This document shows, one piece after another, positions 1-64,000 of a stretch of 64,000 bases of DNA (positions are counted from its first letter, which is position 1; the number at the start of each line of letters is the position of its first letter). The stretch is from assembly GCF_039555335.1 (NCBI RefSeq), contig NC_092646.1, forward strand, positions 22,318,258 through 22,382,257, in the 5' to 3' direction. The stretch comes from Amphiura filiformis (lineage: Eukaryota > Echinodermata > Ophiuroidea > Amphilepidida > Amphiuridae). Under the pieces are notes generated by a model. That model ran no database searches, was not told the origin of the DNA, and saw only the letters and a list, made by a program, of their open reading frames with translations. A program made the position numbers and the translations under genes.

Positions 1-562
1 CACCTAGCTGCTGAGTTCTGTCCTCAAAAGAATACGGCCAGCGGCCTTACTTTCCGCTTCTTTTGCTCAATACATTTATCGGTATAGGCCTACTACAAAA
101 TACTAATACTGCAAATCATTGATAGGCCTACATCTAAATACATTTTAAGTTCTCAGCCTGAACCAGTCATCACTTAGTGCTAATTGTTTAATTCTATGCA
201 TGCGGACTGCCGGCACTTTGATTTATGTTTGTTTTCGTATTTTTCAGTGTTTTATCGTACTTTTAGAAACAAAATAAAAAATAAAAATAAATCCATGTGG
301 GGCCCAAAACCCAGGCGGGCGGTGGACGCGAAACGAATAATTAATTTTATGTGGCCTTATAATTATGTTCAAATTTGGATGAAAGTTACCAAAGCCTCCG
401 TAATTATCGGTATGTCGATGAGTCAACTGTATCTTTTGAGCAAGATTTGCCTATTTTGGGCAGTCTAAAATTTTGCTGAAGTGTAATTTTAGCAACAGTT
501 TTTATGCAATCAATTACATGTCGTGTTTACTTCTGAACTTCCATTGTGCTTGCTTTACACAG
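1..562. other. No gene seen
   Basis: AT-rich sequence with short open frames only. I see no splice-bounded exon, no domain and no clear repeat. The missing first coding exon of UTP11 was looked for here and not found. Confidence 0.5.
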
Positions 563-1338
563 TGATGGTGTCATCACTGTCATGCTTAAAGGGAGACACT
601 GCTGCAGTGTCGGGGGAGCTGAAAATTACCTTTGCCAACACCTGCAACCCCGGTTGCAAAGAATCAGTGATGTTTCTGGTGTTGGATTTCCCTTTGGGTG
701 CTCCCAGGAGGATACATGTTTAGTGCTGAATATTGTATAAAGAGTATAGGAAGTGTTTCATGGCTTTGATAGGTTAGGGTTAATACTGGTCTCTCAAGAG
801 CACCTTGTGAGTTATGTGCGGCTGGACTTGTTCCTTAAACTGCTGGAGAACAGTGCGGTTAGACCATGTGTTGTATTCTGGTAGGTTTAGTCTTAGTTCC
901 AAGGTGTTCTGCCATGTCTCACTTTACTATAGCCTTTATCCATTCAGTGTCCATTCAGTATCCTTCATCTAATCCAGCTATGGTTCAAATAGTTTGGAAC
1001 CACCTATTCCAATGGCGGATGAAGAGTACAACTCTCAACGGCTAAAGAGCGGATGAGAATGATTATGTCATTCCAACGGTCAACAGGATGGTGTTGAACA
1101 TGTCACCATAGGTCAAATAACTTCCCTGGCCAACGTGTTCCGGGCCAGGGCGTGCCACTATAAATATGTGGATTTCGGCTGCTGTTGCCTCCGAAATATG
1201 CTGTTCAGGGCTGATCACCCGCTCAGTTGCCAGACACGGACTAAAATAAGTCTGGCAAACTAATGATTACTGAAAACTACAAACAAATATCCAAATACTA
1301 GATCGAAGGTAGCTGGGCAGACGTCTTCTTCTGACTCT

Positions 1339-2256
1339 ATGACGGGCCAGCGGGAACCTGGCACACCATCACAGACTGTTGGTCCCGATATGTCTCGTCT
1401 ACCTACCTCCAAACCACTTGTAGTATCCACCTACAATGTGCGTACACTACACCAACAAGGAAAAACCCATCAACTATTTACGGGTTGTAGCGATGCAGGC
1501 GTCGACATTGTCGGTGTGCAAGAGCACCGTCTTATTACATCATCCCCCACTGACGAGTTATGGTCAGACGACAAGAACTGGGTACTTATTTACAGTTCTG
1601 CCACAGACCAGAGGCAGGGAGGTGTTGGACTTCTAATGTCAAGGCACATCCATAGGTGTCTTCAGAGCGTGCAGACCATCAATCAAAGAATACTAACAGC
1701 TTCATTTAATGGGAACCCCCAGCTTACGGTTACAATTATTTATGCCCCAACTGAATCAGCAACCTCAGGAGAAAAGGACAGTTTCTATAATCCACTAGAA
1801 GACCATCTTGAAAAGGTGAAGAGGCACAACATCCACCTCGTCATTGGTGATTTCAATGCCAGAATTGGCCAAGATAGCCATGTATCTCATCCAGCTGTGG
1901 TTGGTCCTCATTGTTTTTACGACACAACAAATGACAATGGAGAGAGACTAGTGAATTTATGCCAGGAATTCAAGCTCCGTCCTTCACAACCAAGATTTCC
2001 CCAACCCAAAAGTCGTCTCTGGACATGGATGCACCCAACGGGCTCGAAACACCAACTGGACCACATCCTTGTCAACAGCAAGTGGGTTAATTCCCTGCGC
2101 AATTGCAGAGCTTATAACTCTGTAGAGCTGACCATCGAATACTCAGCATACGACTGCACACCAGTCTCCGAACCACCAAAGGTAAACCTTGTAAGAGGCC
2201 TAAGTATAACTGGAAGAAGCTGCTTCATGCTCCTACTAAGAACCGTTTCAGATTGA
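1339..2256 (+). pseudogene. LINE apurinic/apyrimidinic-like endonuclease domain
   Basis: The 305-codon frame carries the exonuclease-endonuclease-phosphatase signature. The motifs are STYNVRTL (Asn block), VGVQEHR (catalytic Glu block), IIYAPT, GDFNARIG (Asp/Asn block) and, near the end, WTWMHPTG followed by LDHILV. In LINEs this domain nicks the target DNA to prime reverse transcription. The open frame ends in a stop just after a region that no longer resembles the linker to the reverse transcriptase, so the polyprotein is broken. The start at 1339 is simply the first ATG; the true start could be the one near 1390. Confidence 0.8.
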
Positions 2257-2326
2257 ACTTTCAAACAGATTCCAGGTCCTCCAGTGTGATGACAACGACC
2301 AGTCACCAATTTCTGAGAGGTATGAA

Positions 2327-4033
2327 ATGTTTGAGAAAGTAGTCGAAGAAGTCATGGAAGAGGTTGTTGGAAAATGTAGCCCTTGTGGAATGCCAAGCTG
2401 GGTGACAGACAAGACCCTCAAGTTAAGATCAGAAAGAGATGCAGCCAAGAAGAGATATCTACTTGTTAGAACTCACCATGCCAGAGAAGTGTGGAGAAAG
2501 CTCAACACCCAGCTCAATGAGTCGTATAGGGCTGATGAACTTGCCTCTATACACAGGCAGATGGAAGACCTGCAAGTAACAAACAAACAAAGCTGCTGGA
2601 CTGGACTGTGCGATTACCGCTGAGGCACTCCAGGGTGGTGGTGAAGCTATGGTAGACATCATCCATAAATTCTGCGTAGAAGTTTTTACAAAGCTTACGC
2701 CACCAGAACAGTGGATTACCAATGTTATTGTTCCCCTTCCAAAGAAAGGAGACCTCAGCCTCATGAACAACTATAGAGGAATCACACTGATGTCAGTTGC
2801 AGCTAAGGTGTACAATAGGATCCTACTGAATAGAATTAGGGACCATGTTGATCCTGTAATAAGAAGTAACCAGGCCGGATTTAGACCAGGCAGAAGCTGT
2901 GCACAGCAAACGCATATCCTCCGTGAGAATCATGGAGGCTTTCCATAGTTACCAACTTCCACTAACTATAACATTCATTGACTTCAAGAAAGCCTTTGAT
3001 TCAATCAACAGGAAGATGATGTTCTCTGTTTTGCGGCACTATGGTATCCCTGAGAGCATCGTAAAGGCAATACGTGTACTGTATACTAATTCGCAAAGTG
3101 CCGTATTGGTAGATGGCAACATCTCGGATCCCTTCCTTGTGACTACTGGAGTATTGCAGGGGGATGTTCTGGCCCCATTCCTATTCATTGTTCTAATCGA
3201 CTATTTGATGACGATGGCTACCGAGGGAATAACAGCGGTGTTGAAACACACCGCGTCGCTCCAGGCGTTATCCTGCCAAGGTTTTGAACGACTTGGATTT
3301 CGCTGATGATATTGCCTTGCTTGAATCTTCCATCCCGCTGGCACAGGCACAGCTGACCAGAACAGCGGCTGCAGCAGAAAGCCTAGGTCTCATCATCAGT
3401 GTTCCCAAAACTGAGTACATGACCATCAACTGCAATCCTCAGCCACCACTCCAAGTATACGGAGAACCCATCAAGTATGTCACTGATTTTAAATATCTTG
3501 GTTCCATGATGGGCTCTAGCACCAGTGACCTCTCCCGACGGAAGGCGCTTGCTTGGTATGCATTTTGGAAACTGGAGCATCTGTGGAGAAGTCCAACAAT
3601 CACTGTTGCAACAAAAGTCAAGCTGTTTAACACCACTTGTGTTACAGTATTGCTCTATGGCTGTGAGTCCTGGGTGATATCTACTGATATGGAAAATAAG
3701 ATCAACGCTTTTGGTACATCATGTTACAGAATAATGCTGAACATCAAGCGCACCGACCATGTTAGTAATGAAAGGGTCTATACCATCACCAACACTGTGC
3801 CTCTTATCAACTCTGTCAGATCACGACAACTACGATTCCTGGGACATATCCTGAGGATGCAGGAAGATGATCCATGCAGAAGATATGCTCTCTACACCCC
3901 ATTACATGGTAAAAGAAGACCTGGAAGGCAAAGAACATCCTACTTTATGTGCAAAAACTGTGACACAACTTTTTACTGCCAGATGCCATTGCCACTTTGG
4001 CTTCAGATCGTAGTACATGGAGAAACTTTGTAG
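2327..4033 (+). pseudogene. LINE reverse transcriptase, frameshifted
   Basis: Four overlapping frames together give one reverse transcriptase. Motifs in order are VIVPLPKKGD, NYRGITLMSV, QAGFRPGRSC (about 2700-2910), FIDFKKAFDSI (about 2968), LQGDVLAPFLF (about 3155), the catalytic FADD (about 3298), FKYLGSMMG (about 3490), LLYGCESW (about 3650) and the C-terminal RQLRFLGHILRM (about 3825). The catalytic aspartates survive but the frame changes at about 2600, 2940 and 3290. About 100 residues seem to be missing near 2590, where the pre-RT linker jumps straight to the first RT block. The closely spaced stops rule out a working protein. Confidence 0.8.
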
Positions 4034-4081
4034 TCGCCTGCTTCGCAGCCGAATGAAATGAAAATGAAATGATGGTGTCAT

Positions 4082-5160
4082 GCTTCAGCGAATCTGCAAA
4101 TACATTTTGAATGCTACGGGCGGTCTCTAACCTAGAATGTGAAGCTATCGGTGAACAAATTCTTGGCTAGATTTCTCGAGCAAATTATGTGATGTGCCAT
4201 GTCAAAAGGAGACTAGTTCGCAACGCAAACTTAGAAAAACGGGCAAACAGACACATCATTTATCGGTATGACATCTTCGTTATTGGTGACGCCCTATCTA
4301 AGTTTGCACTGAAGTGCCATCTCAGTTTTGGTGCTCCGACTTGGATCATGTGCTAATGAATTTTTATTTATTCTGGATAAAATAATGGAGTATTTATTAC
4401 AATTTCAAGCATAGAAGTTTAGGTACGGTAAGAAGTACAAGAGCTCTGTGTAATTAATATTATGACAAACATGCAACTATTTAAGCTACAGGAGCCTTGT
4501 ATTTTTTAGTGCAAACTCTAATTGAAACCATGCAATTGCGTTGCACTAGCTTTTTGTATACCGGTACACTTCGTCCCATACCGTTGTGCAGAGCTACTTC
4601 GGTATGGGTTCCTCGTACTAAAAAGGAGACACTTTTGGGCAGGATCGTAAAATCGGTAAATGGAGAAATAGCCAAAAATCTGCCCAGGAGTGATTTTGTT
4701 CACAATTTGGGTTTGTTGCGAATTTGTGATGAAATCAATTGTTAATGTTTAAAATATATCATGATATTGTCTGATACTAGTTTCAGACTGGCATCTTGTA
4801 TTTTTTGAGACATTTTTCCCGACATTTTTCAAGGTAATTCCGACTCTCAATATTGTCAATAGTAATTTTAAATCCAATGTCTCAATTTCCAATTTTATAA
4901 TACCATAACTTACGAACTCAATATCTTCGCTTAGGAATGTCCGATTGGGAAAATGGTGTTGTGGAGCAAAATATCTCTATATTTAGGCCCATATGTAAAA
5001 ACCTCAAAATTGATATTACCTGCCCAAAAGTGTCTCCTTTTGACATGGAGACATGTCAAATGCTTCTAACTTCTAAGATGATTTTTATTATTATTAGCCT
5101 AGCCCTCAACAGTCATCAGAGGGTGATCACTGATCAGTCATCCTCTTGACCCTACATGTA
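4082..5160. other. Intergenic stretch with a perfect 23-bp inverted repeat
   Basis: No gene is visible. The 23 bases at 4621-4643 (beginning AAAAGGAGAC, ending GGGCAGG) recur as an exact reverse complement at 5019-5041, with the first half also echoed near 4204. The arms are 375 bases apart and the sequence between them is not palindromic, so this may be a worn TIR element of unknown family. Confidence 0.5.
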
Positions 5161-5168
5161 AGCTGTGG

Positions 5169-5922
5169 CATGGTGCAATAATTATGTGTACCCCTGGGTG
5201 GTGAATTATAGGGGGAAAAAGATTTTTTGGCAGGCCAAAAAGGGGGGTAAGCATTTTTGGCAGGTCAAAAGAGGGGGGTCAAGCAATTTTTGGCAGGTCG
5301 AAAGGGGGCGGAGGGCAGGGCAAGCAATTTTTGGCACATATATTTTGGGCACCATTTCTATATATTATGCCCCAAAATAAAAAGGTGTAGGAATTTGAAA
5401 ACATAGGAACACATTTAAATATAATGCAAAATTCTGTGCTCGCTGGGCTTGCATTAGGCCCATGAAAGTCGATTCCGAGTTTATCGTCCCTTTTTTTTCC
5501 CAGGTTGGTGAGGTGACTTTTTCATTTTTCATTATTTCATCAGATTTCATTATTGACCTAAAGTGCGTGTTGATTTAAAGCCACACTCATACATGTTATT
5601 TATAAACATGTTTTTATATGGGTAGGGACTAGAAAAGTTAGAAAAGAGCCTGGTTTTGATTCCAAGTTATAAATTTATATGTTTTACAAACAAAAATATA
5701 TGTTTCCAATTACTAAAACTGGTGAAAACACTGATACTATGAAAATAATGAATTATTTTGGCATTTTTGACAATTTGACGCGGTGTTTTTGGTGTCCAAA
5801 AAGTGACGCTGGCGGGGACGATAAACTCGAATCGACTTTCACGCTACTTTATATGATAAGACAATTTAAGGGTTTTTTTTTAGAATTCACCACTTCGGGG
5901 TAACACATAATTATTGCACAAC
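5169..5922. mobile_element. Non-autonomous TIR element with internal G-rich minisatellite
   Basis: Both ends carry a roughly 37-base inverted repeat. GCAATAATTATGTGT plus CCCC..GGTGAATT at 5175-5205 is mirrored by AATTCACCAC..CGGGGTAACACATAATTATTGC at 5883-5920. Just inside the left end are three to four imperfect repeats built on TTTTTGGCAGGTCAAAAG followed by a G run (5219-5335). A second, smaller relative lies at 6360-6512 and keeps the same right terminus. No coding capacity is seen. Confidence 0.6.
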
Positions 5923-5924
5923 CT

Positions 5925-6741
5925 CTTTAGAAGCATTGATGCACACCAAAAGATCAGTTCCCAGCTCAGTCTGCATTTGTCATTTATTGTAATTTCATTT
6001 GATGCATCGCTATCTGGCCAGCAGACTACAGTCGCTATGAAATGTGGTCAGAGAAAGGTGCAAAAACTCAATCAATTTGCATAGTTTTCTTGGTATGTGA
6101 TGGCCATTTTTAATAATTTATGTTAAATATGAGGTCATGCTGATGCAATTGATGGTTCATGGTGCATGACGCCATTTCCTCCAGAAAATTATTGATAGTA
6201 AATTTACGGTACCGAAAATCGACAGCCCTGGTAACGCTATGAATGAGATGGTTTTTTTGCGAGTCCAACCATACTTGATCAGAAGCTGCCAATTACTAAT
6301 GAGGTTGTTGCACAGACGCAGTATGATTGTACTGCCAGCAATGCATCAAAATCAGTGGCATATATTTCTTTTTGAAAGGGGGGGGGCAAACTCCCGCAAA
6401 GGGTTTTGGCACTTCAAAGGGGGGGCAAAGATTTTTTGCACGGCCAAAGGGGGTCAAGCAATTTTGGCAGACCACTTTGAGAATTTCACGACTCCGGGGT
6501 AACACATAATTATTGCACAACCCCTAAGCATTGATGCACACCAAAAGATCAGTGCCCAGCTCAGTCTGCATATATAAATTTGTCATTTATTGTAGTTTCA
6601 TTTGATGCATGGAAATGCTATGAATGAATTTTTTTTGCGAGTCCAACCATACTTGATCAGAAGCTGCCAATGATTAATGAGGTTGTTGCACAGACGCAGT
6701 ATGATTGTACTGCCAGCAATGCATCAAAATCAGTGGGGATG
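5925..6741. repeat. Locally duplicated block around a second G-rich element
   Basis: The sequence after the first element (5925-6010, beginning GCATTGATGCACACC) is repeated at 6525-6612. The stretch 6236-6358 (beginning GCTATGAATGA) is repeated at 6617-6737, both times ending in ATGCATCAAAATCAGTGG. The second G-rich element sits between the copies. This is most simply a segmental duplication that carried one end of the element. Confidence 0.65.
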
Positions 6742-8023
6742 GGGTTGGAAAATATTTCTTGAAGTATAGTAAATCCATCACCTTTTGGCGACAGAGTAAG
6801 TTTATGGTACAAATGCGTGTGAAAAAAATTGCCATATTGAAGCTAAACTGATGAAATATTAATATTGTGCAAAAGTGGAATAAATTCGTGCGAAGCACAG
6901 AAAAACTTGCAATTTTGGGGCTAAAATGGCCAAATATGAGGTTAATTTGGTCAGAAACCTATACACAGATGTCAACATTGGGGGATGATTGTATGGGGCC
7001 ATGCGTTTTGAGTTGGGCCGGTAATGCGTTACATGTTTTCGCGAGATGAAAATTGCATGTTTGTCGTTTAGATATGAATATCTTTAACATATTATACCCA
7101 ACATATATAAAAGTATACATTTTCTGGCTGCAAATGAACCAAGGAATCCAAAAATGCACTTTAAAATGACATAGGGTGTAACACTAAGGAGTTATGAAAC
7201 TGAAAATACCAAATATTTTAGGGAAAAAATGTAAAATTTGACAAGTTCAAAAAAAAAGGTAGCTTCACCCCACATATTTAAAAGTTCCATATTTGAATTC
7301 CTCTCAGTCAGAGCTTTAATTTCATATATAACATCATAGGGTTCAATAAAATTAAAATGATTTTGCGCCAGCCTCTTCCAAGGCATATTTTCCCATTGAC
7401 TTCAATGTGTAACCCGAACAGAAAATAAAATATGCAAAATTGCTTCTCAAAGCAAATTAAATTACCTGGAATAAGATTGTATGGTGTTATAGTATGCAGT
7501 TTAAAGTGAATTGTAAAATTGTGAAAAAAGAAATGGACCTCTAGCATCATATGACCCCTGGGGGTCACTTTTATTAAATTTGCTCCTCCTGATCCTCCTC
7601 CTCCTGATCCTCCTCCACCCCGCACATTATGCTAATTAGATGCAAATTATTCAAATGTTAATAACTTCTTACAACTTTTTTAAGGTTTACTGTATTGATC
7701 TCATCACAAGCTTTAATTTGACACCATATTTAACTACATAGGCTGCATATTAACTGAGAAAATTAAAAATATGAACCCTAAAATGTCGCGCGCATGTAAC
7801 ATCTCCACCTATTTACTGGCCCAACTCAAAACGCATGGCCATGGACCATCCCCCCAGGCAAAATATTGGGGGATTTATCCCCCCCATCCCCCGTGGCTCT
7901 ACGCCTATGATCAAAATCAAATTATGATAATGTATGTTTGCAGACTGAGAGTGGCACTGATCTTTCTACATGTATGTGTACCAGTACTGTTAAAGCCTCA
8001 AAAGTGCCAGGGTTAACAGGTTG
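6742..8023. other. No gene seen; short TCC/GAT minisatellite
   Basis: Only short chance frames are present. A CTCCTCCTGATC-type tandem repeat occupies about 7579-7620. I see no exon-like segment with flanking splice sites. Confidence 0.45.
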
Positions 8024-8425
8024 TTGCTGCAGGTGGAAAAAATGCGGTCTTAACCGCTTGGCAAGTGATTTATAGTTCAGTTTTTTCATCTCAAAACAAA
8101 TTATTAAGACACAACAATACTAGTAATTTCCTGAGTGTAACAAGGCCAAATTTTGTTATATAATTATAATATGTTACAACATATTATGAAAATTAAAGGT
8201 ATGCATTTTCATTGCTTAAGTGCATTTAACCGAAATGTGGCATATTTATATCAAATTCAAAACTTTTTCATTAAAAGTTGTGTGCTACTGTTTATGAGCT
8301 TTCTGTGTTATTTTTTAATGTTTGAGTGACTATGTGAGTTTTTGCCAGTTTTGCCAGTTTAAACCGGGCAAAAACAGGTTTTTGGTAGTTTTTGCCACTT
8401 ATTACTAAACATGAGTTCAAATAGT
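8024..8425 (-). repeat. MITE, inverted relative of 48125-48505
   Basis: The right end reads GCCAGTTTTGCCAGTTTAAAC and the left end contains GCGGTCTTAACCGC. The same order of blocks appears reverse-complemented at 48125-48505, with recognisable internal matches such as the AGGAAATTA/TAATTTCCT and cacacaact/agttgtgtg blocks. No coding potential. Confidence 0.55.
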
Positions 8426-8451
8426 GTTGGCTATTGCCTAATTCCATTTGA

Positions 8452-8524
8452 AATTGATACTCCCCCTGATGTGGAAGATATTTCTAAAACTTTCCACAGG
8501 GGGAGTATGGACATTAAATGGATA
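8452..8524. repeat. Short copy of the 'CTTCCACA' foldback MITE family
   Basis: The halves TTGAAATTGATACTCCCCCTG and CAGGGGGAGTATGGACAT form a near-palindrome. It belongs to the same family as the copies near 10.8, 12, 15.7, 17.8, 18.8, 32 and 63.1 kb. Confidence 0.6.
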
Positions 8525-8651
8525 TTTCTGAGTACCCTCAGAATTAGTTGAAACAATGTGCTGTACGTGATAGAAGTTTACAAGTTTGTTGTTTGATGGC
8601 AAATTCCACTAGAGCTTTATTTACAATGTGTAATTTTTCTTGTTTTTGCAG

Positions 8652-11600
8652 CTTTCATCTCGCAGTCATCTGGGATTGTTGGAGAAGAAGAAAGATTACC
8701 GACTCAGAGCAAAGTAAGCCCCCCCCCCCACCATGGTCGAAGGCAGCATAAAACCTGACTCATTTAATTAGTAACTTATCATCATGTGTTCCTACTTCCT
8801 CACTTGAAAAGAAGGGAATTGGATCCTTGTTTTTATTTTATATCAAAATGTCTTTGAGAGGACTTACTTGTTTTTTTAACTTTGTATCTATTAAAAAGAA
8901 CTTTACTAGATGAGAGGAAGAAACAACCTTTAAACGTAGAAACGGTTAGGAAATAAAAGTATAATTTATATTTGAAAAACACACTGAAAGACATGGGCAC
9001 TTATAAATTTATAACAAATCAGGTGGTGGTTGGATGGGCCTAGTATCTTGGTAACCAGTTCCAGCAGTATGGTTCACCAGCAAATTTGTAATCGCCATTA
9101 ATTATAATTTGTATTGTCACACTACCATTTGTAAAGTTTCCCTTTGCATGGTGGCAGCCCTCGAATTAACCCACGGCACCCATGGCATTTTGCTGTGGGT
9201 GCCCATCCCCACTGCCGTAATGCCCTCAAAATATGCCCATTACCCAAGGCAGTCACTTGCCAAGCCCTCTAATGAAGTTGCTGTTGGTGTTTGTGTGTGT
9301 TTTCTTCACTTTTGAGAAATTGCCTTGGTGCCCTTCTCAAATTTTCAACAGTTGCCATGATGCCCTCTTGGAATATTACAAACTGCTGTGCTGCCTTGCC
9401 TTTTCAGTGAAAATACAAGGCAATTATCAACTTGCCCTAAAAAAGTTACTGTGCCCCTTCAGGTCCTTAATTCAAAGGCTGCATGGTGGAGGCTCTTGGC
9501 AATTTCCCAGGTTCCTGTTGGTATTTTAGCCAGGAAAGCTGCCTTTCTCAAAATGTTTGGTTTTGAACTTTTTCAACATCATACACCCCTGATTATACAT
9601 TTGTAAAAAATATACCCCTGGTTTAACACTTGCTTGTGTTTTCTTTTTGTTCAGGGATTATCACAAGAAGCAAGATACCCTCAAGAAACTTAAACAGAAG
9701 GCTCTGAACAGGAATCCAGATGAGTTCTACTTCAAGATGGTCAACTCAAGATTACAGGTACATGTAAGGCCTATAAAATAAATTGTCTGATTGGCGTAAC
9801 ATTAAAAAAATTAGGGTATGTAGGTAGTGATTTTTTATTTTATTTTACAGCTGTAAATTGCGTTTGATAAAGTCTCTTTGCAAACAAAACAAAATCTAGG
9901 GTCGGGCCTAATTTTAGGGTAGATCGGGTTACACAAATCAACAATTTTTTTAGGTCTAGGTACATACTTATAGAAGATATTTCATGTGAATTTGTGATTG
10001 TTAATATTAAGGGATTTGGAATGAGCGTTTTGAGTGTTTCGACAGTATTTTTTGTGGGACATGAGAGCACATCAGACATATAGAATTGCATTCTGAATAC
10101 GTAGAATGTCTTTCTGATATCAAATAATTTTCACTTTTTGAAATTCACGATATAATACAAATTTTATGATAAATTATTAAAATTTGATATTTTTCACATT
10201 TTGATATATAACAGTCCTCAAGTAAATTTTATAAGTCTAATGACATATTCTTAAAGTGTATGTAGCTGGGAGGAAAAGCCGACGATCAATTGCAAATTTT
10301 GACCTTTCATAATGAAGTTAAGGGTTTTTTCCCAAAAGACCTTCTTTTTTGTTGGTGTTTTGGGAAAAATCCATATCTTCAATATGAAAGGTCAAAATTT
10401 TCAAATGATCGTCGGCTTTTCATCCCACCTACATACACATTTTAAAGTACAAATCATCAGATTTATAAAGTTTACTTGAGTACTGTTAAATATCAAAATA
10501 TCAATTTTAATCATTTGCCATAAAATGTGTATTACATTGCTAATTTCAAAAATTATTTGATATCAGAAGGACATTCTTCGTATTCAGAATGCAATTCGAT
10601 ATGTCTGATGTGCTCTAATGTCCCACAATAAATACTGTCCAAACGCTCATACCCCACCCCTTAAATACTAGTGAGGAATGAAATGTATTTTGGCTCCATG
10701 CCAACAGCTTGTAGAAAGAAATTATGTATTTTTAAGTTCAAGTTCGCACAGACAATTGGTTACTCCAGTCAAAATCCATACACCCCCTATGGAAGACATG
10801 ACCTTAATCTTTCACACAGGGAGTGTGAATTTCACGTATACGCGATAGAGCGCTGCATGCTTTTGTGATTACGTGATAGACCATGAAAATATGCGGTAAT
10901 TGCGTAGCAGTCTCGCCTGTCACATTTCATGGAACAATCGGCCCTCATTATCGGATGATGCGGAGACTTTGACTGGTGGTACGCTCTCTGTTTTCTTTCT
11001 CTGTGGTACACACAAATCATGGTCTACTTGTTGTAGTCCAAAAAGTGATTTGTATAAAAGAAATGGATCTGATCTGCATTAAAAACTTGTATTTAAAAGG
11101 CGGTGTCTGAGCTAGCAATATGTGTGTGCTCAAATATTGAGAAAAATAAAGCCTGCACTCACAAGTGAAAGGTATGGGTTCAATATAGTAATGTGGGATC
11201 CCAAGGCTCATTGTAATAGGTTTTATTTTCCCCCATATGCATGATTTTTCCTGGGAGGGGAAATAGTGAAAACTTTTCCTTTGGCTTATTGTTTGTCATA
11301 ACTCAATAACTGCAATGCATATGGAAATAGGCCTATCTCATACATATGATATTTGGTTACTTTCAGGATGGTCGTCATCGCTGGTTGAAGAAAGACGACC
11401 CCAAGACAGAAGAGCAGGAACTGATGCTTGAAACCCAAGACATGAGATATGTTAACCACAAGCTGGCTGTAGAAGCTAAGGTATTGTACCTACATGTATG
11501 GTGATATCAATCGTGAAACAGCTAAAAATGCTGTTTTGGAAGCGAGTTATCTGGATAGGTTCGATTTAGTGGTGGAAGTTGGTTATAATTCGCCCTTTGC

Positions 11601-14600
11601 ACAGATCCGCTATCTTGCTACCAAAACAAGGTTCTCCTTGCAAACGTCTGCGCAAAATGTGCTTTGCTGTTTCCTGCGCTTTCTAGTAACGCACCTGAAG
11701 GCTTTTGCAAAGTGTACATGCTAATTAAAGCATGTGTTTGACAGGCGTACATACACACAGCGCACACTTTGTGGGTAGAACCTCGTTTTGAGATGACAGT
11801 GTGATCAGCGAATTGATTCCAAGGTTATTGGCAGAAAGTGTTCGAAGCAATCAGAGGCACTTTGTACAAAAATGTAATAAGCTGCTACAAAAGTTACGTC
11901 TGGGAAAAGTAATTGTAATTATGGGCTATCAGTTAAAATCCATACACCCTATAAGACATACCTTTATCCTCCACACAGAGAGTGTAAATTTCAAATGGGG
12001 TACCTGAATGGGTGACTCTCATTTGAAATCTACACGCAATGTGTGAAGATTAAGATCATGTTTTCCATAGGGGGCAAGGTCTTAGCCAGCCATGCGTCCA
12101 CCCGTCTTTAAGACGGGCTAATCTAATTTTAGACGGGTGGATTTAATGGATTTTACAGATGTGATAGCTCTAAAACAGATGATTTTAAGGTTATATGAAC
12201 TTGAGACTAATTCAGAGTGACATGTAAAGGCCAAATCAGGACATATTTGACCCCAGTGACCCTTCCATGAGTATAGACGAGCTGTTTTATATTTGAGGGT
12301 CACATTTTGGTATCTGCTTGGACGGGTGGTTTCTGATTTCTGGCTAAGACTCTGATAGGGGGTGTATGGATTTCAACTGGAATAGCCCAATCAGAGGAGA
12401 GACCAAGACCTTGAACAGAGAAGAGGTCACTTATCCATAAGGATCACTTTTGAAGATTGGAAAAGAGATTCATCTACAATGGGAAACCAGCTTCCTGGGA
12501 AAATGGATTAGTTGATCATGTTTAGTTTGCAGGCGGATGGCAAAATAATGAGTAAACGTGCACTTGGTCTTAAAATGATTTGAAATACACTGACAGCTTT
12601 GACACAGCTTATATGCATGATATCAGCCAATAAAAAGTTAATTTTAGGGTTACTTTTATTGTGGCACAAGTTGTTCCTTTAGTGGTTGGTGATCTGTAAG
12701 AAACATTCATGGAGTAAAAATGTATTCTTAATGGTTCCTTTCAGAAAATTGAGCAACTGAAATCAACGCTTCATTTAACAGACTGCGGCGATTCGAGACC
12801 AAAGAACAAACATATTTTCTTTATGGATACCAAAAAGGAAGGTAAGCAAATACTGTGAGGTCATTTTATCACCCAAGTCTTTGTAACTTTAACATGTTGG
12901 TATTTGGTTCATGGAACTGATTGTATCTCTACTTAAACATCAGCCTGGCACTCCTGGGATATGTGGCGTATCAAGCAAAATTTCTAAGGGATCAAAATTG
13001 CAAAATCATCCCGCTATAAACTGTTAAATTTTGGTCACTTGTTTCCCGTTATTTGAAGCCAGATGGGACAACATGGCCCTCCAAGTCAGAAAGCCACTGC
13101 TTGGAATATGCAAATACTCGACATTTAGGCATGCTATAATTCAAACACCTCCTGTTCATTCACTGAATAGATTCATCAGGTTTGAAGATAAATAAATATA
13201 TGATTTCTTCTAAACAAAACCAAAATTTACTCACTAGTTTGACGGTTTCGCTTTTCATGGTCGAAAAGCATCATCAGAATATTGATTGATGATCACTTCT
13301 TCCGGTTGGACGATTCCTGACCACAGAGGGTGTAGAACTGTCACTCAGTAGAGGATCATATACCACCCTATCCATCAAAAACTTGGGGTGATCAGGACTC
13401 TTATTTGATAGAATGAATTCCATCGTAACTGAGGACGTAGATAAAAAACTGGAGGAAACCAAGATCAAAGAGGCCCTCGGCCGCTGTGGACACCCAAATT
13501 GGGCTTTTAAAAGCAAGTTAAAGAAAAAATGGATAAGAAACAGGTAAAGAAACCTAAAAAGAAAAAGGACACTGACATCCAAACTAAAGGATTAGTTGTC
13601 ATTCCCTACGTGGAAGGGCTTGCGGAAAAAGCCAATAGGATATTCAGAAAGCATGGCATAGCCACAGCCATGAAGCCTAACACTAACCTCCGCAAACTTC
13701 TAGTCCACCCCAAGGACAAGGTTGACCCCAATAACAGCACGGATTGCGTCTATGAGATACCTTGTACCAATTGTAACCACACTTATGTTGGTGAGACCGG
13801 AAGGAAGTTTGCAACGTGACTCAAAGAACATCAAAAAGAAACTAAAAGCAAAACTACACGCGTCAAACACGCAAACAGTCAGAAACTGAACAATCAAAAT
13901 CGGCTATTGCAGACCATGCAGTGCAACAGAACCAATTCAAAAATCCTTAGCAAGGAGTGTAATGCAAATATAAGACGCATCAAGGAATCAATCTGGATTC
14001 GTAGAAGAGGACCCAACGTCATGAATAGGGACGAGGGGGCACACTATCTAAGTCACGTATATGATCCTCTACTGAGTGACAGTTCTACACCCTCTGTGGT
14101 CAGGAATCGTCCAACCGGAAGAAGTGATCATCAATCAATATTTGACCATGAAAAGTGAAACCGTCAAACTAGTGAGTAAATTTTGGTTTTGTTTAGAAGA
14201 AATCATATATTTACCTCCTGTTCATGTTAGTAGACATGCCAAGTAGTATGATTTTCCCTTATTTCGTACGGAAAATACATGCAAATACAAAAATACGATT
14301 TATTTCCTTCAGAGTACGGATTTGGACCGTCTTTTCAATTTCCGCTTTAAAAAAAATGATAACATCAAAATCAAAATAGTGTCCGTGTACTTCTGATATC
14401 ATTACGGATTCGGACCGTCTTTTCAATTTCCGCTTTTTTTTATTATAACATCAAAAATCAAAATAGTGTTCGTGTACTTCTGATATCATTACGTATCGCA
14501 ATAAAACAACTGAGAAATGAGATTAACGATGCTTGAAAGGTTATGAAACGCAGGTCATAACATCATCATAGCGCGATGTTGTTGATTCCTCATCCGTACG

Positions 14601-17600
14601 TATACTCATCGTGTAATATGTTTTGAACTGCACCCATCGGAATGATGTTAAATGGCGCTGTGGTCCCTGTCATGCCTGTTGGGATAATGCGTGCATGGAC
14701 GAAAGAGCTTTTCTATCCAAACCATCCATCGAAAGTGTGTTATTCGATTTCATAAAAATCATATGGAATTAAGAGATGATACATCATGGCTACCATAAAA
14801 TGTCATTTTGTTGACGCTCATATTTAGGCAATGAAATGCAAGCTTATAATCTCCAATTATTTCTGGTGAAATATGCACGAATAGCCAGCATTGAATTTGT
14901 AGTTTGGTAGGTAAATTTTCCGATTTTTTTTTAAAACCACACTTACAAGCCTGAAGGCTACACATTTTCCTTAATAGTATGCGTAGTTTACACTATTTTT
15001 TGCATCAACTGTTATGAATCAATATGATGAGTTATTATAACCGATTTGGAAAATACGGTTTTACTCGAAAAAATACGGATTTCAAAGCTTAGGATACAGT
15101 TTTGTGATTTTGAAACTTGGCATGTCTGTGTTAGGCATGAGGTGGTGTTGACTGTGTACAATCACATTGGGCTTTTCCAGTTGAAATGAAAGACATTGCA
15201 CTTAACAATCAGAAATCTTACGCTACTACGATAATAAACTACAAGAAACAAAAACATGCAAAAGCAACAACATCAACAATGGTTAAAAAGCTGGGTTTTC
15301 AGGCTACGTTTGAAAGTAGCAACTGTGGCAGATGACCTAATGGATGAAGGAAGATTGTTAGATTGTAGGTTCAAAGACACTGAATGATCCATCGCCTATC
15401 AGTCTATTGGTCTTTGGCCTGACAAGGCATGTAAGATCTTGATTGGAACGAAAGCCTTCCAGATGTAGAGTGGTGCCAAAATGTTCAATGTCTTGTAAAT
15501 GTAAAGTAGCACTTTGAAGCAAATTCTCTTGTCTATTAGAAGCCAGTGTAACAAGTTTAAAGATTAAGAGGTGATGACTAGCTAGTGACAGCGTGGAACT
15601 TGAAAGATAATGCGGACTGCACGGTTTTGTATTTAAAATGTAATAACCCATTCAGGTAGTCCCATGTGAAATTCACACTCCCTTTGTGGAAGATTAATTA
15701 GGTCATGTCTTCCATAGGATGGATTTCAACTGTAATAGCCATTTGCATGGATGGAAGTAAAAAATCAAGACATCACAAATGTGTCTAATAATGTTATTTA
15801 AAAAACTTCATTAGTTGAATTAATACCAGAAATTATAGATTAAATTATGTAATTTTTTTATTTCTTAGCTGCTGAATTTGACCCAGCCAAACATTTAGAC
15901 ACACACCCAGCTTTACTACATCGTACCTACAACAGACCTACTACTGCTATGCTTGAAAGTCATACGTTCCCTGGTACAGCAGTAGACGAAGAAGTCGTGG
16001 GCACTGAATTACAGGTATGGAATTGCATAAAGTTTACACTGATGGTCGTATTAGTAGCATATGACTATGTTGATCCAATATATTAGCATAGTCATACTAT
16101 CATGTAATTTTGTTGCCATTGGGGAATCATCAGAATCAGATCGCATCAGTAAGCAGGTTGCAGCAAATAACGGCGCAAAACTATCCGCACTTAGATTGTA
16201 ACATCCACCAATTTTCTGTGCAGCTCCCCATATTCCATTGGGTGTAGATAGGTTTTGATAACCAAACAACTGATCACCAATTTTGAAAATTGGAGGAAAC
16301 GGAATGAGATGAGAGAAAGAGAGATACTGAAGATGTCATCTCATAATGAATGGGGGATGAGGCTGTTGATCTAGTCATACACCTTTAAAGGGACTATTAG
16401 TGGTTTGACAAATCACTAATAGTCCCTTTATGGGTGTGTCATCGATATAGAATAATAACTAGATAACTAAAGGACCAATCACAGGACGAGCTAGCTGGCG
16501 GAATGGCGACCATATGCTAATTAGGAGATTGTTGTTTATGTCCGTGACGCCATTTTTTTCCAAAAATTTTGTGCCGAAAAATGACGAACAATTTCAGTTT
16601 TTTTTCCATTACTGTTAAATTGTGAAAAACCATATAGCTGTGGAGTTAGTCCAATATGTTAGGAAAATATTCAAACCGAGGACACCATGTTGATACTGGC
16701 TAAATAAGCTGTATTTTCACTCGTAAGGGTGACTGTCACTGTTGCAATTCCGTCATTTTATTTTTCACAGACGAAATGAGAAGATTTGACCTTTTGAGGT
16801 CATTTAGTAGACATGTTTACCAGTCGTTTTGATTTTCGTAACAACAGTTCGCCCTTTGAAAAGTGAACTTCGACGTACGTGGTGCGAAACTTTCTTGCCA
16901 CCACTTGCCAAGTTTTCTTACGATGCTTCCCGAACTTTTTATCGTGTGGTTGATCAGTGCATGAGCGGTAATGACACACGGCACCAGGGCATTCGCTTAA
17001 CTGGCTTGGGGTGTGTGACCAGATCAGCAGCCTCATCCCTATTTTTCCTCATCAAAACTGAGATTTTGGTATCAAAAGATGATCTGAACAAAAACATGGT
17101 AAACAATGGTAACCACCAACGGAAGTATGTATACGTTCTTATGTGGAGTTGTTATACATATTTTGCTTCTCATATCGAAACCATTAGCGCAATTCAGCTT
17201 AAAATTTGGAAACATGTGACCTGCTACCACAAAATGAGCGTAAAGTCACAAGTTGGTAGTTTAGAGACATCCTGGCTGACTGAGTTGATGTTCTTTGATT
17301 GCCGCACTCTGGGACAAGCCAGTATATAGTATCTCCTTCCTTAACAGCCCATTGTGCCCCTATTTACAAAGGACATACAGACATACTACTGGCTTGAACA
17401 GGTGAGTGTGAAACAAAGAACACCAACGCAGTAGCTCGGGGCGTATCAAGACTACCAACTTGCGACTTTATGCTAATTTCGTCGTAGCAGGTCACATATT
17501 ATTTTTTTAATGTTAGGCCTTATTGTAAGATAGAAAACAGAATAGGAAAAAATCTAAACACCCACCTTTAGGCTGTTGAATGCTACTGTTTGATACTGAT

Positions 17601-20600
17601 TTGATTCCGTTTTTACTTTAGGAACTTTCCAAACTAAGAAGGAAGAAGTACAAGGAGTTAACACAGCGTATCGACAGAGAAAGAGAACTCAACATTATAG
17701 CACAGAAAATGCAGGGCAAACGCAACCAACATGTAAGTAACAAGGAGTGAGAATTGGGCTATTCCAGGTGTTACATACACCCCCTCCCCTGTGGATATTC
17801 CAGTTGAAATATATACACCCCCTATGGAAGACATGACCTTAATCTTCCACACAGGGAGTTTGAATTTCAAATAGCGTTAACTGATTGGGTGATTCCATTT
17901 GAAATCTATACACCTTCTGTGTGGGCGATAAAGGGCATGTCTTTCATAGGGGGGTGTATGGATTTCAATTGGAATAGCCTGACGAATGAATGCATTCTCG
18001 CCACTCAACCATGACAGCCCGCCCACAGGGAGGTTACTAAATGAATGTAATTACCTGCGTCTAAAATGGCAGGCTGTGTTCATTCATTTGGAATACTCAC
18101 TGTAGAATGCTGTATCTGATGGGTATCATACAGAGGTAAAATGGATAAAAATGTAGATTAAGGATACCTAGATTAATCAAAGTGGTTAATAGTGGCGTAG
18201 CCAGGACATGCAAACATGGCAGAGTCGAGACTCTCAATCTATTCACTTTATAATGAAAGACAGAGATAAATAGACTTTATCACATCTGACGTCACTGTCA
18301 ATCAAATCCCTACGATCCTTGATTGGTTAATTGCGAAAAAAAAGGGAGGCCTATTTATCTGGTGCCGATCAGAGAAAAGGAATAGCAGAAAAATACTTTT
18401 ACAAGGCAAAAAGCAACTTTTCTAGGCATTGTTGACATGGTGCCTTCAGGAAAGTAAGTTTCCTACTATAAAGACCTAACTTTTGAGATGGTTTGTATGT
18501 TTGAAGGTGCAAAATTAACAATAAGGCGCCCGGTTATACCGCCACGTTCAGCTAGTCATTATCACGACACTGTAAACAAACCCTTTGAGTTTGATGATGT
18601 CTTTTTATCTCTGTCTTTCATTATAATACAAGTACCAGTGATACCAGACAAAACAAGTAGTGAGCCATAGTAATTGACATCTGTCACAAGATAATGGGTT
18701 ATGCCAGTTGAAATCCATACACCCCCTATATGGAAGACAAAACCTTAATCTCCCACATGGGGAGGATTTTAAATGGAGTCACCCATGCAAGTAATCCAAC
18801 TTGAAACTCACACTCCCTGTGTGGAAGATGAAGGTCATGTCTTCCATAGGGGGTGTATGGATTTCAACTGGAATAGCATGATCACAGTAGTTCACTTCTA
18901 ATTTTATGTCATATCATCCATAAGGGGTGTATGAATTTCAACTGGAATAGCACAATAGGGGAGACCAGAGAGTGTTCGCTCTATTTTTTCAATCTCACTT
19001 TGCCGTTTGCTGTAGCTAAATACTAGCACATTTGTAAGAACATTGGGTTTTCAGTAACGGCATCTCGTGGGGCAAGTTGGCCCTGTTTCAAGAAGAAGTT
19101 GAACATTGCTTAACACATTATATAACCAATGAAACAAAAGTCTATTAAAACTTTGCAAAAGGCAAAACACACTTACATACTCTATTTGATTAAAGTGGAA
19201 GCTCCGCTTTTGGTTCAAGTTCCTTGGGGAATTAGTCAAGGTTAAAATTTATGCATGTAAACTCTGTTCTGTCTGTCATCAAGGTAACAGGTGTATATTC
19301 AGTTCTTCTGTGGCGAACTGGCCAAGCGGGGTTTCCTGTTTAAGGGGGTACTACACCCCTGGCCAATTTTGTGCCTATTTTTGCATTTTTCTCAAAAATT
19401 ATAGCACATTGGTGACAGGTAAGATATGTATATTATAGGGCAAAGACTACAACTACAGTGCTGAAAATTTAGCAACTCAAAGCAAGTAGTTATTGATTTA
19501 TTGATCAAATATTGGTTTTCCCTCATATTTGACTGTAACTCCACAACTGTTGTCTGTGCTGAAATAAAATTTCCAGCGCAGTAGTTGTAGTCCTTGCCCC
19601 TATAATGTACATATCTTACTTGTCCCCAATGCGCTATAATTTTTGAGAAAAATGCAAAAATAGGCACAAATTGGGCAGGGTGTAGTACCCCTTATGAAAC
19701 ATCCACTCTCAAAAAGTTGAGAGTCACTCTGAAAAGAGCAACAACCACGACACAAAAGATGGGAAATGTTCCAAAATTTGTAAATTTCCACTCTTGTAAG
19801 GAGTTGAATGAGCAACAACTCTTGGTCAGATTACAATGCACTCATTTTTTAAGCGTTTGTTACTGTTTTTGGAGCTGAGACCTCTTGTTGGTGTGATAAT
19901 CAAATTCTGGCATAATTGTTTTGGACAACTGGTTTCATTCAGTGTGCATCTGAATTTCAATTTCTGCCACCGTATATCCTGTGCCTACTTGAAGCAGGTC
20001 CACAAAGGTCTTCTTGGGACATCCTTTGGTTCCTTTTCCTTGTGTGGGTTTCTAAATAACCAGATCAGATGTAATCTTCCCTTTGGCTCTCTTACAGTGT
20101 CCTGCAAACTGTAGCCGTCTTGTGGTGATTTTCGAAGTTACAGGTGGAATATCCCCATACAATTTCTCATTGGTCATATGCGTCTTCCAGCTCACATTTA
20201 GTGCTGATCGTAGCATTCTAGTATATAGCATCCATCCATTGCTTTGCCAGTTTTCTTGGTGATGGTCCAGGTTTCACAACCATACAGCAGGATGCTTTCA
20301 ACAGTGGCTTGGAACAGTTGCATTTTGAGGTGTCTTGGTAAGGAAGATTTCCAAATATTATTGAGCTTGTTACAAGTTTTCCATGCCATTGCCTTTCTTA
20401 CTTTGATGCTCAGTACTCCTGACCCACAACCCCAAGTACTTGAAGTCTTTCACTTCTTCCAGTAAGCTGCCATCCTCGGTTTGGATTTCAACCTCTGTTG
20501 AAATTGAGATTAGCATGCAGGACAGGAGGTTATGGTGAGCCATCATTAATGCCCGACAGCAAGAGTCGACGGATTTAGAGTAAGTGAGCATCTGAATCAC

Positions 20601-23600
20601 AATTGTGACATACATAAAATGAAGATGAATCAATGGCTGTACACGCCTCATGTGACCACAACTTGCATCAAACACACTGGACCCACTGCTCCCCTGACAT
20701 GCTGTTTGGCCATGATTCCAAACGTACCAGGCAAATGTCACCGTCATACTCTGAAGAGGACTGGTATTTTTGCTTCTGTTACTTTTTACTCATTCTGTTT
20801 ATTGCCCTTAATGTTTTTAAACAGTGTCTTTGTGGTGCAATTTTTCTTTTGAGATTTCGGTTTTTTTTTTCTTCCTTTTGATCCTTGCCTTCGTAGAGGT
20901 GCGGAAGAGAAGGGGCAAACACTTTATGGTAAAAAGTCAACATCAACAAGGACAGGGGTGTGTGTCATAGGGACATCTGGAGGGAGTTCTGGAATGGGGA
21001 CATTTGGAACAGGGACATCTGGAATAAGGACATCGTAGTGTGATCCAACATACATTTTCACCTGTGCGAACCACAGATATTGTAACACCAGGGCACCCAG
21101 GAGGGTGATACGTTATATTGTAATGTCAGTCACTATGTTGTGGTTTCTTTTAAATGTTCATGGTGATTTGCAAAGCATTACACATTACAGGAATCAGCAT
21201 ATCGTCAGCCTGCTACGCTTATTGCCTAAGTCATTTTTACATGTTTCTCATTTGCGATTTTGATCTTCTGAGTAATAAACCCATAATTAATCAAATTTCC
21301 AGCCGCATTTTTCATTCACCTGTGGAATACATCTCTTTTGACGTATTCCACAAGTTAATGAAGAATGCGGCTGGAAATTTGATTAATCATGGGTTTATTA
21401 CTCAGAAAATCATAATTGCAAATGAGAAACATGTAAAAATGACTTAGGCAATTAGATTCAACTTTAGATTCAACTTTATTTAGCCACGGTGGGCCCACTT
21501 CAACCCTAGGTTGTTCTTCCTTGGGGCCGTGGATACAAATTACAGTACTAACAAATATTTAACAAAACATGTTTACAAGAGATATGTTATACAAAATATC
21601 AAAAGAATTGTTAAGAGATACAAAAGATCATATAAACTTATATTAGGTTACCTTGTAAAACTGTTTACAAGCAATACTTCATAAAAATATCAAATGAATT
21701 GTTAAGAGATACAAAACATCATAAAACTTATAACATACAAGGGGAAAATGAAAGAATTTATAAACTTATAAACAAAAACTGAAAAGAATTAAAATGAAAC
21801 ATCTTTCAGCATATTTTTGAAAGTAAATAAATTAGGTGAATCTGTGACCCTATCATCAAGACTATTCCATAAGATTGCACCTCTATATGATAAGCTACGT
21901 TTTTTGAAATCAGTTTTAGGCTGTGGGATGAAAACATTATTTTTACTTTGCGAAAATTGTATTTATTATTAGAAAATGAGGAAACAGTTGAAAGGTAAGG
22001 AGGTGCTAAGTTATTCAAAATTTTATAAATCCAAATTGAGGTATTATACTGATGTCTGTGAGAAAGTGGCTTCCAATTGAGCTGATCTAGGACAATAGCA
22101 CTGGAGGTATCCCATGGAGCTCCACAAATAATGCGAGCAGCTCTGTTTTGGATAATTTGTAATCTCTTTGCTATAGACATACCACAATTTCCCCAAACAA
22201 CATTACAATATTCAAGGTGAGGAAGTACAATTGCATTATAAACCATATTCAAAATATCTGTAGAAATAAAATTAGATTTACATTTCTTCAACATAAACAT
22301 ACCTTTGAGAGATTTCTTACGAACTTGATCAATTTGCTGATTCCATGTCAATGTGTCATCAATGATGACACCTAAATGTTTACATTCATTAACTTGTTTA
22401 ATATTAGCACCATTTATAGTTACAGAAACATCGTGAATATCATCTTTAACAGATTGCAAACGCTGCCTAGATCCTATGAGCATGAATTCAGATTTATCAG
22501 TGTTAAGACTAAGTTTGTTGCTTTTCAGCCAATTACTTATTATGTTAAGATCCTCATAGCGTAGCAGGCTGACGATATGGCAGGTATCTGAGTTGTACTC
22601 TTGATTAAAAATATATTTACATAACTCTCCCGGGTGTCAAGTACAAAATCTCCATAATAATCCTTATTGAAGACAGCTTCACTTACTATGGCATCTGACA
22701 GTGCATTTTCTGACATCATGACATCTTGGTACAGTCTAGTGCACAGGGTTGCCAAACCCGCGATTTGGTAGCCCAATTGGGCGACTTTTGAAGATTTTCC
22801 CTGCGACTTTTGACAATTTCCTGTCATAGAAATCAATGGTTAAGAAAAAATTTGGGCGACTTTTCAACATTGGCTCCTGCGACTTCCGATAGTTTCCTGC
22901 CCCATAGAAACCAATGGTAAAGAGAAAAATTGGATGACTTTTCGATTATTTGACCCGCGATTCGGGCTGAAATCTTTTGGCAACCCTGCTAGTGCCTGAC
23001 TTGCAGCATGCAGTAAATAATGTCCATCACCTCGCACATATCAGTGTGTGATTCATTCACTGAGGGAGCATGTCCAGTGCTTGGTCTTTTGACTGCTGCA
23101 GATGGAATAGATGCAGGGATTGCAGAACTAGACACATTGACCTCAGCCAAAGGGCCTTCACTACTTGATCTGTTGATTGTTGCAGAACTTGCCCTGTTGA
23201 CCTCAGCCAAAGGAGTTTCACTATTTGATCTGTTGACCACAAAACTGGATTCATTGACCTCAGCCAAAGGAGCTTCACTACTTGATGTCTTGAGTCTTGA
23301 GAGATGAACTCCTGTTGAGCTAGGCTTTTCCTAGGAGAGCTGTGCTGTGCGTACGTGCCAAAGTTGGTGCTCAAAAACATCAACAAAGTGCGAGTAAAAA
23401 CACCCCGAAGACTACAAGGATTGGTGTGGTTGCCATATCCCGGAGAAGTGGCAGCGCCAGGGCCTGGAGATGGCTAACTGTCAGTGTCAGTGAAGATACG
23501 ACTGGAGATGGCAATCTGTTCCAAACTGGTATAGTACAAACGAGTACAAAGAAGGAATAACTGTAGGTGTTGACCCCAGGTTGTATGGCCTGATAGCTAA

Positions 23601-26600
23601 AGATGTTGGATGCCCTACCCTGACGAACAGATGGTAGTACCCTCAAGGGGAAAGGAATATTTACCAGCCCATGATGTATTTTAAAGAACATTGTACTCTG
23701 GTTGAGCAGACATCTGGTAGCTAGGGAGTCCCACTCAAGGCGTTGCAGCATCTGTGTAACACTAGCCTTTCTTTCATAATTGTTGCAGGTGGGGTAGATG
23801 CAGGTACCTGGCTAGGGTGTGGTTTATCAGTGACAGAAGATAGGGCAAAGTCAAAATCTCCAAAGATATCTAGGTTGAATGGCATGATGCCTGCCTTCGC
23901 GAACCCACTAATAATGTTTCTAGGTGTTACAACATCTGTCCAGAATCCTGACATTACAGCAGGGATATCGTAAATCGTCATTGATTTACCTTGATTGTTT
24001 CTCATCCAATTACTCTGTAGTCTGGATGCCCTTTCCTTTAATGGCCCAAATACAGACAGATCTAGTGGCTACAATTTGTGGGAGAAATGGGGTGGTAAGG
24101 ACAGCATAATAATGCCATTTGCTTTGGCAAAGTTACGTTCACCGTTAAGAGAATCGTTTGACCAATTGCAGAGCCAGCTGCACATAATGTAACAAGTACA
24201 CTGCTTTTCCCGGAAGTCAGAGATCCGACCTGTTTTTTTCCCCGCAGGTTGCCACAACTTTTTGTGGCTTCTTCACTGTTGTCACGCCAGTTTCGTCTGC
24301 GTTCCATATATTCAGTGCTTCAAATTAGTACTTGTCAAGTACAATGTTTAGTTGTGAAAAGAATTCGGTTACATTTGTTTTGTTGAAGGCTGTTGCCCTG
24401 CCGATGCTAGTTGCTTCAGGTCTTCTGATTGACAAAGATTTGTGTCTTTTCAAAAACACTGCAAACCAATTAGGATCTGCACATTCATTTTTAGCCCAAA
24501 TAGGAGGAGTTGCAATTTTGAACTTAATAGCGCACCGAGAGGCAAGCTTTTGGTCTTAGTCCTAAATAAATATTAGCTGGGTTTTTTTGACATAATCTGC
24601 TAGTTTCAGTTCCTGGTCTGGTGTAAAAACAGTCCGTGGGGCATACCCAACTCTGATGTTGCTAGCTGACATTTTGTGTTGAGGTAGTTTGTTAACTTTA
24701 TGTATGTTTGCTCTTAATGTTGTTCTTGGGATTTCAAATTCTGCCGCTGTCTTTCATGTGCCGTCATCAGTGGACAGATAATGGTCGATAGCCTCCTTCA
24801 CCTTCTCTGGAGCAATCTTACCCTGAACTGTTTTCCTTACATACTCTCGCATCTTGGAAAAGAGAGGCAGCTACAGATAGCTCTTCATCTATTAAAAGTA
24901 GGTCTAATAATGCATGGCAGGCCTGTATGACGCCCACTGCGACAAAGTTCAACAGATAACTGCAATTTTGCTGTTTTGAATTAGAGACTAAACTGTGAAT
25001 TGCTCAAGCATTGTTCAATAATAATCAATGTTAGTGTTGGTGTGTAAAATACCATAGGCCTGGTCAATTAACTTGTTTTGTCATCAGTGGCGGTGCCACG
25101 GGGGGAGGGGGGAACTCTTTCCGCCCTTCCCCGTGTTGACCCCAGTAAAAACCACAAATTATGACAATTTCCACTTTTTGCAGCTATTTTGCACAAAATT
25201 TGTTGATTTGGCCCCTGAAATTCACTAACCCCCCCCATCCCCGAAAAATTCCTGGCACCGCCACTGTTTGTCATGGTTTTTTATTATTTATTTAATTTTA
25301 TTCTTATGTAACCTGGGTGATAATATACGTTGGGGTAAGTCTGCCCGACAGTCTGGGTTAAGTCCGACCTAGGGGGAACTTGCCCCTTCACATACAGGGC
25401 ACACATGACCCAACGGCACTTTTTTATTTACCTCGTGGTATGCCTACTAAATACAAAATATCAATCTTTTAATATCACAATGTTTTGGGCAAATCTCTCA
25501 CATTTCGAATTAATATACAAACGAAAACCGTCTCTGTAATGTCTTGAGATTATAACAATATTACTAATTCAAAAAAAGTAAACCTAGGTGACTTCGAATC
25601 GTTTTTTGACTATAATTTCTGTGACAAGATGTCTCGGACTGTCTTGTTTTCTTGAGTACTTGGGTGTGACATGCGCCAGCTAATTACATTATCATGTTAC
25701 TTTCTTAGCAATCACAAGATCATAAACACAGGTTGGGCTGACTTTTTTTTTCTTTATTAGAAAAGTATGGTGCGCCATTGTCAGTTACGTCTCCCGACTA
25801 CTCCATCTGGTAGGCTATTCCAAATGTGAACTGCAGTGTGGATGAAGGTCCTGTCAGTAGATATTGTTCTAGAAACTGGTACTGTGAGAGCATGGCAAGG
25901 CATGGACAAGCTGGAGTGGGTAGCTCTTCTGACTACAAATGGCTTTGGTAGCAGTGCCTTCAGATCTAGTGGGCACAAGCTGGTGTGCATTTTGTAGAGA
26001 ACTGTTGTTGCAGCAACTTGACATCTTTGATGGAGAGATGTGATGTTCAGCTCTGTAATCGCTTCCTCTGTCAACTGTGACTCCCAGGATCTCCAGCTCC
26101 TCCTCAGCCAGTTTGGTGATACCAAACAGAAGATCTAGCTTGGTTGGATTCCTATTTCTTGATATTGTCATTGCCTAAAATTTTATGCCTCAAAGATCAC
26201 CTTCCATCTGTCTGCCCAGATCCTCAATTTTTCCAGGACTCTATTTAGGCTAACAGTAACGGCTTCAGGGTCTCGAGATGTAATCTCGCAAAACAAGGTG
26301 GAATCATTTGCGTAGAGGTATAGCTGGTTTTCACACTCATCACCCAGGTTATCAATGAAGACAGAGAATAAAAGTGGGCCCAATATTGACCCCTGGGAAA
26401 CTGATGCATGCCCGAGGGCAAACAGTCTCTAGTCTTCCCAAACCCAGAATAGGCTGACTATGCTTGAATTTTGCAGATTTTTGCAGGATAATTTATTCTC
26501 TGGATCTGCCAGTGTTTACTGGGTGTCAAACATATTAAAAGCCAAATGTAGAGCTCCTTACATTAGAAGCTGCCAGCAGTAAGTACTTTCAAAGCCCACC

Positions 26601-27297
26601 TGATAATCAAATGTTCTACATCAATTGCCGGCCTGTTGAATAATATATTGTTGTACAATAACATGTTGTACATTAAGTGTATACAAAGTATTGTTGGTCG
26701 AAGCAGCCAAAAAATAAATTGATTTTCATTATCTGAATCAATATATTATTGAAAAATAACATTTTGGTGTTTTGCAAAAGTTCATTCTACAAATGGCATA
26801 CTTTGAAAACTTGCTAAGAACTTATTGTTGTTAATGAGTTACGTACATTTTACAAAAGTGTTGTTGTTTCAGCCCACTTTACAACATAACTCAAGAACCA
26901 CAGGACCTAGAAAAGTATATCTGTGATATTTGAATTCTTCTACATGCTCGCTATGAATTGAGCAATGCAATTTTTGCTAAAGCTCACTACCATTCGCAAG
27001 ATGCTGTGAACTGAGTATTATTTTGCTGCTTCAACCAACAATACATCGTATACCCTTAATTGCCGGCCTGTTGACTAATATAATTCATTCAATGATTACA
27101 ATATATTTATTTTATAAATAGACCATCAATAAAATGTGTTCAGATGTGAATTTTTTGCAAAAGCTCCATTTTAACAAAAATATCTTCTCAAATTTTTTCT
27201 CTCTTTTCTGCAGGATAAAGGCAAGAAAGTGTTGGTGAAAGGAGAAACTAAAGAGTCAGCAGCTGTGTACAAATGGCAACCTGCAAGGAAAAGGTAA
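8652..27297 (+). CDS. UTP11: UTP11, U3 snoRNA-associated protein 11 (SSU processome), seven exons; first exon not found
   Basis: Spliced gene for the UTP11 family, a nucleolar component of the small-subunit processome that binds U3 snoRNP and is needed for 18S rRNA processing. Exons are 8652-8713, 9655-9757, 11367-11480, 12745-12841, 15869-16014, 17622-17732 and 27214-27297. Each is bounded by AG and GT and the phases match throughout. Diagnostic residues are HLGLLEKKKDYRLRAK, then DYHKKQDTLKKLKQKA with NPDEFYFKM, then NKHIFFMDTKKE, then RRKKYKELTQRIDRERELN, and a basic end WQPARKR before TAA. About 238 residues are accounted for. Animal UTP11 is about 250, so one short 5' exon (the usual Met plus basic start) is missing, most likely upstream of the window. 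Exon 3 could use GTACAT at 9758 or the better donor GTAAGG six bases later, adding two residues. No paralogue or premature stop is seen. Confidence 0.93.
8714..9654. other. UTP11 intron, no other gene
   Basis: Non-coding intron. A stretch at 9160-9560 is rich in GCCC/GGCA words, looks like an old repeat, and has no domain in any frame. Confidence 0.5.
10011..10660. mobile_element. 650-bp foldback MITE with TTAA target duplication
   Basis: TTAA flanks the unit at 10007-10010 and 10661-10664. Termini are GGGATTTGGAATGAGCG and the complement of CGCTCATACCCCACCCC. The two halves are inverted copies of one another along almost their whole length (for example GACAGTATTTTTTGTGGGAC against GTCCCACAATAAATACTGTC). 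A second copy lies at 34805-35468. The TTAA duplication suggests piggyBac-type mobilisation. Confidence 0.75.
10755..10832. repeat. Solo half of the CTTCCACA foldback MITE
   Basis: Contains ACACCCCCTATGGAAGACAT and CACACAGGGAGTGTGAATTT, the left half of the family consensus seen more completely at 17757-17965 and 18697-18875. Confidence 0.65.
11925..12390. mobile_element. CTTCCACA MITE interrupted by a second TIR element
   Basis: The outer MITE starts with TTAAAATCCATACACCCTAT near 11935 and ends with GGGGGTGTATGGATTTCAAC near 12378. Its right arm is split by a unit at about 12078-12355. The inner unit's ends are GTCTTAGCCAG...CACCCGTCTTTA and GACGGGTGG...CTGGCTAAGAC, clear terminal inverted repeats. 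The insertion is therefore nested and younger than the host MITE. Confidence 0.65.
13241..13282 (-). ncRNA. Candidate hammerhead ribozyme core in the Penelope pLTR
   Basis: Read on the minus strand the order is CTGATGA, T, the hairpin GCTTTTC-loop-GAAAAGC, then GAAAC, C, GTC. That is the hammerhead core with a 7-bp stem II and a minimal stem III. One extra U sits between the CUGAUGA box and stem II, and the stem I pairing I can draw is only two base pairs, so activity is doubtful. Hammerheads with short stem III are known from Penelope-like pLTRs. Confidence 0.45.
13529..14158 (+). pseudogene. Penelope-like GIY-YIG endonuclease C-terminal region
   Basis: The frame runs KGLVVIPYVEGLAEKANRIF, RKLLVHPKDK, YEIPCTNCNHTYVGETGRKF and ends with ESIWIRRRGPNVMNRDEGAHYLSH-type sequence. 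This is the conserved tail of Penelope-like proteins: the linker, then the GIY-YIG nuclease (here the Y..HTYVGETGR version) with its Cys pair CxxC. A stop at about 13819 and a frame change near 13900 break it. It would have cut target DNA for retrotransposition. It lies inside UTP11 intron 5 and is unrelated to that gene. Confidence 0.85.
14312..14496. repeat. Tandem duplication of about 91 bp
   Basis: Two adjacent copies begin TACGGATT(T/C)GGACCGTC and end TGTACTTCTGATATCATTACG, at about 14314-14404 and 14402-14493. They differ mainly in the length of an A or T run. No function is apparent. Confidence 0.8.
14497..15640. other. UTP11 intron 5, remainder
   Basis: No exon or transposon protein is recognised. 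Short open frames on the minus strand near 15358-15651 have no motif I can name. Confidence 0.4.
15643..15745. repeat. Right half of the CTTCCACA MITE
   Basis: Contains GTGAAATTCACACTCCCTTTG, then GGTCATGTCTTCCATAGGAT and GGATTTCAACTG, the family right arm. Confidence 0.65.
16387..16429. repeat. Perfect hairpin, 18-bp arms
   Basis: AAAGGGACTATTAGTG is followed after a short loop by CACTAATAGTCCCTTT. With so short a loop it is a strong cruciform or RNA hairpin former, most likely a tiny MITE in UTP11 intron 6. Confidence 0.75.
17214..17497. mobile_element. TIR element (about 284 bp)
   Basis: ATGTGACCTGCTACCACAAA at the left end pairs with TCGTCGTAGCAGGTCACAT at the right, and the arms continue inward through AAGTTGGTAGT/ACTACCAACTT. 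A relative spans about 39408-39990 with ACAAGTTGG/CAACTTG-type inner blocks. No coding sequence. Confidence 0.65.
17757..17972. mobile_element. CTTCCACA foldback MITE
   Basis: Nearly complete copy. CCAGTTGAAAT..ACACCCCCTATGG opens it and GGGGTGTATGGATTTCAATTG closes it, with GGAAGACATGACC and its complement inside. It lies just after UTP11 exon 7 and before any functional splice site, so it is intronic. Confidence 0.75.
18180..18640. repeat. Inverted-repeat unit around AAGACAGAGATAAA
   Basis: TATAATGAAAGACAGAGATAAA near 18250 is matched by TTTATCTCTGTCTTTCATTATA near 18605, about 350 bases apart. It probably marks the ends of an old MITE; the centre shows no coding signal. Confidence 0.55.
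18697..18960. mobile_element. CTTCCACA MITE with extra right-arm copy
   Basis: A complete copy (18705-18875) is followed by another right-arm end (GGGGTGTATGAATTTCAACTG near 18925-18945), so an additional partial unit is attached. Confidence 0.65.
19344..19691. mobile_element. 348-bp piggyBac-like MITE (TTAA)
   Basis: The left end is TTAA then GGGGGTACTACACCCC. The right end is GGGTGTAGTACCCC then TTAT, a one-base decay of TTAA. The inner arms AGTAGTTGTAGTCCTTGCCCC and its complement are also inverted. An almost identical copy at 49614-49961 has exact TTAA on both sides. Confidence 0.8.
19836..20590 (-). mobile_element. LINE reverse-transcriptase 3' fragment
   Basis: On the minus strand, EEVKDFKYLGLWVRSTEHQ (about 20470) leads into AMAWKTCNKLNNIWKSSLPR and ILLYGCETWTITKK (about 20260). 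These are the C-terminal LINE motifs that follow the FADD block. The downstream part to 19836 reads KGTKGCPKKTFVDLLQ, as in LINE tails, with stops. The catalytic domain is absent. It lies in UTP11 intron 7. Confidence 0.8.
20965..21032. repeat. GGGACATCTGGAA minisatellite
   Basis: Four imperfect copies of GGACAT(C/T)TGGA(A/G) lie head to tail. No function is seen. Confidence 0.6.
21222..21451. repeat. 230-bp long palindrome (foldback MITE)
   Basis: TTGCCTAAGTCATTTTTACA at the left end is the complement of TGTAAAAATGACTTAGGCAA at the right. The arms match inward through AATCAAATTTCCAGCCGCAT, and the centre carries a smaller GTGGAATAC/GTATTCCAC palindrome. The right end abuts the tail of the neighbouring LINE. 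Confidence 0.85.
21452..22558 (-). mobile_element. LINE 3' fragment (CR1/L2-like) with AAGTTGAATCT tail
   Basis: The minus strand encodes ISNWLKSNKLSLNTDKSEFM, then CKHLGVIIDDTLTWNQQID, LPHLEYCNVVWG and IQNRAARIICG, the post-catalytic region of CR1/L2-type reverse transcriptases. It is open for 225 codons (21806-22483) before a frame loss. The 3' end is two copies of AAGTTGAATCT, a typical microsatellite tail. It is 5'-truncated at 22558, inside the TIR-bounded composite. Confidence 0.85.
22744..22988. mobile_element. hAT-type MITE with 8-bp target duplication
   Basis: Termini are CAGGGTTGCCAAA and TTTTGGCAACCCTG. The flanks are CTAGTGCA before and CTAGTGCC after, an 8-bp duplication with one mismatch. 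Internal repeats of GGGCGACTTTT are present. It sits in the 3' part of the pogo relic. Confidence 0.8.
22997..23290 (-). repeat. Tandem PLAEVN coding repeats (57-60 bp units)
   Basis: Three units of about 60, 57 and 36 bp begin CTCAGCCAAAGG(A/G) on the plus strand at 23141, 23201 and 23258. On the minus strand they encode PLAEVN(R/V)xSS-type repeats, Ser and Asn rich and likely unstructured. They stay open for 92 codons, which is notable beside the heavily broken transposase. Confidence 0.6.
23380..23760 (-). mobile_element. LINE reverse-transcriptase C-terminal fragment inserted in the pogo relic
   Basis: The minus-strand frame reads RLEWDSLATRCLLNQSTMFF, KIHHGLVNIPFP and TIPVWNRLPSPVVSS, the common C-terminal end of LINE ORF2 proteins. 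It interrupts the transposase C-terminus, so it is the younger insertion. Confidence 0.8.
25085..25266. mobile_element. hAT-type MITE, exact 8-bp TSD
   Basis: TIRs CAGTGGCGGTGCCA and TGGCACCGCCACTG bound the 182-bp unit, and TTTGTCAT is found on both sides (25077-25084 and 25267-25274). Confidence 0.9.
25781..26410 (-). mobile_element. LINE reverse-transcriptase fragment, catalytic YADD mutated
   Basis: The minus strand gives VSQGSILGPLLFSVFIDNL, then YANDSTLF where YADDSTLF is expected. It then jumps, with an internal deletion, to SRNRNPTKLDLLFGITKL, ELEILGVTVD and the C-terminal HIWNSLPDGVV. The Asp to Asn change and the deletion mean it is dead. It lies in UTP11 intron 7. Confidence 0.85.
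26677..27055. mobile_element. TTAA-flanked MITE
   Basis: TTAA at 26673 and 27056 bounds a unit whose ends are GTGTATACAAAGTATTGTTGGT and its complement near 27025-27055. Arms continue through GAAGCAGC/GCTGCTTC. The target word AATTGCCGGCCTGTTGA recurs at 26622 and 27059, so the neighbourhood was itself duplicated. Confidence 0.7.
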
Positions 27298-27900
27298 CAC
27301 AAACTGTGGGATTCCTATTTTGAGACTTTTGAATGTGACCAGTTTCAGCAGCATCGATTTATAAGCAGTTGTACATTTGCCATTCATTGAAGTCACTATT
27401 GACACATACCCAAGTCGGCAGCTATATACAAATGGCAACCTGCTAGGAAAAGGTAACACCAACAGTGGGATTCCTCCAGGACTTTGTGCCTATAGTGGGA
27501 CTTCTGAATATCATCATAATGATCAGTTTAAACATCATTAGTTTACAAGCAATAGTACATTTGCCATTCATGGAAGTCACTATTACACACAAAAGAGTCC
27601 CTACAGAACGTTGTGCCTATAATGGGACTTTTTGATATCGTCTTGGTGACCAGTTTCAACATCATCGATTTACCAGCAATAACTAGTACAGTTGTCATTC
27701 ATTGAGTTCAGTATTGTCACACGAAAAAGTCAGGAATTGTACATGTACCATCGTCACACTGAAGAAATCAGCAGCTGTATACAAATGGCAATCTGCTAGG
27801 GAAAGGTAACAATTCTGGGATTCCTTCAGATTCAGAACTTTATGCCTATAATGAGACTTCTGAATGTATTCAAATACATATTTAGTTTGATCAGCTCATA
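27298..27900 (+). repeat. Tandem partial copies of the UTP11 terminal exon and 3' flank
   Basis: The end of the last exon (GTACAAATGGCAACC through AGGAAAAGGTAACAC) recurs as degenerate copies at 27424-27460 and 27777-27812, each keeping the TAA. The 3' flank unit (GGACTTNTGAATAT...CATTTGCCATTCATTGAAG) recurs about four times between 27310 and 27850. Only the first copy is joined to an acceptor with a good polypyrimidine tract. Confidence 0.75.
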
Positions 27901-28815
27901 ATCGGCTTATAACATCATAGATTAATATCAATATATTTTATTTCAAGAATTGTTTTGTGATATCTCGCCAGAAGCATCACAAATTATTTATTAAGTCCTA
28001 TACTTTATCTACTTTCTGTAACACATAAAATATAGACCGGGCAAGTCAGCTTAAACACTCTTAACAAGGGCCTACTTTTCGTCGCAGTGGTAAAAGCCTA
28101 ACAAATCCCGCCGATTACAAGCTGATCAAACTATATAACATTTTCTTAAAGCTGGGAATTAATAAGATAGATCAGAATTGTTTGCTTCAACAAGGGGGCT
28201 TGAAACTATAGCGCCACTTAGTCTACATAGTAGACCATTTTAATTTATCATCCCTCTGACCATGGAAAATCCACCAATCCTGTTCTGATCCAACAGCTAG
28301 CTATCCATGAGAAAAATGGTCTACTATATTTAGAATATGAACTATGCACTCTAATACTAGGTATGATGCCACCTCATTAAAATACAGCCTTGGTTGTTTA
28401 TGCACAGACCCTGTGGCTTATGTTACCTGACCCAGATATAGAGCTACCACATGGGTAGTGGGTTGGGTTAATGGATTGGAGATGAAAGAGGTTGAGTCTA
28501 TGTGTTAAGATATGGTGGGTCACAAGGTCATTTTCCAATTAATTAGAGCAGTCCCTTTTTTCTCTGGGCAGGGCAATCACTGGGGATGTATTGTGTTTTA
28601 TGCATGGAAACTTTGATACAATTGTATGAATTGTTTAAAAAGGGAATGCAGAGCAGTCTACTCGGCACTCTCTACACAGAGAATACCTACACTGTCATAC
28701 CAACAGTGGTACTGTACTCCCCTGGTACTGCACAGTACCAGCCAAGTACCTTTGCAACAGTGTACCTGTGCAGGCAGCCCCAGTAGGAAATCTGGTAGTG
28801 TATATCACTCTTGTC
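27900..28815. other. No gene seen
   Basis: AT-rich intergenic DNA without a recognisable exon or transposon end. Short GGTACTG/CAGTACC words near 28700-28745 are imperfectly repeated. Confidence 0.4.
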
Positions 28816-28816
28816 A

Positions 28817-28962
28817 AAAATCGAGGGTTTAGTGCAACAAAGCCCTATTGGCAATAGCTGCCCTATAGACAATTTGACAATTTCTGCATTCTAAATTGTA
28901 CACATAGGACACCTGGCAGCTATTGCAGATAAGCCTTTGTTGCAGTACACCCTCATTATAAT
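28817..28962. mobile_element. Foldback MITE, 'GCAACAAAG' family
   Basis: GTTTAGTGCAACAAAG...CAATAGCTGCCC mirrors GGCAGCTATTGC...CTTTGTTGCAGTACACC. Relatives lie at 55919-56060, 60690-60835 and within the three GPCR 5' blocks (near 40120, 44770, 53050). Confidence 0.65.
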
Positions 28963-29313
28963 GTATGTCAAGTACCATTACACTCATTTAATATTTGTAT
29001 CATGTTGTTGATCGTGTGGACTTTGAACTAGCACACTCGCAACCACTGAATACAGAAAAATGCAATCTGGACAAGACACCCATATTTACTTTCACATTAT
29101 TAGCCCATTAGTCAAAGGTTGTTATGAATTATGACTTTCCCGGGTATGAGTTAACTTGTGGTTGTCATGAGTCGAGCATGGTTGCCATGTTGAGAAAATT
29201 CAATTAACTGACACAATGTTAACATTAGTACATTTTACCCTATCAACCATTAAACAAGCAGCCGGTGCTATAAGTGATCACATGATGAGTTCTAAAATGA
29301 CACACACTTCTTA

Positions 29314-30416
29314 GGGCGTGTTCTCACTACAGACATGGGGTGTCGTACCTAGGTCCGAATCCACATACAAGTGGACTCAGTCCACATTGATTTCGCGTTC
29401 TCACTAACACCAAAATGCTGATGTAGGATCGACTCCACTTACCCGGATGTTACAATAACAAGCACTTCAATGCATGACCATGACGTCACAAATTCTGTTG
29501 CAATGCATGTTTTGAGCCGAACTCACAGCACAAATCAAACTTTACTATAGACTATCAATTTTGAAAGATCATGTTTTATTTCCAGGACCCCTGATATATT
29601 TCTTCAATCTATGGATATGTTATTTTGTGATATATGTATTTGGAAAGATCTGAAATAAACAGCTCTAAAAACTGTTACTTTATATTAGGCCTATACGCGT
29701 AAAACAAGAGAAATACATCGGGTTGTTATTTCTGTTTATTTCACACGCAACACAACCTCTAAATCACCATCAAAAATACTATTTTTGATAAACTCAGTCT
29801 AGCAAAATGTACACCTCAAAAACGAATATTACACCTGAATATCTTTTTGTACTATCCTGTAAAGCCCAATGTCGTTTTGTTTAATTCTGAAACTGGATAA
29901 AATCTGTATCTTGACGCGATACCATTGTTTTCACACTGCACGAGAAGCATGATGCTCATCAAACTACGGCATGCAAGCATCTCGAACGAATCCCCTCGAC
30001 TTTTCCGCATAAAAAATAAATGTTGTAAATTACAATGAAATAAAGCCTGTATAAATTTGTTCTATAATACCAGCTATGAATTTTTAAGTTGAAAATGCAT
30101 ATGTTTAAATTTTATTATGGAAAATTATATAATGCAGACATGTATTATAGGCCTATAGTATAACGACGGCCATCAAGGTTGTGCATACTGTGATTTCCGG
30201 TATAAGTGGATCGAGTCCACTTGTAAACACGTTCTCACTATGCTGTTTGATACCACGTCCTAGGTACGAGACTACCTCAATGAGGTGGTCTCGATGCTAC
30301 ATCCTGGATGTAGGATCGAGACCACTTATTTCGCGTTCTCACTATGCTTGGAAGTGGACTCGATGTAGGATCGAGTCCATGTCCTGGTATCAAACAGGCA
30401 TAGTGAGAACGCGCCC
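29314..30416. mobile_element. 1.1-kb non-autonomous element with 3-bp TTA target site (PIF/Harbinger-like)
   Basis: TIR GGGCGTGTTCTCACTA at 29314 matches TAGTGAGAACGCGCCC at 30401-30416, flanked by TTA on both sides. Subterminal zones carry many copies of GATGTAGGATCGAGTCCAC in both orientations and CGCGTTCTCACTATGC. No transposase frame is present. The assignment rests on TSD length and TIR flavour. Confidence 0.7.
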
Positions 30417-30478
30417 TTACTTGTTACTTACACTATTTGGGGAATTGATGATTCAATACCGTAAAAATTCGTTAATAA

Positions 30479-30844
30479 GCATATCGTCGGCCGTATCACA
30501 CACTGACGTATTTGCAAAATATGCATTTCGAGAAAAGCAAATTTGAAGGTTATGGATATTCATTTGCTGCATAGTCTTGATTGAAACATATTGTTGATTA
30601 AAACCTGGTTAAAAGCAATGCAAATAATATCATATTTGCAATGAAATTCATTTGTCACTATCAGAGCATAACTTATTCTGCAAAAAAATCAATATTGAAA
30701 AAAACTATGTCGTTCAAATATGTCACTACATGTGAAACAGTTGTGCAAATACGTCACTATGTGAAAAGGACAAAATAGTAATTTTACCTTGCAATGACAA
30801 AGTCGTGCAAATACGTCACTATGTGATACAGCCGACGATATGTG
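30479..30844. mobile_element. TIR element with TACGTCACTATG repeats
   Basis: GCATATCGTCGGCCGTATCA and TGATACAGCCGACGATATGT are terminal inverted repeats. Inside are three copies near GCAAATACGTCACTATGTGA. Its tips match those at 21198 and 59664. Confidence 0.7.
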
Positions 30845-30850
30845 CTTACA

Positions 30851-31014
30851 ACGAGTTGCTTGGACAAGAACTAATTTTTAGGTTAGTTTGTTAAACTTTT
30901 TCACTTTATTCTTTTCATTTACAAATATCTGTGTTGCCGATATTTGTTAATTAAAAGAAAAAAATGAAAAAGTTTGACGAACTAACCTAAAAATTAGTTC
31001 GTCCAAGCAACTCG
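30851..31014. repeat. 164-bp foldback palindrome
   Basis: Left arm CGAGTTGCTTGGACAAGAAC and right arm GTTCGTCCAAGCAACTCG; pairing continues through CTAATTTTTAGGTTAG and AACTTTTTCA. No coding sequence. Confidence 0.8.
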
Positions 31015-31915
31015 TCAATAGGCACATGCTTATTTTAAAAAATTATGTTAGTAGCTTTTAATAGCAGATCTGACATCTTGGTAGCAAGTCTATTGCTTGT
31101 GGACACTGTGTTATTAGAAAGAAGTGTCAACAAGCTTGTTCATTATTATTTCAACAACTTTTCCTATACCTTTGTACAGGAGCCAAACGTAGTTAATCGG
31201 TGTGAATCCACACTTTTCCAGTACTATGCGAACGGAAGCACACATACATTTTACACATTTAACTAATTCTGTAATTTTATTGCTGATATCAATAGAGAAA
31301 CCACCAATCTTTGTGTAAAGTTGAGTGGCAATGACTATAATAGACATGTATCCCTCATGAAATAATTCTGTGAATTAGACATACAATCTTTAGCTGGTGT
31401 TTATTGTTGAAAGGGATTCAATTTTGTTCCAGCATTGTTCGTCACTATTTAAACATTGGTGAAAAACGGTGAAACATGAAGTATACTAGGGCCAGTATTT
31501 AGTTGGACATTTTGTGTCCGGATTGCACATGTCCCCAATGTGATGTATCCAGCGTACGAATAGTAGTGGTGGTGGATTCCGGGGATGGAGTCTGTGCTAT
31601 TTGAAGAAAAGAGGTTGAGGTAGTTTAAAAGGGCATTCGTGATCCACAGCATCATCCCCCCACTTTTCTCAAAAAAGTTGAAATTTTTATATCACTGGAA
31701 ACCTCTGGCTACATAATGTTTATGTACAAAAAATTTCTTGCAAATTAATTCGCTTAGCGAAGATATCGTGAAATTTGTATTTGTCTATGGAGCAGTATAA
31801 TACACATAATCATGCATAACTCACAAACGTAAAATCAGAATCAACTGAAATTTTGGGAATAACCTTTTTTCTTGGATATCTACTGAGGATGCTAGAATCA
31901 TATGAAATACTCCTT
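31015..31915. other. No gene seen
   Basis: Short opposing frames at 31045-31347 lack any recognisable motif and overlap one another; no splice support. Confidence 0.4.
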
Positions 31916-31919
31916 TAAA

Positions 31920-32102
31920 CGGTATGGCAAAAATGGAAGACATGACCTTAATCTCCCACACATTATTTACATGGGGTGTAAATTTCAAATGGAGTCACCC
32001 ATTCAGGTAATGCCATTTGAAATTCACACTCCATGTGTGAAAGATTATTAGGTCATGTCTTCCATAGGGGTGTGTATGGATATCAACTGGAATAGCCCAT
32101 TG
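31920..32102. mobile_element. CTTCCACA foldback MITE
   Basis: Nearly full copy with ATGGAAGACATGACCTTAAT at the left, TTTGAAATTCACACTCCATG centrally and GGTCATGTCTTCCATAGGGG at the right. Confidence 0.75.
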
Positions 32103-32684
32103 TGTTGCAACAATGAAAAAAAGAACAAAGCCCTTCCCATAATAATCATTTAAGCAGCAGCTGAGAAATTGGGATCAAAGAACAGAAACATCAAGCCCTT
32201 ATACTACCCCTTATTTCCATAGAAGCGGGCAATTTCAATCATCCTATATGAGTGTAAACAGGCCAGGTGATAAGAAAAGATCATTTTCCACAGCCAATAG
32301 TTTGATCCTTACTAACATTTTTAATATTTTCAATTATGCATATATATAGTTGTAATTTGCAAACAGGCAAAGAATATCATAATAAAGAGCATGATAAACC
32401 TATAAAAAAATTGCAATGTTGATTTATTTGGTAATATCATTAATGAGTAAATTGCTTCCCCTTCCCCCTCCCCACCCTAGAGTTCATTAATCATTCAAAC
32501 AAGAAGAAAATGAACTATTATTTGCTTTCAATTAAAGCAATGTGTGATTTCCATAAAGAATAGATTCTTACTTCCACAAAATGTTAGTTTTCACTATCAC
32601 ATATGTCTCCTGTTAATTTTGAGCCAAACAAATGACTTAATTCTTTTCAATTTCACCACCCTAGTTTAGCTTAAAAACTATCTT

Positions 32685-33118
32685 TCTTTCTTTTTCTTTT
32701 TTTGCCAAATGAATGATTTCCATGTCACTGGACCTGGCAGATTTTCTAGCTAAAGAATTTTAAATTTGAAAATATTTTCAAACTCGACTCAATTTGTCAA
32801 AATAAGCTCCACAATCAACGGCAAGCACCAGTTGTTGTGGTTCTAATGGGCTGTTCCAGTTGATATCCATTAACACTTGGGTGACATTATTTGAAATGTA
32901 AACCACCTGTGTGGGAGATTAAGCCTGTGTCTTCCATAGGGGGTGTATGGATTTCAACTGGAATATCCCTTTAGAACCACAACAACTGGTGCTTGCCATT
33001 GATTATGGAGCTTATTGAGTCGAGTTTGAAATATGTTTTCAAATTTAGAATTCCTTAACTAGAAAACCTGCCAGGTCCAGTGATATGGAAATATCTTTCA
33101 TTTGGCAAAAAAAGAAAG
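32685..33118. mobile_element. Large palindrome centred on a CTTCCACA MITE
   Basis: Arms of about 150 bases outside the MITE (32853-32970) are inverted copies. CCAAATGAATGATTTCCATG / ATTTGG, GACCTGGCAG / CTGCCAGGTC and CAAGCACCAGTTGTTGTGG / CCACAACAACTGGTGCTTG pair across the centre. The MITE halves are themselves part of the symmetry. Confidence 0.75.
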
Positions 33119-33269
33119 GTTTATCTCTGATCTCATAGGAGATTGGATATCTAATGTGATTGTTGTTATGGGTCTTTTTCCTATTTTTTGTGTTTTTGCT
33201 TTTACCTAATATCAAAATGGTCCGATTTTCATGTGAGCCCCACACGTTTAATGCTGGTATTCCTGTGAC

Positions 33270-33420
33270 TTCTCTCTAGTCCGAAGGGTCGCTAGTCCGA
33301 AGGTTCTCTAGTTAGAAGGATAGCTAGTCTGAAAACTAAATTAAGTTTGCTAATTCGAAGATTCTCTAGTCCGAATAGAGAATAAGGGTCAGGGTTTAGT
33401 GTAAGGGTTAGGGTTAGCGA
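33270..33420. repeat. CTAGTCCGAAGG simple repeat with TTAGGG words
   Basis: Five or more degenerate copies of CTAGTCCGAAG lead into GGGTTAGGGTTAG at about 33403-33415. Two telomere-type hexamers are too few for a telomeric relic. Confidence 0.6.
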
Positions 33421-33424
33421 GCCT

Positions 33425-33720
33425 TATTCTTCGCAATCTGGGACCAAATGCAATCATCCAAGATGACGACGCTCGCCCCCACAGAGCCAGGAGTATAGGA
33501 GTAGAGAGATTGGATTGGCCTGCCATCAGCCCAAACCTCAACCCGATTGGACACTTGTGGGACCAGCTTGGTCGTCACTGTGCGTGCCAGGGTAGCCAAA
33601 GCAACGACACTGAATGATCTGCGATGAATCCTGGTTGAAAGAATTGAATGCCATCCTACAGCAACGTGTCTGGGTATCGTTTTTCCACCCGCTATTGAGG
33701 TTAGTGACTAGTGTTCTTTG
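33425..33720 (+). pseudogene. Tc1/mariner transposase C-terminal remnant
   Basis: The plus strand reads IQDDDARPHRA, then DWPAISPNLNPIGHLWDQLGR, the second and third DD34E blocks of Tc1-type transposases (N/DARPHRA and SPDLNPIEHLWD). The final Glu has decayed to Gly (NPIGHLWD), and stops follow soon after. No N-terminal half or TIRs were found. Confidence 0.85.
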
Positions 33721-34207
33721 AGTAATGGACAATTTGGCACATTCTGTTTGAGACCCCACTACATTCACAAGACGTCGTGCAAAAGGGAATTGTTTCAAAT
33801 GTGGCGTCTTTGTAAAGGGGAATAAACTGTCTGTCCATTGATATGCAACACAATATGAACATGTCACAAATAATCTCAGATATAGATGCTTAAAAAAAAC
33901 TTTCCAACTTTTTTTTGAGGAGTTTATACACCCACTGTAATACATTTTAGTGTCCTATAGTAGGAGACTACGCTCCCGTAATTGATTCGCATTCTTTCAT
34001 AACGATGATTGACACCGATCGGCACTCCGCAAGCTTAAAACATTTTCAGGAGTATCTCTTTCACTGTTTTTTTTCTAAAAGCAGCAGTTATTTATATTAA
34101 TCATACACAACGTTTGTGAAGCATGAACTCGCGCTATTTTATTTACGGCAAACCAAAATAACATATATTCGGGTTCGTGTCACAGCTACCCGTATGGTTC
34201 CTCTAAC

Positions 34208-34769
34208 CAGTGGCGTAACTCCTATGGGCTCTGGGGGGTCGCGCCCCCGGGCACCCGGCTAAGGGGCACCCAAGCCTGGATAGCCTTTGACACGATAATA
34301 CTTTGTTATAGGAAAGAAGTGGAAACCTTTACCCACCATGCATAGAATTACTCTTCATTTGGGTGCCCCTTCAACAGAAAATTTTTCACGCGCTTCATGC
34401 TGCATTGAAACATAAATTGGCATTTTAAAGACCTAAATTCAACTTGATTTAATACAAAATTAGTGGTATTTATGCACATTTTCGCACGCCCGCACGCAAT
34501 TGTTTTAGGAAGAGGGGTATTTTGTATTCTTGCCCCTGGGCGCCACAATCACTAGCTACGTCACTGCAGCTAGTGACGAGTCTTCAAAAGTAAAGACATT
34601 GGAGAATATGAAAACATTTTGTTTTATTAACATGAACTGCATTAGCTTGCATTGAAAGATGAAATAAATGTAATCCAAAAGTGATTAGCTTTGCACCATG
34701 CACACCCTTGGTTAGGGGCACCCGAACTACTTTCGCCCCCGGGCACCCTGACCCAAAGTTACGCCACTG
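34208..34769. mobile_element. hAT-type MITE inserted in GPCR pseudogene A
   Basis: TIRs CAGTGGCGTAACT and AGTTACGCCACTG; the 8-bp CCTCTAAC stands on both sides (34200-34207, 34770-34777). The flanks rejoin into the GPCR sequence TGGTTCCTCTAACATC, as in the uninterrupted relatives (TGGTTCCTCCAATATC). Confidence 0.9.
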
Positions 34770-34804
34770 CCTCTAACATCAATTCCATCTTCCAAACCAC
34801 TTAA

Positions 34805-35468
34805 GGGATCCAAAATGAGCGTTTATTGCGTTTCGACAGTATTTTTTGTGGGACATGAGAGCACCTCAGACGTATCGAATTGCAGTCTGAATACGAAGAA
34901 TGTCTTTCTGATATCAAATAATTTTCATTTTTTAAAATCACAATATAATACAAATTTTATGACAAATTATAAAAATTTGATATTTTTCAAATTTTGATAT
35001 ATAACAGTCCTCGAAGTAAATTATATAAATCTAATGATATATTCTTAAAGTGTATGTAGCAGGGAGGAAAAGCCGACGGTCAATTGAAAATTTTGACCTT
35101 TCATATTGAAGATATGGATTTTTTTCCCAAAAAGACCTAATTTTTTTTTTTTGGTGTTTTGGGAAAAAAATCCATATCTTCAATACTGAAAGGTCAAATT
35201 TTTCAATTGATCGTCGGCTTTTCATCCCACCTACATACACTTTAAGTATAAATCATCAGATTTATAAAGTTTACTTCAAGTACTGTTAAATATCAAAAAT
35301 ATCAATTTTTAATGATTTGCCATAAAATGTGTATTAAATTGCGAATTTCAAAAATCAAAATTATTTGATATCAGAATGACATTCTTCGTATTCAGAATGC
35401 AATTCGATGTGTCTGATGTGCTCTAATGTCCCAAAATAAATACTGTCCAAACGTTCATACCCCAGCCC
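34805..35468. mobile_element. Second copy of the 650-bp foldback MITE, TTAA site
   Basis: TTAA at 34801-34804 and 35469-35472. Both arms match the copy at 10011-10660, including GACAGTATTTTTTGTGGGAC. Confidence 0.8.
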
Positions 35469-35644
35469 TTAATATGTAACTATTCATAATTATGTTGAAT
35501 AGCAAGCTACGATGAAACCTCTGTCAAGTTAAAGAATATCCTTCTAGGACCCCATGCATGACATGAGTATTATGTCACATAGAGCTCCAAATACCGTCAC
35601 TCAAGAGGAATATTGGAATGGGCAGGTAATATCTCTCCACATCG

Positions 35645-36300
35645 AACATCTGTTTCATAACGATCCTACTGATCGGAGTTATCGGACACTCCACCCCAAA
35701 GTTTAACCTTTTTCAAAAGTGAATCTTTCACTGTTTTCCTGAAAACAGTTCTCAAATAATACACAATGAAATTCATACTCGCATTAGAAACTGTCATCAT
35801 TTGCGCACAAAAAATGAACCAATCATTCAGGTCCTTCACTGTTAAGTTTAAAAAAATGAACCAATCATTCAGGTCCTTCACTGTTAAGTTTTAAAAAAAA
35901 ATGAACCAATCATTCAGGTCCTTCACTGTTAAGTTTTAAAAAAAAAATGAACCAATCATTCAGGTCCTTCACTGTTTTAACAGTGAAGGACCTGAATGAT
36001 TGGTTCATTTTTTCACTTAAAAGTTCTCAAAATATAAATGATCAGTTGAGGCACTGTACAGATGATCATGCAAATAGTGAGTATTAAGAAAGTTCTTCTC
36101 TCTGCCATTCTTCTTGTGGAATACCCGTTCTGGAGCCACTATTTGTGAAGCATGGGTTCGAGCTATTTTATGTAGGCTGCAAAACAAAATCTAGATATCA
36201 GGGTTGGCGTCGTTGCTAACAAAATCATTTGCATGGTTCCTCCAATATCAATGCCATCTTCCAAACCGATGATACAAATGTGCATTATGTGATAACGAGA
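35645..36300 (-). pseudogene. GPCR pseudogene B (minus subfamily) with tandem-repeat expansion
   Basis: Minus strand: TM5/loop 3 (36200-36120), TM6 (about 36110-36020) and TM7 plus tail (35810-35650, SNASMNFIVYYLRT then FRKTVKDSLL). Between TM6 and TM7 the loop coding for KDLNDWFIF is repeated four times with growing A runs, followed by an inverted copy. TM1-4 are missing. It is unable to make a receptor. Confidence 0.8.
35811..36014. repeat. Four 42-47-bp tandem copies plus one inverted copy
   Basis: ATGAACCAATCATTCAGGTC followed by CTTCACTGTTAAGTTT starts at about 35814, 35857, 35901 and 35947. At 35979-36013 the complement CAGTGAAGGACCTGAATGAT follows after only a few bases, giving a long hairpin. 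Confidence 0.9.
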
Positions 36301-36304
36301 TTTT

Positions 36305-36615
36305 CAATTAATTTGGGACGCTAAAGACAAACACACCAATGAATGGGTCCTAGCCCAGATTGATCCAAAAGAAAGATTCCTGACAACGGTGAGAAAACAC
36401 AAGCTACAGTACTTTGGTCATGTAGCAAGAGGCAGTGCAGGAAATCTCGTTAGAACCCGGTTGCAATGAAAAACACAAGGTAACCGAGGCAGAGGACGTC
36501 CACGTACATCATGGGAATCAAACATCAAATCCTGGACGGGAATGACCACATACACTGCGTCCCAATCCGCACAAGACAGATGCAAATGGAGGTTCATGGC
36601 AGGTGGTGTATGACA
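36305..36615 (+). mobile_element. LINE ORF2 C-terminal fragment
   Basis: Plus strand: IDPKERFLTTVRKHKLQYFG then HVARG, and RGRGRPRTSWESNIKSW. This is the RxxxLQYFGHV and GRPRTSW ending of RTE/L1-like LINE proteins, with one in-frame stop. Confidence 0.8.
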
Positions 36616-36779
36616 TGCATTCCCTAAATTCAGTAAATTTTCATCGTCAACCGTGTAATTGAATGGGATTATTTTGAAATTTTAAAACGCTTGAAATATC
36701 ACAAACAAATAGGCCTATGTTGATAAATAATATAAATATAAGCTAAAACCGTTGGGGTTCGATAATGAACCCCACAAAA

Positions 36780-37180
36780 CTAACCGAGTATATGGAAAAT
36801 GCCATACGGCCGGGCGGTTTCAAGAGTTGCCGGCTCGATCATGTCATCCGCCGCCTGGTTCATGGTAGGATGAAGGATGGTTGGTCCAACCATGTAGGAT
36901 TGCTTGGTCCAAGCGTGAAGAGGGTTTTGTCGTATTTGGCCATGCTAGCCAAATACGACATATCTTCAAATATACTTGCTTCAAGCTTGAAGGATGGTTG
37001 GTCCAAGCGTGAAGACTGCTTGGTCCAAGCGTGAAGGCACATCCTTCATGGTAGCGCCAAGCACTACGCTGAAGCGTGTGATTGGCTGCTTGGGCTTGGC
37101 TGAAGTAAATCCTGGCTGTAATTGGCTAAGCACTCCTTGCTCCTACCATGAAGGATACTTGGTCCTACCATGAAGGATGG
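36780..37180. repeat. Cluster of CATGAAGGATG and GGTCCAAGCGTGAAG repeats
   Basis: GGTCCAAGCGTGAAG appears three times and (T)CATGGTAGGA or its complement at least five times, in both orientations. A perfect palindrome GTCGTATTTGGC-centre-GCCAAATACGAC lies at 36929-36959. Likely a non-autonomous element with subterminal repeats. Confidence 0.6.
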
Positions 37181-37530
37181 GCTTAGAATCTTAGGTCCTG
37201 GTTTGGTAATCGTCACTTTCTTCTGGTTATACGGTCAGCGGACATCTTGTTTGGTATGGAAACTATAATCTCGTTTACCTCAAATCAATCCTAAATATCG
37301 TGTTATCTGACGAGGTTGATAAATAACCTATAGCCCGTATATCGCACCAAAAGACAACTTGGTTCAATATTATGCTTACGTATGTTTAATCATAATTTAC
37401 AATACTTAAAATAAACGATCAGCAACAACGACGAAATATGGCCTAAATGTAACAGGAGAATGGGTTAACTCCCGTACAGAACTATGTTATCGAGAAATTG
37501 CTTCCCGTACATTTCAAATCAGTAAAGTCT

Positions 37531-38519
37531 TCACATCGAGCCTCGTTGTTTCATGATGAACCTACTGCTCGGACACTCCGCGCAAAGTTTAACATTTTTC
37601 AGAAGTAACTCTTTCACTGTCTTCCTGAAAGCAGCAGTTCTCCAATAATACACAATAACATTCATACTCGCATTAGAAACTGTCATCATTTGCGCAAAAC
37701 AAATGAACCAAGCGTTCAGGTCCTCTCCTGCTAGGTTTTCATAGATGTAAATGATCAGTTGAGGCACTGTACATATGATCATGCAAATAGTAAGTATTAA
37801 GAAAGTCACAGAAGTTCTTCTCTCTAACTCTCTGCAATTCTTCTTATGGACTACCCGTTCCTGAGCCACTATCTGTGAAGCATGGGTTCGAGCAATTTTG
37901 TGTAGACGGCAAAACAAAATAAGAGATATCATGGTTGGCAATGTAGCTAACAAGATCATTTGCATGGTTCCTCCAATATCGATTCCATCTTCCACACCAA
38001 CTATGCAAGTGTGCATATACGCTGAATAGTATGTGACACAGGCCGGTAGAACCATTCTGCCAACTTGCATAATAACCGCACAGGACCACAGAAGTATAAC
38101 GAAACAGCGGGCTCTAAATACCGTCACCCAAGAAGAGTATTGGTAGGGTCGCGTAATAGCGACATATCTCTCTACGTTGACCGCGGCAAGATTAAGTAGA
38201 AACAAAGTACCTACTATTGATCCTAAGTGAGCGAAAACGGAACAGCTCAACTCTCAAAAGGCCATCTGTTTTGTATTGTAGACGCAATTATGGGTAGCCA
38301 ATATATGACTCCGAGCAAGTCGATGCTGGTCATAGATGTTAAGAAAACCCTCGTGACAGGGTTAATATCTCGCATTTTATATAGGACAATAAGATTGAAT
38401 GAATTAAAGATAAGATCTACCACCAGCAGGATGGTGAGAGTGCAGGCTTTCATGATGAGTAAGCTGTTGGGGATGGTGGAGTCCAGTGAGGAAGCATTGG
38501 ATGCATTACGCGATTCCAT
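37531..38519 (-). pseudogene. Class A GPCR C (minus subfamily), one frameshift
   Basis: Nearly full-length seven-helix receptor on the minus strand. ATG at 38519 (MESRNASNASSLDS, two N-glycosylation sites), TM1 with VDLIFNSFN, TM2 TSMTSIDLLG, ECL1 NRWPF, TM3 ending VNVERYVAITRP (ERY for DRY), TM6 TICMIICTVPQL and TM7 SNASMNVIVYYWRTAAFRKT. Around 38248-38252 one base is missing compared with the paralogue at 50.5 kb (TTTTGAGAG against TTTTGGAGAG). That splits the frame after WPF. Everything else is intact, so a sequencing error or very recent loss is possible. It lies divergent to the intact plus-strand receptor at 40653. Confidence 0.85.
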
Positions 38520-39404
38520 ATTCTGTGAAAATGTAGCTCGAGATGACAAAGCTAAAGACACAGTGATCGTATTCAATATTGTTCTCGGTCTGCCGGTTGG
38601 TCCTGTTCAAACCATGACGCATGAGATAGGTGTTACCATGGTCGACACAGATTGTATTTACCACTGTAAAAATTGATCGGAACTGGCTTCGAAACCGTAC
38701 GTTGCTGGAGACTTAAATGTGATGGTTTGGTGACCAAAATCATTGAAAATATGCAGATAATTCAGTTTTCATCACCTCTTCCGATCGCGTTAAAAACGAA
38801 ATATATATTTTGCTCTTGGGCAAGATTAATAGTCATTGTCGTTATATCGTGTTAATCATTACTTTTAGCCATCAAACCTCGATCGTGACATTATTAATAA
38901 CTTCTACAGTGTATGGGAGTGTTTGCTAAAGTTACGATTAATGGCGTTAATGCTGTGTTGTGATTGTGTTCTAAGTGACACATTTTCCTTTGATATTAAC
39001 CTTTAGTTGCTAAACATCACAAAAAGCAACTACCTTTTTTTTTTTCATAAAAATAGCTTATGTGAAACTATCCCTCTTTTTCTTTCTTTCTTTTTTTTTT
39101 CTTTTGAAAAATTACTCAAACATAGGGGAACAAAATGGGAAACGGAAATAGCAAAAAGAAGCCTAATTATGCAGAACATATTACTACTGTACTTCTTTTT
39201 TTCAGTTTGAAAATTCGATGGATGGATTCTCAGTTATTATCCCCAATAAAGGAGGCAGTTGCCTTTTGTGATGTGTTTATAATAATGTCATGATTAACCA
39301 GTATTAATTTGTGGCCGAGAAATACTGCTTCTCAAAATTGCCCTATTACTATTCTACGATTCCGTACAAAATATCTCCACCGTACAAACATCCTTTCATT
39401 GTCG

Positions 39405-39992
39405 CAGACAAATGTGACCTGTTTCCACAAAATGAGCACAAAGTCGCAAGTTGGTGGTTTCGAGACCTTCCCATTGTTGGGTTAATGTTCTTTGAAGAAG
39501 CCTGTATAGTCAGTGGTACATGTATTGTCATTTATGAATGGGGACATTATATGTTGTACTCTGTATTCAATTATATCCCCATTTACAACGCACAGTGTCA
39601 ACACCCTATATTAATTATTATAAAAAAAAATTCCATACAGCTCCATACTCCGTTGGTGAGCGACGGGCGATTGGTATTTCACCGAACGCAAGAAAAGGAA
39701 TCCTATCGGTCAGTGGTAAAGTACAAACTCAAAATGTATTCAATTCAATTCAATGGTATGCTTAGCCTGAGTCGCTCGGCCTATCTGGAACAAAATCGCC
39801 ACGCGTAGCTGTTGAAAAACGAGACGATTCGGCGTACTATCACGGCAATTTTTGACACGAAGATATAGGGATGATGACGATGTGCAACGGTCATCCAAGT
39901 GGTAGTACAGGTGTCGTCAAGCAAAGAACATCAACATAACAATTGGAACGTCTCAAAACTCCCATCTTGCGACTTTTCCATCATTTCAAATA
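39405..39992. repeat. TIR-like unit, relative of 17214-17497
   Basis: ATGTGACCTGTTTCCACAAA with AAGTCGCAAGTTGGTGGTTT near 39412-39470 mirrors AAACTCCCATCTTGCGACTT near 39955. A short copy of the same theme exists in UTP11 intron 6. Confidence 0.5.
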
Positions 39993-40009
39993 AAACATTA
40001 GAATATTGG

Positions 40010-40652
40010 AAAGAAAGTGAGGTTCGTGCAGATACTTCAGTGTTCCACAAAAGATACGTCGAGACACGTCACATTTATTTAAAGTCTTTTGATTGGTGCT
40101 ATAACGATTGCTTAGTACATCATAGCCTATCTTCAATAGCTGCCCTGTGTAATGTTGTGTATAAATGTAATTGTGCTCATGAATAGTATTACCCAGGGGA
40201 GCTGTAATGAAGTCTCGTCTTTGTTGCATTGAACCCTCGTTTATATATTGTGGACGGCAAATCATGCCCGGTGATCATATTTTCATACTCGCAGTGATCG
40301 AATGTCTGATGGCGGCTACCACAGCAGATCAAACATTGTGTCCGAACGGCGCTAGTTTTGGAACGAACGAAAGACAACTGTGAGACGTGGTCACATCTTT
40401 AATCTGATTCTCAATGCTCGGATTTTCTCACCATCAGAACCTGCTGAAAGTGACACTTTCCTTGCCCAGTCAGGTGACACGCTGACAAAGTTAAGAGTCG
40501 GATGCTCTGGAAAGAATTTCCGCCCGGATCGTTATTGAGATCAATATTAATATTCCTGATGTGAGATAAACGACAGGTTGACCAAGAAACCTTTGTATGA
40601 AACAGCTTTTACTCTCATTAAATTATACTATAATTATTCTATTCATCACAAC
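40010..40652 (+). promoter_or_regulatory. Conserved 5' block of plus-strand GPCR copy 1
   Basis: The DNA upstream of all three plus-strand receptors is alike. It contains GTTGTGTATAAATG (TATAAAT at 40160-40166, and at 44813-44819 and 53107-53113), then GACAAAGTTAAGAGT and TGCTCTGGAAAGA and finally GACCAAGAAACCTTTGT. This is either a duplicated promoter and 5' UTR or simply the duplicated unit; the TATA role is inference. Confidence 0.5.
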
Positions 40653-41618
40653 ATGTCTACAAACAGAACAGAAGCATACGACATTCCGCCAAGTGTCATC
40701 ATCTTCAAAGCAACCTCTCTTGGAATAATTATCGTCTTAAGCCTCATTTTTAATTCTTTGACCCTCATAATTCTTCATCGTATGCGAGATATGAACCCTA
40801 TTACGAGAATTGTCTTAACATCAATGACGGTAACAGATCTAATTAGCATTAATTACTACGCCCCAATATTTGCATCAGCGGTTGTCAACAGGTGGCCATA
40901 TAGTGACCAGTACTGCACTGTTGTTGCATTTTTGACCATCTGTCTTGGGTCAGTGTATTACCTGCACCTACCTTTGGTTAACTTTGAGCGTTTCATTGCA
41001 GTGACCCGCCCATTTCAATACACCACTCGCATCACCGTAACGCGTGTACGCGTTACTGTGATAATTTTGTGGAGCGTTGCAGCCTTTTCAGCAATTGCGA
41101 GGTCTTTTCTACCTTACAAGATAACGTATTTTCCTCATTTTCACTGTTGCCTTGTGGGATCAGTTGGGTCAGATATCTTTGGAACAATTTATATTGTTGT
41201 TTTAACTATTATTCCTCTATGTTTATCTGTTTACTTCTTCATTCGATTATATGCTGTAGCTAGGTATCACACGAGACAAATAGAGGCACAAGTAAGAAGT
41301 TGTCATCGTAATGCTGTACAAGGTGGAAGCCGTAGGGAATTGGAAAGAAAGACGTCCGTAACTTTCTTTCTAATGACGGTATCTCTTATTGTGTGTATGA
41401 CTCCAAAGATCATTGTGAATATCTATGAGAACATAACAGCAGAAGAACTAAACGTGTGGTTTGTGAGCATTGCTGTGGTGATGGCAGCATTGAACTCAAT
41501 TATCAATGTCATTATCTATTATTGGAGAACGGCTGCTTTTAGAAAGGCAGCAAGAGACATTATTTTGGCACAACTGCATTATTGTAAGAATTATTGCAAC
41601 AGAAAATGTTTAAATTGA
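40653..41618 (+). CDS. Class A (rhodopsin-like) GPCR, plus subfamily copy 1, intact
   Basis: Single-exon receptor, 321 residues from the ATG at 40653. An in-frame ATG 25 codons upstream is less likely because the MSTN start is shared by all three copies. There is an N-glycosylation site NRT at 4-6. TM1 is about 18-42 with IFNSLTL (N34), TM2 50-75 with D62, ECL1 has W81 and the disulphide Cys C88. TM3 ends VNFERFIAVTRP (ERF, not DRY), TM5 has P188, TM6 has CMTP at 248-251 in place of CWxP, and TM7 has NVIIYYWR in place of NPxxY. No Asp is seen at the aminergic position in TM3 (Ile there), so it is not a monoamine receptor. The ligand is unknown; a chemosensory or peptide receptor is plausible for such an expanded family. 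It stands divergently to receptor C. Confidence 0.9.
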   Translation: MSTNRTEAYDIPPSVIIFKATSLGIIIVLSLIFNSLTLIILHRMRDMNPITRIVLTSMTVTDLISINYYAPIFASAVVNRWPYSDQYCTVVAFLTICLGSVYYLHLPLVNFERFIAVTRPFQYTTRITVTRVRVTVIILWSVAAFSAIARSFLPYKITYFPHFHCCLVGSVGSDIFGTIYIVVLTIIPLCLSVYFFIRLYAVARYHTRQIEAQVRSCHRNAVQGGSRRELERKTSVTFFLMTVSLIVCMTPKIIVNIYENITAEELNVWFVSIAVVMAALNSIINVIIYYWRTAAFRKAARDIILAQLHYCKNYCNRKCLN

Positions 41619-41639
41619 TTGTCTATGTATCACTCTTAC

Positions 41640-41985
41640 TAGGTTTCTATGCGGACATCGTACATGGACATTCCAGGATGCTCATCCGGAACACAAACGT
41701 GCTTTGCAACACGCGAACGACGACACACCGGTCAAATGTAAGAACTTTGCTATACCCTACGTGTCAGATCTGTCTGGAAAACTTCGGAGGATTTTCGGTC
41801 AACATCAGATCCCCGTCGCATTTAAAGCTGCCAACAGTTTGAGACAAAAACTGGTTCACCCAAAAAAAAACCATCTAAAGCTGAATTTATACTCGGTCGC
41901 TTTTGCAAAAAAGCGATTCTCGCGTATGCACAGGGTTTATTTCCGTTTTCAGAGCGTCAATTCAATCAATCAATAAAAATCACCG
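41640..41985 (+). mobile_element. Penelope-like fragment downstream of GPCR copy 1
   Basis: The frame after 41704 reads AIPYVSDLSGKLRRIFGQH, QIPVAFKAANSLRQKLVHPK, the pre-GIY-YIG region of Penelope-like proteins. It is related to 46788-47160, which lies in the equivalent place after copy 2. No GIY-YIG core remains. Confidence 0.75.
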
Positions 41986-42029
41986 AGGAAAAAACGACGT
42001 CGCTTTTTAATTGTATTTACCACTGTAAA

Positions 42030-42195
42030 AAGTTGATCAGAGAGTTTAGTGTCCAATGTAGAAGGATACATTAGAAGATTCCATCTGTGGAGAAAGCTCC
42101 ACACAAATAGAGGTTATAGTATCAATATTGTTTTCAATCTGTTGGTTGTGTTACGATCCGTAATGACTGAAGGCCAAAGTCACCTTTTACACAAA
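42030..42195 (-). pseudogene. 5' remnant of a minus-subfamily GPCR (unit B)
   Basis: GGATACATTAGAAGATTCCA and CAATATTGTTTTCAATCTG follow the same order as GGATGCATTACGCGATTCCA and CAATATTGTTCTCGGTCTG near 38500-38590, the N-terminal and 5' part of receptor C. Only the head survives. Its place matches a divergent partner of the plus-strand copy at 45379. Confidence 0.5.
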
Positions 42196-42199
42196 TTCA

Positions 42200-43160
42200 C
42201 ACGGATGCACAACAATAATACACTGTTTGATTAAGTTAACAATATCTGAATCTTTAAATCAAAAGATAAGTATAATCTATCAATAATCTTGTGAGAGAAC
42301 ATAAATACATATGATCAGTCAGAATCAATCAATTACACTGTGTTAAATAAAGATACTTGTACCATACCTCTGTGGTTTTACTTCCTAGTACCACTCTCTA
42401 GAGTGGAGTCAAAACCCATGTACCATTCCCATGTTCCACTCCAGAATAACAAGTCACATGGGAGATCACTTGTCCCACCCTCTAGTATAAACTTTAAAAA
42501 TAAACAGACCCACCCAAAGAGTGGTCCTACTCCAGACATAACATGTGACATGGGAGACTACTTGTACCATCCTCATAACAGGTGTGCCCAGAGAGTGATC
42601 TTTTTTCAATTAAAATTTCCAAGTAACCTCAATAAGGGTTCAAAAGACAACATTATGTAACCTCACAACAAGGGTTCCATGTGGGTGTATACTTTTAGGA
42701 CATTATGTTTGAATACATAGGCCTAGATTACTTGGCTAGAGTTTTGTCCTTGTAGAGTGCTCCTTTTTGCCATGTATCACTCTGCCCTGGTACAAGTAAC
42801 TTATTCGCCTGAAGGCCACTCGTGGAATAACTATTACTTAATCCAGCAGCCTTCTTGTTGTTGATTTGAAAGTTCTGATGTCAATGTTCTCAATTTGTTT
42901 TGATCAACTTTATACATGAGAGGATACCCATAAATGTCATCGATCTCATGAAATAACTTTGAATTATAAACAAAGGTAAATAATCAAGTTAAATTACTCA
43001 GGGCACATTCGAAACCTTTGTTTGTTTGAGACATAAATATTATGGTTTAATGTCCAAAATGGTTGAATTCAGTTAATTCGGTTTTTAATTACCTCTTCGG
43101 GTTGCGTTGAAAATTAAATATATTGCTTATTGGGTATGCAACATTAATGGTAATTGTATT
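42200..43160. other. No gene seen
   Basis: AT-rich spacer. Blocks of CCCATGTACCATTCCCATG and CACATGGGAGA(T/C) near 42415-42600 are loosely repeated. The 43060-43160 part resembles the DNA near 38745-38830 and 52560-52650, i.e. duplicated GPCR flank. Confidence 0.4.
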
Positions 43161-43168
43161 ATATAGTA

Positions 43169-43432
43169 CTCTCTTCTCTTGAAAATATTTTACTCAACTT
43201 GCGTAAAAAGGTCACAACTCAACAAATTGAGAAAAAAATTACTCAAATTGAGTAAATAATACCCAACATTGAGCTCATATTGATAAACAATACGCTCAGT
43301 ATTGGGTACTATTTATCAATATTTTAGCTCAATGTTGGGTATTATTTCCTAAATTTGAGTAATTTTTACTCATTTTGTTGAGTTGTGACCTTTTTACTCA
43401 AGATCAGTAAAATATATTTAAGAGTGTAGTCC
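43169..43432. mobile_element. Foldback MITE built on ACTCAA words
   Basis: AAAAGGTCACAACTCAACAAA pairs with GTTGAGTTGTGACCTTTTT, and inner TACCCAACATTGAGCT with AGCTCAATGTTGGGTA. About 260 bp, no coding sequence. Confidence 0.8.
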
Positions 43433-44219
43433 TCGTATCGTGTTAATCATAGCTTTATCCTACGGTCTTTCTGTAGCCAGCAACCATCGTGACATTATTA
43501 ATACCTAATATAGTGTATGGGAGTCTTGGCTTAATTTACAATTAATGGCGTTAATGCTGTGTTGTGATAGTGTTCTACGTGACGGGTTTTCCTTGACTAT
43601 TAGTTGCTAAATACATCACAAAAAGCAAGTACCCTTGCACAGTGTCATCGCCCCGATATCTTCATGGCAGAAATCGCCATGGTAGATTGAATCCACAGCC
43701 ACGCATGGCCATTTGTATCGACCTGTATAATAGGCCGAAGGACATCTGACTAAGGCTACTGACAATAGCCCCGATTACCTCGGTGACTGACCTCGCTGTT
43801 TCAAGTCGAGCATGGTAGCCATAGGTCATATTCTTTTAGACTACCTTCACGATTGGCCGATACACTGCGCTATATAATTCGGCACATATAAATCAGAATT
43901 ATTGCGGAATTATTGTCAGTTTTTGACTCAAGACGCAAGCTGCTGTCTCAAAGCGCAAACTAACGACTATCATTATCTGTTCAAAATATATATTCATGTG
44001 CAAGGGACCACATCTGGTTTCTTTATACGAAATCATTTACGGGAGATATTCATCATTTTCTACACCGGTATCCAAAGATTTTCTTCTCATATCAAACTCG
44101 TGCATAGCAAATTCACGTGTATCGATCCCGGGTATTCATTTAAGTATCTCTGCTGACAAAGTAATTATTAGCCAGGCGATGTCGGTGTGCCTTGGACGAA
44201 AAACGAGTGTCCAGAAACG

Positions 44220-44510
44220 AGATAATGCGAACATCCTTTGTAAGGAGTGTCATTCAAAGTCTAAACACATCAGAGAATCCATCTGGATCAGGAAAAGGGG
44301 ATCCAGCGTCATGAATAGGGACGAGGGGGTCCACTACTGAAGTCACGTATACGATCTTATCCTGACTGATACCCCATCTACAGTCGGGATCCGGCAAACC
44401 GGAAGTGGTGAGGATCTACCATCATCATTCTGATGATGACTTTCGACCACTATGATGTTAGACGAAACCGTCAATCGTGAGTAAAATTCTGGTTTTGTGC
44501 AAAAGAAATT
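44220..44510 (+). mobile_element. Penelope-like 3' end with candidate hammerhead
   Basis: The frame KHIRESIWIRKRGSSVMNRD-EGVHY ends the coding part at 44340, followed by the pLTR with TTCTGATGATGACTTTCGACC and GACGAAACCGTC. The 3' tail then reads GTGAGTAAAATTCTGGTTTTG, as in the element at 13190-14215. The 5' portion is lost. Confidence 0.8.
44427..44478 (+). ncRNA. Candidate hammerhead-like motif, second Penelope copy
   Basis: ATT-CTGATGA opens, GAAACCGTC-AAT closes, and ATT/AAT can form a 3-bp stem I. Stem II is weaker than in the 13.2-kb copy (GAC/GTC only), so this copy is probably decayed. Confidence 0.35.
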
Positions 44511-44559
44511 TATTCAATCTGTTTATAAATGTTATCAGTATTAATTTGTAATCGAGAAA

Positions 44560-45378
44560 TACTGCTTCTCAAAATATTGCTTTATTACGAAACGGTACAA
44601 AATTATTAACCACTACGATACAAACACCATTTCAATGTCGCAGAAAAATAAAGCAATAGAGTATTAGAAAAAACTGATGTTCGTGTGGATACTTCAGTAG
44701 TTTCACAAAAGATGTATCAAAACATGTCACTTTAAATGTCGTTTGATTGGTGCTATAACGATACTCAGTGCAACAAAGCCATATCTTCATAGCTGCCCTC
44801 GGTAATGTTGTGTATAAATGCAATTGTGCTTATGAATAGTATTACTCAGGGGAGCGATAATGAAGTTGAGCCTTTGTTGCTCTGAACTCTCGATTAATAT
44901 AATGTGGAAGGAGAATCATACCCGGCGATCACGCTTTCATACTCGCAGTGATTGGATGTCTTATGCACACATAGACCATCAAGACTACGACAACAGGTCC
45001 AACATTGTGTCTCACAACGGGCCTACTTTTGGGACGAACGACAGACAACACTTTAAACTGATTCTCAGAGTTGGGATTATCATTTGCTCACCTTCGGAAC
45101 CTGCTGAAAGTGACACGTTCCCTTGTCCAATCATTTGATGGCCTTGTACATACGTCTTTTGGTAAAAGTCGTCGCATCGTGACCGTAGTCAGGTGACACG
45201 CCGACAAAGTTAAGAGTTGTATGCTCTGGAAAGAATATCCGCCCGGATCGTTATTGAGATCAACAATAATATTCCTGATGTAAGATAAGCGGCAGTTTGA
45301 CCAAGAAACCTTTGTTTGCATGAAACAGTACGTTTTACTCTCAATAAATTATACTGTAATTATTCTATTCATCGCAAC
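44560..45378 (+). promoter_or_regulatory. Conserved 5' block of plus-strand GPCR copy 2
   Basis: Same block order as upstream of copy 1: TATAAAT at 44813, the GACAAAGTTAAGAGT word at about 45195 and GACCAAGAAACC at about 45299. It marks the duplicated unit. Confidence 0.5.
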
Positions 45379-46259
45379 ATGTCTACAAACAGAACAGAAG
45401 CATACGACATTCCTCCAAGTGTCATCATCTTCAAAGCAACCTCTCTTGGAACAATCATCGTCTTAAGCTTCATTCTTAATGCTTTAACCCTCGTAATCCT
45501 TCATCGTATGCGAGATATGAACCGCATTACGAGAGTTTTCTTAACATCAATGACGGTAACAGATCTATGCAGTCTTGGTTATTACTTCCCTATATTTGCA
45601 TCTGTCTTGGGTCAGTGTATTACCTGCACCTACCTTTGGTTAACTTTGAGCGTTTCATTGCAGTGACCCGCCCATTTCAATACACTACTCGCCTCACCGT
45701 ATCGCGTGCACGAGCTACTGTGTTAATTCTGTGGAGCGTTGCAGCCTTTTCAGCAATTGCGAGGTCTTTTCTGCCTTACAACATATCGTATTCTCCTCGT
45801 TTGAATGATTGCACCGTGGGATCGGTTGGGTCAGAAATCTTTGGAATAATTTTTATAGTTCTATTAACTATTATTCCCCTATGTTTATCTGTTTACTTCT
45901 TCATTCGATTATATGCTGTAGCTAGGTATCACGCCAGACAAATAGAGGCACAAGTAAGAAGTTGTCAGCGTAATGCGGTACAAGGTAGGAGCTGTGGGGA
46001 ATTGGAAAGGAAGACGTCCGTAACTTTCTTTCTAATGACGGTATCTCTTATTGTGTGTATGACTCCAAAGATCATTGTGAATATCTATGAGAACATAACA
46101 GCAGAAGAACTAAACGTGTGGTTTGTGAGCATTGCTGTGGTGATGTCAGCCTTGAACACAATTATTAATGTCATCATCTATTATTGGAGAACGGCTGCTT
46201 TTAGAAAGGCAGCAAGAGATATTATTCTAGCACAAATGAAGCGAATAGTGCGAACGTAG
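45379..46259 (+). pseudogene. Class A GPCR, plus subfamily copy 2, 64-bp deletion
   Basis: Very close to copies 1 and 3 from MSTNRTEAYDIPPS through TM2 (PIFAS), then again from LGQCITC/ LGSVYYLHLP in a shifted frame to IILAQMKRIVRT. The missing 64 bases code ECL1 and the first part of TM3, including the disulphide Cys. The joint TTTGCATC|TGTC has CATC at both edges of the lost segment in the intact copies, as expected of microhomology repair. The second frame (45567-46259) is otherwise undamaged, with NFERFIAV, CMTP and NVIIYYWR. No functional receptor is expected. Confidence 0.9.
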
Positions 46260-46779
46260 TGTAACAGAAAATGTCTAAATTGATTGTCTTTGTGTTACTA
46301 TAGTATTACTTAGTACCTTTCAGCAAAACTGTCATCTCTGACGTTATGCTGGCAGATTTGATTCACTGGAAGAAAGCGTTATAGCTCTTTGTGGACATGA
46401 AGTCAATGAATCAAATTAAAGTATACGTTTTTGAAGGTTCTCAATCATCCAGGTATAATTTAATATTAAAATGAACTCGTAAAACTATTCAACTGCACCT
46501 ACGTTTTTGTATCTTATGTACATATTCAGACCGTCTGTCGATCTAGCGGCAATTGGTCATTAACCTGTGATAAGATTTTGTTGCCTTAGATCGTTGATTT
46601 TGAGTCAAACTTCCAGTAGGAATGTCAGTGGACAAAAAGAGCACACATACGGAACAATACTTATTGTTTGACGCACACCACCCTTGGTACACTAGGTGGG
46701 AGTTATCCGAACACTGCTCCATAGAGCGGGTACCATATCTTTGGACGAGATCGTGAAAGAAGAGGAACACAAACACTCA

Positions 46780-47180
46780 AATCGGCTTTGGGTGTGTGCG
46801 GACATCGCAAATGGACATTCCACAAAGCTCTTCCTGGAAATAAACGAACTTCCAAACTACACTCGCGACACGCGACGCGACGTTATACCGGTCAAACGGA
46901 AGAACGTTACCATCCCTTAGGTGTCATTTATTATCTGTCTGAAAAACTTCGGAGAATTTTCGGCCAACATCTGATCCCCGTCTCATTTAAACCTACCAAC
47001 ATTTTGAGACAGAAGCTGGTTCACCCAAAAGACAAGCCACCCAGGACAAACAGAGGAATATTGCCATACAATATGTAAGGATACCGATTGCCTGGACTGT
47101 ACATTAACATAGGTGAAACAAAACAGACATTAGCAAAACGTACGTATCAGCACAGACGAACTAGTACCGGTTGTGGTGAT
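46780..47180 (+). mobile_element. Penelope-like fragment downstream of GPCR copy 2
   Basis: YLSEKLRRIFGQHLIPVSFK, then LRQKLVHPKDK and, frameshifted, YINIGETKQTLAKRTYQHRR, a degenerate GIY-YIG region. Related to the fragment after copy 1, so it may have been copied with the receptor unit. Confidence 0.75.
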
Positions 47181-47199
47181 TCCACCGTGTATACGCCAG

Positions 47200-47825
47200 T
47201 GTAGTCCGCACGACTGGCTGCAGGCGGTGATGGAAGCGATATCGCCAATTTTGAGGTCGTCATTGGATTAACACATAATCATGAAATCTTCACAAACAAT
47301 TCTAAATTTGTTATGTGGTGTCAAAGCAAAATTATCTTACTCTAAAACCGCCGGGGTTCTACAAAGTACCCCACTGCAAGTATGTTAATTTTCCATATGT
47401 AATTGCTAACCGTGTATTTTGAATGGGGCTGTCAGCCCTGTATCTTCGCCAGCCTCGTACGTCACGTGTCGCGCTTCCTATGCCACCTGACTGGCTGCTC
47501 CGCAACCTGTCCGGCCTGAAAGTAACCTGTTCATGTCCATAATTTTATGTATTTTACTTTTACGAGGGGTGGGAAAACATTTGACGAAAATCGTCCAAAA
47601 TGGTCAACAAGGCCTATATTTCGACGGACAGCATTCCACATGGAGAGGATGGGGCAAAATGTTTCACAGTCCCCTGACTACACCACTGGATCGAAGTGGG
47701 CATTTAAAAAAAAAATCAAACAAAAGACGATTAAAAAACAAACCAGGACACAAATTTAGTGAAAATCAAAGGTCAACCAAATTATTTGACCTACAATGTA
47801 TGTATTATGTACAGCTCATTCAGAA
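47200..47825. other. No gene seen
   Basis: Spacer with small direct matches to the GPCR 3' flank; no protein motif. Confidence 0.35.
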
Positions 47826-47829
47826 TCAA

Positions 47830-47975
47830 TATTTGTGAAGATGAATTCCAGCTATTTTGTGTAGACGCTAAAACAAAGTAAAATGTTGGAGTCAAATCTA
47901 GCAAGATCATTTGTATGGCTCTCCTTGCAGAAATGCCATCTTCCAAACTAATGAAGAAAGTGTGGATATGTGATA
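47830..47975 (-). pseudogene. Short minus-subfamily GPCR fragment
   Basis: TGTGAAGATGAATTCCAGCT, ATTTTGTGTAGACGCTAAAA and GCCATCTTCCAAACTAATGA align in order with the TM5/loop segment of receptor C near 37875-38000. Only this segment survives. Confidence 0.55.
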
Positions 47976-48124
47976 ACGAGATTTAATTGGGTTACTACTA
48001 TTTTTTGCCAGCGAAGTAAAGCGAAGAACTTCGCCACTTTCTTCTGGTTAAACGGTCGGAGGTTGATCTTGTTTGGAATGGAAACTATAATCTCGCTTAC
48101 CTCAAATAAATGTTATCGGACGAG

Positions 48125-48505
48125 GTCAGGGTTCTGTTTTTGCAACTGGCAAACATGTGTTTTGCCAGTTTTTGTCTGTTTAAACTGGCAAAAATGCCAT
48201 AAAACACATAAACAGTAACACACAACTTTAAATGAATCAATCATTTAACATATTTTTTCTCATCAAGTCCTTAGAATGAAAGCGATTTGAATTTGATATG
48301 ATACATTTCAGTGCATTGCATTTTTGAGCAATGAAATCCCATGCCATTAATTTTTTTAATATGTTTCTATAATTGAAAAATCTGGCCTGATCACACTCAG
48401 GAAATTATTTTATGACTCAATGTTTTTTAGATGAATTGCTATCTTTGCCGGCGAAAACTGTGTTTACCAACTGGAAAAACCCGCGGTTAAACTTGCAAAA
48501 CCTGG
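48125..48505. mobile_element. MITE copy inserted in duplicated GPCR 3' flank
   Basis: The flank GACGAGGT...TGATAAATAACCTATAGCC of receptor C (37309-37335) is split here, with GACGAGGT ending near 48128 and GGTTGCTAAATAACCTATTG resuming near 48509. The inserted unit has the same termini as 8024-8425. Confidence 0.65.
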
Positions 48506-48749
48506 AAGAGGTTGCTAAATAACCTATTGCCTTCGCCTGTATTATAGATCACACTAACTGACAAAAACATGACTCAATATTAAGTTTGCTTAATCTTAAG
48601 TTACAACACTTACAATAAACAATTAGCATAAAATGATGTAATAGATATGGCTTTAGTATCTAACAAGAGAGCAGAGAATTATATATAGTTAATTCCCGCA
48701 CAGGACTTTATTATCGATATTACTTCCCGCTACATTCTAAATCAGCAAA

Positions 48750-49440
48750 GACTTCACATCGTCCATCGTTGTTTTATGATGATGATCCTACTGTGCAGAC
48801 ACTCCGCGCAAAGTTTAAGATTTTTCAGAAGTAAATCTTTCGCTGTTTACCTGAATGCAGCGCAGCTGTCTCCAATAATACACGACAGCATTCATACTCG
48901 CATTAGAAACTGACATCATTTGCAGTTATTTGCGCAAAACAAATAAACCAAACGTTCAAGTCCTTCCGTGATAAGTTCTACTAGATGTAAATGAGCAGTT
49001 GAAGGCACTGTATAGATGACCGTGCAAATAAAGCTAAAAAGTAAGTATGAGAAAAGAAAAAGAAAAAGAAAGTTACAGAAGTTCTTCTCTCTAATTGTCT
49101 GCAATTCTTCTTGTGGACTAGCCCGACTACCCGTTCTTGAGCTATTTGTGAAGCATGGATTCGCGCTAGTTTGTGTAGACGGCAAAACAAAATAATAGAT
49201 ATCAGGGTTGCAGTCACAGCTTGCAACATCATTATGTATGGTTCCTCTGATATCGTTACAATTGTGCATATATTGTGAATAGTAAGCGACCCCGGTAAAT
49301 GATATTGGCTGGTCGAACACCCCTGACAACTTCCAAGAATAACCAAAGGACCAAGAAAGTATAAAAAAAACAGCGGGCTCTGAATACCGACACTCAAGAG
49401 ACCGAAGAGTAGTGAAATGGTCGTTATGATAGCTAAATGA
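48750..49440 (-). pseudogene. Minus-subfamily GPCR pseudogene D
   Basis: Minus strand: loop 2 / TM4 remnant (49435-49330), loop 2 cysteine region, TM5 with TLISIILFCRLHKLARIHAS (49215-49150), loop 3 with VHKKNCRQLERRTSVTF, a poly-F frame slip in TM6, then TM7 and tail (48910-48780). Several frame changes. TM1-3 are absent because it is fused at the loop-2 point to the C-terminal end of pseudogene E, as in the A/B pair. Confidence 0.8.
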
Positions 49441-49444
49441 TCTC

Positions 49445-50754
49445 TTCACATCGACCCTCGTTGTTTCATGATGACTGTCAGAAGTAACTCTTTCACTGTT
49501 TTCCTGAAAGCAGCAGTTCTCCAATAATACACAACAACATTCATACTCACATTAGAAACTGTCATCATTTGCGCAAAACAAATGAACCAAGCGTTCAGGT
49601 CCTTTCCTGTTAAGGGGTACTACACCCTGGCCAATTTTGTGCCTATTTTTGCATTTTTCTCAAAAATTATAGCACATTGGTGACAAGTAAGATATGTATA
49701 TTATAGGGCAAAGACTACAACTACTGTACTGAAAATTCAGCAACTCAAAGCAAGTAGTTATTGATTTATTGATCAAATACTGGTTTTCCTCATTTTTGAC
49801 TGTAACTCCACAACTGTTGTCTGTGCTGAAATAAAATTTCCAGAGCAGTAGTTGTAGTCCTTGCCCCTATAATATACATATCTTACTTGTCCCCAATGCG
49901 CTATATTTTTTGAAAAAAAAGAAAAAATAGGCACAAAATTTGGCAGGGGTGTAGTACCCCCTTAAGTTCTCATAAATATAAATGATCAGTTAGGGCACTG
50001 TACAGATGATCATGCAAATAGTAATTAGTTAAAAGTCACAGAGGTTATTCTTTCTAATTCTCTGCCATTCTTCTTGTGGACTACCCGTTCTTGAGCCACT
50101 ATCTGTGCAGCATGGGTTTTACCTATTTTGTGTAGACGGCAAAACAAAATAATAGATATCAGGGTTGGCAATTTAGCTAACAAGATCAATTGCATGGTTC
50201 CTCCAAAATCAATACCATCTTCCACACCAACTATGCAAGTGTGCATATACGCTGAATAGTAAATGACACTGGCTGGTTGAACAGTTGTGCCAACTTGCAT
50301 AATGACCGCAAAAGACCAGAGGAGTATAACGAAACAGCGGGCTCTAAATACCGTCACCCAAGAAGAGTATTGGTAGGGTCGGGTAATAGCGACATATCTC
50401 TCTACGTTGACCGCGGCAAGATTAAGAGCAAACAATGTACCAACTATTGATCCTAAGTGAGCGAAAACGGAACAGCTTAACTCTCCAAAAGGCCATTTGT
50501 TTTGTATGTATTGTAGACGCAATTATAGGTAGCCAATATATGATTCCGAGCAAGTCGATGCTGGTCATAGATGTTAAGAAAACCCTCGTGACAGGGTTAA
50601 TATCTCGCATTTTATATAGAACAATAAGATTGAAGGAGTTCAAGATAAGATCTACCGCCAAAAGTATGGTCAGAGTGCATGCTTTCATGATGAGTAAGCT
50701 ATCGGGGATGATAGAGTCCGACATAGAAGCATTGGATGCATTTGAAGATACCAT
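49445..50754 (-). pseudogene. Minus-subfamily GPCR pseudogene E, interrupted by a piggyBac-like MITE
   Basis: From ATG 50754 (MVSSNASNAS) the helices run as in receptor C. A 4-base duplication (ACATACA for ACA, near 50508) shifts the frame before WPFGEL. The second frame continues through VNVERYVAITRPYQYSSWVT, ILFCRLHKIGKTHAAQIVAQ and RITSVTF, where a TAA ends it near 50025. TM6 is damaged between 50025 and 49966. The MITE at 49614-49961 separates it from TM7 and the tail (49613-49450). Three independent lesions. Confidence 0.9.
49614..49961. mobile_element. 348-bp piggyBac-like MITE inside GPCR pseudogene E
   Basis: Exact TTAA at 49610-49613 and 49962-49965. Termini GGGGTACTACACC and GGGTGTAGTACCCCC. 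The host DNA rejoins cleanly from TCAGGTCCTTTCCTG to GTTCTCATAAATATAAATG, as in the uninterrupted receptor C. Confidence 0.9.
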
Positions 50755-51019
50755 ATTCTGTGAAAATGTCGCTCGATATGAAAATGCACAATTATAGTAT
50801 ATAATATTGTTCTCAGTCTGTCGGTTGGTCACTGATCTAATAGCCTAACTATGATGCCCATGCCCAGGGTAGGTTTTACCGTGATTGACAAAGATTGTAT
50901 TTACCACTGATCAGGGATTGAATTGTCCAATGTAGAAGCATTGGATACAATGAGAGTCCATTCGTGAATATGTTTATTATAATGGTGTTCCATCTCAACA
51001 GCAAAATCTTACTTGCGGT

Positions 51020-51502
51020 GTGCCTCAAGGTTCAATACTGGGTCCACTACTTTTCATTATATATGTTAACGATATTCACTTAATTACTGAGTCACTTGGT
51101 GTGATTTCATTTGCTGATGACACCAATTTATTTTACTCTCACAATCAGTTTAATGTTATTGAGGAGGTCTGCAACAAAGAGCTTATTAATGTGAATAGAT
51201 GGTTCCCGGTAAATAAATTATCTGTCAATGCTAAAAAAACGAATTATATGTTACTCGGTACCAAGAAGAACACAAAACCTGAGTACAATTTGCAATTGTT
51301 TCTTGACTCTGACAGGCACTCAAGAACACCGCTTGAAAAAGTGCCAAGCACTAAGTTTCTAGGTCTACAAATTGACCAGAATATCACTTGGAAAGAACAT
51401 ATTGATAATATTGTAAAAACATGTTCAAGAAATGTCGGTATCATTAATAAATTAAAAACTTCCTCCCACATGAGGCGTTATATACATTGTATTGCTCTTT
51501 GA
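51020..51502 (+). pseudogene. LINE reverse transcriptase, palm region
   Basis: Open for 160 codons with the PQGSILGPLLF and FADD blocks; truncated at the 5' side and followed by a frameshifted partner. Confidence 0.85.
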
Positions 51503-51957
51503 TATTACCGTATATCAATTATGGTATCTTAGCTTGGGGATGTGCATGTTCATCATACATAAATGATCTTTTTAAAATTCAAAAGAGGGCACTTCGTATT
51601 ATAAGTGCAAGTGATTATAGAAGTAGCACAAATCCCTTACTGATTAGGTATAATACTTTAAGTGTCAGGGATATGTATACATTTGAACTTGGTTTATTTA
51701 TGTACAAACATGATAATGGACTTTTACCGAGTGTTTTTGATGATTTATTTGTAAAACAGTCTAAGATCCATGACTTGAATACCAGATATAAAGATCGTCT
51801 GAGGCTTCCATTTATCAAAAGAGCTTTCTGTGACAAATCTATTAAATATGCAGCTACTAAGTTATGGAATAATGTTGATAACAGTATTAAAAGTTCATCA
51901 TCGATTAATCAATTCCGCCATGTATTTAAAAAACATCTCATGCAAAGTTACTGTTAA
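51487..51957 (+). pseudogene. LINE reverse transcriptase, thumb and C-terminal region
   Basis: Open for 156 codons; overlaps the previous frame by 16 bases, showing a small indel near 51490. Motifs LILPYINYGILAWG and KLWNNV are typical of the region after the palm. Confidence 0.85.
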
Positions 51958-52439
51958 TTCCTATTGTATCTGATTTATGTGACCACATTGGATATTTATA
52001 TTTTATATTACTTATTGTTGTGCATTTTCTTATTTACTATTGTTTACTGTTATTTTTCATGTATTTAGGTTAATTCATATCAAGATATGACAGTTTACTG
52101 TTGCTTCTTCATTGAAATGACAATCTGCTGCCATGTCTAATGATGAATTAACCAATCAAGGGATCACAGACTTTCAGGCCTCTTCTTGGCCTTTCCTGTG
52201 ATTCCTTCACTCTCACTTGTATTATGATTTTGTATGTATCCTATGTATATTTGCTATTTGATGAGTGAAAAAAATAAATGAATGAATGAATGAATGAATG
52301 AATGAAGAAAGATATAGGTACAAAGTTATCACGCCAATATTATTTCCAATCTGGTAATTATTTGTCTAATCTAGTGACTATTCGTCTAATCTAGTTACTA
52401 TTCGTCAAATCTGGTGGTTATTCGTACGTCTAATACCAT

Positions 52440-52960
52440 GTTCAAATCATAATCCCCGGGCAAGGTGTTACCATGATCGGCACAGATTGTATTTAAACTT
52501 TGATTGGAACTGACTTCAAACCCTTAAGTTCCATGGAGACCTAAAGATGATGGTTTGGTGACAAAAATGGTTATATTCAGATAATTCCGTTTTCATTACC
52601 TCTTCCAATCGCGTTAAAGTGAAATATATTGCTTCATATTGGGCATGCATATTTGTAGAATCATACTCCAGTCGTTGGATCGTGTTTATCATTACCTTTA
52701 TGTGTGGAAGTCTGCTAAATTTACGATTAATGGTGTTAATGCTGTATTGTGATTGTGTTCTAAGTGACAGGTTTTCTAGTCTGGGCTTCTTTTTGTTTTT
52801 GCAGTTTGAAAATTTGATGGATATGGATGGATTTTAACTTATTATCCCCAATAAAGGAAGAAGTTACCTTTTGTGATTTGTTTATAATAATATAATGATT
52901 ACCACTATTACTTTGTGGCCAAGAAATACTGCTTCTCAAAAGTATTAGGAATTATTAGTA
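52440..52960. repeat. Duplicated GPCR intergenic DNA
   Basis: GGTGTTACCATGATCGGCAC and ATGATGGTTTGGTGAC match 38630-38730 in the same order, and TTACGATTAATGG(T/C)GTTAATGCTGT matches both 38931 and 43530. It is the spacer between the minus and plus receptor of a unit, here split from the pseudogene E head by the LINE. Confidence 0.65.
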
Positions 52961-52969
52961 TTATTAGTA

Positions 52970-53640
52970 TCGTGTGGATACTTCAGTAGTTTCACAAAAG
53001 ATGCATCGAAACACGTCACACTTATTAAAAGTCGTTTCATTGGTGCTACAACGATCCTCAGTGCAACAAAGCCATATCTCCAATAGCTACCCTGTGTAAT
53101 GTTGTGTATAAATGTAATTGTTCTGATGAATAGTATTACCCAGAGGAGCTAGTGCAGTTGAGCCTTTGTTGCACTGAGCCCTCGATTAATATATTGTGGA
53201 AGGCGAATCATGCCCATCGATCACGCTTTCATACTCGCAGTAATAGGATGTCTGATGGGACACATAAACCATGAGGACTACGGCAGCAGATCAAACACTG
53301 TGTCTCAACGACACTAGTTTTGGTACGAACAAACGACAACTGTCAGACGTGATCACACCTTTAAACTGATTCGGAACCTGCTGAAAGTTGCACTTTCCCT
53401 TGTCCTGTTATTTGATGGACTGGATTACGTCTTTTGGTAAAAGTTGTCGCGTCGTGACAGGTGATACACCGGCAAAGTTAAGAGTTGTATGCTCTGGAAA
53501 AGACTTTCGGCCCGGATCGTTATTGATATCAATAATAACATTCCTGGTGCGAGATAAGCGACAGTTTGACCAAGAAACCTTTGTATGAAACAGGTTATAC
53601 TCTCATTAAATTATACTGTTACTATTCTATTCACCACAAC
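52970..53640 (+). promoter_or_regulatory. Conserved 5' block of plus-strand GPCR copy 3
   Basis: TATAAAT at 53107-53113 and the words GGCAAAGTTAAGAGT, TGCTCTGGAAAAGA and GACCAAGAAACCTTTGT in the same order as upstream of copies 1 and 2. Confidence 0.5.
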
Positions 53641-54600
53641 ATGTCTACAAACATAACAGAACTTTACGACATTCCTTCAAGTATCATCATCTTCAAAGCA
53701 ACCTTTCTTGGAACAATTATCGTCTTAAGCCTCATTCTTAATACTTTAACCCTCATAATTCTTCATCGTATGCGAGATATGAACCCCATTACGAGAGTTT
53801 TCTTAACATCAATGACGGTAACAGATCTATGTAGTCTTGGTTATTACTTCCCTATATTTGCATCAACGGTTGTCAACAGGTGGCCATTTAGTGACCAGTA
53901 CTGCACCATCGTCGCATTTTTGACCATCTGTCTTGGGTCATTGTATTGCCTGAACCTACCTTTGGTTAACTTTGAGCGTTTCATCGCAGTTACCCGCCCA
54001 TTCCAATACACCACTCGCCTCACCGTAACGCGTGCACGTGCTACTGTGATAACTCTGTGGAGCGTTGCAGCCTTTTCAGCAATTGCGAGGTCTCTTCTGC
54101 CATACAAGATATCGTATTCTCCTCACATGCACGGCTGCACCGTGGGATCTCAATCGGTTGGGTCAGATATCGTTGGAACAATTTACACAATCGTTTTAGC
54201 TATTATTCCTTTATGTTTATCTATTTACTTCTTTATTCGATTATATACTGTGGCTAGGCATCACGCGAGACAAATACAGGTGCAAGAAAGAAGTTGTCAG
54301 CGTAATGCGGTACAAGGTGGAAGCCGTAGCGAATTGGAAAGGAAGACTTCAGTAACCTTCTTCCTAATGACTGTATCTCTTGTTGTGTGTATGGCTCCAA
54401 AGATCATTGTGTATACCTATGAGAACATAACAGCAGAAGAACTAAACATGTGGTTTGTGAGCATTGCCGTGGTAATGTCAGCCTTGAACACAATTATTAA
54501 TGTCATCATCTATTATTGGAGAACGGCTGCTTTTAGAAAGGCAGCAAGAGATATTATTTTGGCACAACTGAAGCGAATTGTGAGGAATGAATTAGTGTAA
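53641..54600 (+). CDS. Class A (rhodopsin-like) GPCR, plus subfamily copy 3, intact
   Basis: Single-exon receptor of 319 residues beginning MSTNITELYDIPSSI (N-glycosylation site NIT). It shares the subfamily hallmarks with copy 1: N in LILNTLTL, D in TVTDLCSLGYY, NRWPF then the disulphide Cys, VNFERFIAVTRP, CMAP in TM6 and NVIIYYWRTAAFRKA in TM7. ECL2 has a three-residue insertion (GSQSVGSD for GSVGSD). The tail LKRIVRNELV is shorter and more basic than the Cys-rich tail of copy 1. Alternative start is the ATG 25 codons upstream (53566). The substitution of Pro in NPxxY and Trp in CWxP is fixed in the subfamily, so it is not decay. Confidence 0.9.
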   Translation: MSTNITELYDIPSSIIIFKATFLGTIIVLSLILNTLTLIILHRMRDMNPITRVFLTSMTVTDLCSLGYYFPIFASTVVNRWPFSDQYCTIVAFLTICLGSLYCLNLPLVNFERFIAVTRPFQYTTRLTVTRARATVITLWSVAAFSAIARSLLPYKISYSPHMHGCTVGSQSVGSDIVGTIYTIVLAIIPLCLSIYFFIRLYTVARHHARQIQVQERSCQRNAVQGGSRSELERKTSVTFFLMTVSLVVCMAPKIIVYTYENITAEELNMWFVSIAVVMSALNTIINVIIYYWRTAAFRKAARDIILAQLKRIVRNELV

Positions 54601-55300
54601 CATAATGAAATGTTGAAATTAATTGTCTATTTGTAACTATTTACTAGGTTTCAGCAAAACTGCCATATAATTACGGTATGATTTGATTCACTGGCAGAGA
54701 GGCATTACAAGCTCTTTGTGGACATGAAGGCAATGATTCAAATCAAAATATACGTTTGTGAAGGTTGTCATTCATCCAGGTATAATTAGATATTAAAATG
54801 AACTATTTAACTGGACCAACGTTTTTTTATCCTATGTACATCTTTAGGCCGTCTGAATAGTTTTATGAGTTCATTTGAATAATTGAAACAAATCACTTTA
54901 AAATCAATACGACCTTAATTTACCTGTTGAACAGGACACCTCTCCTTATCAAACTACTGTCATTCTTCTTCAAAAAATAATAGAGGTTATCCGTGTTCTA
55001 GCTGCATATCCTATCAGCGACTGCTATACCTTGTTTAGGACTTTCAAAAGAAGTACCTGCATGTGCAATCATGACTGTTTCAAAATAGCCCGCCAAAGTC
55101 ATGCAGGTAACTTCGAGGTCGTGCATTGAATTGGTTTGAATGAGGAATACTACGGGAACCAGCGCCTTTTGTTAGAAGTCACACATGAGAAAAGTGGATA
55201 ACCTCTATGGGAGTGACATTTCCCATCCTGGCTGAACAGATTATAATAGTTATACTTGTATGTTTCCTCCGCAGAGCCTTGCCGGTTCGCTGGCTCGAAA
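54601..55300. other. No gene seen
   Basis: The first 150 bases resemble the 3' flank of copy 2 (46260-46450: AAGCTCTTTGTGGACATGAA and CCAGGTATAATT). The rest is unrecognised. Confidence 0.45.
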
Positions 55301-55416
55301 CAGTAGCGTAACCAGGATTTTTTCAGAGGGGGGGAGGTGGAGTGCAAAATTTCAAACTGAGGGCAAGGGGAACAGATATTTCACAGCCCCTCCCCTCCTC
55401 CTTGGCTACGCCACTG
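55301..55416. mobile_element. Short hAT-type MITE
   Basis: CAGTAGCGTAACCAGG and CTTGGCTACGCCACTG are imperfect TIRs of the CAGTGGCGTA type; flanks GCTCGAAA and GATCAAAA match 6 of 8. Confidence 0.6.
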
Positions 55417-55424
55417 GATCAAAA

Positions 55425-55652
55425 TACCGTAAAACCTCGTCTACAAGCATATAAAGTGTTTTTGATAAAAGCTTAATTAATACGAAACAAGCGTCAATAT
55501 AGCAATACAATAGATTGGTCTTACAATAATACTTGTTTGTATATGCTTGGATCTGTAATTTATTTGCTCAAACTCCATAATGGAGCCTGGAATAATTTAG
55601 CTTTCATCAGAAGCACTATATATGGTTGTAGACGAGATTTTACGGTAGGCAT
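55425..55652. mobile_element. TIR element, TACCGTAAAA(N)CTCGTCTACAA
   Basis: TACCGTAAAACCTCGTCTAC opens and GTAGACGAGATTTTACGGTA closes the 228-bp unit. The same left terminus appears at 30461 (TACCGTAAAAATTCGT). Confidence 0.75.
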
Positions 55653-55914
55653 TTGACCGGGGTATTTGAAAGAATTTTTCCAAGTTAAAAGACAAATTCG
55701 ATTCAAAAATAAATCAGTACAAACATTTAATGAAAATAAAGGTCAGTCGAATTCTTTGACCTCCAATGTATGTATTAAACACAGCTCATTTCAGAACCTC
55801 GATTTAAAAAATAATGGTTATTACAATTACTTAAACAGTCAGTAGGGATAACGTCAAACCTCAACTGGCGGTCGACCACAGGCGTCTCAGCAGAACCAGT
55901 GTTTGAGCCCAGTT

Positions 55915-56062
55915 TCTATATTAAGGGTTTGGTGCAAGAAAGGCCTAACTGCAATAGCTGCCTGTGGGCAAATTGACAATTTGTACAATCTTTTACACAC
56001 TTGGCAGCTATTGGATATAGACTTTTCTTGTACTCATAATTGTTCAGAACAATAGGACGTGG
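55915..56062. repeat. GCAACAAAG-family foldback MITE
   Basis: GGTGCAAGAAAGG...GCAATAGCTGCC with the mirrored GGCAGCTATTGG...TTTTCTTGTAC. Confidence 0.55.
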
Positions 56063-56890
56063 TTGAATCGCAACCAGGTCCCCGTCGTTCGACTGGCGGT
56101 TGGGTTGAAGCCATCCCTTAGTAGAACATAATACACAGTATCAAATAACATTCTCTACGGTATAAACAACATAAATTACATGGAAGCTATACTCCACAGA
56201 GCTAGAGCCACAGAGCATAATAACCAGTACCTCGTATACTATACTGTAACACTCTATATTTTTGGTGTGACTTGATAGACATAGAGATAACTGACAGTTA
56301 TTTTTTGATATTCTTATTTGTTAACGAGTGAGAATTACCTCTGCTGATGTTATCTGAATGACGAATCGTTATATCTTCTGGAGGATGCAGAATATATTGC
56401 TTATTACAAGTTAACAACGGATAACATTTTCACAATGGTCGCTGAACAAACTATTGTAAAATTTGCACATGCGTTTATCCTCAATTTTGTCAAAATTTTG
56501 ATTTTTTTCACACTTTGCTTGTACTTTAATGGACTAATACGGTATGTCGCAAAACGGAAGACCAGCCAATCAGATTCGCCGATGAAATAGCGATTGTTTA
56601 ATTTTTATCTCATTGGTTCTTTCAAAATCAAATCATTTTGAGGGCACTTTTTAACGAAAATATAACATTGTTTTAAATAATGTTAACCCCAGCATGGCAA
56701 ATTGAACTATGTTGAAATATCGTTTTGTTTTTAATTATAATTATGAATAACTGCCCTTAATGGGTAGCTTTCTATAGTCATAGTTCAGGCACACCATATT
56801 TGTAAGTAAATTTCACCGTCACAGATATGTACAAGGTTCGTTACCATGAATGGTTTCTCAGCTTCTATGTCCATCATATTATCTTTATAT
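56063..56890. other. 3' flank of the C1q gene, nothing else seen
   Basis: No coding signal. A possible minus-strand poly(A) signal ATTAAA lies near 56598-56603, about 290 bases past the stop codon. Confidence 0.35.
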
Positions 56891-56894
56891 CATC

Positions 56895-58883
56895 TCAATA
56901 CAGCTGATATCCTGAAAACGTCGTGTATTTATAGTACGGATCGCCATACACGGACTGCATATCATAACCTAGGAACATTAGTGCAAGTTGGTCGCCTTGA
57001 GCTAACTGAACAACAACCTGGTTGCTAACAGTATCGTATAGATATGATCCATCGTATGACCTGAAAACCGTGGCAAGGATATCTTGGTTTCTAACGAGGT
57101 TTATGATTGGGTAATCTGGGGTGATGATGGTGAAAGCAAAGACATACATTCCTGGATTGGTGCAGGTGAAAATTCCGGTGGATATGTCAAAGTTATTGCC
57201 TACATTCGTGGTGACTTGGTCAAAGGTCAAAATGTCACTCATATTACCAACTTGAGCACTGGTTTTGTATACAGTGAATGCACAATTCCCTGCTTGGCGA
57301 GATGGGGTAGACACCGGCTTTGGGAGGGATATTACAGGGCGATTTCCACGCGGTCCTTCTGGTCCGGGGATTTTGGGGTAAAGCCCAGGTGACACTTTCA
57401 GAGACGTATCGATATCATTAGGAGTATAGCGTCGAAGTGTAGATGTGGCGTCGGTGTTGTCCTTGAAGACAGAATTTGTTATGATTGTGTTTGATTCAAC
57501 TGGACGTAACGCCGCCCATGATGTATGCAATGCCATCAACATTAGGTATAACAGTGAAGTAGCTGAAACAAAAAGGAAAAAATGATGGTCATAAATTCTG
57601 TGGGAACATAACGTAAAGTAAACAATAATAAATATCAATATACATAAAACTGGATGTAATGTTATCAGTCATCCAGTCATTGAAATCAACAATTATTTAC
57701 TGAATTTAATATAATTCTGGAACTTACTTAGTTTTACAAATGAACTTGCTACGTTGCATCTGATACCATCAGACTTCCTCAAGTACCACGTGACCAGCCC
57801 AGCGGGTCAGTTGCATGAACAAGTCTGATGGTATGACACAGCGTTTATGTTGTAAAACCATGTAAGCTCTAGTATTAGATTAATTTCTACACATTTGTAA
57901 CTTTACGTAAGAAAGTGCCATTAATATCCATGATTATTTATCACTTCCTTCAGCGAGTCTGATAACGAACGTCTCAAGTATACACATGCAATATGTGGTC
58001 AGACTCATAAACTTGTCTAGTTTGTACGCCCCCTCGTCTTTATTCATGGTGTTATAGCCTTTGATTTACTCATAAATAAACGGCAACCAGTAAGTTTGGC
58101 TACGTCATTAAGACCAGGCAGTGTTGCCGTTTCTACTAACATATAGAGTGATCACGATTCCTGATAGGAATTTCTGAGTGAGTATCATTTTTTTGATCTG
58201 AAAAATTAACATGTGCTACTTAATTGAACTATGAACGATCCTGAATTTGATTTCAAGAGGACTTGAATTAGATTTGGGTCGGTTTACGGTTCCAGATTAA
58301 AGTGTTAAAAGTTCGAATAAAGTATTTTTGGTCTTGAAGGACAAACAATCTATCGTAGACGATACGTAATATAATGTAAACTGTATTTGTTATAAAATAA
58401 TAACCAGTCTTTCCAAACTAATGTCCACTGCACAACACGGTGTCAATTAAAGTTCACGGGATGAGTTTCAAACTCTTTCCCGTCGTGTTACGCTGATCAA
58501 AACAAGGAAAAAAGAAAGAAAGCCACACCTTTGGGGAATGAACGTATAAATGTCATGCTGCTTTTTATACATTCCACCGGTTGTTAGCTCTAGCAAACGA
58601 CATTTTGTATAGGAAGCAGTTTGAAGGAAAGTTTGTACTCCTAGCTATAACATGCATGCAGATATACATTTATTATATCTTGTTTTGAAATCAATAATAA
58701 TAATGGTTTCGACTCAATAATAATAGTTGGTTATGGAATTGCCACTAGTAATACACATAGACATCAAGACATGTAGTCTACACATAGACTAAGCTACACC
58801 AAGATAGACTAATACACGGTTTATAAGTATCGTCTATCCATTGATGTTCTTCCGTCAAAAAACAAAAAAAAGCACTTACCCAT
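56895..58883 (-). CDS. Secreted C1q-domain protein, two coding exons
   Basis: Exon 1 codes only ATGG (58883-58880) before the donor GTAAGT. Exon 2 is 57562-56895 after an acceptor with a good pyrimidine tract (TTTTTCCTTTTTGTTTCAG). Joined, the protein is 223 residues starting MATSLLYLMLMALHTSWA, a convincing signal peptide. A three-triplet collagen stub (GPE GPR GNR) lies at 68-76. The C1q domain is 94-223: CAFTVYKTS, LTFDQVTTNVGNNFD, GIFTCTNPGMYVFAFTI, QVVVQLAQGDQLALMF and the terminal YTTFSGYQLY. C1q proteins trimerise and act as extracellular pattern-recognition or adhesion modules. Such a short collagen part implies it is more C1q-like globular (ghC1q) than complement C1q. No neighbour suggests a pathway. 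Confidence 0.9.
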
Positions 58884-58954
58884 GTTTCTTGATCCTGGCT
58901 AAAGTTGTGTGTATCTTATGATCCGTGTCTTTGTACATCCAAGTGTGATTATCA

Positions 58955-58992
58955 ACTCAAAAATACTTACAGCCCGCTGATATTTATATTAC
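58955..58992 (-). promoter_or_regulatory. TATA box and likely start of the C1q gene
   Basis: AATATAAATA on the minus strand at 58981-58990 is followed about 30 bases downstream by the 5' UTR that leads to the ATG at 58883. Its distance to exon 1 is what a TATA promoter would show; no start site was mapped. Confidence 0.5.
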
Positions 58993-59099
58993 TTGTACAC
59001 GTGTGATGTTCATTGCCAAAACAAAACAGTTCCCATAAGTCCATGCGGCATACCTTTCAAGTTCATGAAAATTTATAACAACAATTTATTTCACACTAA

Positions 59100-59660
59100 A
59101 TCGAAAACGTCTAGGAACAAAAAATCATCCATATAATGAACAGATCGTATCAGATGATCGGTTTTAAATGATAAGAATATCTATTTGGATTGAATTTGTT
59201 ACAATTTGCAGTGGAATCATATCATTCAAAAATAGCTACTATGCAATAGCTTTCAATTGCATTGTGGGATATGTATGGAGTCGTTGATCTCATCGGATAG
59301 TGGTGCTCATGGGGTGACGGATACCACACTGGTATATCCCCGGTATCTATCCTGTCACGTTGCCTTGGCGTAATCGATTGTTCTATCCAGGGCTAATAAA
59401 CGGAAACCATCGGAACTATTAAATTTGTATTTGACTTCCTTATGCCTGGATTTTGAAGGCTAATTAGTTGCTAAAGTTAAGTTGTTTTATGTTGTTTTAT
59501 ATAAAGATAAACTGGTGATTCATTTGGCACAACTTGCTTGACATTGTGGTTGCCAAACACAATGGATACATATATAACTATTATAGTCCACGTGGTAGTT
59601 AAAATAAAGGTTTGGTTATTTAATATGTAACAATATGGCTATACTAAATTACCAAGACCG
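59100..59660. other. No gene seen
   Basis: AT-rich upstream region of the C1q gene without recognisable exon or repeat ends. Confidence 0.4.
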
Positions 59661-59663
59661 CAG

Positions 59664-60346
59664 CACATGTCGTCGGCTGTATTCCATAGTGGCGTATAGT
59701 GATTTTTGGTCATTTTTTTGAAAATTGGCACATATGTCTTTAATGATGTTCTCTTTCATTTTTTCTAAGTGTCATCAGTCATAATTAGCTAATTAATTAG
59801 TAATTGATTAATTAAATGTGGCGTATAGTTACAAAGTGACATTTTTCGTATTCCATAGTGGCGTATCGACCATACGCCACTTTTTATACACATTTTATAA
59901 TTATGAAATATCGGCAAAAATGAAAAACATCGTATGTCATAGTGGCGTACGCGTATCGGACCTATACGCCACTATGGAATACGATGTTTTTCATTTTTTT
60001 CGATATTTCATAATTATAAAATGTGTAAAAAGTGGCGTATGGTCGATACGCCACTATGGAATACGAAAAAGGTTAGGGTATTGCGTTTTGTTCGTTTTCC
60101 ATAGTGACGTATAGTTTTATTGTCAGTTTGCCAGCAAAAGTATGTATTTATTTCTTTTGAAAATATATAACAATAAAATCTATTTAGTTTACTACAGAAA
60201 TTTCACATCATTTACAAAATATAATGAATGTCTGATTTACACAACTCGATTTTAAATTGGCATTTCTTCAAACCCGATTTTCTCGAAAAGTTGTTTATTC
60301 ACGGCGCCCCACTATACGCCACTATGGAATACGGACGACGATGTGA
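59664..60346. mobile_element. TIR element with iterated ATACGCCACTATGGAATACG
   Basis: Termini CACATGTCGTCGGCTGTATT and its near-complement at 60330-60346. The 20-mer in the heading, or its complement, occurs about seven times (near 59681, 59850, 59937, 59963, 60040, 60097 and 60311). The middle, 59847-60066, is a near-perfect 220-bp palindrome. No protein. Confidence 0.8.
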
Positions 60347-60689
60347 CATATTGCCATTCAACTATTAGTGACTTTATAAATCATATCAGCGTCGTCTGTG
60401 AAACGCATAACTTTATCAACCCGCTACAACCTAAACCATCGCATCCAGAACCAGTTCCTCATATTTGCCACGAGTAGCTAACAACAGCGTCAGACACTAT
60501 GAATCAAATGTGACCCACTTCCAATGGGACGGTTTAATAATCCTCAATACAATCCTAGCTCCAAATTTGACCTCAAGTTGCGGAGTATGAGTTTTTGTAC
60601 CCAGATATTTAAAGGTCATTCTCTGCATGTACAAACTTATTGGGGTTAAAGAACTGTGTGCTGACAGATAAGCATACTTCTATTTCGAC

Positions 60690-60836
60690 TGCTCAGTGCC
60701 AGAAGTGGGTAAGTGCAATAGCTGCCCTGTGAATATTTGACAATTTACACACAGTATATTGTACTCATCTTCGCATGACAGCTACACATGACAGCTATTG
60801 CACTTACCCACTTTTGGCACTGAGCGGTCGATTTAC
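60690..60836. mobile_element. GCAACAAAG-family relative, TIR GCTCAGTGCCAGAAGTGGGTAAG
   Basis: GTGGGTAAGTGCAATAGCTG and CAGCTATTGCACTTACCCAC are exact inverted ends, with CTCAGTGCC/GGCACTGAG outside them. Confidence 0.75.
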
Positions 60837-61456
60837 CGTGGAACGTGACTGATACAGTCAAGGATCAAAACAGTGGATTACTATTTAGAATTTTAATTCA
60901 ATTCGTTTTATTTTCATAAGCACACGGATAACAATTACAATCTATGGCAGAAAAGAACGACACCTGGTTACATTTTGAAACGTTCACAGTGTAAACACGG
61001 AAGTGGGGTTCTGATTGGCTGATTCAATCGTCTGACAATCGTAACAACAAACCAATAATCTGATTTGCCGATTGGTCGGCACAGAGTGGTGCTCTTGAAG
61101 AGAACACAAAGCTCTGCGTATGTAAGCAGGAAGCTAATGTAACAGAGACGAGTCAAACCATAATTTATAAGAAAATGGTGGGAAACACTAACAATATAAA
61201 ACAAAAGATTGTATGATGATAATATAGAAGACAAGACATGACGGTGCTCGAAATTTGGAAATAAATTTAGTTATACATTCCTTTATTAGCAATATGGTTT
61301 CGGAAGAGATTCACACTGATCGTCACACGTCCATGTTGATCTCGAACTAAGAAAGTATATCAGTAATGATCTCCTTCACTAGTGTACTTCGTTCGTGTGT
61401 ATTGTATACCTCGACTGCCAACATTAGACCCAGTTTTAACCACCGTTTATCAGTTG

Positions 61457-61530
61457 GAGCTGGTAGCCTAATGGATAAGGCGTCCGTCTAGAGATCGGAA
61501 GGTCGTGGGTTCGATTCCCATGCCGGCACA
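61457..61530 (+). tRNA. tRNA-like Pol III unit (tRNA-derived SINE head or tRNA pseudogene)
   Basis: TAGCCTAATGGATA matches an internal A box and GGTTCGATTCC an exact B box. The D stem GCC/GGC, an anticodon stem TCCG/CGGA and a T stem closed by GGG/CCC fold. The loop CTAGAGA would present AGA, but there is no long serine-type variable arm. The acceptor stem GCTGGTA/TGCCGGC forces one missing base before the D stem. A T6 terminator follows at 61538. The misfit stem argues for a tRNA-derived SINE rather than a working tRNA. Confidence 0.45.
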
Positions 61531-61534
61531 TTCC

Positions 61535-63050
61535 CTTGCTTTTTTCAAGTTCGGTTGTGTGCCGGTCGGGATTTGTATTTATTTGTTGTCTTGTTTAATT
61601 GTAACACTTTGAGTTGGTAAACTGTTCATTCTTTCTTAGTAAATGTCCTGAAGACCAATAAGTTTTAGGATCATCGTTATCAAATACTCTCATAATTATC
61701 GTGGAGTTTATGTTTTACTCAGTTGATCTAGTCATATTGGTGCCATACTTTGAATATGTTTAAATATATTTTTCAACTTAATTTTCTTATTTACTAAGGT
61801 AACTGATTTACTATTTAAATTTAGATACTTGGATCAAATAATTCACTATTTATTGTATTATCAATGAGTTTACACTTGCAATAATTACAATATTTCCATA
61901 AAATATCAGCAATGATTTATTCAAGGTCCTCCAGTCAATGAAGTACAATGACCTCCTTTTAAACCTTGTCATTGCCACGTTAACATCTTGTGCTTTGTTA
62001 TCTTTTCCTACAGTTTCACTAAGCGGTTTTTAAAAGCATATAAATATTTGTTTCAATATTTCCAATAACCAACAATTTGAAATCGTTTATTGTTGCCATG
62101 GTAACACATGCTAGAATAAACACCAGACTTAGTACTTATGGTTACTTGACGGATAATACAGGAGTCAAGTGCCTCGTGTTATATTGCTACAAGAGTATAC
62201 GTCGTATTAAATATTATCATCTTTTACGCAGAAATATTACACAGTGAAGGGGAAGGGCAATATTAATAGTGACTACTGTTTCTCGGGGTGGGGAGTGTGT
62301 GTCGGGGTGGGGTGGGGGTGTGTTTATATTATGGGTGCAACTATTATTGGGTGTGTTTTGAGAAATAACAATACTATTTTATTATACAACCATATGTTTT
62401 GGCATAATGGTATTTGCAAACTGCGTGAAATGGAAACTTACTTTAGATGTTACCCTAATATCTAAATGTTTAATAATAATTATGTAAATGTTCTTGCTTG
62501 TCGGTGTGGCCAAGTTGGAGTATGTGGGTGTGGGGTTAGTGGGTGTGAAGGGTGGGTGCGTGGAGTGTGCATGTCTACTATAAATGCGACCTACATCTCA
62601 TGTTGTTTGTGTCGTATTATGCAACAATGTTAAATCTACATAAGAGTACAACCTATTATTGTGTAAATGCTTGTTTGTTGGGGTGACCAAGTTGGTGTGT
62701 GTGGGTGAGTGCTGGATGTGGGGTATCTATTTACATGCAGCCCATATTTCAGGAATTTGTCTTGTAAGAACTGAATAAACAACGGGACTACACGAAATGG
62801 TAAATTTACTTTAGATTTCAGTCTAATATTATATTTGAATATTATAGTTGTGCGTATACAACGCACAACACACTCACCCAATGCGCCAACACACCCCACT
62901 TAGACGCTCACCACACAACAGTAACACCAATAAAACGAGCATTTACACATTATTAGGGCACCGTATAATTTAACACTTATTGCAATGCAGTATCAATATA
63001 TATACATAAAACTATAGACAAACCATTAAGCGGCTCTATCTAATTGTGCG
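61535..63050. other. No gene seen; GT-rich low-complexity tracts
   Basis: Tracts such as GTGTGTGTGGGGTGGGGG near 62287 and GTGGGTGTGG near 62525 are purine-biased and open by chance. No exon, motif or TIR. Confidence 0.4.
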
Positions 63051-63057
63051 ACTATTG

Positions 63058-63312
63058 GGATATTCCAGTTGAAATCCACACTACCCCTGTGGAAGATTTT
63101 CATCTTCCACAGGGGGAGTATGTTTTTCAAGTGTAATTGGTGTACTCCCCTTGTATTATGGCTTTATCCATATCTTCCACAACTGGAGTGAGTATTTCAA
63201 ATGGAAGTTACCCAATTGTCTGTTCTGTTAAAAATGTATGCTCCCTCTGTGGTAGACTTTAGCTAAATCTTCCACCGGGGTAGTGTGGATTTTAAATAGA
63301 TAGCTCATTCTT
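63058..63312. mobile_element. CTTCCACA MITE, divergent copy
   Basis: CCAGTTGAAATCCACACTAC at the left, GTAGTGTGGATTTTAAAT at the right, and an inner GGAAGATTTTCATCTTCC hairpin. Differs from the major family by CCCCTGTGGAAG in place of CCCCTATGGAAG. Confidence 0.65.
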
Positions 63313-63319
63313 TGCACGC

Positions 63320-64000
63320 CTACACCTTACCCGAGGATAGGGGTGGCCGTCCAACGTCGAGGCTAGAGGGTTGTTGAGCCCCGGTGATTTTTTATTTTTA
63401 ATCTTACAAAAACATTATAAAGTGTTATTGAGCTCATGCTTGATATTTAGATTAAATTTTGTTATTTTCTTTCTTATTTATCCACAATGCCAGTTTTCTT
63501 ATGTATTTCTTATGTTTTCTTTATGTATCTTTATTGTTTTTGCTCCTGTATCGCGTATCTTGCTTGCGTCTTAATTTGTCATTTGCCACCTTTGGTTTGA
63601 TTGGATCAGATCATATGTCACAATTATCAGTGGGCTTCGACTATATTTATAAATACGTATTTATAAATACGCATGTGACGGCGCTGCCATACAGCTTACA
63701 GACAGGAAGTCTGGAAGTGGCCTTCGACACAGCAGGTGATCTTCTTGTACATTTGAATGCAAAGGAGGTAAACTACACCAGACTATGCAGCAAAATTGTC
63801 TATTTTGTTCAACTTTGAGATATTATTGTAAACGTTTCCGTCGATAATTTTTTTACGTCGGTAAATACTTTCAAAATGATGTTTTGATAACATTTACAAT
63901 TCGGAATCCCCCCTAATAATTTTGTTATTCAATAAAATATAATACTTAAATTTAACACTTAAATTTATCTAAATAGTTCCGAACCTTTTCTGTATAGTGT
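63320..64000. other. No gene seen
   Basis: A 119-codon chance frame at 63459 has no motif. TATTTATAAATACG occurs twice in tandem near 63647-63672 and is self-complementary. Confidence 0.4.

Follow-up and report, generated by a model that had tools for sequence, protein, structure and literature searches.

The locus studied here raises the question of what is copied when receptor genes multiply in opposite orientations: a single gene, a divergent pair, or a larger block. The earlier note on this DNA had proposed that the duplicating unit was a divergent pair of one minus-strand and one plus-strand receptor together with the spacer between them. We compared the copies, their spacers and their junctions within the window, i.e., the whole 64-kb stretch of DNA that was analyzed, in which all coordinates and strands are given.

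Receptor copies and their class

The window has a G+C content of 36–44% (in 4-kb steps). Besides the receptors, it carries genes for a protein with a C1q domain and for a reverse transcriptase of the LINE type, a gene set of animal appearance. A tblastn search of the whole window with six query pieces confined the receptor copies to 35.56–54.6 kb, and nucleotide matching pushed this range out to 33.99 kb. Together, the copies make up a small class A (rhodopsin-type) receptor cluster, the genes of which are open over their full length without introns. Three copies are located on the plus strand (P1, P2, and P3), and seven copies or remnants on the minus strand (M00, M0, M1, M2, M3a, D, and E). 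A head-like stretch at 50914–50973 was left out of the latter count because it is possibly part of a partial duplication. Each plus gene is preceded by a minus head, and the copies were accordingly assigned to unit A (M1 and P1), unit B (the M2 remnant near 42084 and P2), and unit C (E and P3). The features are as follows:

33992–35631, minus: M00, minus-type remnant with nucleotide matches to M1 at 34005–34110, 34115–34175, 34770–34799, and 35473–35631
34801–35472: inverted-repeat element inside M00, with a second copy at 10007–10664
35634–36303, minus: M0, minus-type remnant, 78–82% nucleotide identity to M1, adjoining M00 at junction j1
37531–38519, minus: M1, full-length minus receptor in two frames, with one frameshift near 38250
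38520–40652: spacer of unit A, with blocks collinear with units B and C
40653–41618, plus: P1, class A receptor of 321 aa, intact, no stop
41650–41870: block of the P1 3' flank, homologous to 46797–47035 of unit B (76% nucleotide identity)
42010–42158, minus: M2, head-only minus remnant with junction j3 and a start codon remnant at 42084–42082
42159–45378: unit B spacer; its blocks are collinear with those of A and C, and additional stretches that lack a collinear match make it longer
45379–46283, plus: P2, plus receptor, its frame broken by a 64-bp deletion and a frameshift
46284–47834: P2 3' flank, which has blocks in common with the flanks of P1 (46797–47035) and P3 (up to 46537, and 47723–47834)
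47805–47984, minus: M3a, minus-type remnant with the same end point as M0
48505–49456, minus: D, minus-type pseudogene, 72% identity to M1 37309–38182
49443–50909, minus: E, minus-type pseudogene, 86.9% identity to M1 over 49963–50909
50910–53640: spacer of unit C, beginning with j3 (50894–50973), with LINE-type frames at 50954–51957
53641–54600, plus: P3, class A receptor of 319 aa, intact
54601–55805: P3 3' flank, partly in common with the P2 flank (matches to 54855, and 55694–55805)

The start codons of M1 (38519, minus) and P1 (40653, plus) face away from each other, and those of E (50754, minus) and P3 (53641, plus) are arranged likewise, exactly as had been reported. The minus head said to precede P2 (start codon at 45379, plus) is real but short: no more than about 120 bp of M is left in unit B, 67–68% identical, with 42064–42148 matching M1 38499–38599 (67%) and 42036–42158 matching E 50701–50837 (68%, E value 4e-10 in a restricted search). 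Among the other minus copies, M3a 47827–47984 is 73.7% identical to M0 36137–36303, M0 contains a short tandem repeat at 35809–36041, and pseudogene E is interrupted by an inverted-repeat element (about 49612–49963) with TTAA at both edges. The P2 and P3 proteins are 79–83% identical to P1. Over its C-terminal two thirds, M1 shares 43–45% identity with the P copies; thus, M and P represent two subfamilies of one family.

The Pfam profile PF00001 (7tm_1) matched P1, P3, and the C-terminal part of M1 with 78.6, 89.9, and 55.7 bits (E values 7e-22, 2.5e-25, and 6.6e-15), above the cut-off of 30.5 bits; the N-terminal part of M1 alone (119 aa) gave no 7tm_1 match. Class A receptors carry the motifs [DE]R[YF] at TM3, CWxP at TM6, and NPxxY at TM7. 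ERF or ERY is present in the M and P receptors; CWxP and NPxxY are absent in both subfamilies, which have CMTP, CMAP, or CTVP and NVIIY or NVIVY instead. By sequence, P1 matched trace-amine receptors best in PDB, whereas the C-terminal part of M1 matched GPR21 and histamine H2 best. Aminergic and trace-amine receptors have Asp at position 3.32, which is occupied by Thr in P1 and P3 and by Gly in M1 and E. As this amine-binding residue is missing, the receptors do not fit an aminergic or trace-amine identity in this respect. The excerpted text of PMC7042368 gives LxxPxYxxxxxLxxxDxxxxxxxxP and MAxDRYxxxCxPLxY as an OR-like signature. Neither motif was found in full in P1, P2, P3, or the C-terminal parts of M1 and E; the D........P end of the signature is present in P and, by eye, in the N-terminal part of M1. 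A single-sequence AlphaFold model of P3 was set aside (pLDDT 48.8). Judged from the sequence, P is probably an orphan, lineage-expanded, ligand-sensing receptor, perhaps a chemosensory one.

Spacers, junctions and the copied unit

A self-comparison revealed that all three units contain homologous blocks of the M head, the spacer, P, and its 3' flank, with both order and orientation conserved. Between the spacers of A and B, the matching blocks were A 38688–38850 with B 43008–43167, A 38826–39037 with B 43418–43636, A 39271–39413 with B 44517–44649, and A from 39988 onward with B from 44646 onward. Between A and C, they were A 38604–38987 with C 52439–52776, A 39197–39337 with C 52796–52941, and A from 40024 onward with C from 52970 onward. 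The aligned plus-strand spacer bases at E values of 1e-4 or less amounted to 1091 (A–B), 1049 (A–C), and 910 (B–C), and none of 60 dinucleotide shuffles gave any match in each of the three comparisons. Genes, spacer, and flanks are thus collinear in the manner of a tandem block duplication. The claim that the spacer and the 5' blocks of the plus genes repeat was borne out, and separate arrays with unrelated spacers, which the earlier note had named as the outcome that would speak against it, did not appear. The spacer word TTACGATTAATGG, reported for all three units, occurs without mismatch at 38932 and 52721; in unit B, at 43536, it differs by one base. Five of the six unit A spacer blocks tested had no match in the window beyond the three units; the sixth (40103–40243) overlaps a dispersed inverted-repeat element also located near 28.8–28.9 and 55.9–56.0 kb.

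Each spacer has its own interruptions, to which nothing collinear corresponds in the other units. In A, one such stretch lies at about 39413–39988 and contains terminal inverted repeats (39430–39494 and 39922–39986); A 39837–39891 corresponds to B 43685–43631 as one short inverted match. An inverted-repeat element lies in the spacer of B at 43176–43424. Of the LINE-type frames in C, 50954–51502 matched Pfam RVT_1, and 51451–51957 had no Pfam match. In the same unit, 50860–50903 and 52452–52495 are 80% alike, which may represent a LINE target duplication or an older partial repeat. Sharing of the 3' flanks is partial, with blocks common to A and B and to B and C. The border between the P2 3' flank and M3a was considered as a further shared junction and rejected, since no M-like match was found right of P3. 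Palindromic homology between the 5' flanks of M and P was limited in A to the terminal repeats of the inserted element and one match with an E value of 0.47, and none was found in C (52439–53640 tested).

The junctions provide information on the extent of the copied unit. Junction j1 joins two minus copies at 35631/35634 (M00 and M0, on the A side) and at 49456/49443 (D and E, on the C side); a copy broken near the M1-equivalent position 38158–38182 is followed by a copy starting at 37528, and one alignment crosses the joint (67.6% over 105 columns, E value 6.5e-9 in a restricted search). Junction j3, common to B (42010–42089) and C (50894–50966), leads from the M 5' flank directly into a second M head and is also crossed by one alignment (67.5% over 83 columns; a 10-column gap lies where the two parts meet). 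Junction j2 is the succession of an M end, a flank, and the next M, namely 36303 then 37210 in A (M0 and M1) and 47984 then 48031 in C (M3a and D). The sequences at 37210 and 48031 are homologous, and because they are separated from the M end by 0.9 kb in A and by 47 bp in C, j2 is defined by order alone. The copied unit was therefore probably larger than a pair, with tandem M remnants on its minus side. Minus-only tandem duplication also took place, so the statement that the duplicating unit was "not a single gene" went too far. Since the same junction is unlikely to have arisen twice, the M-only duplications predate the block copying or were spread by exchange.

Divergence, exchange and decay

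Units A and C showed a divergence K of 0.28 in M, 0.20 in the spacer, and 0.23 in P. The corresponding proportions were 0.231 at synonymous sites between M1 and E (254 codons), 0.195 at synonymous sites between P1 and P3 (317 codons), and 0.178 in those blocks of the spacer and 5' flank that could be aligned across A, B, and C (948 sites), with no difference among the three (chi-square p 0.23). Equal divergence of M, spacer, and P fits a single block event, and later homogenization could give the same result. Co-duplication of the divergent pair thus stands on collinearity and matching divergence, but the junctions make the pair probably only part of what was copied.

The order in which the units arose is less clear-cut. 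The noncoding K values were 0.185 (A–B), 0.204 (A–C), and 0.197 (B–C). The closest pair in 500 bootstraps was A–B in 344, B–C in 105, and A–C in 51 for noncoding DNA, and A–B in 402, B–C in 96, and A–C in 2 for coding sequences. A grouping of B with C is instead indicated by junction j3 and the near 3' flank. A clean unit tree was thus not obtained, as the bootstraps favored A–B without settling the matter. The claim made here is thus confined to mosaicism. We also rejected the scenario in which B and C form the closer pair upstream of P while P1 and P2 were converted, given the near-equal distances, the A–B bootstraps, and the same site partition: the ratio of A–B to B–C sites did not differ between coding and noncoding DNA (Fisher p 1.0), and the exchange was therefore not gene-specific.

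Mosaicism was assessed by labeling variable sites with two of three units alike as A–B, A–C, or B–C and comparing the runs of labels with shuffles. In the coding sequences, the labels were strongly clustered (132 sites, 58 runs versus a shuffled mean of 86, with 0 of 5000 shuffles as low), and in noncoding DNA less so (213 sites, 123 runs versus 142; 17 of 5000). The simplest reading suggested by these data is exchange among the copies, and uneven selection along the coding sequence could contribute to the clustering there.

The decay of the minus copies was compared with past constraint. The frameshift of M1 near 38250 differs from that of E, which lies about 20 bp away, and E has further frame changes besides its inserted element. 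The dN/dS ratio was significantly below 1 both for M1–E (0.31, Fisher p 2e-7) and for P1–P3 (0.46, p 2e-4). Past constraint together with the differing lesions suggests that M1 and E, the two copies to which this claim is limited, were probably functional at the time of block copying and were later lost in separate events. It had been noted that the plus gene is better preserved than the minus gene in all units. This is true of all three, but P2 is itself broken by its 64-bp deletion, and M1 retains its full length and carries just one frameshift. Two of three P copies and none of seven M copies are intact (Fisher p 0.067, on small numbers).

Explanations and comparison with known systems

We consider it quite likely that the locus is a birth-and-death cluster, the growth of which proceeded through duplication of a multi-gene block. 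Long ago, an ancestral receptor would have given rise to the two oppositely oriented subfamilies, and the minus side would then have been widened by M-only tandem duplication. Blocks of tandem M copies, the M–P spacer, P, and the 3' flank would have been copied to give A, B, and C, with unequal crossing-over between repeats as the most likely mechanism. Patchy exchange would later have produced the mosaics, and mobile elements would have entered the spacers, before the M genes broke (the lesions of M1 and E differ), with P remaining intact in two of three units. We infer the mechanism, this order of events, and the ligand-sensing role of P, whereas the collinearity, the recurring junctions, the similar divergence, the distinct lesions of M1 and E, and the mosaic pattern were observed directly. 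Separate tandem arrays of M and P with unrelated spacers, interleaved by chance, would account for the M-only tandem duplication that did happen and for the copies that have no P of their own (M00, M0, D, and M3a). However, the spacers are homologous and collinear in three units, which excludes unrelated spacers, and we give this account hardly any weight. Somewhat less improbable, though still unlikely, is that the similarity stems mainly from gene conversion between old independent pairs. The mosaic signal, clear in coding sequences and weaker in noncoding DNA, agrees with conversion, but neither several collinear spacer blocks with unit-specific interruptions nor the copied junctions are readily made by it.

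A further possibility is that the M–P pair was kept and copied together through a shared bidirectional promoter in the spacer. The head-to-head layout recurs in three units, with the spacer kept beside P in each, and some spacer stretches exceeded column shuffles, a null that ignores the clustering of indels. The best-conserved 80-column stretch (40124–40202, 0 of 1000 shuffles as good) and the best 50-column window (3 of 1000), however, overlap the dispersed element; the best 30-column window was reached by 129 of 1000 shuffles, and a 20-bp invariant run outside that element (39318–39337, 23 of 1000) is at most weakly unusual. Spacer conservation was thus rejected as a sign of a promoter. The spacer also diverges about as fast as synonymous sites, M is broken in every unit, and the M and P start codons lie 2134 (A), 3295 (B), and 2887 bp (C) apart, beyond the 1-kb limit given in the excerpt of PMC2670823, which refers to start sites, whereas codons were measured here. 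In M1 and E, TTTTCACAG stands three bases before the ATG; it could be the splice acceptor of an untranslated exon, in which case the real M start would lie elsewhere. The suggested shared promoter is therefore left unsupported, and we regard this explanation as improbable; the sequence makes no positive case for such a promoter. Equally doubtful is the extended form in which the divergent arrangement would be the unit of selection, the pair being co-expressed or co-chosen from a shared control region and copied as a cassette, with the M half recently and repeatedly dropped in parallel and the control region kept for P.

Under block duplication, about 20 kb of DNA record the copying of blocks, minus-only duplication, exchange, insertion of elements, and one-sided loss, which makes the locus a tidy example of how a receptor family evolves by birth and death. 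Whole-block copying is an ordinary growth route for such families, with an unusually clear record here. If M has been lost in parallel throughout the genome, one receptor subfamily would prove to have been shed while its neighbor was retained.

In the titles and abstract openings searched, we found no description of co-duplicated divergent GPCR pairs. Histone H2A–H2B genes, plant NLR pairs, and MHC class II A/B genes are head-to-head pairs that have multiplied as blocks. As at this locus, two oppositely oriented genes were copied together; here, in contrast, both belong to one receptor family and one side is decaying. Divergently paired genes, as defined in the excerpt of PMC2670823, have start sites less than 1 kb apart, and 4.3% of the divergent pairs in that paper were tandem duplicates. 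M and P are likewise head-to-head and related as duplicates, with their start codons more than 1 kb apart. Among echinoderms, the ApORs of the crown-of-thorns starfish, olfactory-like rhodopsin GPCRs that PMC5442662 compares with the surreal-GPCRs of sea urchins, are, like those described here, clustered class A receptors with genes transcribed in either direction (12 genes in a 140-kb region). The excerpted text of that paper reports no co-duplicated spacer, unlike the present locus, and the likeness is one of description. The sea cucumber OR-like receptors, the signature of which is present here only in part, are described in the same excerpt of PMC7042368 as mostly single-exon genes in tandem arrays under purifying selection, and these traits are shared by the present cluster.

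Start codons and spacer of the receptor units

38523-38531 (M1) and 50758-50766 (E), minus strand: TTTTCACAG, a few bases upstream of the M start codon
40103-40243, 28819-28947 and 55917-56044: dispersed inverted-repeat element

The sequence TTTTCACAG before the start codons of M1, the full-length minus-strand receptor of unit A, and pseudogene E of unit C is possibly a splice acceptor. The co-duplicated spacer contains the dispersed element in all three units (A, B, and C; unit A copy, 40103-40243).

Other genes and elements

1267-2256, plus strand: endonuclease frame (Pfam Exo_endo_phos)
56895-57668, minus strand: C1q-domain open frame, 257 codons (Pfam E 8e-23)

Together with additional open frames, the endonuclease frame lies in a segment (1267-4033, plus) that is probably a degraded LINE-like element. 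The C1q frame, in which a short collagen-like stretch (GPEGPRG) precedes the domain, lies close to the receptor cluster on its right side.

Repeats within the minus-strand remnants

34801-35472 (in M00) and 10007-10664: inverted-repeat element
35809-36041 (in M0): short tandem repeat, 42-46 bp units, then an inverted copy
49612-49963 (in E) and 19332-19691: inverted-repeat element, ~350 bp

The receptor remnant M00 is split by an element copy, 90% identical to its counterpart; the M0 tandem repeat consists of receptor coding sequence. The copies of the ~350-bp element share 95% identity, and the one within E is flanked at both edges by TTAA, resembling a piggyBac-type non-autonomous element.
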